From: Muricea muricata | Lineage: Eukaryota; Cnidaria; Anthozoa; Malacalcyonacea; Plexauridae | Assembly (NCBI GenBank): GCA_963855995.1 | Contig: OY979723.1 | Location: 9,677,013-9,741,012, forward strand | Length of the DNA stretch: 64,000 nt | Reading direction: 5' to 3' | Part shown: in pieces, positions 1 through 64,000 of the stretch | Layout: every line of letters starts with the position of its first letter | Numbering within the stretch: position 1 is the stretch's first letter | Notes under the pieces: generated by a model | Seen by the model: only the letters and a program-made list of their open reading frames with translations | Databases searched by the model: none | Told to the model about the DNA's origin: nothing | Made by a program: the position numbers and the translations under genes

Positions 1-473
1 TTATTTTTTGTGATTATAACATAAAATGGTGATTTATTTTCAGCAAATTTACTAATTTCACCTCTAACGTGTGGTGATTAATTTAATTTTTGGTACGTAT
101 ATAGCACCTAAATTTAGTTTGACATGCAAAATGTTTATTGAAGTAGAACACAATTTAGTAATTATTACTCAGTAAATACCCCAGTATAGCGAATGAACAG
201 TAGGGCCATTCAGCAGTGTAACAACATGTCCTCCTATTTTTATGCAGTTTAATGGCCAGACTAGAGGCGGAACAGCCAGTTCGGCGTTTTTAATGGCCAG
301 AAAATGCAATTGACTGGCCAAAACCTGCATAGTGAACATGCGTAATGTGACATGCACGGGGACACAAACTTCAAAAGTTCTGACTCAAGTGGCCCTTTTG
401 TTTATTTTCTACCGTGTGGTTTTACAAACTAATATCACTGTCATCATTACAGGTGCTTGAAATAATTTCTTAC
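1..473. other. Dynein intron sequence, mostly unassigned
   Basis: AT-rich sequence with no exon I can support. The right two thirds carry a dispersed repeat described separately. No dynein homology continues here on the minus strand, so the next exon must lie outside the window. Confidence 0.5.
195..458. repeat. Dispersed ~260-bp repeat, copy 1
   Basis: Shares a long direct match with about 3090-3350: the segment around AACATGTCCTCCTATTTTTA, then TTAATGGCCAGA, CATGCACGGGGACACAAAC and TCTGACTCAAGTGGCCCTTT, ending at GTCATCATTACAGG. The two copies are diverged by scattered substitutions and small indels. No terminal inverted repeats or coding capacity were seen. The class is unknown (possibly a solo LTR or SINE-like). 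Confidence 0.6.
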
Positions 474-3400
474 CATGTTAACGATGAAGAGATTATCCCT
501 CAGTCTGTTTTTGCAAAGTGAAATTTTCCTTGAAATCATGAAAATAACACATTATCACCAAAATCTAGCAAATTTTGATAAATCTCACCGAGGGTTCAAC
601 GAACTTACTTTGTTCTCACGTTCTTCCTCCACACAGCGAAGGCTTTCCAAATGCGGAACTTTTCAAACGTCTTGATTTGAATCAATTTTTTGTAATCTTC
701 GTATTCCTTTGCCCAGCGTTTGAGAGGAGTGAATTCTGCCTCGTTGTTCGCAACGTGTGTCACTCCTTCGCTGCTTATTGTGTAGTAGTTGTCCGCGTTC
801 TTGATTTCTGAATGATTCACAATCCTAGAAGGAAGAGAAATTGAAATGAATACAGTAAGTTGATTATTATAATAATAGAATCACACTGTGGTATGAAAAA
901 CTAGATTCGTATTAATCTGACACTGCAAAGAGCAACGAAAAATTCGTTGTCTCGAGCGGGATTCGAGCTGGCATCTTCGGAATTCTAGAACGCTGCTCTA
1001 CCAATTGAGCTATCGAGTCAACTGGGATTGGTAGCGAGTCTTATCCAATTTAAGTGCACGAAATATTTTCGTGACGACTTAACGCTTGTCTTTGAGGACG
1101 CGCAGTGTTTCAATTCTATTTCAGAAACCCGAAGATGCGAGTGCGAATCCCGCTCGAGACAACGAATTTTTCGTAGTTCTCTGCAGTGTCAGATTAATAT
1201 TACGAATCTAGTTTTTCATATCTGTGAGGATGGTTCTGAAACACTATGGTATACTTTATTATACAAAGTACAGTGCTTTCTAGAGATTTCAAGCACTGAT
1301 AAAACGGATAATCTCACATGTGAGATTATTTATGATGATTTCACACGTGAAAATAATCGCTTTTCAAACAACAATCAATCAGAGCTTCTGGATATTTCAT
1401 ATTGGTAGAAAAGATTGCAGTTTATATAATAAACAGAAAAATACATTTTATTTTCTGTGTTGAATATGATATTTCTCACTCGTTCGCTGCGCTCATGTAA
1501 TGAGATATCAAGTTCAAGACTCAAAATAAATCTGGTATTTCCGCACACCATTCATGTATTATTCTCTATACAATAAAACACCTGAGAACAAACCTCAAGT
1601 TATAAGGATTATATTCTATAGAAGATTTGTCCACGGCAGGACTCATGTAGAGAAAACCAATTTTGGGATTGGATTGAACCATCTCCACAAATGCTAACGG
1701 ATCATCACTCGTTTCGGACAGGTGATCTTTAGGAGGTTCAAAAAATGCTACCGTTCCTCGTTTCCCGGAGGATCGCCTGTCAAACCTTCTCTGCTGAGCT
1801 AGCAGATCATCAGGTAAGGTCGGTAAGGGAGACGTTGTTCGGGCTACCGGTTCCACAGCCGTTCTTTGACATGTCTTCTTGTCGGGAACTTCTTCCGGTT
1901 CGACCTGTCCATTTGTCGCTGCAGTTCCTGGTTTGGGTGCATGCTTACGTTTCTGATATGCTCCTAGGTTAGGCTACAAATGATAAAAGCGCAGGCTTTG
2001 ATTTAGGGATGGCGTTTGACGAGATTAACTTGTAACGCTGGGTAGCCAATAGCCTGATCACAGACCAACGTTTTGCAGCCTGACGATTTTTGCAAGGGGT
2101 GGTGCGACTTCCCTTGCCAAAAATTGTCAGGCGACGAAACGTAAGTCTGTGATCAGGCTAGACAGCCAAGTACTTATTAATTTAAATTACAATACAGTCA
2201 GGGAGGTTCAGATCAAATGACTGAGTGTTTACTCTCCATGACTAATCTGCAATATCATTTTTCATTAGCAACAAATGGTTTCTTCTATGTTAGCAGATCA
2301 GGGATACCTGATCCTGCATGATCTCAACCCTGCACCCCCTCCCCATCCAAAGCCAAGAGGTGTGAACCCCCACACCCCTCCCCTAGACATAGCTCAGACT
2401 CAAACTGCTAAATAAAAAGCTTGTCAGAAAGCAACCTTTTTGACAAGATGATTTCACTGTATACAACCAAAACCAGACTTGCAACATCTTGACCAACAAA
2501 TGATAATACGATGCGTTCACATGCCTTGCCATGGCTTTGTGACGACAGGTCTGCAGCAAGTTGTCAAACAGATTTGTTGCAAGTTGGTTAAATGTCAAAA
2601 CTTGTTATTCACAGGCTTGCTGCAAGTTGTTCAACAGGTTTTAACAGGTCTGTCTCAAAATGACAAGTTGAAACAGGTGAAGCCTGATTTTAACAGACTT
2701 GTTACAACTTGATGAAATTGACAAGTTTGTTGCAACAATTAAGCCGGTAAATTCACAACTTTTAACAAGTCTGTAGCATGGCTGGCAACTCAGCCATTCT
2801 TGTTCAAAATCATGACCAACAACTGGTTGACCAATGAAGTTTGATTCATGTTTGAGATAAAATGCTGTTATCTGCAATGGCATGATCCACTTTTGGTCAA
2901 TGCCCATGTTGACAAAAACATTGCACCTGAAGCATTATGGGTCGAAGCATCACAAAATAAGTCTCATTCCCTCTTCTTTCTCAGATATATTCCTCTCATT
3001 CTGTGGAATCCATGCTTGAGAAAACTCAAATCAGACTTGGAGCACAGTCATATCCATGGTCAAGGAGGTGGAGTGCATAGTAGTACTTAAGGACCACTCA
3101 GCAGTGTTACAACATGTCCTCCTATTTTTATGCAGTTTAATGGCCAGAATAAAGGCAGATCAGCCAGTTTAGCATTTTTATTGGCCAGAAAATGCAACTG
3201 ACTGGCCAGAGCCTGCCTAATAAACGTGCGTAATGCGACATGCACGGGGACACAAACTTCAAAAGTTCTGACTCAAGTGGCCCTTTTGAGTATTTCCAAC
3301 TCTGTAATTTTACTACTACTATTGCTGTCATCATTACAGGTGATTAAAGTGTCATTTTTGAGTCATTAAATTGTGGGACCCATTCTGTCCTCCTACATTA

Positions 3401-4807
3401 ACGAAATCCTCCTCTGAAAAAATGGTGAATAATGCAGCCACTGCCTTTGTGTTATTTTGAATATTATTCATATATTTCAAATACCATTATAAAATATTAT
3501 TTTTAACGTTATTCATTTTGAATGAATATTATAACATATTAAGCAGGATTGAACGTTTTGAGTGAGGGTCCCTCATCGATCTGGCCACTTTTAACTGCCC
3601 AAAGAAGAGCTGTCACTCAAAATACTGAATTCCACTTACAAGGCAGGAAAAATAGATGAGCAAATGCGCAGTGCAAGTAGGAAAATTTATATAAGAAAAC
3701 TTGCGGTGATAAGATTTTTAAGCTGCCACAGGAAGTGTTAGGCCTGTGTACAGAAAGCTTTTATTTCATTTTATTGACATTAAAGTAATTCAAACTAATG
3801 CACGCAGTGCATTGAAAATGATAAAGACAACTCAAGGTTTTAAGCAAAGGCCTTTTGCAGCCTTCTTTGAGTATGCAAGGGTAATACATATAGCTAAGGA
3901 GGTTAATTTTAGCCTTATGCACATTAAAAAACAATATACAGAAGTAATTAATGTTGAAAGGAAAACTTCTCCTCCGTAGTTGATGCACAAGCATGATGAC
4001 AGCATTATGATTGGGAGTAATTGCTCACAGGAAGAACAGAAAAATATTTTTTCACACCTGTTTACTTTCATCACTAAAACATATCAGATATTGAAAGATG
4101 GTTGCTCTATATCTTTTGTGTTTATGTTGAGGAAATACTAAACGTTTTCTGTGTTGAGATATGGTTATAAGTGTCGTGGCATGCGCCTGTAACCCAGCTA
4201 CTTCAGGGCAAGTAGTGTGAAAATATTAATATAATAATAATAATATAGTAATAATAATAAGTATTATACTTCCAGGTGCCCATCTTTCTTTTATCTCAAA
4301 CTCTTTCTCTGTATATAGTTCCAACCTGATTGCCTTTCTATTATATACAGTAGGTGGGTGCATATTCAAATCATTATTTGAATTACTAAATACACCCACC
4401 CTTGCATGAGTGGAAAGGAGGTGGGGGGGGGGGGGAAGAGCTAAAAAGTTGATCCGAAGAAGATGCATTTTATATGTTATAACTACACGTCTACAAATAA
4501 ACATACCAGTGGTTCTAGTTTTCCTGTTGCAGGAGTATTCTAGGAAGAAATAATACATATAAATACCTGCTATTGTATGTTCTATGTCATAAAATAAAGA
4601 ATACGACCAATATAACTATGTAAAACAAATCAAAACATTCACCTTGCGTCGCTGAGTCGCTGTCAGCCCCGAAAACTTGAGCGCCTTCGGATTTTGTTCG
4701 AGCTGTGGCTTCGCGATTAAGCGAGCTTTCAGCTTCGCTTCATCAACACACGGCAAGTTCATTTTCTGTTCGGCATGTCGACGAAAGTTCGACACAGAAT
4801 TAGCCAT
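474..4807 (-). CDS. DNAH: Axonemal dynein heavy chain, N-terminal exons 1-4 (partial gene)
   Basis: Motor subunit of ciliary/flagellar inner-arm dynein, of which only the N-terminal tail is in the window. I place four exons: 4807-4643 (ATG, 55 codons), 1973-1594, 824-609 and 528-474. They total 816 nt, 272 codons, with matching phases (0, 2, 2, 0) and GT/AG borders; the exon 4 acceptor is a weaker AAG. The start reads MANSVSNFRRHAEQ. Exon 2 ends in GFLYMSPAVDKSSIEYNPYN. Exon 3 holds NYYTISSEGVTH, EFTPLKRW and FRIWKAFAVWRKNV. Exon 4 gives KNRLRDNLFIVNM. These match the conserved region near the N-terminus of the DNAH3/7/12 class as I know it; the exact paralogue is not decided. Intron 1 (2.7 kb) and intron 2 are full of repeats. 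The gene continues beyond the left edge, and I found no further exon in 1-473. It lies head to head with the first caspase gene. Confidence 0.85.
892..1221. mobile_element. Palindromic element with tRNA-like sequence in both arms, copy 1
   Basis: The two ends are reverse complements (ACTAGATTCGTATTAATCTG at the left, ACGAATCTAG at the right). The left arm, read on the minus strand, is tRNA-like: GATAGCTCAATTGGTAGAGC resembles an A box plus D arm, and GCTCGAATCCCGCTCGAG resembles a B box plus T arm. The right arm keeps the B-box half (GCGAATCCCGCTCGAGACAA). It lies in dynein intron 2. Related copies sit near 5531-5894 and 54712-55075. A functional tRNA is unlikely because the acceptor and anticodon arms do not fold convincingly. 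Confidence 0.6.
2050..2160. mobile_element. Palindromic MITE, TAGCCTGATCACAGAC termini
   Basis: A 111-bp near-perfect hairpin. TAGCCTGATCACAGAC at the left is mirrored by GTCTGTGATCAGGCTA at the right, and the inner arms (CCTGACGATTTTTGCAAGG / CCTTGCCAAAAATTGTCAGG) also pair. It sits in dynein intron 1. Flanks share only AGCCAA, so the target-site duplication is uncertain. Non-coding. Confidence 0.7.
2480..2790. repeat. Degenerate ~30-bp satellite-like tract
   Basis: Loosely periodic sequence built from variants of GCAAGTTGTCAAACAG, CAGGCTTGCTGCAAGTTG and similar words. It resembles, in inverse orientation, the better ordered 31-bp minisatellite at about 57.4-58.2 kb (word CTTGTCAACAAGCC). 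Lies in dynein intron 1; open frames across it are incidental. Confidence 0.45.
3090..3350. repeat. Dispersed ~260-bp repeat, copy 2
   Basis: Second copy of the repeat at about 195-458, same orientation, with the same landmarks (AACATGTCCTCCTATTTTTA, CATGCACGGGGACACAAAC, TCATCATTACAGG). The two copies flank 2.6 kb of dynein intronic and exonic sequence. Confidence 0.6.
3351..4642. other. Dynein intron 1, unassigned AT-rich sequence
   Basis: No gene seen. It contains AT-rich simple sequence at about 4215-4262 (ATAATAATAATAT) and a small inverted repeat with a poly-G end at about 4350-4436 (GGTGGGTGCATATTC versus ACACCCACCC, then a run of G). The latter resembles the termini of the hAT-like MITEs found elsewhere in the window. 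Confidence 0.45.
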
Positions 4808-5530
4808 GTTTATCGTGAAATTTTCACATTTTTTAACCTTTTTCTATAGGCCATCTTTTGGCCGCCATGAAATTGGCAAGGTATTGTAACCATAGAAACG
4901 GCAACAATTATGCTGATTTTAGAAATGTTTCTGGATGGTTCACGATGAGACCCATATATACATATAAATACAACTGGAGCAGCACGCACTATTATCCTTG
5001 GTTTAAATTGACCATAAATATATCATGCAAACAACATTTGCTAACTTAACTGCTGTTTATAGCTTAAAGTTTAGTTCAGACATTTACTGATTTAGTGTTG
5101 CCATAGATTTGATTACCATTTACCAACCTTCCGATATGGCTCTCCATTGACAACATATAAGTTATTTTATTTTAACTATTCACAAGATCGAGTTTCTGTA
5201 AAATTATATTCATTGATCACTAGCCAGGCAAACTTAAAAGAATTAAGATCGAGTTTATTTTATTGCACTTCATGAACCGTAAGACTAATGTAAATAATAC
5301 TTCTGAATTAAAGTTAGATCGAGCATCTCGAAACTAAAAAACTCTATATAAATAAATACTTGCAACTTCACAGGTCTTCACATAGCGAATTATGTGTAAT
5401 GACTTTTAGTCTTCTCGTTGATATAATACCCACGTAGTTCAGAGTTAACTGATACATCATATACCAATTAGATTGGCTAATTTGTCGCAATTTTGTGTAG
5501 TTATGGTAATAAAGCCGGAATATTTTCATT

Positions 5531-5894
5531 TTCGTATTAATCTAACACCGCAAATAACAACGGAAAATTTGTTGTCTCAAACGGTATAAGAACTTCCATT
5601 TTCAGATTTCAAGACCGCAACTCTACGTACTAAATGAGCTCATTATCGAGACAACTTGGATTGCGGGAAGCGAGTCTTATCCAATTTAATGGCGACGGTT
5701 TTGAAATACAATTGTAACACTGCATGCGCCGAAAGTCGTCACGAAATATTACCTGGACTTAATCTACTACCAATGCTAGTTGGCTCGATAGCTCAATTGG
5801 TAGAGCTGCAGCAGTCTAGAAACCCAAACATGCGAGTTCAAATCCAGCTCGAAACAACGAATTTATCGATTTTCTCTGCAGTGTCAGGTTAATA
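5531..5894. mobile_element. Palindromic element with tRNA-like arms, copy 2
   Basis: Begins CGTATTAATCTAACACCGC and ends CTCTGCAGTGTCAGGTTAAT, arms in inverted orientation. The right arm on the plus strand, from 5782, is clearly tRNA-like: GATAGCTCAATTGGTAGAGC (A-box-like), then GAGTTCAAATCC (B-box-like). It lies in the spacer between the dynein gene and the first caspase gene. Its paralogue at 54712-55075 lacks the small MITE that follows here. Confidence 0.6.
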
Positions 5895-5980
5895 CAGTGG
5901 CGGATCCAGGGTAAGTCAAAATAAACTGGCTGGTCACAAATTGCTATAATTTATTTTGACTTACCCTGGATCCGCAACTG
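5895..5980. mobile_element. 86-bp hAT-type MITE with 8-bp target duplication
   Basis: Termini CAGTGGCGGATCCAGGGTAA and the reverse complement TTACCCTGGATCCGCAACTG bracket a short non-coding core. The flanks are a perfect 8-bp direct repeat, GGTTAATA (5887-5894 and 5981-5988), the target size of hAT elements. The paralogous segment near 55067 reads straight through GTCAGGTTAATATGAATC and is an empty site, so the insertion is younger than the flank duplication. Confidence 0.9.
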
Positions 5981-6287
5981 GGTTAATATGAATCTAGCTT
6001 TTCATACGTCTGAGCCGGGATGGTTCTGAAATAGATATAAAGTTTTTGCTTTCTTTAATTTTATTTAAATTCAATTTGCCAACATTCTTTTGAATAGATG
6101 CTATTACTTTCATGTTCAATATATTACGAAAACAGGATTTTTTTATACAGAAAATGAAGATCTGGAAGAATGTAACAACATCCGCATACCTTGTCTTCAC
6201 AACAAGAACCCTTTGTGCTTTTCCTGGAAAAGCTCTCAAGCATCGCCCGCCAATTAAGCAACCAGAATTTCATTTCGGGTACGCTAT

Positions 6288-6293
6288 TATAAA
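6288..6293 (+). promoter_or_regulatory. Candidate TATA box of the CXC-caspase gene
   Basis: TATAAA about 140 bp upstream of the ATG at 6429, preceded by CCAATTAAG about 37 bp further up. The paralogous flank keeps both (TATAAA at 58881-58886). Conservation and spacing suggest a core promoter, but this is motif-level evidence only. Confidence 0.4.
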
Positions 6294-6428
6294 CCCTATA
6301 TCTAATTTCAGTTTCACTAAGCTATAAAGTTCAGATTGGACTTTCTATCGCTTCATTTTACACAGCACGATGTACCAGAGACATGATACAACTGCAGTGC
6401 ACATGCAAACCAATGCACAAAGATAAAA

Positions 6429-9400
6429 ATGGACGGAAACAGGAGCCAGAAAAAGCCAGAGGAAAGAACACAGGTAAAGTTGTTAACCTTTAATGGTATT
6501 ACAGTGCAACTCGTCGAGGTTACTCATTTGACGAGTTAAATGAGTCAATGAAAATGTCAATAAGTTAGAGTCAATGAGTCAGTGTAGCGAAAATCTATAG
6601 TGCGGCGAAAACTAAATAAAACTAGATCTATTAAATGGTCAATAATAGTAGTTATGTAGATATGAAACCACTATAAGTATTAAAATCTGATTGGAATTAG
6701 AAATTTACATTTGTATTCTGTGTATTGGTTCGTTCTTAAATTAGTCCTAGAGTTTCGAATTGTTTCGAATCGAAGACAATGCGTAATTCAGAATCGCCTT
6801 TTGAAGAAAAAGTAACAAAAATAGAGCAACTCTGTATATCTCCGAATGTGGCTTGCAAGCCTAATGTTAGTACTGATCAATAACACTATTCATTCCGCGA
6901 ATTCACCATGCAAATTGTGTTCATAAGATTGTTCGCTACAGCAACTTGTGCCAGCTTTCACAAGTAAAACAAAGTCTAGTGATATATATTGACTCTGCTA
7001 TCGGTTTCAACTTTCAATTGGTTTTAGTTCGTAATATCTATCGCAGCGAGAACGCGATGTTTCACGTTGCATGGTTGAAAATAGATTCGTATACATCGAC
7101 AGCGCGCATGATTTCATCTTTATTCCAAGGACTATGTCAATAAATAACGTTGTGTTACGAACATTAGCGAACAGACGTTGATAGAAAGCGTCCATTCATG
7201 GCTGATCATATGACTAGGATATTTCACTTCTAATATCAACCTTACCTGGACGTCGTCGATATCTACTTTTAGTCGGGGAGGCAGAGGTAGAAAAATATAT
7301 GTTTACTTACCATAGCGAGGGACAATTTCATTTTATGTTTATATTGTACCTTTAGGTCTAATAAATATATTTCTGCATGTTGAACGCGATAAAATTTCTT
7401 GTGGGCTCCAGCCAACACGTTTTTCCCGAAATTTTCTATAAAACTATATTATTGTCAAAAAAGGCGAAATTTCAGATTTATTTCTAGGAAAAACCACTTA
7501 CGCTATCAAAAAGGTAATAAAAAATTACATATAACACATTATTATGGTTACCTTTATTTTTCACATTTTTGTTGAGTTATGAGCGTTTGAAAACTTATTT
7601 TCCAACTAGTGCCCAGGAAATTAGCGCCATTTTAGGACACCTTCCCATTTTGAAGCAGCAATAACTCAAGAACGGCTTGAAAAACAAGGGTGCCCGTAAT
7701 TATGTCTTATATGTTGTTTTTTATAAGCTTTCTTATGATACAAGTAATTTTTCAAATGAGCGAATTTGAAAGTTTAACATTTTTGACCACATAATAGTTT
7801 TACAATAAAACTGAAGAAAAACGTGTTGATGGAAGCCCACAAGATAAATCGGGCAAAACAACATTAACAATTGTGATATTAGGCATCCAACGGATAATTT
7901 AAGAGCATAATTGATTTGTCCCTCGAGAAGATAGGTAAAATTACCTCTGCCTCATTGACTATTTACATTTTGTCGCAACTGTCGTAATAACAGTCCTTTT
8001 CCTGGTATTAAACTACTTTGAGCTATATGCATTACTGTATTAAACTACTTTGAGCTATACACATAACTGTATTAAACTACTTTGAGCTATATACATAACT
8101 GTTTTAAACTTAAAAGTACTATAAAATAAAAAGCGACTGGGGATGAGGCAGTTCTTTCTCGATGACGTGGATATTTCGCTTCTATTAATATCAACGTTAC
8201 CTCGACGTCGTCAATTGAACGTTTAAATATTGTTGAGATTAACAACATAACCTCAACATTGACATTGTTTCAACGTCAAGAATGTAGCAGTTGACCAAGT
8301 AATTAACGTATTTGCCCGCTCAGTGTGATCCTGCTTTTTTACTTTCATACAAGCGCGACCATTCTCCATGGACCATTCCCTAATTAGACAAACTTAAATT
8401 CGAAAACAATTTTTAGCCCAGTTGGAAAGAGCTTCCTAAATTTAGTGAAATTCTGAAGTTTGGTTGTACAATATTGTAAAATATCGAAAATAAAGTAATG
8501 TAAAATTTTCGAATTTTGTATATATAATTTTCACTTTGTATTACGCGGGAAAAAGCGTCACCACACTTCCACATAGTGGTAACGCCTTTCCGTTCGTAAT
8601 ACAAAAGTGTACAAACTTCCACATTTTACAATATTTCAAATTTCCACGCTTCACATTTTACAATATTTCCACATTTTACAATATTTTGCAACCAAACTTG
8701 ACAATTGTTTGAAATTTAGGATGCTCTTTCCAGCTGTCCTAACTGATTTTCCGAATTCAAAAGTTTGTTGAATGGGGGAATGGTCCGTTAGTCATATTAA
8801 GTGTAGATCGACGTACATGCTCTATCACATCGGTCACTTGGATATATTCACGACTAAATGGCAACTGGGCTTAATATAGAAAATGCAATATTGATACAAG
8901 TCAATGTCATCAAACGAATGTTGCATCAACTTGATACTTAACAATTATTCGCCGAAGGCGAAGTGATTATTGGTGGATATTTACCCTAATCACAGAGTCT
9001 TCTTTAGTAAAATTTTCGTGTATTAAATGCACTGTCGTCTTTTATGAATACAGTTCTGTTTACTTCAGAAAGACTAAAGTTTACTTGTAATTTTTAAATA
9101 GTGAAAAAAGTATTTAATAAGGTATTTGCAGACGATCTATTACTTTAAGATAGTTTAACATCAAAGTTTGTTTGTATTTTTTGAGTTCATAATTAATGCA
9201 ATTTTTCTCCATTTGCTAATTTTGGCAAAAGCATTATACATCAAAACGACTCTCATTGGCGGCCATTTTGAAAAAATGCCAACTAGTAAATAATGCCTCA
9301 TATTTACATGGTTAGGCAACCAAAATGCTTGAAAACCATTATTTACTAAAGAAATTATACTAATTGCAGTTATTTGCAACTTGTGCGTTTTGGGTAATTA

Positions 9401-12400
9401 TTGTCATTTATGTAGTTTTGCTGGTGCCAAAACGGCTGCCAGCACAAGAATGGCCCAAAAAGACTCGGTTGTCCGTGCAGAACTGAACGATTGTATTGCG
9501 GAGACAAATGCAAGTGCGGCACAAATCGTGCCCCCTGTAAAAATAACGAAGACGGGCTGACGCCTAAGCCCAGGAAAAAAACAACCGAAAAATATTTGGT
9601 AGAGAAGAGACATGAGAGCTATAGATCATATCGGGTAAGGTTTTGCATAGAATTTTTCATTAATTTGGCTTCATTTCGCACTACATTTTCTTGAAATCAG
9701 TTGTTTTTAGGTTTCATCGATTTCAAAAGAAATTAGAACGGCAGAACACGAATATATGAACACCCCCCCGCGCCAACTAAATCTCTAGTCCCCCCCCCCC
9801 CGCGCCAACTAAATCTCTAGTCCCCCCCGCGCCAATTAAATTTCTAGTTATGGTCGTGACTAATCACTATTGTAGAAACATGAAATACCGCAAGCGAGTC
9901 GAAGATATTGAAGGTGAACGTGAAATACCAGAATACAGCAATTTGCGTTCAAGCACAAACCGCAAACATTTTCGCGAGTTTTTTTACGTTTGTAACGTGA
10001 CGTTTGGCGGTTTGAAACGGAAGCCGTTTAGATGCAAAACTCGACGGTTCTGTAACTGCAAATGTCATGTTATGTCATGTTTTGACGCACGTTTTATTAT
10101 TTTTTCATAACACATACCAATTTCGTAGCGTAGAAGCTTGTTTACGATTTCAAATGATACAAAAGCGATTAAACTTGTAAATAATCGTTTCTTACACGTG
10201 AAACGGACTCAGTTTTGTTCATTTTAAACAGTAACAATTATAATGGCAAACGTTGCGTTTCAAAGGGCAGTTACAAACGTAAAAAAACTCGCGAAAATTT
10301 TTGCGGTTTGTGCTTGAATCACAGAGTGCTTGAATGCAAATAGCTGTAACTGCATGTGGGGGTAAATTCAGATACAGGATTCCTAACTTACATAAATATC
10401 GTTGTTTTCGGATTCGTTGTAATTCTTTCTGTTGTAGCCTTTTGTGGACGAGAATGACAGTGGTAGTTCTGAAAAGGATCCGTCATCAACGCCAGGATCT
10501 CCAGAAAGTAGCATACCAGATTTTCGTAATGATAGTCAAGTCCCTCAAGGTTTGCAGAAACATTCATGCTGAGACAAAACACAAAGCGCAATCACTTATT
10601 ACAGGGAAATGGCAACAAAAATTTTTATCCTCTTATTTGAAGGAGACTCCAAAACAATATATAGAAGTCTATAACAGAATTTTTATATCTGCCCTATTTG
10701 GTGAGATATTTTGACTTGAAATCTTTAGTTACCGCCATCTTGGATATTTGTAGATATGCATGATACGTCACAACTGGGGTCACGCAATTTTTTTTCTTAC
10801 GACACAATTATTAATCTTCTCCATTAACCACACACATGGTAAGTGTTTCGGATTTCAGCACGGACTGAAAAGGTTTCACAGATTTTTTTATTGGTGGTAA
10901 GTATTAAGGAGAAGCTTTGAATAGCTTATCCCTTTTTTGACGTCACCAAAACATTCTTAATGAGGTTAAAAATTAATCCAAGATGGCGGACAGTTCGATT
11001 ATTCAGGTGACAATATCTCCCAAAGTAAAACAGATACAAAATTTTTGAAAAAGACTTCTATATATTTTAGAGTCTCTTTCAAATGAGACGATAAAAATTT
11101 TTGTTGCCATTTCCCTTTAAGTAAGAACAGATGTGTAACTTCTGTCAAAACGTTGTCTCGCATTCACCATCTTCCTAGCAAATGTCACAACAACGTGAGC
11201 TCTCGTGAATGTACATCCGAGGAAAATGCGCGGAAACGAAGTGCTATGAAGTTACACATTTGTACGAAAGATGGATAACCGGTGCATATCTACCGGCTAG
11301 TGATTCTTTAAACTTTGCATTAAAACATGCTCATTTAACTGGTAAACCCCGTAAAGTTTATTAGTTTCGAGTTAAGGTCACTTTTTCGCGAGTTCAATAT
11401 ACCAGGTGTAATTGCGTTTTATGCTTTTCTGTGGCGGTTGAAAAATCACAACCGGTGGATAGCGTCATCCATCTTTCGTACAACCTGTGTCCCTGAAAAT
11501 ATGGCCTCCCTTTAAAATCCCTCCGGGTAATATTTCCTAGCAAACTTCCTGCGAAATATGACCTCCTCTTACGAAATTTGGGTTAGGGTTTCCGAACGGG
11601 GCCATATTTCCTAGGATATTTGGCCCCCGGGGCCATATTTCCTACGGTTAGCGATAGGGGTTTTTTTGGGGGGAGGCATATTTCCTGTTACACCGGCCCC
11701 TGTTCTTACCCTAATGAAAACGGCTGATTGAACAATGTTTTGCTGCCCACATTTCTCAATGTTGCTAACATTATTATGCAGAATTCTTTTGCTACAAAGT
11801 GTTTTCGTACAGGGCAAGCCAGAAACGGAGCGCAAAACGGTCTGGCACCGAAATCGTCATGGAGTCGTGTACATCAAATCAAACGTGGCTATGCTCTCGT
11901 GATACACAACAAATACTTCAATTGCAAGCTGCGACCAAGAGAAGGGTCTGAAAAAGATCTTGAGGTAATAAAAGACTTCTGTGAGGAAGCAGATCTCCAT
12001 CTTGATATTATACAAGATGTCACAATCAACGAGATCCGTGATCATTGTTGGAAACTGGTAACAAAAGACAGAAATGCGTTTCAAAACTACGATGGCCTTG
12101 TCTGTTTTATACTTAGCCATGGAAATAGGTAAATATATATAATTCTTTCAATTCATGATTTATATTTCTTGTTAAAAACCGTTCGCACAATCCATCAGTT
12201 AAAACTTGATAGCAACTAGGGGCGCCATTTTCGCAACAAAAATGTTCACACATGTTAGAAACACATTTTTACTTCTCGGGAGGCAAAATTTTGTTTCTCC
12301 GACAATTTTTCTCGAGCGTAAAAATCTGGGAAAAATCATACGAAACATAACGTTTCTGCAGCAATGTTTCCTAGTTTGCCCAGGGCTTTAGGATTCCTCG

Positions 12401-13248
12401 CACAGAGGATCGCAGGCTCTGGCTACGAGACTGCTTCATGCGTCGCTATCTAATGCATCGTTCTTTGATCCCAGTTCTAATCGCAATCAAATTCAAATCA
12501 AAGAACGTGCGCGAAACATGAGGATACATAGAGAATATTACACGGTGGCGGGACACTATACTATCAAGAAAGAACATTATACGATCTGTTGAGGAAAGGC
12601 GAAAATACCCGAATCTATTTTCACTTACAAAATTCTGAATGGCCACATGCTCCAAACCTAAAAGACGGTCTTTACTATAATAATGAAAGAGAGATATTTA
12701 CCATAAAAATAAAGTATGTATGTGTGTTTGTGTGTGTACTTTGTTTCAGGTCCGGCATCTCTGGAAAAAACGACAATATAATAAGCGTCGAAGAAATTAT
12801 TTATTTATTAATAAAGTATTTCAAAGGAAGCGATGACCTCGTAGGGAAGCCTAAATTATTCTTTATCCAAGCGTGCCGAGGCAGTGAACGTGGCGACAGT
12901 GACGTTGAAGGCGATAATAAGGGAGCTGATAACGGCAAACGTTTATGTCCACCGGAATCATCCGACATCCTGGTCGCCCATTCAACAGTTGAAAGAGAAC
13001 TATCCTACAGGGACGTCTACACTGGATCATGGTTCATCCAAACACTGATCAAGCAGATCAACACGCATGCGCGAAGTGCGCACTTGATGGATATAATGAC
13101 CGTGGTCAACAACGAGATAGCTGAGAGTGAACTGAAAGGTTACAGACAAATGCCGCAGCAAGTCTCGACTCTAACGAAATTCGTATTCTTCAAGATGGCA
13201 ACGGTTGAAGAGGAATTCTATACTGACCGTTTCGACGTCCGATGGTAG
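6429..13248 (+). CDS. CXC-domain caspase gene, copy 1 (five exons, 396 aa)
   Basis: Cysteine protease of the caspase family with an unusual N-terminal metal-binding-like domain. Exons: 6429-6473, 9416-9634, 10438-10549, 11813-12128 and 12750-13248, together 1191 nt in frame. Exon 1 encodes MDGNRSQKKPEERTQ after AAAAATGG. Exon 2 (residues 16-88) has nine Cys at 17, 19, 23, 34, 36, 43, 47, 49 and 56, ending CKNN, then a basic stretch PKPRKKTTEK. This resembles the Zn3Cys9 CXC domain of tesmin/MSL2/EZH2 proteins. Exon 3 is an acidic Ser/Pro linker. The caspase domain starts near residue 146 (GYALVIHNKYF). Catalytic His228 is in SHGN and Cys273 in QACRG; the substrate pocket reads SYRDVYTGSWF. 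The linker between subunits is Asp-rich, as expected for a cleavage site. Exon 1 rests on frame, phase and a conserved paralogue. Intron 3 contains several MITEs. Confidence 0.8.
8011..8105. repeat. Three-unit ~36-bp minisatellite
   Basis: Three direct copies of ATTAAACTACTTTGAGCTAT plus CATAACTGT-like filler, in intron 1 of the CXC-caspase gene. The same tract recurs in the duplicated copy (about 15400-15494), and with two units near 60816-60885. Confidence 0.8.
8366..8792. mobile_element. ~430-bp foldback element, copy 1
   Basis: Outer ends GGACCATTCCCTAATTAGAC and GGGGGAATGGTCC are inverted; inner arms carry GGAAAGAGCTTCCTAAATTT / AAATTTAGGATGCTCTTTCC and repeated ATTTTACAATATTT. Non-coding. 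Copies: about 15755-16181, 61153-61577 and 62292-62713, with more diverged relatives near 26990-27190 and 43730-43925. Open frames in it are incidental. Confidence 0.7.
9760..9845. repeat. C-rich ~32-bp tandem repeat
   Basis: Units of poly-C followed by GCGCCAACTAAATCTCTAGT. There are three units here, and one fewer in the duplicated copy (about 17147-17202), which explains the 32-bp length difference between the two 7.4-kb copies. It looks like an expanded end of a hAT-type MITE relic whose other half, GGCAGAACACGAATATATGA, lies just upstream. Confidence 0.8.
9936..10346. mobile_element. 411-bp TA-targeting MITE, copy 1
   Basis: Termini CAGCAATTTGCGTTCAAGCA and TGCTTGAATGCAAATAGCTG are inverted and flanked by TA on both sides. 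Inner arms (AAACCGCAAACATTTTCGCG and its inverse) extend the hairpin. The paralogue at 63411-63425 reads CCAGAATAACTGCATG, an intact empty site with a single TA. TA duplication is typical of Tc1/mariner-type MITEs. It lies in intron 2 of the CXC-caspase gene. Confidence 0.88.
10602..11117. mobile_element. 516-bp palindromic TA-type MITE, copy 1
   Basis: Ends CAGGGAAATGGCAACAAAAA and TTTTTGTTGCCATTTCCCTT, long inverted arms including GCCATCTTGGAT / ATCCAAGATGGC, flanked by TA. The paralogue at 63641-63655 (ACTTATTAAGTAAGAAC) is an empty site. Another family member is at about 36429-36944. It lies in intron 3 of the CXC-caspase gene. Confidence 0.88.
11263..11482. mobile_element. ~220-bp palindromic MITE with GTACGAAAGATGGAT ends, copy 1
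   Basis: GTACGAAAGATGGATAACCGG at the left pairs with ACCGGTGGATAGCGTCATCCATCTTTCGTAC at the right, with a small unpaired insertion. Non-coding, in intron 3; duplicated at about 18620-18839. Confidence 0.65.
12230..12395. repeat. Inverted-repeat partner in caspase intron 4
   Basis: Contains AATGTTTCCTAGTTTGCCCAGGGCTT, whose reverse complement occurs at 13441-13475 (AAGCCCAAACCCAGGGCAAACTAGG). The two blocks flank the last coding exon of the CXC-caspase. Probably an independent pair of related MITE ends. Confidence 0.45.
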
Positions 13249-13249
13249 T

Positions 13250-14407
13250 AGTCTGGTTGCACAGTTATGCAAACAGATCAAATTGAAATGAAAGCAGATT
13301 AAGAGTAAAACTTTGCAGGACAAAGTAAAAAACATCTCAAGACATTCTATGCTATCAACGCTTTTTGATCAATGATTAATATTCACCGATAATCGTTTCG
13401 CCTTCGAGTAATTGTTAAATAATAATCGTGCTGCTTGCTCAAGCCCAAACCCAGGGCAAACTAGGAAACATTTTTGCGGAAATATTATGTCTCCTATCAA
13501 TGTTTCCTTGTTTGTTTACCTCGTAAAACATTGTTGCAGAAACAAAATTTGCTTCCTAGGAAGCAAAAATGTCTCCCAACTTATTTTGAACGGAAACAAT
13601 GTTTTCTAGTTTTCTCGCATGTTTCCTGATGCAGCAAGTCTGCAAGGATCAAGTTGCATCAAGTTCAATTCACGACTCACACGAGATGAAAGTGAATTTC
13701 AAAAATATGTTTTATATATGTTTCATTTGTTTTATACTTAGCCACAGAAATTATCTGGTGCGGAGCTTTATATGGATGATGCACATGTTATTGTTTATTT
13801 AGCCTCTGACTCTTAGGGAATTAGAATTAAAAAACATGATTTTAAAAAAATTTCTTTATTAAAAAATAAAGGCTAGTGTACATGCAAACGTTTCACACAG
13901 AAATTCATCCTCTTCCTCCTATTACATAGATATGATCCTCTTTGGGTGTCTGCCTGCCGTCAGCACCAATGAACGCCAGCAACCTCTTTGGTATTGACTG
14001 CATCAATCGTTTGCTCAAGTTCTTGTCCTGTGCGATCTCTCTCTACCTCTGATTGACCATCAACCTCTTGATTTTTCACACAGTCTTACTCGTAGTTTTA
14101 TTGATTCCACCTGATCCATTCTTTCTGTCCGTAATTCCCCGCTCCTTGGACACTAGGTGAGGTCAAACTTGTTTGCTTGTGTTTGATCCACTTGACCATC
14201 TCTGCATTACAAATATCTTACTCCTTCCACAATCTCAGACGCAAATGACGTTTTAAAATCCCTGAAAGTCACAGTTCTTTTACTTGACCACAACACCTTT
14301 TTGTGCACATTATAACTTTAAGGATTGCATGTAAATAGCAAAAATTGCTCAACATAGTGAGACGATGCAACAAGAACTATTTAAACTTTCGCTTGTACAT
14401 TCTTTAG
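13250..14407 (+). pseudogene. Caspase 3' flank with a decayed p20 exon relic (copy 1)
   Basis: Between the CXC-caspase stop and the next catalytic exon only a scrap of a p20 exon survives, about 13672-13760: ACGAGATGAAAGTGAATTTC followed by the TTTGTTTTATACTTAGCCAC ending. The SHG motif reads SHR, the frame is shifted and the first two thirds are replaced by inverted-repeat sequence. Downstream intron sequence still resembles that of intact genes. The same relic is present in copy 2 (about 21029-21117). Confidence 0.75.
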
Positions 14408-14876
14408 TTCTAGTATCAGTGGAGTGTCCGACGAAACGATAAGCGTCGAAGAAATTGTGTCGTACTTTAAAGAAAACAACGACCTTATCGGAAAACCAAA
14501 ATTGTTCTTCATCCAAGTTTGTCGAGCTGGCGTCGAAGAAGAGAACACCAGAATTGATTACGTAAAAACCTTATGCCCACCAGATTCATCCGACATCCTG
14601 GTCGCATATTCAACAATCAATAACGAATTACCCTACAGGGATAGTTACAGTCGGTTATCGTTCATCCAAACTTTGCTGAACCAGATTAGCACGCATGCGT
14701 ATAGCGAACACTTGATGGATATAATGATTATGGTGAATAAAAAGATAGCTGAGAACAAACTGGACGGTAACAGACAAATATTGCCGCAAGTTTCGACTTT
14801 GAAAACATGCGTGTATTTCAAGATGGCAAAGGTTGGTAATTGTGCTAAAAGTCAGAAATTTCAGATTTATTTCTAG
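14408..14876 (+). pseudogene. Orphan caspase catalytic exon (QVCRA type), cut by the duplication junction
   Basis: Catalytic-Cys plus small-subunit exon with acceptor TTCTTTAG at 14401-14407. It reads ISVEEIVSYFKENNDL, KPKLFFIQVCRA, SSDILVAYST, then LPYRDSYSRLSFIQ and VSTLKTCVYFKMAKV. The canonical QACRG is QVCRA, and GSWFI is RLSFI, so the pocket Trp and Gly are lost. After residue codons AAAAGTC the sequence switches to the repeated intron of the next copy, giving an alien tail and stop. The normal donor is gone. With only a decayed p20 exon upstream it cannot make a full caspase domain, so I call it a pseudogene fragment. Confidence 0.8.
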
Positions 14877-15754
14877 GAAAAACCACTTACGCTATCAAAA
14901 AGGTAATAAAAAATTACATATAACACATTATTATGGTTACCTTTATTTTTCACATTTTTGTTGAGTTATGAGCGTTTGAAAACTTATTTTCCAACTAGTG
15001 CCCAGGAAATTAGCGCCATTTTAGGACACCTTCCCATTTTGAAGCAGCAATAACTCAAGAACGGCTTGAAAAACAAGGGTGCCCGTAATTATGTCTTATA
15101 TGTTGTTTTTTATAAGCTTTCTTATGATACAAGTAATTTTTCAAATGAGCGAATTTGAAAGTTTAACATTTTTGACCACATAATAGTTTTACAATAAAAC
15201 TGAAGAAAAACGTGTTGATGGAAGCCCACAAGATAAATCGGGCAAAACAACATTAACAATTGTGATATTAGGCATCCAACGGATAATTTAAGAGCATAAT
15301 TGATTTGTCCCTCGAGAAGATAGGTAAAATTACCTCTGCCTCATTGACTATTTACATTTTGTCGCAACTGTCGTAATAACAGTCCTTTTCCTGGTATTAA
15401 ACTACTTTGAGCTATATGCATTACTGTATTAAACTACTTTGAGCTATACACATAACTGTATTAAACTACTTTGAGCTATATACATAACTGTTTTAAACTT
15501 AAAAGTACTATAAAATAAAAAGCGACTGGGGATGAGGCAGTTCTTTCTCGATGACGTGGATATTTCGCTTCTATTAATATCAACGTTACCTCGACGTCGT
15601 CAATTGAACGTTTAAATATTGTTGAGATTAACAACATAACCTCAACATTGACATTGTTTCAACGTCAAGAATGTAGCAGTTGACCAAGTAATTAACGTAT
15701 TTGCCCGCTCAGTGTGATCCTGCTTTTTTACTTTCATACAAGCGCGACCATTCT

Positions 15755-16181
15755 CCATGGACCATTCCCTAATTAGACAAACTTAAATTCGAAAACAATT
15801 TTTAGCCCAGTTGGAAAGAGCTTCCTAAATTTAGTGAAATTTTGAAGTTTGGTTGTACAATATTGTAAAATATCGAAAATAAAGTAATGTAAAATTTTCG
15901 AATTTTGTATATATAATTTTCACTTTGTATTACGCGGGAAAAAGCGTCACCACACTTCCACATAGTGGTAACGCCTTTCCGTTCGTAATACAAAAGTGTA
16001 CAAACTTCCACATTTTACAATATTTCAAATTTCCACGCTTCACATTTTACAATATTTCCACATTTTACAATATTTTGCAACCAAACTTGACAATTGTTTG
16101 AAATTTAGGATGCTCTTTCCAGCTGTCCTAACTGATTTTCCGAATTCAAAAGTTTGTTGAATGGGGGAATGGTCCGTTAGT
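15755..16181. mobile_element. ~430-bp foldback element, copy 2
   Basis: Duplicate of the foldback element at 8366-8792, carried by the 7.4-kb tandem duplication, differing by isolated substitutions. Confidence 0.7.
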
Positions 16182-16804
16182 CATATTAAGTGTAGATCGA
16201 CGTACATGCTCTATCACATCGGTCACTTGGATATATTCACGACTAAATGGCAACTGGGCTTAATATAGAAAATGCAATATTGATACAAGTCAATGTCATC
16301 AAACGAATGTTGCATCAACTTGATACTTAACAATTATTCGCCGAAGGCGAAGTGATTATTGGTGGATATTTACCCTAATCACAGAGTCTTCTTTAGTAAA
16401 ATTTTCGTGTATTAAATGCACTGTCGTCTTTTATGAATACAGTTCTGTTTACTTCAGAAAGACTAAAGTTTACTTGTAATTTTTAAATAGTGAAAAAAGT
16501 ATTTAATAAGGTATTTGCAGACGATCTATTACTTTAAGATAGTTTAACATCAAAGTTTGTTTGTATTTTTTGAGTTCATAATTAATGCAATTTTTCTCCA
16601 TTTGCTAATTTTGGCAAAAGCATTATACATCAAAACGACTCTCATTGGCGGCCATTTTGAAAAAATGCCAACTAGTAAATAATGCCTCATATTTACATGG
16701 TTAGGCAACCAAAATGCTTGAAAACCATTATTTACTAAAGAAATTATACTAATTGCAGTTATTTGCAACTTGTGCGTTTTGGGTAATTATTGTCATTTAT
16801 GTAG

Positions 16805-19800
16805 TTTTGCTGGTGCCAAAACGGCTGCCAGCACAAGAATGGCCCAAAAAGACTCGGTTGTCCGTGCAGAACTGAACGATTGTATTGCGGAGACAAATGC
16901 AAGTGCGGCACAAATCGTGCCCCCTGTAAAAATAACGAAGACGGGCTGACGCCTAAGCCCAGGAAAAAAACAACCGAAAAATATTTGGTAGAGAAGAGAC
17001 ATGAGAGCTATAGATCATATCGGGTAAGGTTTTGCATAGAATTTTTCATTAATTTGGCTTCATTTCGCACTACATTTTCTTGAAATCAGTTGTTTTTAGG
17101 TTTCATCGATTTCAAAAGAAATTAGAACGGCAGAACACGAATATATGAACATCCCCCCGCGCCAACTAAATCTCTAGTCCCCCCCGCGCCAATTAAATTT
17201 CTAGTTATGGTCGTGACTAATCACTATTGTAGAAACATGAAATACCGCAAGCGAGTCGAAGATATTGAAGGTGAACGTGAAATACCAGAATACAGCAATT
17301 TGCGTTCAAGCACAAACCGCAAACATTTTCGCGAGTTTTTTTACGTTTGTAACGTGACGTTTGGCGGTTTGAAACGGAAGCCGTTTAGATGCAAAACTCG
17401 ACGGTTCTGTAACTGCAAATGTCATGTTATGTCATGTTTTGACGCACGTTTTATTATTTTTTCATAACACATACCAATTTCGTAGCGTAGAAGCTTGTTT
17501 ACGATTTCAAATGATACAAAAGCGATTAAACTTGTAAATAATCGTTTCTTACACGTGAAACGGACTCAGTTTTGTTCATTTTAAACAGTAACAATTATAA
17601 TGGCAAACGTTGCGTTTCAAAGGGCAGTTACAAACGTAAAAAAACTCGCGAAAATTTTTGCGGTTTGTGCTTGAATCACAGAGTGCTTGAATGCAAATAG
17701 CTGTAACTGCATGTGGGGGTAAATTCAGATACAGGATTCCTAACTTACATAAATATCGTTGTTTTCGGATTCGTTGTAATTCTTTCTGTTGTAGCCTTTT
17801 GTGGACGAGAATGACAGTGGTAGTTCTGAAAAGGATCCGTCATCAACGCCAGGATCTCCAGAAAGTAGCATACCAGATTTTCGTAATGATAGTCAAGTCC
17901 CTCAAGGTTTGCAGAAACATTCATGCTGAGACAAAACACAAAGCGCAATCACTTATTACAGGGAAATGGCAACAAAAATTTTTATCCTCTTATTTGAAGG
18001 AGACTCCAAAACAATATATAGAAGTCTATAACAGAATTTTTATATCTGCCCTATTTGGTGAGATATTTTGACTTGAAATCTTTAGTTACCGCCATCTTGG
18101 ATATTTGTAGATATGCATGATACGTCACAACTGGGGTCACGCAATTTTTTTTCTTACGACACAATTATTAATCTTCTCCATTAACCACACACATGGTAAG
18201 TGTTTCGGATTTCAGCACGGACTGAAAAGGTTTCACAGATTTTTTTATTGGTGGTAAGTATTAAGGAGAAGCTTTGAATAGCTTATCCCTTTTTTGACGT
18301 CACCAAAACATTCTTAATGAGGTTAAAAATTAATCCAAGATGGCGGACAGTTCGATTATTCAGGTGACAATATCTCCCAAAGTAAAACAGATACAAAATT
18401 TTTGAAAAAGACTTCTATATATTTTAGAGTCTCTTTCAAATGAGACGATAAAAATTTTTGTTGCCATTTCCCTTTAAGTAAGAACAGATGTGTAACTTCT
18501 GTCAAAACGTTGTCTCGCATTCACCATCTTCCTAGCAAATGTCACAACAACGTGAGCTCTCGTGAATGTACATCCGAGGAAAATGCGCGGAAACGAAGTG
18601 CTATGAAGTTACACATTTGTACGAAAGATGGATAACCGGTGCATATCTACCGGCTAGTGATTCTTTAAACTTTGCATTAAAACATGCTCATTTAACTGGT
18701 AAACCCCGTAAAGTTTATTAGTTTCGAGTTAAGGTCACTTTTTCGCGAGTTCAATATACCAGGTGTAATTGCGTTTTATGCTTTTCTGTGGCGGTTGAAA
18801 AATCACAACCGGTGGATAGCGTCATCCATCTTTCGTACAACCTGTGTCCCTGAAAATATGGCCTCCCTTTAAAATCCCTCCGGGTAATATTTCCTAGCAA
18901 ACTTCCTGCGAAATATGACCTCCTCTTACGAAATTTGGGTTAGGGTTTCCGAACGGGGCCATATTTCCTAGGATATTTGGCCCCCGGGGCCATATTTCCT
19001 ACGGTTAGCGATAGGGGTTTTTTTGGGGGGAGGCATATTTCCTGTTACACCGGCCCCTGTTCTTACCCTAATGAAAACGGCTGATTGAACAATGTTTTGC
19101 TGCCCACATTTCTCAATGTTGCTAACATTATTATGCAGAATTCTTTTGCTACAAAGTGTTTTCGTACAGGGCAAGCCAGAAACGGAGCGCAAAACGGTCT
19201 GGCACCGAAATCGTCATGGAGTCGTGTACATCAAATCAAACGTGGCTATGCTCTCGTGATACACAACAAATACTTCAATTGCAAGCTGCGACCAAGAGAA
19301 GGGTCTGAAAAAGATCTTGAGGTAATAAAAGACTTCTGTGAGGAAGCAGATCTCCATCTTGATATTATACATGATGTCACAATCAACGAGATCCGTGATC
19401 ATTGTTGGAAACTGGTAACAAAAGACAGAAATGCGTTTCAAAACTACGATGGCCTTGTCTGTTTTATACTTAGCCATGGAAATAGGTAAATATATATAAT
19501 TCTTTCAATTCATGATTTATATTTCTTGTTAAAAACCGTTCGCACAATCCATCAGTTAAAACTTGATAGCAACTAGGGGCGCCATTTTCGCAACAAAAAT
19601 GTTCACACATGTTAGAAACACATTTTTACTTCTCGGGAGGCAAAATTTTGTTTCTCCGACAATTTTTCTCGAGCGTAAAAATCTGGGAAAAATCATACGA
19701 AACATAACGTTTCTGCAGCAATGTTTCCTAGTTTGCCCAGGGCTTTAGGATTCCTCGCACAGAGGATCGCAGGCTCTGGCTACGAGACTGCTTCATGCGT

Positions 19801-20605
19801 CGCTATCTAATGCATCGTTCTTTGATCCCAGTTCTAATCGCAATCAAATTCAAATCAAAGAACGTGCGCGAAACATGAGGATACATAGAGAATATTACAC
19901 GGTGGCGGGACACTATACTATCAAGAAAGAACATTATACGATCTGTTGAGGAAAGGCGAAAATACCCGAATCTATTTTCACTTACAAAATTCTGAATGGC
20001 CACATGCTCCAAACCTAAAAGACGGTCTTTACTATAATAATGAAAGAGAGATATTTACCATAAAAATAAAGTATGTATGTGTGTTTGTGTGTGTACTTTG
20101 TTTCAGGTCCGGCATCTCTGGAAAAAACGACAATATAATAAGCGTCGAAGAAATTATTTATTTATTAATAAAGTATTTCAAAGGAAGCGATGACCTCGTA
20201 GGGAAGCCTAAATTATTCTTTATCCAAGCGTGCCGAGGCAGTGAACGTGGCGACAGTGACGTTGAAGGCGATAATAAGGGAGCTGATAACGGCAAACGTT
20301 TATGTCCACCGGAATCATCCGACATCCTGGTCGCCCATTCAACAGTTGAAAGAGAACTATCCTACAGGGACGTCTACACTGGATCATGGTTCATCCAAAC
20401 ACTGATCAAGCAGATCAACACGCATGCGCGAAGTGCGCACTTGATGGATATAATGACCGTGGTCAACAACGAGATAGCTGAGAGTGAACTGAAAGGTTAC
20501 AGACAAATGCCGCAGCAAGTCTCGACTCTAACGAAATTCGTATTCTTCAAGATGGCAACGGTTGAAGAGGAATTCTATACTGACCGTTTCGACGTCCGAT
20601 GGTAG
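16805..20605 (+). CDS. CXC-domain caspase gene, copy 2 (exons 2-5, no own first exon)
   Basis: Exons 16805-17023, 17795-17906, 19170-19485 and 20107-20605 match copy 1 and keep all splice sites and phases. The nine-Cys CXC-like domain, acidic linker, SHGN and QACRG motifs and SYRDVYTGSWF pocket are unchanged; one Gln-to-His change lies in the p20 exon. Exon 1 with its ATG and TATA-like box was left out of the duplication. Expression would therefore need an upstream promoter, readthrough splicing from copy 1, or a new start. The reading frame is open, so decay has not begun. It could equally be an assembly duplicate. Confidence 0.75.
17293..17703. mobile_element. 411-bp TA-targeting MITE, copy 2
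   Basis: Carried along in the 7.4-kb duplication; identical structure to 9936-10346. Confidence 0.85.
17959..18474. mobile_element. 516-bp palindromic TA-type MITE, copy 2
   Basis: Carried along in the 7.4-kb duplication; same ends and TA flanks as 10602-11117. Confidence 0.85.
18620..18839. mobile_element. ~220-bp palindromic MITE, copy 2
   Basis: Duplicate of the hairpin at 11263-11482, ends GTACGAAAGATGGAT and its inverse. Confidence 0.6.
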
Positions 20606-21028
20606 TAGTCTGGTTGCACAGTTATGCAAACAGATCAAATTGAAATGAAAGCAGATTAAGAGTAAAACTTTGCAGGACAAAGTAAAAAACATCTCAAGAC
20701 ATTCTATGCTATCAACGCTTTTTGATCAATGAATAATATTCACCGATAATCGTTTCGCCTTCGAGTACTTGTTAAATAATAATCGTGCTGCTTGCTCAAG
20801 CCCAAACCCAGGGCAAACTAGGAAACATTTTTGCGGAAATATTATGTCTCCTATCAATGTTTCCTTGTTTGTTTACCTCGTAAAACATTGTTGCAGAAAC
20901 AAAATTTGCTTCCTAGGAAGCAAAAATGTCTCCCAACTTATTTTGAACGGAAACAATGTTTTCTAGTTTTCTCGCATGTTTCCTGATGCAGCAAGTCTGC
21001 AAGGATCAAGTTGCATCAAGTTCAATTC

Positions 21029-21117
21029 ACGACTCACACGAGATGAAAGTGAATTTCAAAAATATGTTTTATATATGTTTCATTTGTTTTATACTTAGCC
21101 ACAGAAATTATCTGGTG
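21029..21117 (+). pseudogene. Decayed p20 exon relic (copy 2)
   Basis: Same remnant as in copy 1: only the last quarter of the exon is recognisable, with a frame break and SHR in place of SHG. It is the missing p20 partner of the catalytic exon at 21765-22239. Confidence 0.7.
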
Positions 21118-21764
21118 CGGAGCTTTATATGGATGATGCACATGTTATTGTTTATTTAGCCTCTGACTCTTAGGGAATTAGAATTAAAAAACATGATTTT
21201 AAAAAAATTTCTTTATTAAAAAATAAAGGCTAGTGTACATGCAAACGTTTCACACAGAAATTCATCCTCTTCCTCCTATTACATAGATATGATCCTCTTT
21301 GGGTGTCTGCCTGCCGTCAGCACCAATGAACGCCAGCAACCTCTTTGGTATTGACTGCATCAATCGTTTGCTCAAGTTCTTGTCCTGGTCGATCTCTCTC
21401 TACCTCTGATTGACCATCAACCTCTTGATTTTTCACACAGTCTTACTCGTAGTTTTATTGATTCCACCTGATCCATTCTTTCTGTCCGTAATTCCCCGCT
21501 CCTTGGACACTAGGTGAGGTCAAACTTGTTTGCTTGTGTTTGATCCACTTGACCATCTCTGCATTACAAATATCTTACTCCTTCCACAATCTCAGACGCA
21601 AATGACGTTTTAAAATCCCTGAAAGTCACAGTTCTTTTACTTGACCACAACACCTTTTTGTGCACATTATAACTTTAAGGATTGCATGTAAATAGCAAAA
21701 ATTGCTCAACATAGTGAGACGATGCAACAAGAACTATTTAAACTTTCGCTTGTACATTCTTTAG

Positions 21765-24700
21765 TTCTAGTATCAGTGGAGTGTCCGACGAAACGATAAG
21801 CGTCGAAGAAATTGTGTCGTACTTTAAAGAAAACAACGACCTTATCGGAAAACCAAAATTGTTCTTCATCCAAGTTTGTCGAGCTGGCGTCGAAGAAGAG
21901 AACACCAGAATTGATTACGTAAAAACCTTATGCCCACCAGATTCATCCGACATCCTGGTCGCATATTCAACAATCAATAACGAATTACCCTACAGGGATA
22001 GTTACAGTCGGTTATCGTTCATCCAAACTTTGCTGAACCAGATTAGCACGCATGCGTATAGCGAACACTTGATGGATATAATGATTATGGTGAATAAAAA
22101 GATAGCTGAGAACAAACTGGATGGTAACAGACAAATATTGCCGCAAGTTTCGACTTTGAAAACATGCGTGTATTTCAAGATGGCAAAGGTTGGTAATTGT
22201 ACTAAAAGTCGTGATGAAGAAGAGGAAATATTGTCAAAGGTGAATTGCTCATTGTTATAGGAAAAGCTGCAATAATGCTGTGTCTTTTTACTTGTAAAAA
22301 TAACTAAGTGTATCATTTAAGATCAGTTATTAAATCTTTTTAACATTTTTAACCTTTATAGTGCTAAAAATATCGAGCTCACTAATATACAAATAATGAA
22401 TGTTTATGAGTGCAATAGTAAGAATATTTTCATGAGGTGAAAGATGGAATGTTGTATTCAACGAGGCGATAGCCGAGTTGAATAGAACATTTCATCTTTC
22501 ACCGAATGAAAATATTCTTACTATTGCACGAATAAAAACATTCATTATTTGTTTTATATAATACCAAAATAGGCTATTGCTTTTCAAATAAAAACAATTT
22601 ATTAAAAGATCACCGTCCGAGAAATGTTTTGACGGATGGGATTTATTGAAAACAGAAAGAGTGCAATAGTAAAAAACGTATAGTACTTTTGCACTCTAGT
22701 ATTTTCCTATTGCACTCTTGGGAATAGAACTTTCTATTCGACATCACGTGAACAAAATCAACCAATTACACGATCTGAATTTAACAAGGTATTATATAAT
22801 TCCGAATATACAGAACATCTTTAGAATCAATATTTCTATCATTCAAACAAGACTTTACATTGAAGCAGTAAATCTTCGAGTTTATTTCAAAGTCATCTTT
22901 AAGCAGAATGAAATACAATATTTTACAACACACATACGTACACTATGAAACTCCAGTTATCCTGCTTGCTGAGTCATTCTTCTCTAAATCATAGTATCAT
23001 AATTATAGACATATTCATATCAATTTTATACATCTTGTTTGAGCACTATATATTGATTCTCAATGTATCCTCTATATTTGAAATTTGTTTTGTACTTTAT
23101 TTTTTAAATTTTCGGCTAGGTGGGTTTCTCAATTGAAGGACTTGTACTGTACCTTAAAGCCCATCGTTCAAAAGGCTATAACTGTGCCGTCTGTGCGCTT
23201 GAATCTTTCTAAATTCCCCCTAACTTAATTAACTGGAGCGTCAACAAAACTTAACCAATCCATCTAGTATGATTTCTGTTTTCTTAATTTTTCAGGCAAA
23301 TGAGATTCCACATGAAAGTAATAGTTGCAGTCCTGACGAAGAGCCGATTTCAGTTTCAATCAACACATCCAGTGTAGAAAGCGAACTTGAAGGTAAAGAT
23401 TTAAAGAGAACGTTTCCTGGATAATAAGGAGTGGGGTACTTCCTTTGAGCCTGGCTCTAGCCAGGGGCATCCAATCAATCGAGCCAGGGCACCTGAGAAA
23501 CGATCGAAAGGGGCCCATAAGTCAGTGACATCTCGCGAGATAGTTCGTCGCAAAGGTCTAATGTAGCTTTTAAACTATTATTTTCTGTGTAAATCCAGTA
23601 CTCGACCGTTCCAAGACATAATAATGTCCGAAAGTGTTTTACCACAAGGCCCATTTTTGACGACGAACGGAGAAAACGCGCAGAGGTCCTTAGGCCAGGG
23701 ACACCTTATCTTATTATGACGCCACTGTCACTGGAGATTTCTAAAGTTTATTACAGCAAATATGACATCGTTAAAGGTCGTATTTAAAACCTTAAACATT
23801 TGTTTGAGTGCGTACAAAATTTTTTTGTTGTAGGGCAGATAGGAAACGAATACGAAAAGGCTTTACAGGAATCAGTGCATCAAATCAACAATGGCTACGC
23901 TCTGGTCATACACAACAGATATTTCAGCAAACTTCCATCAAGAACAGGATCTGAAAAAGACCTTGAGGCAATAAAAATCTTCTGTAAGGAAGCAGGTCTC
24001 CATCTGGATATTATAGAAAATGCCAAAGTCAACGATATCCGCCGCCATTGTCGCAAACTCAAACGAGATAAAAGTGAATTTCAGAATTATGATGGTTTCG
24101 TTTGTTTTATACTTAGCCACGGAAATTGGTAATTATCTAGTACGGTGCTTTATATGGATGATGCACGGGTTATTGTTTATTTAGCCTCTGATTCTTAGGG
24201 AATTAGTACTAAAAACCAGGATTTTAAAAACATTTCTTTGTTAAAAAATAAAGGCTAATGTACATGCAAACGTTTCACATAGAAATTCATTCTCTTCCTC
24301 CTATTACATGGAAATGATCCTCTTTGGGTGTCAGCATCAATGAACGCCAGCAACCTCTTTGATATTTGACTACAACAATTGCTTGCTTAACTAGCTTCTT
24401 GTCCTGATCGATCTCTGTCTACCTCTTATTAACCATCAACTTCCTGCACCTTCACAAACTATGCTTGCTTGTGTTTGATCCACCTGACAATCTTTGTATT
24501 ACAAATATTTAACTCCTTCTCTAATTTCAGACCCAAATGACGTTTTAAAATGCCTAAAAGTTAGAGTTCTACTTGACCACAAAAAATGGTAGAAATTAAA
24601 ACTTTAAGGACTGCATGTAAATAGCAAAAGTTATACTAAACATCGTGAAAAGATGCACTAAGGACCATTTACCTTTTCGCTTGTACATTCTTTAGTTCTG

Positions 24701-25197
24701 GTATCTATGGAGTGTACGGCGAAACGATAAGCGTCGAAGAAATTGTATCCTATTTCAAAGAAAACGACGACCTTCTCGGAAAACCAAAATTGTTCTTCAT
24801 CCAAGCTTGTCGAGATGGCGTCGAAGACGATAACTCCGGAATTGATCACAAAAAAACCTTATGCCCACTAGATTCATCCGACATCCTGGTCGCATATTCA
24901 ACCGTCGATGGCGAATCAGCCCAGAGGCATATTCACAATGGATCATGGTTTATCCAAACTCTGTTCAAGCAGATTAGCACGCATGCGTATAACGAACACT
25001 TGATGGACATAATGATTTTGGTGAATAAAAAGATAGCTACAAGTGAGCTAGAGGGTAAAAGACAAATGCCACAGCAGCTTTCAACATTGACAAAATTTGT
25101 GTACTTCAAGATGGCAGAGGTTGGGAAGGTGCTGGAAGCGAAAAACTCTATATTAAGCAGAGAAGGCACATCTACAAGGATGGGACCAACGAGCTAG
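21765..25197 (+). CDS. Tandem-caspase gene, 5'-truncated: degenerate catalytic exon plus complete second caspase domain
   Basis: Exons 21765-22239 (catalytic, QVCRA type), 23296-23392 (linker), 23834-24128 (p20) and 24696-25197 (catalytic, stop). Phases match throughout: the first exon ends in phase 0 at ATATTGTCAAAG/GTGAAT and the linker begins in phase 0. The second domain is complete, with GYALVIHNRYF, the Arg loop SRTGSEKD, SHGN at the exon end, then KLFFIQACRD and QRHIHNGSWFIQ, ending RMGPTS. QACRG has become QACRD. The first domain lacks a working p20 exon, and no exon 1 of the MNP type is visible upstream. By comparison with the intact gene at 47930-53053 this is the 3' part of a double-caspase gene. 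It may be expressed as a fusion with upstream exons or be decaying. Confidence 0.7.
22240..23295. mobile_element. Intron with nested hairpin elements
   Basis: Linker-upstream intron of the truncated tandem-caspase gene. A hairpin at about 22388-22552 pairs AGTGCAATAGTAAGAATATT with AATATTCTTACTATTGCAC. A second GTGCAATAG-type hairpin lies at about 22660-22730. The rest aligns with the corresponding introns at 32161-32762, 47999-48593 and 50434-51003, which lack the hairpins. Confidence 0.65.
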
Positions 25198-25238
25198 ACT
25201 TGCACCAAATCTGCTTCTTGAATGGAATTTTGAATTAA

Positions 25239-25257
25239 GGAGGGCGGGCGGGCGGGC
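25239..25257 (+). other. Potential G-quadruplex in the 3' flank
   Basis: GGAGGGCGGGCGGGCGGGC: four GGG runs separated by single C, 42 bp after the stop codon and probably in the 3' UTR. Equivalent tracts follow the genes ending at 41266 (41316-41336) and 53053 (53095-53110), with different numbers of G runs. Confidence 0.5.
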
Positions 25258-25365
25258 GAACGAAAAAGCAGGAAACGGAGAGACAGACTTATTTCCTTGC
25301 AGCGCGACAATTTTACCTGTTGAATTTTCAAGTTTTATTACTGTAAAGAATAATAAGCAGACATA

Positions 25366-26330
25366 CAGTACTGTGCAGAAGTTTTAGGTCACCTATAAAA
25401 TTTTCATTTATTTGTAAAACGTAGCATATTACAACACAAAACTACAAAACAACGACATAGTTCATTGTTTTACAGTAGTAGAAAATTGTTCCACTCAACA
25501 ATTCCGTACAGAGAGGTCTGGCAGTGTAGTACTTGGTGCTACCACCATGAGCAGCAGTTACAGATGCACAACGCATCTTCATTGATATTTTCCAATAACT
25601 CAAAGATAGCCGCCTTTAGTTCTTCAAGGTCTTTGCATGGTTTTGCATCCAACCTTTTCTTTATTTCTTCCCAAAGATGTTCGATGGGTTTTAGGTCAGG
25701 ACTTTGTGATAGCCACATGGGCTGACTGATATTCCTTTTTTCGCAAACCAAGATTTGCATCCAGTCGGCCATTTACAATCTTGAGCGTTCCAACCCCACT
25801 ACTCCTCTGCTACTTGTCGTCTAGCAAAAGCTCTTCTTCCCGGAATCATTCAAAAAATCGATTCGTCAGAAAACAGCATCCTCCCCACTGTTCGTCTGTC
25901 CAATTTATTCAGCTCTTTACATCACTGCAATCTCTCCTTTTTGTGTGCATTTGTGCGAAGTGGCTTCTTCCTGGCAACACAGCCCTTCAACCCACTCTCT
26001 AGTAGTCTTCTTCTAATTACGCTGGAACACACAACTGTCCCTGTGCAGTCTGCAAATTCCCTCTTTAGTCCTTTAGATATTGCTTTTCTGTTAGATAGAG
26101 ACAGACGCTTTAAAAGACGGTGTTGGCGCTTTGATGTTACGTGAGGTCGACCAGTCCTAACTCTGTCCTTCACTGTGCCAGTTTCTTCCTTTTTCTTCGG
26201 TATTTCCTGACCAGCACACAGGCTAATTTTCTGTCTCCTGGCAATAGCACGTTGACGGTATCCTTCCTTTTCCAAAGTGACCACTTCAGCTCTTTCTTCC
26301 ACTGTCAAGTTCCTTTTCTTTGCCATCTTA
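25366..26330 (-). mobile_element. Tc1-family transposon remnant (internally deleted)
   Basis: The end CAGTACTGTGCAGAAGTTTT, preceded by TA, is a typical Tc1 terminus. On the minus strand 26326-25922 encodes the start MAKKRNLTVEERAEVVTLEK and a helix-turn-helix DNA-binding region. 25772-25539 encodes the transposase C-terminus with SPDLKPIEHLWEEIKKRL. Most of the catalytic DDE core between them is deleted, so it is non-autonomous. The other terminus was not found. The same insertion site (AATAAGCAGACATA) is shared with the copy at 53218, so these descend from one insertion. Confidence 0.88.
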
Positions 26331-26344
26331 AACCACTTTCACTT

Positions 26345-28290
26345 TGGGCAATTTGACTTCAACAATTTATGTCTAACAAATGCTAACTGTAGTTGTGGAA
26401 TACGTATACAATATGTATTGGAAGTGAAGTGTGCGTATACACTTTCTGAAGTAAGCAACAGCACATGGAGCGAAATAAATTGCAACAAATATGAAATTGA
26501 AGTTTTAGTTTCAGAGGCTGACGCTGAAGTGAAAAAACATACTCCGAATAATAATGCCATAAGGGGATATAGCTGGGAATTGCCTATTTTTGCTCTGAGA
26601 ATTGGATTCCGTGCACTGGGACTCATAGGGGGGAGGGGGGGGGGAAAGGGGGTAGAAAATAGGAACTAAATGGTTTAAGATTTGATTAAGAAAGCGACTA
26701 GGACTATAGAATTTAGTAAAAATTTCGGAGGGAAAGAGGAAATAAAAGATGGTTAGACTAACAACAGCCCAGCGAGTGTTTGTAGTAACATCTTGTACAT
26801 AAACAAAAAGCGAAGCGCAAGTGCAAATCGTTTTTACATTATAAGGGCAGTTTTACATACTTCAGCCAATCATCCATGCACAATAGATTAAATTAAATTT
26901 CCACAGCAACAAAGGCATGATATGATAGCGTGCAAGAGTGACTTCTAAAGGGGAAACCCTCCGATGATGGCAAGAATTCGACATAATAGACACCATTTCC
27001 CTTTTAGACAAACTTTTGAATTAGGCATGTTCATTAGCACAGCTGAAAAGAGCATCCTAAATTTAGTACAATTGTAAAATTTTGTTGCAAAACACTGTAA
27101 AATGTTGGAAATACAGTCCTGTGAAGTTTGCAAATTTTGTATACTTTTGTATTACGCGCGGAAAAGTGTAATCAGATTTCGAAATGTGAATGGCCCATTA
27201 GATATAAATTGAAATCTTCAGTAATTTGCATGCACGATCAGCTTATCGGCCAGAAACGTGACTAGAGATGAGCAAAAATAGACTATGTTGAAGGTCGAAA
27301 ACCGCAAGATAAAGGAATAATGTATAATACGAAGCCTCACTGGCATTCCCACTCTCATGAAATTGGATTGAAACCGAACCGTTTTTGCTTTATGAACCCT
27401 GAGCTGTTTAAGGATAAAGGTCAGCAAATTTTTAATTGGCCATTATGTGGGCATTTCTATATTAAATGACCTAGCGCTTCATGTCGAAAACCGCAAGTAT
27501 CGTAACATTTATCAACATTATTTCTGAGGTATGTATATCATTTTGTTCATTGTGTTGATATGCATGGGGTTATATCAACATAGGTCTTAGCCAATGAGAG
27601 TTACAATCAAAATTACTAGAATCAGCGGGGGTAGTATTCATACTGTTATTCATACCATTAAAGGGGGCGTTATGTGGAGGCAAGTTACCGAGCTAAGTGG
27701 GTTGATCTTTACCACGAAAATTTCCTGGACAGCAAAATGACATTGCCTCCAAACTAAACCAACTATTCATTGCAACTTCGTTTAATAGATAGATAGAATT
27801 TTATTTCAACAGGGTAGCAACGTGTAACAACACTAGTGGCCCTGAAAGTGAGCCATAATGCGAGTTTTAAAGACAAATGAGAATTCTAAAGAAATTAATT
27901 AATAACGCGGTTAACCAGTAAACTCGACTCCATGTAACAGCCCCCCCCCCCCCCCAAGTATAAATAGCAAGTATAGTTGCTCGACGATTTGTTAAGAACG
28001 GTTGACGCTATAGAGCAAGTGGCTTCCTATACTTATTCTGGCGCATGTAATTGAGTAAATACGCCTTCGCCTTTGTCAGGTTTCAGGATGGCATTATGAT
28101 TAAAGAGCTCCTTAATTGAGTAAATGTGTGCAGATGTTACATTTTGAATTTTGCCTCGTAACAATTGCATGTAATTTGTCGTATTTTGTTGAACGGCCTT
28201 TACAAAATTTGTAATTCACCCGATGAAAAATTTTGAGTCAATGTTATTTGATATCGGTTACAATATCAATTGTTGTTATATATTTATTAA
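26345..28290. repeat. Segmental-duplication flank of the intronless caspase, left copy
   Basis: Matches about 43078-44955 with small indels; the duplication continues through the intronless caspase to about 33,000 (43078-48870 in the other copy). Contains a G-rich run (26626-26646), a diverged foldback element (about 26990-27190), a C run (27943-27955) and an AATTATTCGCC-family word. No gene seen. Confidence 0.75.
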
Positions 28291-28294
28291 GATC

Positions 28295-29602
28295 TCATAA
28301 TTGTTTAGGTGTGACAGCTCTATTCATCGCTCGCTCTCGTTGATTAGGTGTAGAAGTTCTATTTATCCCTCGTCTTTGTTGATCAGATGGAGCTGTTGTA
28401 CGCACGATTTGCTGTCGTTCATTAGGTGTAGTAGTTCTATGCATCCCTCGCTGTCGTTGATCAAGTGAAATACTTCTAGTTAATGTTCTTGGCTCTCGAT
28501 GATCCGTTGTGGTAGTGGTAGTCATCCCTCGCACTTGTTGATCAAGTGTAGAAGTTCTATTCATCCTTCGCCCGTGTTGATCAGATGCACTAGTTGTATT
28601 CATACTTCGCTCTCGATGATCTGGTGTAGTAGAGCCATTCATTCCTCTTTCTCCTTGATTAGAACTGGAAGTTCTATTTATCCTTCGCCCTTGTTGATCA
28701 GATGCAGTTGTTGTACTCACGATTTGCTCTCGTTCATTGGGTGTAGTAGTCCTATGTATCCCTCGCCGTCGTTGATCAAGTGAAATACTTCTAGTTAATG
28801 TCCTTCGCTCTCGATGATCTGGTGTGGTAGTTATTCTACTCATCCCTGGCTCTCGTTCGCCAAAATACACTGGCTTTCTCAATGTGCTCTCAAAACACGA
28901 CATTTGCTTTCTGCCACGATGATCCAACCTTGCAACCCGTTTGTTAACAATACTAAGTAAATCCGTCAAATTCATGCCATGGTCACGTTCATTTAAAACT
29001 TCCATCAAAACAGTAATAAACCACGAGCCCTCTGTCACATCTCTGTACGATTCATATCCATCTACTGTCGAGTAAGCAACTAGTATATCTGCTTCAATAG
29101 GAATTCGAGCAGGAATGATTGGAGGATTATCAGCTTGCACCGTATCGACTCCTCTGTCAGAATTTCGGCCTCTGCAATTTTGCATGAAGAAAAGTTTTGG
29201 CTTATTTGCTAAAGAATCTATGCTCCTAAACTTGCTGATGACATTATTGACGGTAATGCTGTTACCATCAGTTCCATATATAACATCTCCCTCGTCTCCG
29301 TGGCTAGATATGAAAACAAGTAGAGCATCGTAGGATCTTAATGGTGTTTTGGAAAAGCTCTCGCAAACTTGTATCATTTCCTCCGCTGTCAGATCATCAC
29401 GATTATAGTAAGTGAAGCCAAAGCTTCTACAAAACGCCACAATTTTCCTTTTGTCACACTGCGCTCCTGGTCGGTTTGGAAGCCACAAATTTCTCATTCT
29501 GCTTCGAAATATGGTATTGGTTATGACCAACGCAATACCTTTACCAATTACAAATTGATCATTGTCGAATTCATCTCTCAATGACAACGACCGCGATGCC
29601 AT
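28295..29602 (-). CDS. Intronless caspase with 14-residue repeat tail (435 aa)
   Basis: Single open frame from ATG at 29602. There is no prodomain; the protease fold begins around residue 20 (GKGIALVITNTIF). The Arg loop is NRPGAQ, catalytic His101 is in SSHGD, Cys143 is in FFMQNCRG, and the pocket is SYRDVTEGSWFI. QNCRG instead of QACRG is unusual. From about residue 253 to the end the protein is a Thr/Arg/Ser/Gln-rich array of 13-14-residue repeats, with cores such as RRGINRTSTPNQ, DHRERRTLTRS and NERQQIVRTT. A higher-order period of about 107 residues is seen, since RTLTRSISLDQ occurs twice. The tail is probably disordered and basic. It is oriented against all neighbouring caspases and too divergent to be their retrocopy. 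A shorter duplicate is at 44960-45946. Confidence 0.88.
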   Translation of the reverse strand: MASRSLSLRDEFDNDQFVIGKGIALVITNTIFRSRMRNLWLPNRPGAQCDKRKIVAFCRSFGFTYYNRDDLTAEEMIQVCESFSKTPLRSYDALLVFISSHGDEGDVIYGTDGNSITVNNVISKFRSIDSLANKPKLFFMQNCRGRNSDRGVDTVQADNPPIIPARIPIEADILVAYSTVDGYESYRDVTEGSWFITVLMEVLNERDHGMNLTDLLSIVNKRVARLDHRGRKQMSCFESTLRKPVYFGEREPGMSRITTTPDHRERRTLTRSISLDQRRRGIHRTTTPNEREQIVSTTTASDQQGRRINRTSSSNQGERGMNGSTTPDHRERSMNTTSASDQHGRRMNRTSTLDQQVRGMTTTTTTDHREPRTLTRSISLDQRQRGMHRTTTPNERQQIVRTTAPSDQQRRGINRTSTPNQRERAMNRAVTPKQL

Positions 29603-30000
29603 GATTTAAGATGAAACGTAGGATTTAAATGTTTATTTTTGAAAGAATTTCTCCCCAACCGGGAACATTGTCGCTGCTCATGCACTCTATGCTCATAGTA
29701 TGTGTGGTATTTGTTGCGAAAAATATTTTTTGAAAAAAAGGTGCTTCCCAACAGTCTTTTGGCTCAAGATTCGCTAATATGACGACACTGTCACGCTAAT
29801 CATTCAAGAACACCACTCAAAAAGTCCGATTTAAAATGCTACTTTGTCACTGTTGATAAATATGATTGTTCCCATGAATGCACAAAGAATGTTATGCATT
29901 TAATTTTTTATGTAAAAATGAAAAAAAAAATGGCCACAGAGCAAAGTGGCGTAGTAGTTTTTATTCGTTCCTGTACGTTCCAATTCATGAGTATTATATA
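29603..30000. other. 5' flank of the intronless caspase
   Basis: No gene seen. Matches 45947-46230 with indels. It probably holds the minus-strand promoter, but no TATA box in convincing position was recognised. Confidence 0.4.
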
Positions 30001-30005
30001 AACGA

Positions 30006-30240
30006 CTGGGGTCGGTTATATAAAAGGCTTTTAGCTTAAACGGTGGATAAGCAAAAATTTAAAAGCGTTTCTACTCATCTTGTAAATAATTGAAGTTAAA
30101 TTTCATCGACTAAATATGTAGTTCTATGCGTAGTTGTTATGGTCCGACCGAAAAGTTTGCTTTCAGTCAATAGTTCATAGGCTTGCTTGATATTTTCGAC
30201 TTATTCAGCGTTTAAGCTAATCGCCTTTTATACAACGTTT
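30006..30240. mobile_element. Palindromic MITE, TTTAGCTTAAACGGTGGATA family, copy 1
   Basis: GGCTTTTAGCTTAAACGGTG at the left and the inverse CGTTTAAGCTAATCGCC at the right. Family members are at about 39053-39290 and 63657-63900. Absent from the paralogous stretch after 46200, so inserted after that duplication. Non-coding. Confidence 0.75.
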
Positions 30241-30257
30241 GCATGGTGAATACAATA

Positions 30258-30555
30258 TACTTGTTAAGCTTTGTGGAAACACCACGTAAATTTATTATTG
30301 CAGAGCTTTCGATCCGTAAGCTCGGATCTTCGTCAGTGCTATAATAATATTATTATCATAATATTATAATAATGATAATGAAAAAAAAATGGCCACAGAG
30401 CAAAGTGGCGTAGTTTTTATTCGTTCCTGTTTTTGATTTTTCATTTATTATTATAATGATATTATTATAGCACTGACGAAGATCCGAGCTTACGGATCGA
30501 AAGCTCTGCAATAATAAATTTATGTGGTGTTTCCACAAAGCTTAACAAGTATAAA
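30258..30555. mobile_element. ~300-bp long-arm palindrome (foldback)
   Basis: Arms of roughly 120 bp are nearly perfect: TACTTGTTAAGCTTTGTGGA mirrors TCCACAAAGCTTAACAAGTA, and GATCCGTAAGCTCGGATCTT mirrors AAGATCCGAGCTTACGGATC, around an AT-rich core. The core includes GGCCACAGAGCAAAGTGGCG, also present at about 29931-29952. Missing from the duplicate segment near 46.3 kb. Confidence 0.8.
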
Positions 30556-30712
30556 GAGAATTCTATGTTCTTTAGAAAACTTTGCGAGAGACAGAGTGTT
30601 TGAGAAGGTACTAAAGCCACCAGCTAGGGGCATCTGCGCGAAAATGAAACAGTGATTTTCATTGGCTTATTTGAATTACGTTTGACCAATCAACAATAAG
30701 AATACTTTGCTA

Positions 30713-30953
30713 CTCCGCCTGCGTAAGCGTGGCCGTATAGGGAAGTCTTAAAATGCCCGAGTCTGTTGTCGACGATGTCACAAACAGGCTCTGTGATAAA
30801 TTTATACATTTAATGATATCTAGACACTTTCTATTGACATTTGTGGATAATAGGGACATTAATTGCCTCGTTATAACTTGTTTTTTTCCTGAGCAGTACG
30901 AGACAATCATGTGTTGGCCGCGGCAGGAGTGAACGCCTTAGCTAGGCGTCTTG
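30713..30953. mobile_element. Element with ACTCCGCCTGCGTA / CCTTAGCTAGGCGTCTTG ends
   Basis: The ends match those of the insertion at 55152-58656 (ACTCCGCCTGCCGTAGGCG and GAACGCCTTAGCAGGCGTCT), so this is a short member of the same family. A duplicate is at about 46548-46785. An open frame of 60 codons (30753-30932, MPESVVDDVT start) is kept as 59 codons in the duplicate (46589-46765) despite a 3-nt difference. Whether it is translated is unknown. Confidence 0.55.
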
Positions 30954-31027
30954 TTCTATGCAGAAAACCTTTGCCACCCAATTGCGAAAGAGCTTCCGAG
31001 GAGTTGATACATAGCAAGACCCATATT

Positions 31028-31563
31028 CAGTGTTCAGCAAAGTACTCAAAATTTTTACTTAATGTAAAAGTGAAAAGTAATACCTCAATTTTTACTTAAG
31101 TAGAAGTAAAAGTACTGTCTGAAAATTTTACTTAAATAAAAGTAAAAATATTGCCTGAAAATTTTACTTAAGTAAAAGTAAAAGTATTGCCTGAAAATTT
31201 TACTTAAGCGAAAGAAAAGTATCAGAAAAATATACTTAAGTAAAAGTACTACAGAAATAGAATATGAATTCGCAAACCATTTCACTTGACAAATATAAAT
31301 TGCTAATAGAAAGGTTAAAGCAGTGATAGAGCACTCAGATATGAGCCAAACACATTCAAACCAGACCGCTCACTGCTAACTCCGCTAAATACTTTTTTAC
31401 TTTGCCAAAATATAACAAAAGTAACGAAGTGAAAAAGTAAATGTTTACCAAAAATCGTACTTCGTTACAAGTAAAAAATACTTCATAAAAAAATACTTCT
31501 TTTCAAGTAAATACTGATTTTTTTAATTAAGTAAAGAAACGAAGTAAATTTACTTCGTTACTG
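31028..31563. mobile_element. 536-bp hAT-type element with TTTTACTTAAGTAAAAGTAA repeats
   Basis: Starts CAGTGTTCAGCAAAGTACTC and ends TTACTTCGTTACTG, flanked by a perfect 8-bp duplication CCCATATT (31020-31027 and 31564-31571). The interior has four to five ~37-bp repeats of TTTTACTTAAGTAAAAGTAA type. Duplicated at 46861-47407, where the right flank reads CCCATGTT. Non-autonomous, no transposase. Confidence 0.88.
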
Positions 31564-31611
31564 CCCATATTCAAAAGCTAACGTCGACCTTAGCCTATCT
31601 ATATTCACCAA

Positions 31612-31803
31612 ATGCCTGGTCTTTCCGACCGTGAAAGATATATTTCTGTGCCGTGTCGAACTAATGTTGCACACTCCATAGTTCTTTTACTGTTTTTGAC
31701 ACATTCTGACAGAGCAAACTATGCTCCAGACTCTCCAGTTGCCGCTTACCCGAATATTCTGTGTGTTCTATTTTGCCTCTGTTTATATTGCACCCTGAGG
31801 TAG
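31612..31803 (+). CDS. Small conserved open frame, function unknown (63 aa)
   Basis: Starts MPGLSDRERYISVPCR and has a hydrophobic, Cys-containing C-terminal half. The duplicate at 47452-47643 has the same length with one amino-acid change and one silent change seen. The whole segment is highly similar, so conservation is weak evidence for coding. It lies about 290 bp upstream of a caspase ATG and could be an upstream ORF or noise. Confidence 0.2.
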   Translation: MPGLSDRERYISVPCRTNVAHSIVLLLFLTHSDRANYAPDSPVAAYPNILCVLFCLCLYCTLR

Positions 31804-31904
31804 AGAAGGAAAAACGGGTCGGATATGAGTATTTATAAGTCTCTTATAAGTATTCTTAAGTCTCTTAAGGCTTCTTAGAAACGATGAATTTCAATATTGT
31901 TGTT

Positions 31905-32091
31905 ATTCTTGTATTTTCACCTTCAATATGTTTCGAAAGTCAAACACTTCCAATTCAGAACCGCCAATCCCTTTTTCAATTCGTTACTTGATAAAGTTCA
32001 CTTGAAACCGCTCGCTAATTGATTCACACAGTCCGCGCCGCAGTATTGAGAAATTATCGACGATCAACAGTGTACAACTCACAAATTACAG
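31905..32091 (+). promoter_or_regulatory. Conserved 5' flank of single/tandem caspase genes, copy B
   Basis: TTTCACCTTCAATATGTTTC, then GAAAGTCAAACACTTCC and TATTGAGAAATTATCGACGA precede the ATG. The same block precedes the ATG at 38447 and the ATG at 47930, with similar spacing. Likely 5' UTR or promoter; no TATA box was identified. Confidence 0.5.
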
Positions 32092-35027
32092 ATGAACCCG
32101 TTGCACAGTGCTGACAGTTCTAATAAAAGTCATAATGAAGAAGGGGAAATAGTGTCAAAGGTGTGATTGCTAATTATTATAGGAAAAGCTGCAATAATGC
32201 TGTCTTTTTACTTGTTAAAAATAACTAAGTGCATCACTCAAGATCAGTGATCTCAATGTTTTTAACATTTTTAACCTTTGTAGTGCTAAAAATATCGAGT
32301 TCACTAATTCCGAACGTCTTGATATAATACAAAACGTCTTGAGAATATTTCGATCATTAATCAAACAAGACTTATTAAAATTGAAACTGTAAATTTTCGA
32401 CTTCATTTCGAAGTCATCTTCAGACAGAATGAAGTACAATATTTTACATCACACATATGTACACTGCTTGTTGAGTCATAGTTATCATAATTATAAACAT
32501 ATTCATATCAATTTTACGTCTTGTTCGAGCGCTATATATTGATTCCCAATATGTCCTCTATATCTGAAATTTGTTTTGTACTTTACTTTTTTAACTTTTC
32601 GGCTAGTTAGGTTTCTCAATTGAAGGAGTTGTACTATACCTCAAAGCTCATCTTTCAAAAGGCTATAACTGTGCGTTTAAACCTTTCTAAATTCCCAATA
32701 ACTTGATTAATTGGAGAGTGAACAAAACTTAATCAATTAATTTAGTATCATTAATTTTTTAGACGAATGAGATTGCACATGAAAGCGATAGTTGCATTTC
32801 TGACAAGGAGCCGATTTCAGTTTCAATCAACACATTCAGTGTAGAAAGCCAACTTGAAGGTAAAGATTTGAAGAGAAAATTTTCCTGAATAACAATATAG
32901 GCACTGGGTAACTCCTCTGCGCCTGGCTTTAGCCGGGGACATCCAATCAATCAAACACGGCCACCTGAGAAACGATCGAAAGAGGCCCATAAGTCAGTGA
33001 CATCTCGAGAAATACCTCGTCGCAACCGTTTAATGTAGCTTTTAAACTGTTTTATAATATAGCATTTGTAAATTCTGAACGTTGATTGGCTAAGAGCCGT
33101 GTTGATATAACTCCATGTCAACACGGAAAATTCCACACAATTTCTCGTTTTTCCAATTTCCACTCGTGTTGATATTTAACAATTATTCGCCGAAGGCGAG
33201 GTGATTATCGGGGAATATTCCCCGAAAAAAAATATTTCCCGAAAATCACCGAGCCTGAGGCGAATAATTGTTTGAGTATTTTTACACAAGTTGTTTTAAT
33301 TTTGTTTATTTCTTTGTCCGTAATTTGTACAAAACGGCAGCTAGTCGCCATTTTGTAAACTTTTTTTTATTGTTATATTCACCTGTAGGTGAATATAAAG
33401 GAATGTCACGTCATATTGGACCAATCACAACGTCGGATTTCTTATGTTCACTTGTGTAAAAATACTAAAACTGTATATCAACACGGAAAATGTTTTATAT
33501 TTCTTAAATTTTGTATGTAAATCCTGTATTCGACAGTTCCAAGACATAATAGTGTCCGAAAGTGTTTTACTACCAGGCCAAAATATTTTGACGACGAAGG
33601 GAGAAAACGTGGGAGTTCTTGGGCTAGGAGCATCTCATCTTATAACTACGCCACTGCCCCTAGAAATAGAAATTAAGTCAGGCTTATTACAGCAAATATG
33701 ACGTCGTTAAAGGTCGTCTTTGAGTGTGTACATTTTTTTGCTGCAGGGCAAGCATTGCATCAAATCAACAACGGCTACGCTCTGGTCATACACAATAGAT
33801 ATTTCAACAAACTTCGATCAAGAAGAGGATCTGAGAAAGATCTTGATGCGATAAAAATCTTCTGTAAGGAAGCAGGTCTCCATCTTGATATAATAGAAAA
33901 TGTCAAAGTCAACGATATCCGCCGCCATTGTCGCCAACTCACACGAGATGAAAGTGAATTTCAAAAATATGATGGTTTCGTTTGTTTTATACTTAGTCAC
34001 GGAAACAGGTAATTATCTAGTTTAATTATATAAAGTGGAACAAGATGATCCTCTTGGTCTGGGTGAGGTCAAACTATGCTTGCTTGTGTTTGATCCACTT
34101 GACCATCTCTGCATTACAAATATTTAACTCCTCCTCCAGACGCAATAATGACGTTTTAAAATCCCCGAAAGTCCAAACTCTTTTACTTGACTACAACATC
34201 TTTGGGTAGACATTATAAACAGAAAAGGTTACTAAACATCGTGAAAAGATGCACTTATTTACATTTACATTTTGGCTTGTGCATTTTTTAGCTCTGGTAT
34301 CTGTGGAGTGTACGACGAAACGATAAGCGTCGAAGAAATTGTATCATATTTCAAAGAAAACAACGACCTTCTCGGAAAACCCAAATTGTTCTTCATCCAA
34401 GCTTGTCGAGCTGACGTCGAAGACGATAACACCGGCATTGATTACGAAAAACCCTTATGCCCACCAGATTCATCCGACATCCTGGTCGCATATTCAACAA
34501 TCGACGGCGAATTATCTTACAGGAACATTCGCAATGGATCATGGTTTATCCAAACTCTGCTCAAGCAAATTAGCACGCATGCTTATAACGAACACTTGAT
34601 GAACATAATGACCATGGTAAACAAAGAAATAGCTGAGAGCGAACTGAGTGGTTACAGACAAATGCCACAGCAGGTTTCGACATTGACAAAATTTGTGTAC
34701 TTCAAGATGGCAGAGGTTGGGAAGATGCTGGAAGCGAAAAACTCTATATTAAGCAGGGACGGCACATCTACAAGGATTGGACCAAATTCATTGGTGGATT
34801 ACAATAACGAGCATGGTGAATCTGATCCCCCTGCGGTTACCAGACCCAGGTCTTTATATGATTATTACCACGATAGCGAGTCTAGACCTTACCGCGGAGA
34901 CACAGGGGCCAGAAGCAGTTTGCTATTGAATCGTTACCACGATAACGAGCCTAGTATTTTCCACCATGCCGTTTGGACCAGACCCGTGACGCCACGGGAT
35001 TCTACTCCTAAGGCATATTATATCTAA
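32092..35027 (+). CDS. Single-domain caspase gene with long C-terminal tail (four exons, 387 aa)
   Basis: Complete: exons 32092-32160, 32763-32859, 33747-34008 and 34292-35027, 1164 nt in frame. Exon 1 reads MNPLHSADSSNKSHNEEGE. The linker exon (residues 24-55) is acidic and Ser-rich. p20 runs from about residue 60 (HQINNGYALVIHNRYF) with the Arg loop RSRRGSEKD and catalytic His140 in SHGN. The last exon has Cys181 in KLFFIQACRA, pocket LSYRNIRNGSWFIQ and VSTLTKFVYFKMAEV. It differs from its relatives in an extra tail of about 90 residues containing YDYYHDSESR and LNRYHDNEPS, two diverged copies of a short motif. A candidate poly(A) signal AATAAA lies at 35269-35274. Substitution of the Gly in QACRG by Ala is shared with two other genes here. 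Confidence 0.88.
33050..33500. mobile_element. ~450-bp insertion in the linker-p20 intron
   Basis: The paralogous intron at 48870-48900 runs straight from TTTTAAAC to TATGTAAATCCTGTATTCGA, while here about 450 bp intervene. Ends carry GTGTTGATATAAC / TATATCAACACGG. The centre has ATTATTCGCCGAAGGCGA mirrored by CCTGAGGCGAATAATTG. Related pieces are at 8941-8995, 13380-13410 and 37070-37150. Confidence 0.7.
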
Positions 35028-35268
35028 AATTAGACTGGAACTTTCACGACTTTTTTCTTGTTACCCGTAATACGATAACAGGGCTTTGTGAGTATAAAAT
35101 GACTATGAAATTGATTAGATTGAGAAGTAACAGACTAAGGCTGCTCAAGTTGATGGATGTCTTTGGTTTGCGCTTATGTTGTAATAACGGTTGGTAAAAG
35201 TAATGTGACTTAGTGTTATTGTACACCTGTCTATGTACATACATAACAATAGTGTACCGTAATAAGGT

Positions 35269-35274
35269 AATAAA
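35269..35274 (+). terminator. Candidate polyadenylation signal AATAAA
   Basis: AATAAA about 240 bp after the stop of the 387-aa caspase, followed by a T-rich stretch (TTATTTTATTTTTGTC). Consistent with a 3' end, motif-level only. Confidence 0.45.
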
Positions 35275-35455
35275 CACACTTATTTTATTTTTGTCTCGGT
35301 TTTCTTTGATGTACCGCGGGCTGTATCTCAGATACAGTTCTTGAATAAATAATTAGATCAAACTTGTGGAAAAATCTCGACGAATTTCGACTTAAATTGT
35401 TTAAAGTCGAAAGATTCAACTAGAAAACCTCCTCAAAAATAAAATAAGTTAGTTA

Positions 35456-35560
35456 AATACCTCGAAAGTCGGGATTTATGGCGTATACAGCCCTCGGACG
35501 CTGCGCGTCCTCGCGGGCTGTATACGCCATAAATCCCTCCTTCTCGGTATTTAACTCTAA
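35456..35560. repeat. Perfect-armed hairpin
   Basis: GGGATTTATGGCGTATACAG pairs exactly with CTGTATACGCCATAAATCCC around a GC-rich loop (CGGACGCTGCGCGTCCTCG). Outer TAAATACC / GGTATTTAA also pair. Probably a MITE. Confidence 0.7.
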
Positions 35561-36250
35561 CATACAGTGTGTCCCAGAAAAAAGGCTACCCTGTGATGTC
35601 AAGCGTTAGCGCCGTACGTTTGAATTTGAATGTTTTAATCCCCTAAGGAGGCCTAAGGAGCCCATTCTGTGTTATTTTGGCAGAACAATTTCAATTAACT
35701 TGCAACGTAAGCATAAAAAATCTCTGTGTAGCAGAGAATTACGCTTTTTTGGACTCATTAGGGAGTTAAAGCATTCACAATTTCGAACGCTCGACACTGT
35801 TGCTTGATTTCAAAAGGTAGCCTTTTTTACGCCTAATAGCGTAATGTATACAAGCATATATATCTATCATATACATGATATATAGATGTATATATATTAC
35901 ACTATAGTAATAGTGTAATATATATATATATATACATCTATATATCTGTCATATAGCGACACAGCAAGAGTGTAACAGTAATCGCGTAATACGGACACAT
36001 CTATGCACACATCTATGCAACCATGATATACATGCATACGTCAAAAGTGCTGTGCTGTGATACAATATCAATGTTGCGAACAATGTTGTATTAGGACTTT
36101 GTCGCGGTAGGTAACACCACAGTCGATACTTAATACCGAAAGGTCATCTGCAGTGATTTCCAGACCAGCTATTCGCCATGCTTCCGCTTCTCTTTAGGAC
36201 ACTTGTTGAAAAAATATTAAACCTTCTGTCATTTTAACTTTTAGGCAGGC
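35561..36250. other. Intergenic, TE-like end and TA microsatellite
   Basis: CAGTGTGTCCCAGAAAAAAG at 35566 and CAAAAGGTAGCCTTTTTTAC near 35813 look like inverted element ends (CAGAAAAAAGGCTACC versus GGTAGCCTTTTTTAC). It is followed by a TATATATACATC microsatellite (35850-35950). No gene seen. Confidence 0.45.
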
Positions 36251-36428
36251 AACTCTTGTGCGAACCCAGCTACATAGTATATATTACAACATTAAATTTC
36301 TTACCAGGAAATATGAAATAGCAATAGATTTCTCACCACAAATTTATAGTGCTTGTATTTTCCGAATTCCTGGTGAGAAATTTAATGTATTTCGTACTTA
36401 TTTCGTATTTCCAAGTAAGAAATTTAAA

Positions 36429-36944
36429 AGGAAATGGCAACAAAAATTTCCATTGTCACATTTGAAAGAGACTCTAAAAGTAATATATAGAAGTCTTTTA
36501 CAAAATTTTTATATCTGTTTTACTTTGGGCGATATTGTCACCTGAATAATCGAGCTGTCCGCCATCTTGGATTAATTTTTAACCTCATTAACAATGTTTT
36601 GGTGACGTCACAACAGGGACAAGCCATTCAAAGCATCTCCTAAATACCTACCAACAATCAAATATTGTTTAAAACCTTTTCAGTCCGTGCTGAAATCTGA
36701 AACACTTACCATTTGTGTGGTTAATGGAGAAGATTAATCATTGTGTCGTAAGAAAAAAAATTGCGTGACCCCAGTAGTGACGTATCATGCATATCTACAA
36801 ATATCCAAGATGGCGGACAGCTAAAGATTGTTCAAGTCAAAATATCTCACCAAATAAGACAAATATAAAAATTCTGTAATAGACTTCTATGCAATGTTTT
36901 GGAGTCTCTTTCAAATAAGACGATAATAATTTTTGTTGCTTTTA
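36429..36944. mobile_element. Palindromic TA-type MITE, third family copy
   Basis: GGAAATGGCAACAAAAATTT at the left, AATTTTTGTTGC at the right, with inner GCCATCTTGGAT and ATCCAAGATGGC arms, as in 10602-11117 but diverged and inserted elsewhere. A separate small hairpin (ATTAAATTTCTTACCAGGAA / TTCCTGGTGAGAAATTTAAT) lies just upstream at about 36290-36388. Confidence 0.75.
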
Positions 36945-37704
36945 ATGTTATTATAATTACTAGGTGGGCAGAAAAGTTGCCTGTGGAGGAGGCTATGCCA
37001 AAAGTGGCAAATTCCGAATTTAATTTGCACATTTTTGCCACACAATTTCTCGTTTTTCCAATTTCCACTCGTGTTGATATAACTGTATATCAACACGGAA
37101 AATGTTTTATATTTCTTAAATAAAACACGGAAAATGTTTTGTATTTCTTAAATAAAACATTTTGTTGCATTTGAGGACCGTCTGTCTCGTTACAATGGTT
37201 ACTTAATGGACGTTGAACGAAATGATGCAGTTAAAATCTAAGTATAAAAAGTAATGCTCCCATTATTTAGTTCGTATAAAATAGAATAACAACGAAAATA
37301 TTTTCAAAATATTTTTGATATTGTTTATGTAAATGCGAAATAAAATGACGTAGCACGTGGGCTTCATCAACCTGAAACAAACACGAGTAAACATCAAAAT
37401 TTCCTCGGTGAATTTTAGTTACTTTTATCAGTTGTTGCCAGTGCTCAATTTTGGCTCCTTAATTGCTGCCTTGAATAAAGCTGAATTTACGAAATCATTT
37501 GTTTTCACTCAATTCCGGTAGTTGTTACACAAAACGCTAGATAAACGTAAGACCATACTAAAAATCATATTTTAACTGTATTCGCTTGAATTTGGTAAAC
37601 TGTTTAAGGGAGTGTTTCGTAACGTGTGACGCGATGACCAATGCAAAAAAATCAGGCTGCGATAAACCGAACATTTTCGAGTCGCGGCGCGGCACTCAAA
37701 CAGT

Positions 37705-38062
37705 AGGGAGCTTAATATCGACAACGCGGCAAGTTCGAAGACACAGTGTCAATATATTAGTACAGGAAGAGGCTTCTTAAAATTTGATTATTTTAGTAAC
37801 CGTTTAAAGCTTGTTTTCGTAACTTCCAAAAATTTTTGGTGGCCAAAACGATATGCTTTCTGCTATAAGTTGGACTTCCAAAACACGTTGTAGCATGCTT
37901 TCGCGTTGCTCAAGGGACGTGATAATTCTAAGTTTGATGTTGTATTAGGCATGGCCGCGCACTTGAGAATATCCCTGGGACCACAAATTATTCATGGCTG
38001 TTGTCTTCTATTAAAATATCCTTTGTTATGAAGCCGCGTTGTCGATCTAAAGCTCCCTAGTG
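37705..38062. mobile_element. MITE with TAGGGAGCTT termini
   Basis: TAGGGAGCTTAATATCGACA and its inverse TTGTCGATCTAAAGCTCCCTA about 360 bp apart, with CGCGGC continuing both arms. Non-coding. Located upstream of the 321-aa caspase gene. Confidence 0.7.
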
Positions 38063-38446
38063 ATGAGAGGCCGTGTTACATCGAATGTACAAACTCGAGC
38101 TGAAGGCAAGATTTGTAAATCAGACTTATTGTAAAATTGTGAATCTGACGGCCACAAATGGCGTCAATGGCCCTATCTTCGCTATTGTTTCACAACAGGG
38201 ATGAAACTTAGTTAGCACGTATTTTATCACTCTTTTATTCAAAAAGAGAGGGATCTTTGTTATTTTAATTTTGCTATTTATGTATTTTCACCTTCAACAT
38301 GATTCGAAAGTAAAACACTTCCAACAGGGAAGAAGCAAACGCCAATCTATTTTTCATTTCGTCAATTGATAAAGTGCGCCACTTTATTTACAGTGCATGC
38401 AGTATGTTGATGTATTATCGACGAGTAAACAACTAACAAATCATAG

Positions 38447-41266
38447 ATGAACCCTACTGATAGTTACGTTAAAAGTTTGGAGGAAGAAGGAATCTTAAAG
38501 GTGAGATTGTTAATGGTTATAGAATGAAACATCATCTAAAAATTAGCATCTTGATACTCAATTATAAGAGAACAGGATAAGTTCTTTGTGTCTCAAAGCC
38601 AGCAATGGTCCTAATCCTGTTCTCCAAATTCCTTTGTTTTGTGGTCAAGTGATTAATGCTGTATATAAGTATATACACCTTTTTACTTTAGCCTGTCCGA
38701 TGATGATTTTGTAATAAAATCGAAATATCACAAACTCATTCTCGTCTTGTTATAATCCGTATCCCGTTTCAAGATGCTAATCAGTCTTTGGAATATGTTT
38801 TAGTCTGCATTTTTTGACATTGTCTGCTAGTAATAGGTTTTGTAATTGTTATATTGGTAAAAGCTTCAATCATGAAAATGAAATAGACATCATTGAGAAT
38901 CAGTGGTCTTGATAACACTTTTGAACCTTTATGATCTTAAAAGACCACCTAGTTAGCTTTTTAATTAAAAGAGTTGTGATAAACCTGAAAACTCGTCATT
39001 TTTCTATGGCTATGACAGTTCCACTCAAGTCCCAATTAACGCAATTAACTGAGACCGCTTGTATCAAAGGCGTTTAGCTTAAACGGTGGATAAGAATCAC
39101 TTTTACATCCAGCACGGAGCCAAAATTATGAGTTTGATATAATAGATATTTAGTTTCATACATAATTGTTCTTCTCAGGTCAAATAACTTTAGCTGGTTT
39201 GTTTATACAACATGCAAACTTGTTTTATATTTTTGACTTATCCAACGTTTAAGCTAGACGCCCCTGATACAAGCGGCCTTTGCAGCGTCAACAAAACTAA
39301 TCAATGCATCTAGTATGATTTCTGTTTTCTTAATTTTTCAGACAAATGAGATTGCACATGAAAGTGATTGTTGCAATCCTGACAAAGAGCCGATTTCGGT
39401 TTCAATCACCACATCTAGTGCAGAAAGCGAACTTGAAGGTAAAGATTTAAAGAGAAACGTTTCCTCGATAATAAGGACTGGAGTACCTCCTTTGGGCCTG
39501 GCTCTAGCCAGGGGTATCCAATCAATCGAGCCAGGGCACCTGAGAAACGATCGAAAGGGGCCCCTAAGTCAGTGACATCTCGCGAGATAGTTCGTTGCAA
39601 AGGTTTAATGTAGCTTTTAAACTATTATTTTTTGTGTAAACCCAGTACTCGACCGTTCTAAGACATAATATAGTGTCCGAAAGTGTTTTACCACAAGGCC
39701 CATTTTTGACGACGAACGGGGAAAACGCGCAGAGGTCCTTAGGCCAGGGACACCTTATCTTATTACGACGCCACTGCCTCTGGAAATTTCTAAGGTTTAT
39801 TACACCAAATATGACATAGTTAAAGGTCGTCTTTAAGACCTTAAACATTTGTTTGAGCGTGTACAAAATGTTTTTGTAGGGCAGATAGGAAACGAATACG
39901 AAAAGGCTTTACAGGAATCATTGCATCAAATCAACAATGGCTACGCTCTGGTCATACACAATAGATTTTTCAACGAACTTCGATCAAGAAGAGGATCTGA
40001 AAAAGATCTTGAGGCGATAAAAATCTTCTGTAAGGAAGCAGGTCTCCATCCGGATATTATAGAAAATGTCAAAGTCAACGAGATCCGCAGCCACTGTCGC
40101 CAACTCACACGAGAGAAAAGTGAATTTCAAAAATATGATGGTTTTGTTTGTTTCATACTCAGCCACGGAAATCGGTAATTATCTAGTACGGTGCTTTATA
40201 GGCATGGTGCACGGGTTGTTTATTTAACCCTTGATTCTTAGGGAATTAGTATTGAAAACCATGATTTTAAAAATATTTCTTTGTTAAAAAATAAAGGCTA
40301 CTGTACATGCAAACGTTTCACACAGAAATTCATCCTCTTCCTCCTATTACATAGAAATGATCCTCTTTGGATGTCTGTCGTCAGCAACAATGAACGCAAG
40401 CAACCTCTTTGATATTGACTACAACAATTGCTTGCTTAACTAGCTTCTTGTCCTGGTCGATCTCTGTCTACCTCTTATTAACCATCAACTTCCTGCGCCT
40501 TCACAAACTATGCTTACTTGTGTTTGATCCACCTGACAATCTCTGTAATACAAATTATTTAACTCCTTCTCTAATTTCAAACCCAAATGACGTTTTAAAA
40601 TTCCTAAAAGTTAGAGTTCTACTTGACCACAAAAAAATGGTAGAAATTAAAACTTTAAGGACTGCATGTAAATAGCAAAAGTTATACTAAACATCGTGAA
40701 AAGATGCACTAAGGACCATTTACATTTTCGCTTGTAAATTCTATAGTTCTGTTATCTGTGGAGTGTCTGGAGATACGATAAGCGTCGAAGAAATTGTATC
40801 CTATTTCAAAGAAAACAACGACCTTCTCGGAAAACCCAAATTGTTCTTCATCCAAGCTTGTCGAGCTGACGTCGAAGACGACAACCCCTGGATTGATTAT
40901 GAAAAAACCTTATGCCCACCAGATTCACCCGACATCCTGGTCGCATATTCAACAATCGACGGCGAATTAGCACACAGGCATATTCGCACTGGATCATGGT
41001 TCATCCAAACTCTGCTCAAGCAGATTAGCACGCATGCGTATAACGAACACTTGATGGACATAATGATTTTGGTGAATAAAAAGATAGCCGAGAGCGAACT
41101 GAGTGGTTACAGACAAATGCCACAGCAGGTTTCGACATTGACAAAATTTGTGTACTTCAAGATGGCAGAGGTTGGGAAGGTGCTGGAAGCGAAAAACTCT
41201 ATATATACTAAGCAGAGAAGGCACATCTACAAGGATGAAACCAAATTCCTTAGCGGTTTACAATAA
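38447..41266 (+). CDS. Single-domain caspase gene with frameshifted C-terminus (four exons, 321 aa)
   Basis: Complete: exons 38447-38500, 39342-39438, 39880-40174 and 40747-41266, 966 nt in frame. Exon 1 reads MNPTDSYVKSLEEEGILK. The linker exon is acidic and starts TNEIAHESDCCNPDKE. The p20 exon has GQIGNEYEKALQES before GYALVIHNRFF, Arg loop RSRRGSEKD and catalytic His146 in SHGN. Cys187 is in KLFFIQACRA; the pocket is LAHRHIRTGSWFIQ, with Arg kept and aromatic Tyr replaced by His. After AKNSI the gene differs from its relatives: four extra bases in CTCTATATATACTAAG shift the frame, giving a basic tail (TKQRRHIYKDETKF) instead of LSREGTSTR. The catalytic domain is unaffected. Intron 1 contains two MITEs. 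Confidence 0.87.
38533..38790. mobile_element. Insertion with ATTAGCATCTTGA ends in intron 1
   Basis: AATTAGCATCTTGATACTC and the inverse GTTTCAAGATGCTAATCAG about 250 bp apart, with AATTATAAGAGAACAGG between. Corresponding introns in the other genes lack it. Non-coding. Confidence 0.55.
39053..39290. mobile_element. Palindromic MITE, TTTAGCTTAAACGGTGGATA family, copy 2
   Basis: CTTGTATCAAAGGCGTTTAG at the left and the inverse CTAGACGCCCCTGATACAAG at the right. The paralogous intron near 23230 goes directly from AATTAACTG to GAGCGTCAAC, an empty site. Confidence 0.78.
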
Positions 41267-41315
41267 CGAGCTAGACTTGCACCAAGTCTGCCTCTTGAAT
41301 GGAATTTTGAATTAA

Positions 41316-41336
41316 GGAGGGCGGGCGGGTGGGCGG
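41316..41336 (+). other. Potential G-quadruplex in the 3' flank
   Basis: GGAGGGCGGGCGGGTGGGCGG, four GGG runs with one-base loops, about 50 bp after the stop. Homologous to 25239-25257. Confidence 0.5.
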
Positions 41337-41399
41337 ACGAAAAAGCAGGAAGCGGAGAGACAGACTTATTTCCTTGCAGCGCGACAATTTTACCGGTTG

Positions 41400-42400
41400 A
41401 AAATTCAATCGGAGGCGGGGCTAAATATTGCCGCTAATTATTGTTCATCACAGAGTAGTTTATAATAATTAATTTAATTATGTATATGTATGCGATATTT
41501 ATTTACGATTTACAAAGTATAAACAGAATTATAAACAAGATTAACAACGCTGAATATTAAAATTAAGGTGGCTCCCTACTATTTTAGTTCAAAAGTGCAT
41601 TGTAGCCGTTAAGACCCTCGCATTTCCACATCTTTCATGATAAAAATATGAAATTCAGTACAAGTGTTATTGAAGTCTTACTGAAGATTTTATGGTTGTG
41701 ATTGTGTGCTAGAAGGTTGTTGCCATGGCAACAAATGGATTAGAACATGGCTTACTTTTCGTCTTCTTCCCACAATTTTCGGGATTTCCTTCGGTGAATT
41801 ATTTTTTAATTGAACAAGTTGCATGATATTGGCGTAATCGTTTCACTTACACATTTTAAAAAAATTTAATCGATACATTTTTTTTATTATTCTCCAAAAT
41901 GTTAAAAATCAATATTAAAAAAAAATCCCTTAGATTAAAATTTACAAAAATGTGACATTACAAGCGTCTGAGCGAGGTTAATCGATGAGCAAAATTTTAA
42001 AAAAATTCACCGAAGAAAACGGGCGAAATTTGTAGTCAAATTTCATTAAATTTCATTATATTTTTTGCTCTAACGTCATAAAATTTTTGAAATCACGCGT
42101 GGAATCCGACACAATCCACCTACACGACCCTCATGTAATATGACACCGCACGTGTTAAAAATAGCATTTACTCGGACAAACATTGCGCGATTTATGCATA
42201 GACACTATTACACGAAGGCATAACTAGCGAGCAAAGTTTGTTTTTTTCCCGTTTTTACGATAGAAACTGGAGAAATTGTTGAAATTTATTACTTTGTTTA
42301 TTATTTAACGTATTCAAACGAGCAAAAAAGGTTTAAAAATTTAGTTTAACGGTGGATTATTGTGTTTGATTATTGTTGTCGTGTCCGACTACCGAGTATA
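41400..42400. other. Unassigned AT-rich spacer
   Basis: No gene seen. Starts at a divergence point from the other caspase 3' flanks (after TTTTACCGGTTGA). Contains T- and A-runs. It may be the 5' side of the THAP-containing element that follows. Confidence 0.4.
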
Positions 42401-42402
42401 CT

Positions 42403-42677
42403 ATGGTTAAGAGATGTGCTTGGGGTACATGTAAAACTGACTCGCGCTATCTTGAAAGGTTGATAAAGGGTGGAAAAGTTATAAATTTTCATCTTTTCCT
42501 TCCGAGAAAAAATTAAAAGAACGTAGGGAATTGTGGATTCGTTCTTGTAGCCGGGCAGATGACTTTAAATGTACGAAGGATAGCTACATAATTATGCAGC
42601 TTGCATTTTGTGGGAGAGAACGGGCCGACCGACAAAGATCCATATCCTGTTCCAGCTACAGCTAGTAGAGAAAAAGT
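42403..42677 (+). pseudogene. THAP zinc-finger exon relic with two frame breaks
   Basis: The ATG at 42403 opens MVKRCAWGTCKTDSRYLERL, the typical start of a C2CH THAP DNA-binding domain. After INFHLF the frame shifts (FPSEKKLKERRELWIRSC), then again, to ICSLHFVGENGPTDKDPY, which carries the Cys-x2-His end and the usual Gly-Pro-Thr and Pro-rich finish. The zinc ligands are recognisable but spread over three frames, so it is non-functional as read. THAP domains occur in P-element transposases and in host genes derived from them; I see no transposase downstream. Confidence 0.82.
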
Positions 42678-42894
42678 TTGTTTTTTTTTGTATACTGTAT
42701 GTCTACATATTACTTTTTATTCAGTAATTTAAAGTTCATTTAAAAACCTGCGCCATGTTAGGCTGTTTACATGTGTACATGACCTTAAGATGACCTAACG
42801 AGTACGACACATAATTTGCATTCCCACAATGTATAATATTTGGTGTTTTTTAATAGATCAAGCGGCTTTATAGAAGGTTGATAAAGGGTGGAAC

Positions 42895-43070
42895 ATAGCG
42901 CTTTTGCATCTAGTCGGCCATTTACAATCTTGAGCGTTCTTCCTTTTTCTTCAGTATTTTCTGAACAGCACAAAGGCTAATCTTCTGTTTCCTGGCAATA
43001 TCACGTTTCCAAAGTGTCCACTTCAGCTCTTTCTTCCACTGTCAAGTTCCTTTTCTTTGCCATCTTTAAC
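42895..43070 (-). mobile_element. Tc1 transposase N-terminal fragment
   Basis: Matches the left-arm Tc1 remnant: CATCTAGTCGGCCATTTACA joins directly to the helix-turn-helix region (TTCCTTTTTCTTCAGTATTT ... CCACTGTCAAGTTCCTTTTC). It has lost the middle and the terminal part. The sequence after it continues into the same duplicated flank as at 26345, so it is the same ancestral insertion further deleted. Confidence 0.8.
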
Positions 43071-43077
43071 CACTTTC

Positions 43078-44955
43078 ACTTTGAGCAATTTAACTTCAAC
43101 AATTTATATCTAACAAATACTTATTGCAGTTGTGGGACACGTATACAATATGTATTTGAAGTGAAGTGTGCGTATACGCTTTCTGCAATAAGCAACAGCA
43201 CATGGAGCGAAATAAATTGCAACAAATATGAAATTCAAGTTTCATTTACTTGTGTTTCAGATGCTGACCTATGATAATGATAATATAAGGAAAAAAACAT
43301 ACTCCGAATAATAATGCCATAAGGGGATATAGCTGGGAATTGCTTATTTTGCTCTGAAAATTGGATTCCGTGCACTGGGACTCATAGGGAGGGGGGGGGG
43401 GAGAGGGGGGGGGTACAAAATGGGAACTAAATGGTTTAAGATTTGATTAAGAAAGCGACTAGGACTATGGAATTTAGTAAAAATTTGTTAGACTAACAAC
43501 AGCCCAGCGAGTGTTTGTAGTAACATCTTGCACATAAACACAAAGCGTTGCGCAAGTGCTAATCGTTTTTACATTAAGGGCAGTTTTACACACTTCAGCC
43601 AATCATCCATGTACAATAAATCAAATTAAATTTCCACAGCACTAAAGGCATGATAACGTGCAAGAGTGACTTCTAAAGGGGAAACCCTCCGATGATGGCA
43701 AGAATTCGACATAATAGACACCATTTCCCTTTTAGACAAACTTTTGAATTAGGCATGTTCATTAGCACAGCTGAAAAGAGCATCCTAAATTTAGTACAAT
43801 TATAAAATTTTGTTGCAAAATACTGTAAAATGTTGGAAATATAGTCCTGTGAAGTTTGCAAATTTTGTATACTTTTGTATTACGCGCGGAAAAGTGTAAT
43901 CAGATTTCGAAATGTGAATGGCCCATTAGATATACATTGAAATCTTCAGTAATTTGCATGCACGATCAGCTTATCGGCCAGAAACGTGACTAGAGATAAA
44001 CAAAAATAGACTATGCTGAAGGTCGAAAACCGCAAGATAAAGGAATAATGTATAATACGAAGCCTCACTGGCATTCCCACTCTCATGAAATTGGATTGAA
44101 ACCGAACCGTTTTTGCTTTATGAACCCTGAGCTGTTTAAGGATAAAGGTCAGCAAATTTTTAATTGGCCATTATGTGGGCATTTCTATATTAAATGACCT
44201 AGCGCTTCATGTCGAAAACCGCAAGTATCGTAACATTTATCAACATTATTTCTGAGGTATGTATATCATTTTGTTCATTGTGTTGATATGCATGGGGTTA
44301 TATCAACATAGGTCTTAGCCAATGAGAGTTACAATCAAAATTACTAGAATCAGCGGGGGTAGTATTCATACTGTTATTCATACCATTAAAGGGGGCGTTA
44401 TGTGGAGGCAAGTTACCGAGCTAAGTGGGTTGATCTTTACCACGAAAATTTCCTGGACAGCAAAATGACATTGCCTCCAAACTAAACCAACTATTCATTG
44501 CAACTTCGTTTAATAGATAGATAGAATTTTATTTCAACAGGGTAGCAACGTGTAACAACACTAGTGGCCCTGAAAGTGAGCCATAATGCGAGTTTTAAAG
44601 ACAAATGAGAATTCTAAAGAAATTAATTAATAACGCGGTTAACCAGTAAACTCGACTCCATGTAACAGCCCCCCCCCCCCCCCCCAAGTATAAATAGCAA
44701 GTATAGTTGCTCGACGATTTGTTAAGAACGGTTGACGCCATAGAGCAAGTGGCTTCCTATACTTATTCTGGCGCATGTAATTGAGTAAATGTGTGCAGAT
44801 GTTACATTTTGAATTTTGCCTCGTAACAATTGCATGTAATTTGTCGTATTTTGTTGAACGGCCTTTACAAAATTTGAAATTCACCCGATGAAAAATTTTG
44901 AGTCAATGTTATTTGATATCGGTTACAATATCAATTGTTGTTATATATTTATTAA
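43078..44955. repeat. Segmental-duplication flank of the intronless caspase, right copy
   Basis: Counterpart of 26345-28290: same foldback remnant, same C run (here longer, 44669-44685) and same order, with several short indels. No gene seen. Confidence 0.75.
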
Positions 44956-44959
44956 GATC

Positions 44960-45946
44960 TCATAATTGTTTAGGTGTGACAGCTCTATTCATCGCTCGCT
45001 CTCGTTGATTAGGTGTAGAAGTTCTATTTATCCCTCGTCTTTGTTGATCAGATGGAGTTGTTGTACGCACGATTTGCTGTCGTTCATTAGGTGTAGTAGT
45101 TCTATGCATCCCTCGCTGTCGTTGATCAAGTGAAATACTTCTAGTTAATGTCCTTCGCTCTCGATGATCTGGTGTGGTAGTTATTCTACTCATCCCTGGC
45201 TCTCGTTCGCCAAAATACACTGGCTTTCTCAATGTGCTCTCAAAACACGACATTTGCTTTCTGCCACGATGATCCAACCTTGCAACCCGTTTGTTAACAA
45301 TACTAAGTAAATCCGTCAAATTCATGCCATGGTCACGTTCATTTAAAACTTCCATCAAAACAGTAATAAACCAAGAGCCCTCTGTCACATCTCTGTACGA
45401 TTCATATCCATCTACTGTCGAGTAAGCAACTAGTGTATCTGCTTCAATAGGAATTCGAGCAGGAATGATTGGAGGAGCTTGCACCGTATCGACTCCTCTG
45501 TCAGAATTTCGGCCTCTGCAATTTTGCATGAAGAAAAGTTTTGGCTTATTTGCTAAAGAATCTATGCCCCTAAACTTGCTGATGACATTATTGACAGTAA
45601 TGCTGTTACCATCAGTTCCATATATAACATCTCCCTCGTCTCCGTGGCTAGATTTGAAAACAAGTAGAGCATTGTAGAGTCTGAATGCTGTTTTGGAAAA
45701 GCTCTCGCAAACTTGTATCATTTCCTCCGCTGTCAGATCATCACGATAAAAGTAAGTGAAGCCAAAGCTTCTACAAAACGCCAGAATTTTCGTTTTGTCA
45801 TACTGCGCTCCTGGTCGGTTTGGAAGCCACAAATTTCTCATTCTGCTTCGAAATATAGTATTGGTTATGACCAACGCAATACCTTTACCAATTACAAATT
45901 GATCATTGTCGAATTCATATCTCAATGACAACGACCGCGATGCCAT
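44960..45946 (-). CDS. Intronless caspase with shortened repeat tail (328 aa)
   Basis: Duplicate of the 435-aa gene. ATG at 45946, with protease motifs retained: NRPGAQ, SSHGD, FFMQNCRG and SYRDVTEGSWFI. Scattered amino-acid differences include FKSSHG for FISSHG and a two-codon loss in the inter-subunit loop. The repeat tail is about 107 residues shorter: one higher-order repeat is missing precisely, leaving one RTLTRSISLDQ. Unequal recombination inside the repeats would give exactly this. The reading frame is open throughout, so both copies look maintained. Confidence 0.87.
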   Translation of the reverse strand: MASRSLSLRYEFDNDQFVIGKGIALVITNTIFRSRMRNLWLPNRPGAQYDKTKILAFCRSFGFTYFYRDDLTAEEMIQVCESFSKTAFRLYNALLVFKSSHGDEGDVIYGTDGNSITVNNVISKFRGIDSLANKPKLFFMQNCRGRNSDRGVDTVQAPPIIPARIPIEADTLVAYSTVDGYESYRDVTEGSWFITVLMEVLNERDHGMNLTDLLSIVNKRVARLDHRGRKQMSCFESTLRKPVYFGEREPGMSRITTTPDHRERRTLTRSISLDQRQRGMHRTTTPNERQQIVRTTTPSDQQRRGINRTSTPNQRERAMNRAVTPKQL

Positions 45947-46547
45947 GATTTAAGATGAAACATAGGAATTAAATGTTTATTTTTGAAAGAATTTCTCTCC
46001 AACCGGGAACATCGTCGCTGCTCATGCATTCTATGCTCATAGTTATGTGTGGTATTTGTTGCGAAAAATATTTTTTGAAAAAAAGGTGCTTCCCAACAGT
46101 CTTGTGACTCAAGATTCGCTAATATGACGACACTGTCACGCTAATCATTCAAAAACACCACTCAAAAAGTCCCCATGAATGCACAAAGAATGTTATACAT
46201 TTTAATTTTTTACGAAAAAAAATTCATAAACGACAGCATGATAGGATATTCATGCAATGATAACCAGTTTAAGTAATGTTAATTGTATATGCTTGTTAAA
46301 TTAGCTTTGGCAACGCTTAGCAGGTTTGTATTCGTTTCTATTGGTTTTGTATTGAAAAATTTCGAGTTATGCTGTATTATATCAAAACAAAGAGAATTCT
46401 TTGTTCTTTAGAAAACTTTGCGAGAGACAGAGTGTTCGAGAAGATACTAAAGCCACCGGCTAGGAGCATCTGCGCGAAAACGAAACAGTGATTTTCATTG
46501 GCTCATTTGAATTACGTTTGACCAATCAACATTGAGAATACTTTGTT

Positions 46548-46785
46548 ACTCCGCCTGCGTAGGCATAGCCGTACAGGGGAGTCTTAAAATGCCCGAGTCT
46601 GTTGTCGACGATGTCACAAACAGGCTCCTTGATAAATTTATACATTTAATGATATCTAGACACTTTCTATGGACATTTGTGGATAATAGGGACATTAATT
46701 GCCTCGTTAAAACTTTTTTTCCTCAGCAGTACGAGACAATCATGCATCGGCCGCGGCAGGAGTGAACGCCTTAGCTGGGCGTCTT
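46548..46785. mobile_element. Element with ACTCCGCCTGCGTA / GCGTCTTG ends, duplicate
   Basis: Counterpart of 30713-30953 in the duplicated segment; contains the 59-codon open frame starting at 46589. Confidence 0.5.
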
Positions 46786-46860
46786 GTTCTACGAAAAAAA
46801 CCTTCGCCTCCCAAATGCGAAAGAGCTTCCGAGGAGTTGATACATAGCGAGACCCATATT

Positions 46861-47407
46861 CAGTGTTCAGCAAAGTACTCAAAATTTTTACTTAAGTAAA
46901 AGTGAAAAGTAACACCTGAATTTTTATTTAAATAAAAGTAAAAATATTGCCTGAAAATTTTACCTGAGTAAAAGTAAAAGTATTTCCTGAAAATTTTACT
47001 TAAGTAAAAGTAAAAATATTGCCTGAAAATTTTACTTAAGCGAAAGAAAAGTATTAGAAAAATATACTTAAGTAAAAGTACTACTGAAATAGAATATAAA
47101 TTCGCAAACCATTTCATTTGGCAAATAAAAATTGCTAATAGAAAGGTTAAAGCAGTAATAGAACACTCAGATATGAGCCAAGAACATTCAAACCAGACCG
47201 CTCACTGCTAACTCCGCTAAATACTTTTTTACTTTGCCAAAATATAACAAAAGTAACGAAGTGAAAAAGTAAATATTTACCAAAAATCGTTCTTCGTTAC
47301 AAGTAAAAAGTACTTCATAAAAAGAATACTTCGTTTCAAGTAAATACTGATTTTTTTTACTTAAGTAAAGTAACGAAGTAAATTTACTTGGTTACAGGCT
47401 AACACTG
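46861..47407. mobile_element. hAT-type element with TTTTACTTAAGTAAAAGTAA repeats, duplicate
   Basis: Counterpart of 31028-31563. Left flank CCCATATT, right flank CCCATGTT, so the target duplication has one mutation. The right end has a short insertion (GGCTAACA) before the terminal CTG. Confidence 0.82.
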
Positions 47408-47451
47408 CCCATGTTCAAAAGCTAACGTCTTGGCCTATCTATATTCACCAA

Positions 47452-47643
47452 ATGCCTGGTCTTTCCGACCGTGAAAGATATATTTCTGTGCCGTGTCGAA
47501 CTAATGTTGCACACTCCATAGTTCTATTACTGTTTTTGACACATCCTGACAGAGCAAACTATGCTCCAGACTCTCCAGTTGCCGCTTACCCGAATATTCT
47601 GTGTGTTCTATTTTGCCTCTGTTTATATTGCACCCTGAGGTAG
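47452..47643 (+). CDS. Small conserved open frame, duplicate (63 aa)
   Basis: Counterpart of 31612-31803, Ser-to-Pro at one site. Same caveats: it may be an upstream ORF or non-coding. Confidence 0.2.
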   Translation: MPGLSDRERYISVPCRTNVAHSIVLLLFLTHPDRANYAPDSPVAAYPNILCVLFCLCLYCTLR

Positions 47644-47929
47644 AGAAGGAAAAACGGGTCGGATACGAGTATTTATAAGTCTCTTATAAGTATTCTTAAG
47701 TCTCTTAAGGCTTCTTAGAAACGATGAATTTCAATATTGTTGTTATTCTTGTATTTTCACCTTCAATATGTTTCGAAAGTCAAACACTTCAATTTCAGAA
47801 CCGCCCATCCGTTTTTCAATTCGTCATGTGATAAAGCTCACTTGAAACCGCTCGCTACTTCATTCACAGTCCGCGCCGCAGTATTGAGAAATTATCGACG
47901 ATCAACAAGGCACAACTCACAAATTACAG

Positions 47930-50900
47930 ATGAACCCGTTGGACAGTGCTGACAGTTCTAATAAAAGTCATAATGAAGAAGGGGAAATAGTATCAAAGGT
48001 GTGATTGCTAATTATTATAGGAAAAGCTGCAATAATGTTGTGTCTTTTTACTTGTTAAAAATAACTAAGTGCATCATTCAAGATCAGTGATCTCAATGTT
48101 TTTAACATTTTTAACCTTTGTAGTGCTAAAAATATCGAGTTCACTAATTCCGAACGTCTTGATATAATACAGAACGTCTTGAGAATAATATTTCGATAAT
48201 TAATCAAACAAGACTTATCAGTAAAATTGAAACTGTAAATTTTCATCTTCAGACAGAATGAAGTACAATATTTTACATCACACATATGTACACTGCTTGT
48301 TGAGTCATAGTATCATAATTATAAACATATTCATATCAATTTTACGTTTTGTTCGAGCGCTATATATTGATTCCCAATATGTCCTCTATATCTGAAATTT
48401 GTTTTGTACTTTACTTTTTTAACTTTTCGGCTAGTTAGGTTTCTCAATTGAAGGAGTTGCACTATACCTTAAAGCTCATCTTTCAAAAGGCTATAACTGT
48501 GCGCTTAAATCTTTCTAAATTCCCAATAACTTAATTAAGTTGGAGAGTCAACAAAACTTAATCAATTCATTTAGTATGATTTGATTTTTTCAGGCAAATG
48601 AGATTGAACATGAAAGCGATAGTTGCATTTCTGACAAGGAGCCGATTTCAGTTTCAAACAACACATTTAGTGTAGAAAGCCAACTTGAAGGTAAAGATTT
48701 GAAGAGAAAATTTTCCTGAATAACAATATAGGCACTGTGTGACTCTTGTGCGCCTGGCTTTAGCCGGGGGCATCCAACCAATCGAACACGGGCACCTGGA
48801 AAACCATCGAAAGAGGCCCATAAGTCAGTGACATCTCGCGTCATACCTCGTCGCTACGGTTTAATGTAGCTTTTAAACGGTTATTTTCTATGTAAATCCT
48901 GTATTCGACAGTTCTAAAACATAATAGTGTCCGAAAGTGTTTTACTACCAGACCAAAATATTTTGATGACGAAGGGAGAAAACGTGGGAGTTCTTGGGCT
49001 AGGAGCACCTCATCTTATAACTACGCCACTGGCTCTAGAAATAGAAATTAAGTCAGGCTTATTACAGCAAATATGACATCGTTAAAGGTCGTCTTTGAGT
49101 GTGTACAACATTTTTTTGCTGTAGAGCAAGCATTGCATCAAATCAACAATGGCTACGCTCTGGTCATACACAATAGATATTTCAACAAACTTCGATCAAG
49201 AAGAGGATCTGAAAAAGATCTGGAGGCGATAAAAATCTTTTGTAAGGAAGCAGGTCTCCATCTGGATATTATAGAAAATGTCAAACTCAACGATATCCGC
49301 CGCCATTGTCGCCAACTCACACGAGATGAAAATGAATTTCAAAAATATGATGGTTTCGTTTGTTTTATACTTAGCCACGGAAACAGGTAATTATCTAGTT
49401 TTATTACATAAAGTGCAGTGCTTTATATAGATGATGGATTATAGATTGTTTAGCCCCTGATACTAAAAATCATGATTTAAAAACATTTCATCGTTATAGG
49501 GTATTCTACACGCAAACATAAATGAATTGAGCTGATGCGATGAGTTGATTACATAGAATTTCACACAGAAATTCATCCTCTGTCCATCCTATCCATCCAA
49601 TCCATCCTATTACATAGAAATGATCCTCTTTGGGTGTCTGCCTGCCGTCAACATGAATGAACGCCAGCAATCTCTTTAGTATTGACTGCATCAATGGCCT
49701 GCTCAACTTCTTGTCCTGGTCGATCTCTCTCTACCTCTTATTGACCATCGACCATTTGACCATCTCTGCATTACAAATACTTAACCCCTTCCCTTCTTTA
49801 AAATCCCCGAAGGTCCAAGCTCTTTTACTTGACTACAACACCTTTCTGTGCCCTTTATAACTTTAAGGATTGCACGTAATTAACAAAAGTTACTCAACAT
49901 CGTGATCCGTGAAAGATGCACTTAGGACTATTTACATTTTCGCTTGTACATTCTTTAGTTCTGGTATCTGTGGAGTGTACGACGAAACGATAAGCGTCGA
50001 AGAAATTGTGTCGTACTTTAAAGAAAACAACGACATTATCAGAAAACCCAAATTGTTCTTCATCCAGGTTTGCCGAGCTGGCGTCGAAGAAGACAACACC
50101 AGAATTGATTACGTAAAAACCTTATGCCCACCAGATTCATCCGACATCCTGGTCGCATATTCAACAATCAATAACGAATTACCCTACAGGGATATTTACA
50201 GTCGCTCATCGTTCATCCAAACTTTGCTGAAGCAGATTAGCACGCATGCTTATAGCGAACACTTGATGGACATAATGATTATGGTGAATAAAAAGATAGC
50301 TGACAACAAACTGGATGGTAACAGACAAATGTTGCTGCAAGTCTCGACTTTGAAAAAATGCGTGTATTTCAAGATGGCAAAGGTTGGTAATTGTACTAAA
50401 AGTCGTGATGAAGAAGGGGAAATAGTGTCAAAGGTGAGATTGCTCATTGTTATAGGAAAACCTGCAATAATGCTATGTTTCAGCTTTTACTTGTAAAAAA
50501 TAACTAAGTGTATCATTTAAGATCAGTGATCTCATTGTTTTTAACATTTTTAAGCTTTATAGTGCTAAAAATATCGAGTTCACTAATTCCGAATATACAG
50601 AACATCTTTAGAATCAATATTTCTATCATTCAAACAAGACTTTACATTGAAGCAGTAAATCTTCGAGTTCAGTTCAAAGTCATCTTTAGGCAGAATGAAA
50701 TACAATATTTTACAACAGACATACGTACATTATGAAACTCCAGTTATCCTGCTTGTTGAGTCATTCTTCAATAGGACATAGTATCATAGTTGTAAACATA
50801 TTCATATCAATTTTATGCGTCTTGTTTCTTGGGTTTCTCAATTGAAGGACTTGTACTATATATACCTTAAAGCCCATTGTTCAAAAGGCTATAACTGTGC

Positions 50901-53053
50901 ACTTAAATCTTTCTAAATTTCCCCTAACTTAATTAACTGCATGGAGCGTCAACAAAACTTAACCAATGCATCTAGTATGATTTCTGTTTTCTTAATTTTT
51001 CAGACAAATGAGATTGCACATGAAAGTGATAGTTGCAATCCTGACCAAGAGCCGATTTTAGTTTCAATCAACACATCCAGTGTAGAAAGCGAACTTGAAG
51101 GTAAAGATTTAAATAGAAAAGTTTCCTGGATAATAATAAGGTGTCGACTACTGTAGAGTACCTTCTTTGAGCCTGGTTTAGCCAGAGGCATCCAATCAAT
51201 CGAGCCAGGACACCTGAGAAACGATAGGGCGCCAACAGTCAGTGACATCTCGCGAGATAGTTCGTTGCAAAGGTCTAATGTAGTTTTTAAACTATTATTT
51301 TCTGTGTAAACCCAGTACTCGACCGTTCTAAGACATAATAGTGTCCGAAAGTGTTTTACCACAAAGCCCATTTTTGACGACGAACGGAGAAAACGCGCAG
51401 AGGTCCTTAGGCCAGGGACACCTTATCTTATTATGACGCCACTGCCTCTGGAAATTTCTACTGGAAGGTTTATTACACCAAATATGGCATAGTTAAAGGT
51501 CGTCTTTAAGACCTTAAACATTTGTTTGAGTGTGTACAAAATTTTTTTGTTGTAGGGCAGATAGGAAAAGAATACGAAAAGGCTTTACAGGAATCATTGC
51601 ATCAAATCAACAATGGCTACGCTCTGGTCATACACAATAGATATTTCAACGAACTTCCATCAAGAAGTGTATCTGAAAAAGATCTTGAGGCGATAAAAAT
51701 CTTCTGTAAGAAAGCAGGTCTCCATCTGGATATTATAGAAAATGTCAAAGTCAACGAGATCCGCCGCCATTGTCGCCAACTCACACGAGATGAAAATGAA
51801 TTTCAAAAACATGATGGTTTTGTTTGTTTTATACTTAGCCACGGAAATCGGTAATTATCTAGTACGGAGCTTTATAGGGATGGTGCACGGGTTATTGTTT
51901 ATTCAGCCCCGAATTCTTAGGGAATTAGTATTAAAAACCAGGATTTTAAAAACATTATATTGTTAAAAAATAAAGGATAGTGTACATGCAAACGTTTCAC
52001 ACAGAAATTCATCCTCTTCCTCCTATTACATAGAAATGATCCTCTTTTGGTGTCTGTCGTCAGCATCAATGAACGCCAGTAACCTCTTTGGTATTGACAG
52101 CGTCAATCGCTTGCTCAACTTCTTGTCCTGGTTGATCTCTCTCTACCTCTTACTGATCATCAACCTCTTGATTCTTCATACTGTCGTGCCCACAGTTTTG
52201 TTGATTCCACCTGATCCATGCTTTCTGTCCGTAATTCCCCGCTCCTTGAACACCTTCATGTTGCGGTCAGCGAACTGGTACATGATGATCCCCTTGGTCT
52301 GGGTGAGGTCAAACTATGCTTGCTTGTGTTTGATCCACCTGACAATCTCTGTATTACAAATACTTAACTCCTCTAATTTCAGATCCAAATGACGTTTTAA
52401 AATTCCTGAAAGTCAGAGCTCTTTTACTTGACCACAACACCATTTGGTAGAAATTATAACTTTAAGGACTTCATGTAAATAGCAAAAGTTACTAAACATC
52501 GTGAAAAGATGCACTTAGGACTATTTACATTATCGCTTGTACTTTTTTTAGTTCTGGTATCTGTGGAGTGTACAGCGAAATAATAAGCGTCGAAGAAATT
52601 GTATCCTATTTCAAGGAAAACAACGACCTTCGCGGAAAACCCAAATTGTTCTTCATCCAAGCTTGTCGAGCTGACGTCGAAGACGACAACCCCTGGATTG
52701 ATTATGAAAAAACCTTATGCCCACCAGATTCACCCGACATCCTGGTCGCATATTCAACAATCGACGGCGAATTAGCACACAGGCATATTCGCACTGGATC
52801 ATGGTTCATCCAAACTCTGCTCAAGCAGATTAGCACGCATGCGTATAACGAACACTTGATGGACATAATGATTTTGGTGAATAAAAAGATAGCCGAGAGC
52901 GAACTGAGTGGTTACAGACAAATGCCACAGCAGGTTTCGACATTGACAAAATTTGTGTACTTCAAGATGGCAGAGGTTGGGAAGGTGCTGGAAGCGAAAA
53001 ACTCTATATTAAGCAGAGAAGGCACATCTACAAGGATGGGACCAACGAGCTAG
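47930..53053 (+). CDS. Tandem double-caspase gene (seven exons, 598 aa)
   Basis: Exons 47930-47998, 48594-48690, 49125-49386, 49959-50433, 51004-51100, 51556-51850 and 52552-53053 sum to 1797 nt, with every phase compatible. It encodes two complete caspase domains in one chain. Domain 1 (about residues 60-290): Arg loop RSRRGSEKD, His140 in SHGN, Cys181 in KLFFIQVCRA, but RSSFIQ replaces GSWFIQ, so the pocket Trp and Gly are lost. Domain 2 (about 345-580): SRSVSEKD (Gly to Val after the Arg), His429, Cys470 in QACRA, pocket LAHRHIRTGSWFIQ. The donor after GAAATAGTGTCAAAG links domain 1 to a second linker exon. Domain 1 may be a pseudo-enzyme scaffold for domain 2, as in other caspase/pseudocaspase pairs, but here covalently joined (inference). 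Two separate transcripts cannot be excluded, but domain 1 has no stop before the donor. Confidence 0.82.
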
Positions 53054-53094
53054 ACTTGCACCAAATCTGCCTCTTGAATGGAATTTTGAATTAA

Positions 53095-53110
53095 GGAGGG
53101 CGGGCGGGCG
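53095..53110 (+). other. G-rich tract in the 3' flank
   Basis: GGAGGGCGGGCGGGCG: fewer GGG runs than its homologues at 25239 and 41316, so quadruplex potential is weaker. Confidence 0.4.
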
Positions 53111-53217
53111 AACGAAAAAGCAGGAAGCGGAGAGACAGACTTATTTCCTTGCAGCGCGACAATTTTACCGGTTGAATTTTCAAGTTTTATTACTGTAAAG
53201 AATAATAAGCAGACATA

Positions 53218-53790
53218 CAGTACTGTGCAGAAGTTTTAGGTCACCTATAAAATTTTCATTTATTTGTAAAACGTAGCATATTACAACACAAAAATACAAA
53301 ACAACAACATAGTTCATTGTTTTACACGTAGTAGAAAATTTTTCTACACTGGTAGAACCACTCAACAATTCCATACAGAGAGCTCAGGCAGTCTAGTACT
53401 TGGTGCTACCACCATGAGCAGCAATTACAGATGCACAACGCCGAGGCATTGAGGAAACAAGCTTCTTTGTTACATCTTCATCGATATTTTCCAATAATTC
53501 AAAGATAGCCGCCTTTAGTTCTTCAAGGTCTTTGCATGGTTTTGCATCCAACCTTTTCTTTATTTGTTCCCAAAGATGTTCGATGGGGTTTAGGTCCCAT
53601 GGGCATATTCCTTTTCTTGCAAACCAAGACATGGTGCTGTTTGCTCGGTGATATGGTGCCCCATCTTGTTGAAAGACAAAGTCTCTACCGCAAAGCTTGC
53701 TACCATCTTTTAGAAGAGTTCGACAAATGAGCCTAGCATAGCGTTTTGCATCTAGACCTGCCGTTTCAGTGCACGGAAACATATATACAA
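53218..53790 (-). mobile_element. Tc1-family transposon remnant, second copy
   Basis: Terminus CAGTACTGTGCAGAAGTTTT after the same target context as at 25366. The minus-strand frame 53782-53393 encodes a transposase C-terminal half with FVFQQDGAPYHRANSTMSWF and LNPIEHLWEQIKKRL. The catalytic-region Asp in QQDGAP is present; a few residues before the LNPIEHLW motif are deleted. The N-terminal half was replaced or cut by the LINE fragment that follows. Confidence 0.88.
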
Positions 53791-54465
53791 GGAGAGACCC
53801 ATCTCTCTGGACTTATTACCAATCTCTTACTGGCATGAGTTTCTGGACTTGATGTTCTTTTATAAAGCTATATCTGGATTAGTGCTTGTATCAAGTGATG
53901 TCCTACCCGAGCAAATCAACCTATCTATAGTTACCCGATCAAGTGCAGACTCGAGTGTTCTGGCATTCCGTCCTCGACAATGTAAGACTTCAACTTTCCA
54001 AAGATCATTCTTTATACGGACACCCCGAACTTATAACACCCTGCCAGATGAGTTGAGAAGAAAAGATCTATCCTTGACTTTCTTCAAATCGAAGCTGCTC
54101 CAATATTATCACGACGCAGTTAAAAATGTTTATGACATAAATGATGCCAGGACATGGAAATCCGTGTGCTTAAAATGCAACGCACCACGTAAACTTGTTC
54201 AACCACTTATGTGTTGTTTCTAGAACGTATAACATGCAGTTCTAGTTTATATTTTTGTAAGTCCTTGTTCGTATGCATGCACCAAGGGCCCACAGTAATT
54301 GGTTCTAAGCTGTTGTGGTGTCCCTGCCTTCTGTCTTCAGTATCTGTGTTTGTTTGTGAATGTTCTTGTTTGCGTCTGTTGTTGTTTGTGTTTGTTCTTG
54401 TACTTAAATAATTTATGTTCATGTAGGCGAAGCATAATAAATAAATAAATAAATAAATAAAAGAC
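53791..54465 (+). mobile_element. 5'-truncated non-LTR retrotransposon (LINE) 3' end
   Basis: The plus-strand frame up to 54223 encodes the C-terminus of a reverse-transcriptase ORF: FFYKAISGL, then TFQRSFFIRTPRTYNTLPDE and FFKSKLLQYY, the familiar end of CR1/Jockey/L2-like polymerases. It is followed by a 240-bp 3' UTR and a simple-repeat tail (AATAAATAAATAAATAAATA, 54436-54462). The tail abuts GACTAATGTA, exactly where similarity to the left flank (5282) begins. Confidence 0.85.
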
Positions 54466-55150
54466 TAATGTAAATTATAACACTGAATTAAAGTTAGATC
54501 AAGCATCTCGAAACTGAAAAACTTTATATAAATAAATACTTGCAACTTCACAGGTCTTCACATAGCGAATTATGTGTAATGACTTTTAGTCTTCTTGGTG
54601 ATAGAATACCCACGTAGTTCAGAGTTAACTGATACATTATATACCAATTAGATTGGCTAATTTGTGGCAATTTTGTCTTGTTATGGTAATAAAGCCGGAA
54701 CATTTTCATTTTCGTATTAATCTAACGCCGCAAATAACAACGGAAAATTCGTTGTCTCAAACGGGATTAGAACTTGCATTTTCAGGTTTCTAGACCGCAA
54801 CTCTACGTACCAAATGAGCTCATTATCGAGACAACTTGGACTGCGGAAAGCGAGCTTATCAAATTTAATGGCGACGGTTTTGAAATAGAATTGTAACACT
54901 GCATGCGCCGAAAGTCGTCACGAAAATATTACGTGGACTTAATCTACTACCAATGCTAGTTGGCTAGATAGCTCAATTCGTAGAGCTGCAGCAGTCTAGA
55001 AACCCAAGCATGCGAGTTCAAATCCTGCTCGAAACAACGAATTTATCGATTTTCTCTGCAGTGTCAGGTTAATATGAATCTAGCTTTTCATACGCCTGAG
55101 CCGAGATGGTTTTGAAATAGATATAAAGTTTTTGCTTTCTTTAATTTTAT
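54466..55150. repeat. Right-hand copy of the left array flank (matches 5282-6063)
   Basis: Runs parallel to 5282 onward (GAATTAAAGTTAGATC, CAGGTCTTCACATAGCGAAT and the tRNA-like palindrome at 54712-55075). It lacks the 86-bp MITE of the left copy. It resumes after the 3.5-kb insertion at 58657 and then follows 6064-10600. Confidence 0.88.
54712..55075. mobile_element. Palindromic element with tRNA-like arms, copy 3
   Basis: Paralogue of 5531-5894: CGTATTAATCTAACGCCGC at the left; tRNA-like right arm GATAGCTCAATTCGTAGAGC and GAGTTCAAATCC. Confidence 0.6.
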
Positions 55151-56209
55151 TACTCCGCCTGCCGTAGGCGAGGCGGAGTTTTAAATTCGCCCCGTTTCTG
55201 TATTAATTTTTTTTCTTCTTTTTTTTTTTCGGTGTCGCAAGTAGGCGTAGCGCTCATGGGTGATACCGCTGGCACAAGCCACGAGCCGACCTAAACACGG
55301 CGTTTAAACTCAATTTCTAGCGGAATATGTCAACAAAACACGCATTTTAACATGTATGCTAGAACATCTAAACCCCAAGAAGGTTTTATGTGCAAAGATT
55401 CTCATGCAAAATGTTTTAAAACGACAAATTCCACCGCGAAACTTTAGCGAGGAGCGATGTATCGCGGTGAAGTTTTGAGAGCGTGCTTCCGTCATTTTCT
55501 GTTGTATTCCTACTTTTAAGGAAATTTAGAAATTTTTACACAAGAATCAAACGCAAATTCTACTGAAATATCTATATACAAAACACAATTTTTAACATGT
55601 AATAGTTAACAAAAAGGGACAGGAAGGTTCTTTATCAAAACATTGCTCCAGAAATGTTTTAAAACGGCAAATTTTGATAGACTCCATCATACCATGATTA
55701 AGGAGTGAGTCTAGGAAATGTGTTCCTAATTCTAAACACGTTGTGATTTCTTTCCTTGGTTTTCTATTTCTACCTATGTTGAGATGCTAGTAATACTTCG
55801 TGCAAAATGATTTATTTGCTTGTGGGATCTCATATAATTATAAAGGTAAGAGATATTTTACATTCCAATTCCAGAAATACATATGTTAGTCTGAAGTTCC
55901 CAACAAATTATATCGTGGAGAGTGGAGACTTCAGACTTAATAGCTTAGTCTAATTTTTGTTGTTTTTATAAGCGATTTACTTGTTTTGTTAGAACGTCAA
56001 CAGTCATAGCTGAGTGCGGCATTTTAGTCTTTATCTATAGTATTTATAATAACTTTCTTTATAGAAAAATTGACATGTTTATTGTTGAATAGTTGACTCA
56101 GAGAAAGGATTTCAAATTGGATATCACAGAAAATACAGATCACAGAAATACTTTTAAGGCGATTACTGTAAAGATTCTTTATCAACAAACTTTTTGAAAT
56201 AGATTTCGA

Positions 56210-57232
56210 AACAAACGTAAGCGATAAAAGTTTTATTGAAGAACAACGTTTCGAAGCCATCATGGCCTCATTATCAAGTTCAAATAACAAATATAGATAA
56301 TTTTTACAGTTAAAATTGTTTAAATGACGTTTACAAATGACGTTGACAAATGACGTTTAATCAATTGCGCAAGTTAATAAGTTCGAATTTAAGCGCTAAG
56401 ACGCACCAAAATACAATATATATGAGTATAAACCAGTGAACTCAAATGACACTGGAACGCTACGTGGAGCTGAAATTTTGAAGCCAAGATGGCGGAAATT
56501 GAAGCTCGTCTTGTAGGTATGATTATTACTGAATTCCGTATGAAAAATCGGTATCATCTCATGTGAAAATTTCATATTTTCGGCCGACTATTTTTTTTAG
56601 TACGGCTTTCCCATGGCTCTAGAAATTATAGCAAGTGGTCTTTCAGAATAACCATATTTTAGAAACAGTTCATCATAAAAAGCAAAGTTATTTGGCGAAT
56701 GAAATTCAAGTTCAGTAAAAAACCCGTGGAGAAACACAAGCAAACTTTTGTTTTTCTCGACCACCTATGAGGGATTTGAACAAAACACAGAATAATATGG
56801 ACTGCAGTTGGATTAATCTTACCTTTTCGTCTAGTTTTTAGCTTTTAGGTAGGGTATTTACCGTTAAAATCAGCATTTAGGTGCAAAAATTGAAAAACAT
56901 CGATCGGAAAACTTTAGTCATTTTTCAGCTCCCGCGAAGCCCACGCAGAAAACACGCGTGTTTTATACCTACAAGACGGCCTTCAATTTCCGCCATCTTG
57001 GCTTCACCCAAAGCTCAGGCTATTTACCTGAAGGTATCGTTCCAGTCTTATTTGAGTTCACTGGTATAAACAGACAATTGATTAAACGTCATTTGTCAAC
57101 GTCATTTGTAAACGTCATTTAAACAATTTTAACTGTAAAAATTATCTATATTTGTTATTTGAACTTGATAATGAGGCCATGATGGCTTCGAAACGTTGTT
57201 CTTCAATAAAACTTTTATCGCTTACTGTAAAG
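56210..57232. mobile_element. ~1-kb foldback element nested in the 3.5-kb insertion
   Basis: The left arm GTAAGCGATAAAAGTTTTAT mirrors ATAAAACTTTTATCGCTTAC at the right. Arms of at least 150 bp include AACGTTTCGAAGCCATCATG and the ACAAATGACGTT repeats, and a second inner pair (GAAGCCAAGATGGCGGAAAT and inverse). A direct repeat TTACTGTAAAGATT lies on both sides and may be a target duplication with divergence. The centre (56520-56980) has no convincing gene. Confidence 0.78.
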
Positions 57233-57429
57233 ATTGTTGCTATAATTATTAATATAGCGAGAAAAAAGCTCAAAAATGCATAATAAAAAAAGGAACAAAA
57301 TTTAACTTAAATTCTAACTTAAATTTAGCAAAATTTCAACTGGCACTTTCTCAATTTGCCAAAACTTTATCAGTCACCCTGCCTATATACCAATGTTTTA
57401 ACTGACACCTGAAGCTTTCTGGAAGTAAA

Positions 57430-58170
57430 TACTTTGTCAGCATGTCAAAAGTCTAACTGACAACTTGTTACTTGTGGGCATGTACAGGTCAAAGTCTAAC
57501 CAACATCTTGTCAACAAGCCAAAAGCCTTACCGACATCTTGTCAACAAGCCAAAAGCCTAACCGACATCTTGTCAACAAGCCAAAAGTCTAACTGACAAC
57601 TTATCAACAAGCCAAAAGCCTGACCAACATCTTGTCAACAAGCCAAAAGCCTGACCAACATCTTGTCAACAAGCCAAAAGCCTAACCGACATCTTGTCAA
57701 CAAGCCAAAAACCAGGGCCGAAACTAAAGCGCTAATTGGGGGGGGGTGCATATTCATATATTCGCTATCTGCACGACGAATTTCTTTTGAAATCAACGGT
57801 AATGACAACTGATTTCAAAAGAAATTCGTCGGGCAGAACGTGAATATATGAATATACCCCCCCCCCAATTAACGCTTTAGTTTCGGCCCTGCCAAAAACC
57901 TAACCGACATCTTGTCAACATGCCAAAAGTCTAACTAGGAGCATATCAACATGTCAAAAGTCCATTTCAAAGCTTGTCCACATATCAAAAGACTAACTCA
58001 GATCTTATCAACATGTCAAAAGTCTGGTCGAAAACTTGTCAACTAGTCAAAATTCTTACCAACTAACCAACATTTTATAAACATGCCAAATATTTACCTG
58101 ACACCTTATCAACACATCAAATATCTAATTCAAAGCTTGTCAATATATCAAAAGGCTAGCCAACATTTTC
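57430..58170. repeat. 31-bp minisatellite, interrupted by a MITE
   Basis: Unit core CATCTTGTCAACAAGCCAAA plus AGCCTAACCGA, spacing 31 bp, well ordered between 57510 and 57710 and increasingly diverged on both sides. Split by the hAT MITE at 57713-57891. Confidence 0.85.
57713..57891. mobile_element. 179-bp hAT-type MITE in the minisatellite
   Basis: Termini CAGGGCCGAAACTAAAGCG and CGCTTTAGTTTCGGCCCTG, inner arms GACGAATTTCTTTTGAAATC and inverse, with poly-G/poly-C near the ends. Perfect 8-bp duplication CCAAAAAC at 57705-57712 and 57892-57899. The degenerate C-rich sequences near 9760, 17150, 58540 and 63270 look like relics of the same family. Confidence 0.92.
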
Positions 58171-59046
58171 CCAACAAATTATGTCGTAAGACTTCAGGCA
58201 GTGTGCTACAGAATAGATTTAAATGATGCTATCAGGTTAATATATTGATGTATTGTATACACTTTTAGTAAAATTTTCTTTACTTGCAAAATAAAACAGC
58301 TATATGTTGGTGGTATTATGGCAAAAGAATCTTGTTTAACATATGTACTATGAAACTCTTTAATTTAAATTAAATTCTAAACAATGCAATCCTACTAGGA
58401 CTCTGGAAAGAGTGCCTGGCAGGTGACTCAGACATTGATTTTTAGTTATCTTATTGATTACATAAGATGTGCTAGCAATGTCTTAAAATGCCTTGGAAGG
58501 TACCCTAATAATAATTGATTTAAAAAGGAATTAGTTGGGCAGAACAGAAATAAGTGAATATACCCCACCCCCAATGAACTGTCTAGTTACAGCCCTGCCT
58601 GGCCTTGTGCCCATTTTCGTTTGGCAGGCGGAGTGAACGCCTTAGCAGGCGTCTTGTTTAAATTCAATTTGCCAACATTCTTTTGAATAGATGCCATTAC
58701 TTTCATGTTCAATATATTACGAAAACAGGATTCTTTTATACAGAAAATTAAGATCTGGAAGAATGTAACAACATCCGCATACCTTGTCTTCACAACAAGA
58801 ACCCTTTGTGATTTTCCTGGAAAAGCTCTCAAGCATCGCCCGCCAATTAAGCAAGCAGAATTTCATTTCGCGCACGCTATTATAAACTCTATATTTAATT
58901 TCAGTTTCAGTAAGCTATAAAGTTCAGATTGGACTTTCTATCGCTTCATTTTACACAGCACGATGTACCACAGACATGATAGAACTGCAGTGCACATGCA
59001 AACCAATACACACAGATAAAAATGGACAGAAACAGGAGCCAGAAAA

Positions 59047-59249
59047 CAGTGGCGGATCCAGGGTAAGTCAAAATAAATTATAGCAGCTCAATTTTAAATT
59101 CAAAATAACTTTATAACAATGTCATAGGTTATGAACTTCAAAAGAATAAAATCTAACCAATGAAGTTGCTTTGAAGATATTTTAAAATGTAATTATATCC
59201 TAAAATGAACTATGGTAATCTATTTTGACTTACGCTAGATCCGCCACTG
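59047..59249. mobile_element. 203-bp hAT-like MITE inside a coding exon
   Basis: Ends CAGTGGCGGATCCAGGGTAA and TTACGCTAGATCCGCCACTG, the same family as 5895-5980 with a longer core. The left paralogue at 6446-6462 (GAGCCAGAAAAAGCCAGAGG) is the empty site; AGAAAA is repeated on both sides here. The canonical 8-bp duplication is not perfect. Confidence 0.88.
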
Positions 59250-60940
59250 AGAAAAAGCCAGAGGAAAGAACACAGGTAAAGTTGTTAATCTTTAATGGTA
59301 TTACAGTGCGACTCGTCGAGGTTACTCATTTGACGAGTTAAATGAGTCAATGAAAATGTCAATAAGTTAGAGTCAATGAGACAGTGTAGCGAAAATCTAT
59401 AGTGTGGCCAAACTTACTATAAAACAAGATGTATTAAATGGTCAATAATAGTAGTTATGTAGATATGAAACCACTATAAGTATTAAAATCTGATTGGAAT
59501 TAGAAATTTACATTTGTATTCTGTGTGTTGGTTCGTTCTTAAATTAGTCCTAGAGTTTCGAATTGTTTCGAATCGAAGACAATGCTCAATTCAGAATCGG
59601 CTTTTGAAGAAAAAGTAACAAAAATAGAGAAACTCTGGATATCTCCGAATGTGGCTTGCAAGTCTAATGATAGTACTGATTAATAACACTATTCATTTCG
59701 AGATTAATTCATCATGCAAGTTGTGTAAGTAAGATCGGTCGCTACAGCAACTTGTGCCAGCTTTCACAAGTAAAACAAAGTCTAGTGATATATATTGACT
59801 CTGCTATCGGTTTCAACTTTCAATTGGTTTTAGTTAGTAATATCTATCGCAGCGAGAACACGATGTTTTACGTTGCGTGGTTGAAAATAGATTCGTATAC
59901 ATCGGCAGCGCGCATGATTTCATCTTTATTCCAAGGACTATGTCAATATAAACGTTGTGTTACGAACGTTAGCGAACAGACGTTGATAGAAAGCGTCCAT
60001 TCATGGTTGATCATATGACGAGGATATTTCACTTCTAATATCAACGTTACCTCGACGTTGTCGATATCTACTTTTAGTCGGGGAGGCAGAGGTACAAAAA
60101 TATATGTTTACTTACAATAGCGAGGGACAATTTCATTTTACGTTTATATTGTACCTTTAGGTCTAATAAATATATTTCTGCATGTTGAACGCGATAAAAT
60201 TTCTTGTGGGCTCCAGCCAACACGTTTTTCCCGAAATTTTCTATAAAACTATAATATTATTGTCAAGAAAGGCGAAATTTCAGATTTATTTCTAGGAAAA
60301 ACCACTTACGCTATCAAAAAGGTAATAAAAAATTACATATAACACATTATTATGGTTACTTTTATTTTTCACATTTTTGTTGAGTTATGAGCGTTTAAAA
60401 ACTTATTTTCCGACTAGTGCCCAGGAAATTAGCGCCATTTTAGGACACTTTCCCATTTTGAAGCAGCAATAACTCAAAAACGGCCTGAAAAACAAGGGTG
60501 CCCGTAATTATGTCTTATATGTTGTTTTTTATAAGCTTTCTTATGATACAAGTAATTTTTCAAATGAGCGAATTTGAAAGTTTACTATTTTTGACCACAT
60601 AATAGTTTTACAATAAAACTGAAGAAAAACGTGTTGATCGAAGCCCACAAGAAAAATCGGGCAAAACAACATTAACAATTGTGATATTAGGCATCCAACG
60701 GACAATTTAAGAGCAAAATTGATTTGTCCCTCGAGAAGGTAGGTAAAATTACCTCTGCCTCCCTGACTATTTCCATTTTGTCGCAACTGTCGTAATAACA
60801 ATCCTTCTCCTGGTATTAAACTACTTTGAGCTATATGCATTACTGTATTAAATTACTTTGAGCTATATACATAACCGTTTTAAACTTAAAAGTACTATAA
60901 AATAAAAAGCGACTGCGGATGGGGCAAGTCTTTCTCGACG

Positions 60941-62080
60941 ATGTGATGACGTGGATATTTCGCTTCTATTAATATCAACGTTACCTCGACGTCGTCAATT
61001 GAACGTTTAAATATTGTTGAGATTGACAACATAACCTCAACATTGACATTGCTTCAACGTCAAGAATGTAGCAGTTGACCAAGTAATTAACGTATTTGCC
61101 CACTCAGTAGGATCCTGCTTTTTTACTTTCATACAAGCGCGACCATTCTCTATGGACCATTCCCTAATTAGACCAACTTAAATTCGAAAACAATTTTAGC
61201 CCATGCAGTTGGAAAGAGCTTCCTAAATTTAGTGAAATTTTGAAGTTTGGTTGCACAATATTGTAAAATATCGAAAATAAAGTAATGTAAAATTTGCGAA
61301 TTTTGTATATATAATTTTGACTTTGTATTACGCGGGAAAAAGCGTTACCACACTTCCACATAGTGGTACCGCTTTTCCGTTCGTAATACAAAAGTGTACA
61401 AACTTCCACATTTTACAATATTTCAAATTTCCACGCTTCATATTTTACAATATTTCCACATTTTACAATATTTTGCAACCAAACTTGACTGATTGTTTGA
61501 AATTTAGGATGCTCTTTCCAGCTGTCCTAATTGATTTTCCGAATTCAAAAGTTTGTTCAATGGGGGAATGGTCCATTAGTCATATTAAGTGTAGATCGAC
61601 GTACATGCTCTATCACATCGGTCACTTTGATATATTCACGTCAAAATGGTAACTTATATATCTTAATGGCTTAATGTCCGAGAAAATGCAATATTGATAC
61701 AAGTCAATGTCATTAAACGAATTTTGCATCAACTTGATACTTGCAATTATTTGTAACTTGTGCGCTTTGGGTAATTATTGTCATTTATGTAGTTTTGCTG
61801 GTGCAGAAACAGCTGCCAGCACAAGAAGGGCGCAAAAAGACCCGGTTGTCCGTGCAGAAATGAAGGATTGTATTGCGGAGACAAATGCAAGTGTGGCACA
61901 AATGTTATCATGTGTAAAAATAACGAAGACGGGCTGACGCCTAAGCTCACGAAAAAAACAACCGAAAAATATTTGGCAGAGAAGAGAGATGAGAGCTATA
62001 GATCATATCTGGTAAGATTTTACATAGAATTTTTCATTAATTTAGCTTCATTCCGCACTAAATTTTCTTGAAATCAGTTG
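60941..62080. repeat. 1.14-kb tandem duplication, left unit
   Basis: Offset to the next unit is 1140 bp (ATGTGATGACGTGGATATTT at 60941 and 62081). Each unit has a foldback element and one CXC exon with its splice sites. Units differ by scattered substitutions, so the event is older than the 7.4-kb duplication. Confidence 0.9.
61153..61577. mobile_element. Foldback element, copy 3
   Basis: Same family as 8366-8792, moderately diverged. Confidence 0.65.
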
Positions 62081-63216
62081 ATGTGATGACGTGGATATTT
62101 CGCTTCTATTAATATCAACGTTACCTCGACGTCGTCAACTGAACTTTTAAATATTGTTGAGATTGACAACATAACCTCAACATTGACATTGTTTCAACGT
62201 CAAGAATGTAGCAGTTGACCAAGTAATTAACGTATTTGCCCGCTCAGTGCGATCCTGCTTTTTTACCTTCATACAAGCGCGACCATTCTCTATGGACCAT
62301 TCCCTAATTAGACCAACTTAAATTCGAAAACAATTTTAGCCCAGTTGGAAAGAGCTTCCTAAATTTAGTGAAATTGTGAAGTTTGGTTGTACAATGTTGT
62401 AAAATATCGAAAATAAAGTAATGTAAAATTTGCGAATTTTGTATATATAATTTTGACTTTGTATTACGCGGAAAAAAGCGTTACCACACTTCCACATAGT
62501 GGTACCGCTTTTCCGTTCGTAATACAAAAGTGTACAAACTTCCACATTTTACAATATTTCAAATTTCCACGCTTCATATTTCACAATATTTCCACATTTT
62601 ACAATATTTTGCAACCAAACTTGACTGATTGTTTGAAATTTAGGATGCTCTTTCCAGCTTTCCTAATTGATTTTCCGAATTCAAAAGTTTGTTGAATGGA
62701 GGAATGGTCCATTAGTCATATTAAGTGTAGATCGACGTACATGCTCTATCATATCGGTCACTTTGATATATTCACGTCAAAATGGTAACTTATATATCTT
62801 AATGGCTTAATATCCAAGAAAATGCAATATTGATACAAGTCAATGTCATTAAACGAATTTTGCATCAACTTGATACTTGCAGTTATTTGTAACTTGTGCG
62901 CTTTGGGTAATTATTGTCATTTATGTAGTTTTGCTGGTGCAGAAACAGCTGCCAGCACAAGAAGAGCGCAAAAAGACCCGGTTGTCCGTGCAGAAATGAA
63001 GGATTGTATTGCGGAGACAAATGCAAGTGCGGCACAAATGTTATCATGTGTAAAAATAACGAAGACGGGCTGACGCCTAAGCCCAGGAAAAAAAAAACCG
63101 AAAAATATTTGGCAGAGAAGAGAGATGAGAGCTATAGATCATATCTGGTAAGATTTCACATAGAATTTTTCATTAATTTAGCTTCATTCCGCACTAAATT
63201 TTCTTGAAATCAGTTG
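62081..63216. repeat. 1.14-kb tandem duplication, right unit
   Basis: Second unit of the tandem pair, ending near TTCTTGAAATCAGTTG, where the left unit joins it. Confidence 0.9.
62292..62713. mobile_element. Foldback element, copy 4
   Basis: Same family as 8366-8792, carried in the right 1.14-kb unit. Confidence 0.65.
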
Positions 63217-63656
63217 TTTATAAGGTTTTGTCGATTTCAAAAAAATTAGTAGGGCAGAACACGAATATATGAACATCCCCCCTCCCGCACCAACTAAATT
63301 TCTAGTGCCTCCCCCCCCCCGCGCCAACTAAATCTCTAGTTATGGTCGTGACTATTAGAAACATGAAATACCGCAAGCGAGTCGAAGATATTGAAGGTGA
63401 ACGTGAAATACCAGAATAACTGCATGTGGGAGTAAATTTCATATATACGATTCCTAACTTACATAAATATCGTTGTTTTCGGATTCGTTGTAATTCTTTC
63501 TGTTGTAGCCGTTTGTGGACGAGAATGACAGTGATAGTTCTGAAAAGGATCCGTCATCAACGCCAGGATCTCCAGAAAGTAGTCAAGTCCCTCAAGGTTA
63601 GCAGAAACATTCATGCTGAGACAAAACAGAAAGCGCAATCACTTATTAAGTAAGAA

Positions 63657-63900
63657 CTGGGGCTGGTTGTATCAAAGGTGTTTAGCTTAAACGGTGGATA
63701 AGTGAAATTTAAAAATCACTTTTACACCTTGTACGGAACTGAAATTATGAGTTTAATAGAATAAATATTAAGTTTTATATATAATTGTTCTTCTCAGGTC
63801 AAATAACTTCAGCTAGTTCGTTCACACAACATGCAAACGTGTTTTATATTTTTGACTTATCTACCGTTTAAGCTAAACACCTTTGATACAACCGGCCCCA
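63657..63900. mobile_element. Palindromic MITE, TTTAGCTTAAACGGTGGATA family, copy 3
   Basis: TGGGGCTGGTTGTATCAAAG at the left and the inverse CTTTGATACAACCGGCCCCA at the right. In the left flank copy AGTAAGAACAGATGTGTAAC (11120-11139) is uninterrupted, so this is a lineage-specific insertion in the third copy. Confidence 0.88.
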
Positions 63901-64000
63901 GATGTGTAACTTCTGTCAAAAAGTTGTCTCGCATTCACCATCTTCCTAGCAAATGTCATCACAACGTGAGCTTTCGTGTATGTACATCCGAGGAAAATAC
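63901..64000. other. Intron of the third CXC-caspase copy
   Basis: Continues parallel to 11125-11230 (TAACTTCTGTCAAAA, CACAACGTGAGCT). No exon before the window ends. Confidence 0.7.

Follow-up and report, generated by a model that had tools for sequence, protein, structure and literature searches.

A predicted tandem caspase gene with both catalytic dyads intact in a caspase cluster of Muricea muricata

Executioner caspases-3/7 have a single caspase domain and are active as homodimers. Proteins that carry two caspase domains on one chain include the Acropora caspase-X proteins (AmCaspase Xa-Xd), which combine an inactive and an active domain; the first has neither the catalytic His nor the catalytic Cys, and the cDNA encodes a protein of 721 residues (Moya et al. 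2016, PMC4715348). A pairing of the two domains resembling that of c-FLIP and procaspase-8 was proposed and modelled there in 2016, and in the HeLa assays of that paper more killing was seen with the active domain by itself than with the full-length chain. It also mentions proteins predicted in databases, but unverified, that would have more than one caspase domain. c-FLIP itself is described as inactive (PMC4715348, PMC12198278).

In mammalian caspase-16, duplication of caspase-domain exons is reported to have turned one domain into the prodomain of the other; the dyad is lost N-terminally and kept C-terminally, a tethered intramolecular pair has been proposed and the gene is given an age of at least 180 million years (Eckhart et al. 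2025, PMC12198278). The mussel Mytilus coruscus has an expanded caspase family with tandem duplication, in which 4 of 47 caspases contain two CASc domains and 40 of the 51 CASc domains deviate from the QACxG pentapeptide (PMC10967218). A coral caspase of the executioner caspase-3/7 type, PaCasp7a, has a solved structure, 6WI4 (PMC7586219).

We analysed a window of 64,000 nucleotides from Muricea muricata (GenBank assembly GCA_963855995.1, contig OY979723.1, positions 9,677,013 to 9,741,012 of the forward strand); all coordinates below are positions in this window. It contains a predicted double-caspase gene. Since double caspases from corals, mussels and mammals and the c-FLIP-like idea have been published before, the basic architecture is only a modest surprise; judged from sequence, the present gene differs in keeping both dyads and in having single-domain relatives next to it. 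The gene resembles caspase-X, as described in PMC4715348, in having two tandem caspase domains in one protein (here a gene model), in being multi-copy and in having single-domain sister genes, and differs from it in keeping both dyads, in its length (598 aa against 721) and in that its two domains are identical at 184 of 228 positions. With caspase-16 as reported it shares a proposed tethered caspase pair derived by duplication, unlike that mammalian protein in having kept the N-terminal dyad, and with the Mytilus coruscus doubles it shares two caspase domains and tandem duplication within an expanded family. Within the published text on two-domain caspases, caspase-X and caspase family expansions that was available, no double caspase with both dyads intact was found. 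The gene may represent domain duplication before the dyad loss seen in the first domain of caspase-X and caspase-16 and, together with the single-domain relatives in the cluster, could show whether tethering precedes loss of catalysis in one half.

The predicted gene (47930-53053, plus strand) has seven exons, all of them present as in the preliminary description, that join in one frame of 1797 nt and encode 598 aa without an internal stop. Its exon borders are all GT-AG and the phases (0,1,2,0,1,2,0) are mutually compatible. An in-frame stop lies upstream of exon 1 at 47885. The order first proposed for the motifs, SHGN/QVCRA followed by SHGN/QACRA, was located at residues 139/179 and 428/468, and the acidic exon that had been noted between the two units is indeed repeated there (exons 2 and 5). 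Pfam analysis of the whole protein gave Peptidase_C14 (E 1.6e-79) with two matched stretches; a covalent tandem of two caspases is well supported by these and by the gene model. The linker between the two domains measures about 70 residues and is acidic overall, and its HESD-S (307-310) repeats that of the prodomain (29-32). HESD is present in four of the five copies of the acidic second exon in the window, the fifth reading HESN. Features are listed in Table 1.

Table 1. Positions of the double-caspase gene parts and of related caspase loci in the window
Feature	Position	Strand	Description
Exon 1	47930..47998	+	Start codon and acidic N-terminus of unit 1; GT donor
Exon 2	48594..48690	+	Acidic prodomain, HESD-S at residues 29-32; AG/GT borders, 97 nt
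Exon 3	49125..49386	+	Domain 1 p20 part, SHGN at 139-142; 33-nt in-frame gap relative to exon 6
Exon 4 (fusion exon)	49959..50433	+	QVCRA Cys, domain 1 p10, copy of the second half of exon 1 NCTKSRDEEGEIVSK, GT donor
Intron 4	50434..51003	+	Copy of intron 1 (alignment)
Exon 5	51004..51100	+	Repeat of exon 2, now inter-domain linker; HESD-S at residues 307-310
Exon 6	51556..51850	+	Domain 2 p20 part, SHGN at 428-431
Exon 7	52552..53053	+	QACRA, domain 2 p10, stop
S1	32092..35027	+	Complete four-exon single-domain relative, 387 aa
S2	38447..41266	+	Complete four-exon single-domain relative of unit 2, 321 aa; own diverged exon 1
Second fusion locus	21030..25197	+	Broken p20 remnant, fusion exon 21765-22239, open unit-2-type core (B2)
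A3	13673..14876	+	Third unit-1-type p10, cut within the fusion exon by the 7.4-kb tandem duplication

By alignment, unit 2 is a repeat of unit 1, introns included. Ungapped identity between the units is 0.87, 0.80 and 0.79 for introns 1-3 and 0.88 (aligned part), 0.88, 0.94 and 0.85 for exons 1-4. At the junction the end of the unit 1 p10 (KMAKVG) runs into the copied second half of exon 1 (NCTKSRDEEGEIVSK) and then an intact donor, which places the duplication breakpoints within the last and first coding exons. Unit 1 was thereby deprived of its stop, with none ahead of the exon 4 donor, and unit 2 of its start, with the reading frame preserved; in the exons of unit 2 no Met precedes p10. Start exons homologous to exon 1 occur at 32092 and 38447, in the single-domain relatives S1 and S2. 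The exon 4 donor (AAG/GTGAGA) and the exon 5 acceptor match the exon 1/2 splice of both relatives and, since intron 4 is a copied intron 1, the splice predicted to join the units is equivalent to that splice. As its sequence is organized, the double gene is the product of an in-frame tandem duplication within a caspase gene cluster. The possibility of a one-off chimeric assembly join was discounted, since the fusion exon recurs in a diverged copy at the second fusion locus.

HMMER alignments placed the catalytic residues. Domain 1 keeps His140, Gly141 and Cys181, and the dyad of domain 2 is kept as well. We take the residue numbering and pocket roles of caspase-3 (Arg64, Gln161, Arg207 etc.) to apply to both domains. 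In these terms the Asp-pocket residues Arg64, Gln161 and Arg207 correspond to Arg81, Gln179 and Arg220 of domain 1, all kept, and the Arg/Gln/Arg equivalents are also kept in domain 2. Other pocket residues are atypical. In domain 1 these are S205 to P, W206 to Y, G212 to R, W214 to S and QACR to QVCR; in domain 2 they are S205 to A, W206 to H and G66 to V, the last, like Arg64, being placed by the 5jft alignment, while two human caspase-3 alignments shift that stretch by two residues. Domain 1 thus has more p10 changes, and domain 2 has one p20 change.

The best match of the whole protein among solved structures was 5jft, on domain 2 (E 2e-22), and that of domain 1 alone was 6wi4 (E 1.3e-17), so that the closest solved relatives are executioner caspases-3/7. 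Among the nine p10 copies in the window the pentapeptide is QVCRA in A1-A3, QACRA in B1, S1 and S2, QACRD in B2 and QACRG in C1 and C2; QACxG is accordingly absent from domain 1 and, in the form QACRG, is confined to the last two copies. By the Peptidase_C14 criteria, a Pfam match and a His-Cys dyad, domain 1 belongs to the family. The first domain had been described as degenerate. That wording does not fit a domain in which the dyad and the Asp-pocket Arg/Gln/Arg are both retained, and the A of its CRA is common, occurring in six of the nine p10 copies. Neither domain looks dead by its sequence, and both look atypical.

The window is a caspase cluster, with one intact double gene and one decayed double. 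At the second fusion locus the first domain is reduced to a broken p20 remnant that reads SHRN, so that the first domain is intact at only one of the two loci with a whole fusion exon. The p10 dS between the two fusion loci is 0.084; if the fusion arose once, it is older than their split. S1 is a mosaic that resembles unit 1 as far as about 33960 and unit 2 over most of p10. It looks like a recombinant between the units of a double gene, and its C-terminal tail is longer. A version of S2 without exon 1 was dropped when an intact, diverged exon 1 was located.

Constraint was examined by comparing gap events and by codon models. Aligned to each other, units 1 and 2 show 27 gap events over 1601 unit-1 bp of introns and one over 832 bp of exons (33 nt, in frame). 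At the intron rate 14.0 exon gaps are expected (Poisson P for one or fewer, 1.2e-5), and 7.0 with constraint on a single unit (P 0.007). The p20 exons of the units are more alike than the p10 exons (dS 0.080 against 0.342), which we read as probable gene conversion between units, and the codon models were therefore limited to p10. A3 and C2 were omitted because they scarcely differ from A2 and C1. A manually set topology was used, with S1 beside the B clade and C1 central; in the p10 tree, C instead sat on the branch of S1 (75% support).

For the unit-1 clade omega was 0.70, with no distinction from 1 (LRT 1.06) and a difference from the rest (0.36) that is not significant at 0.05 (LRT 3.03). 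The whole unit-1 branch without the truncated copy gave 0.67 (LRT 0.76 against 1 and 1.81 against the rest), and the unit-1 stem 0.72. The tip of the truncated unit-1 copy had omega 1.89 (LRT 0.55) and the B clade 0.47 (LRT 8.44). The intact unit-1 tip was the only unit-1 branch below 1 by such a test (omega 0.21, LRT 4.13), this being one of four uncorrected class tests. The evidence leans towards constraint on the intact unit-1 copy; selection on domain 1 is weakly supported.

We favor the reading that the gene encodes a single-chain procaspase pair, that is, that an in-frame duplication gave two executioner-like domains with intact dyads as a tethered heterodimer, and consider the chances that this is right to be about even. 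It builds on the established sequence, frame, splice sites, domain content and duplication origin of the gene. A caspase gene of four exons was duplicated in tandem, with breakpoints inside its first and its last coding exon, and the second core landed in frame; the copied intron 1, now intron 4, would provide the splice sites joining the units, and one mRNA would span both. The product would be a single chain of two executioner-like domains separated by the acidic linker. By raising the local concentration of the partner domain, the tether should make intramolecular pairing more likely and so give a pre-formed heterodimer, with two possible active sites, both presumably active, whose substrate pockets are somewhat unlike. 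Candidate cleavage sites are HESD-S in the linker, repeated in the prodomain, and an Asp-containing loop past the catalytic Cys, and a cut at either could free or mature the chains. A bolder form of the proposal, which we hold only tentatively and think rather doubtful as a whole, is a covalently pre-paired caspase with two active sites, whose diverged pockets would cut two kinds of substrate, which would skip concentration-dependent dimerisation and in which the HESD linker site would switch between tethered and free forms.

It has to be asked whether domain 1, because of its p10 substitutions, is no longer an efficient enzyme and instead serves domain 2 as a built-in allosteric partner. Such a pseudocaspase-caspase pair, unlikely in our estimation, would account for RSS in place of GSW, Pro at S205 and QVCR for QACR in the unit-1 p10, agrees with the somewhat higher omega of unit 1 (the non-significant difference given above) and has a precedent, with a HeLa assay, in caspase-X as described in PMC4715348. 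It is harder to reconcile with the retention of His140, Cys181, Arg81, Gln179 and Arg220, with the fact that domain 2 is likewise atypical (G66, S205 and W206), and with the p20 parts of the two units, which are almost alike (dN 0.050). A pair of this type was proposed in the preliminary description; its covalent tandem stands, while the assignment of one inactive partner is weakened by the His, Cys and Asp pocket of domain 1 and by the atypical residues of domain 2. The accompanying analogy with c-FLIP and caspase-8 was made, modelled and partly tested earlier for Acropora caspase-X, and the missing dyad that would make a domain c-FLIP-like is not seen here.

Transcription could also treat the units as two genes, unit 1 ending by read-through of exon 4 into intron 4, where a stop is reached at 50494, and unit 2 beginning at one of the in-frame ATGs of intron 4 (50941 and 50977), which open into exon 5. 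All three unit-2-type copies (unit 2, S2 and B2) have the corresponding stretch open and with an ATG; the two unit-1-type copies examined (unit 1 and S1) have no ATG there. Against this, the open stretch consists largely of translated splice-acceptor tract, its three copies share descent, S2 carries it in addition to a start exon of its own, the donor of exon 4 is intact, and AATAAA/ATTAAA is absent from 50434-51555; we find this arrangement decidedly improbable. Counting against the single-chain reading, besides the ATGs of intron 4, are an AATAAA inside exon 4 (50287), which has its equivalent in exon 7 (52880), and the distance of 1.4 kb from the final stop to the first AATAAA/ATTAAA past it, at 54436. 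To a similarly low degree we credit the view that the double gene is a by-product of cluster turnover, non-functional or barely expressed and open by chance. Turnover is evident in the 7.4-kb tandem duplication (99.4%), the truncated copies and the mosaic S1; the first domain is broken at the second fusion locus, and selection on unit 1 is not firm. What a chance by-product would not predict are splice sites and a reading frame intact throughout and a single in-frame gap event in the exons where 14.0 were expected from the introns. The single-chain procaspase pair remains the reading we prefer.

The 7.4-kb tandem duplication just mentioned (7451-14853 and 14839-22210, 99.4% identical) carries a C-type caspase and a unit-1-type p10, and reflects either a very recent event or a duplication from the assembly or haplotypes. 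When viral contigs were scanned with the p10 of domain 2, 11 pattern matches came up, none of them a relative. Two intronless caspases lie on the minus strand at 28295-29605 and 44960-45949, with SHGDEG, QNCRG and Thr/Arg-rich repetitive C-terminal tails of unequal lengths; the second of them has 32-35% identity to the four main-family domains compared. Transposase pieces adjoin caspase copies, also on the minus strand, at 53393-53812 and 25922-26338, with Pfam matches to DDE_3 (26.7 bits, just below the Pfam cut-off) and HTH_Tnp_Tc3_2 (above the cut-off). More long repeats common to distant parts of the window, with inverted partial matches, are found at 6448-8949, 14855-16338 and 59250-63418.
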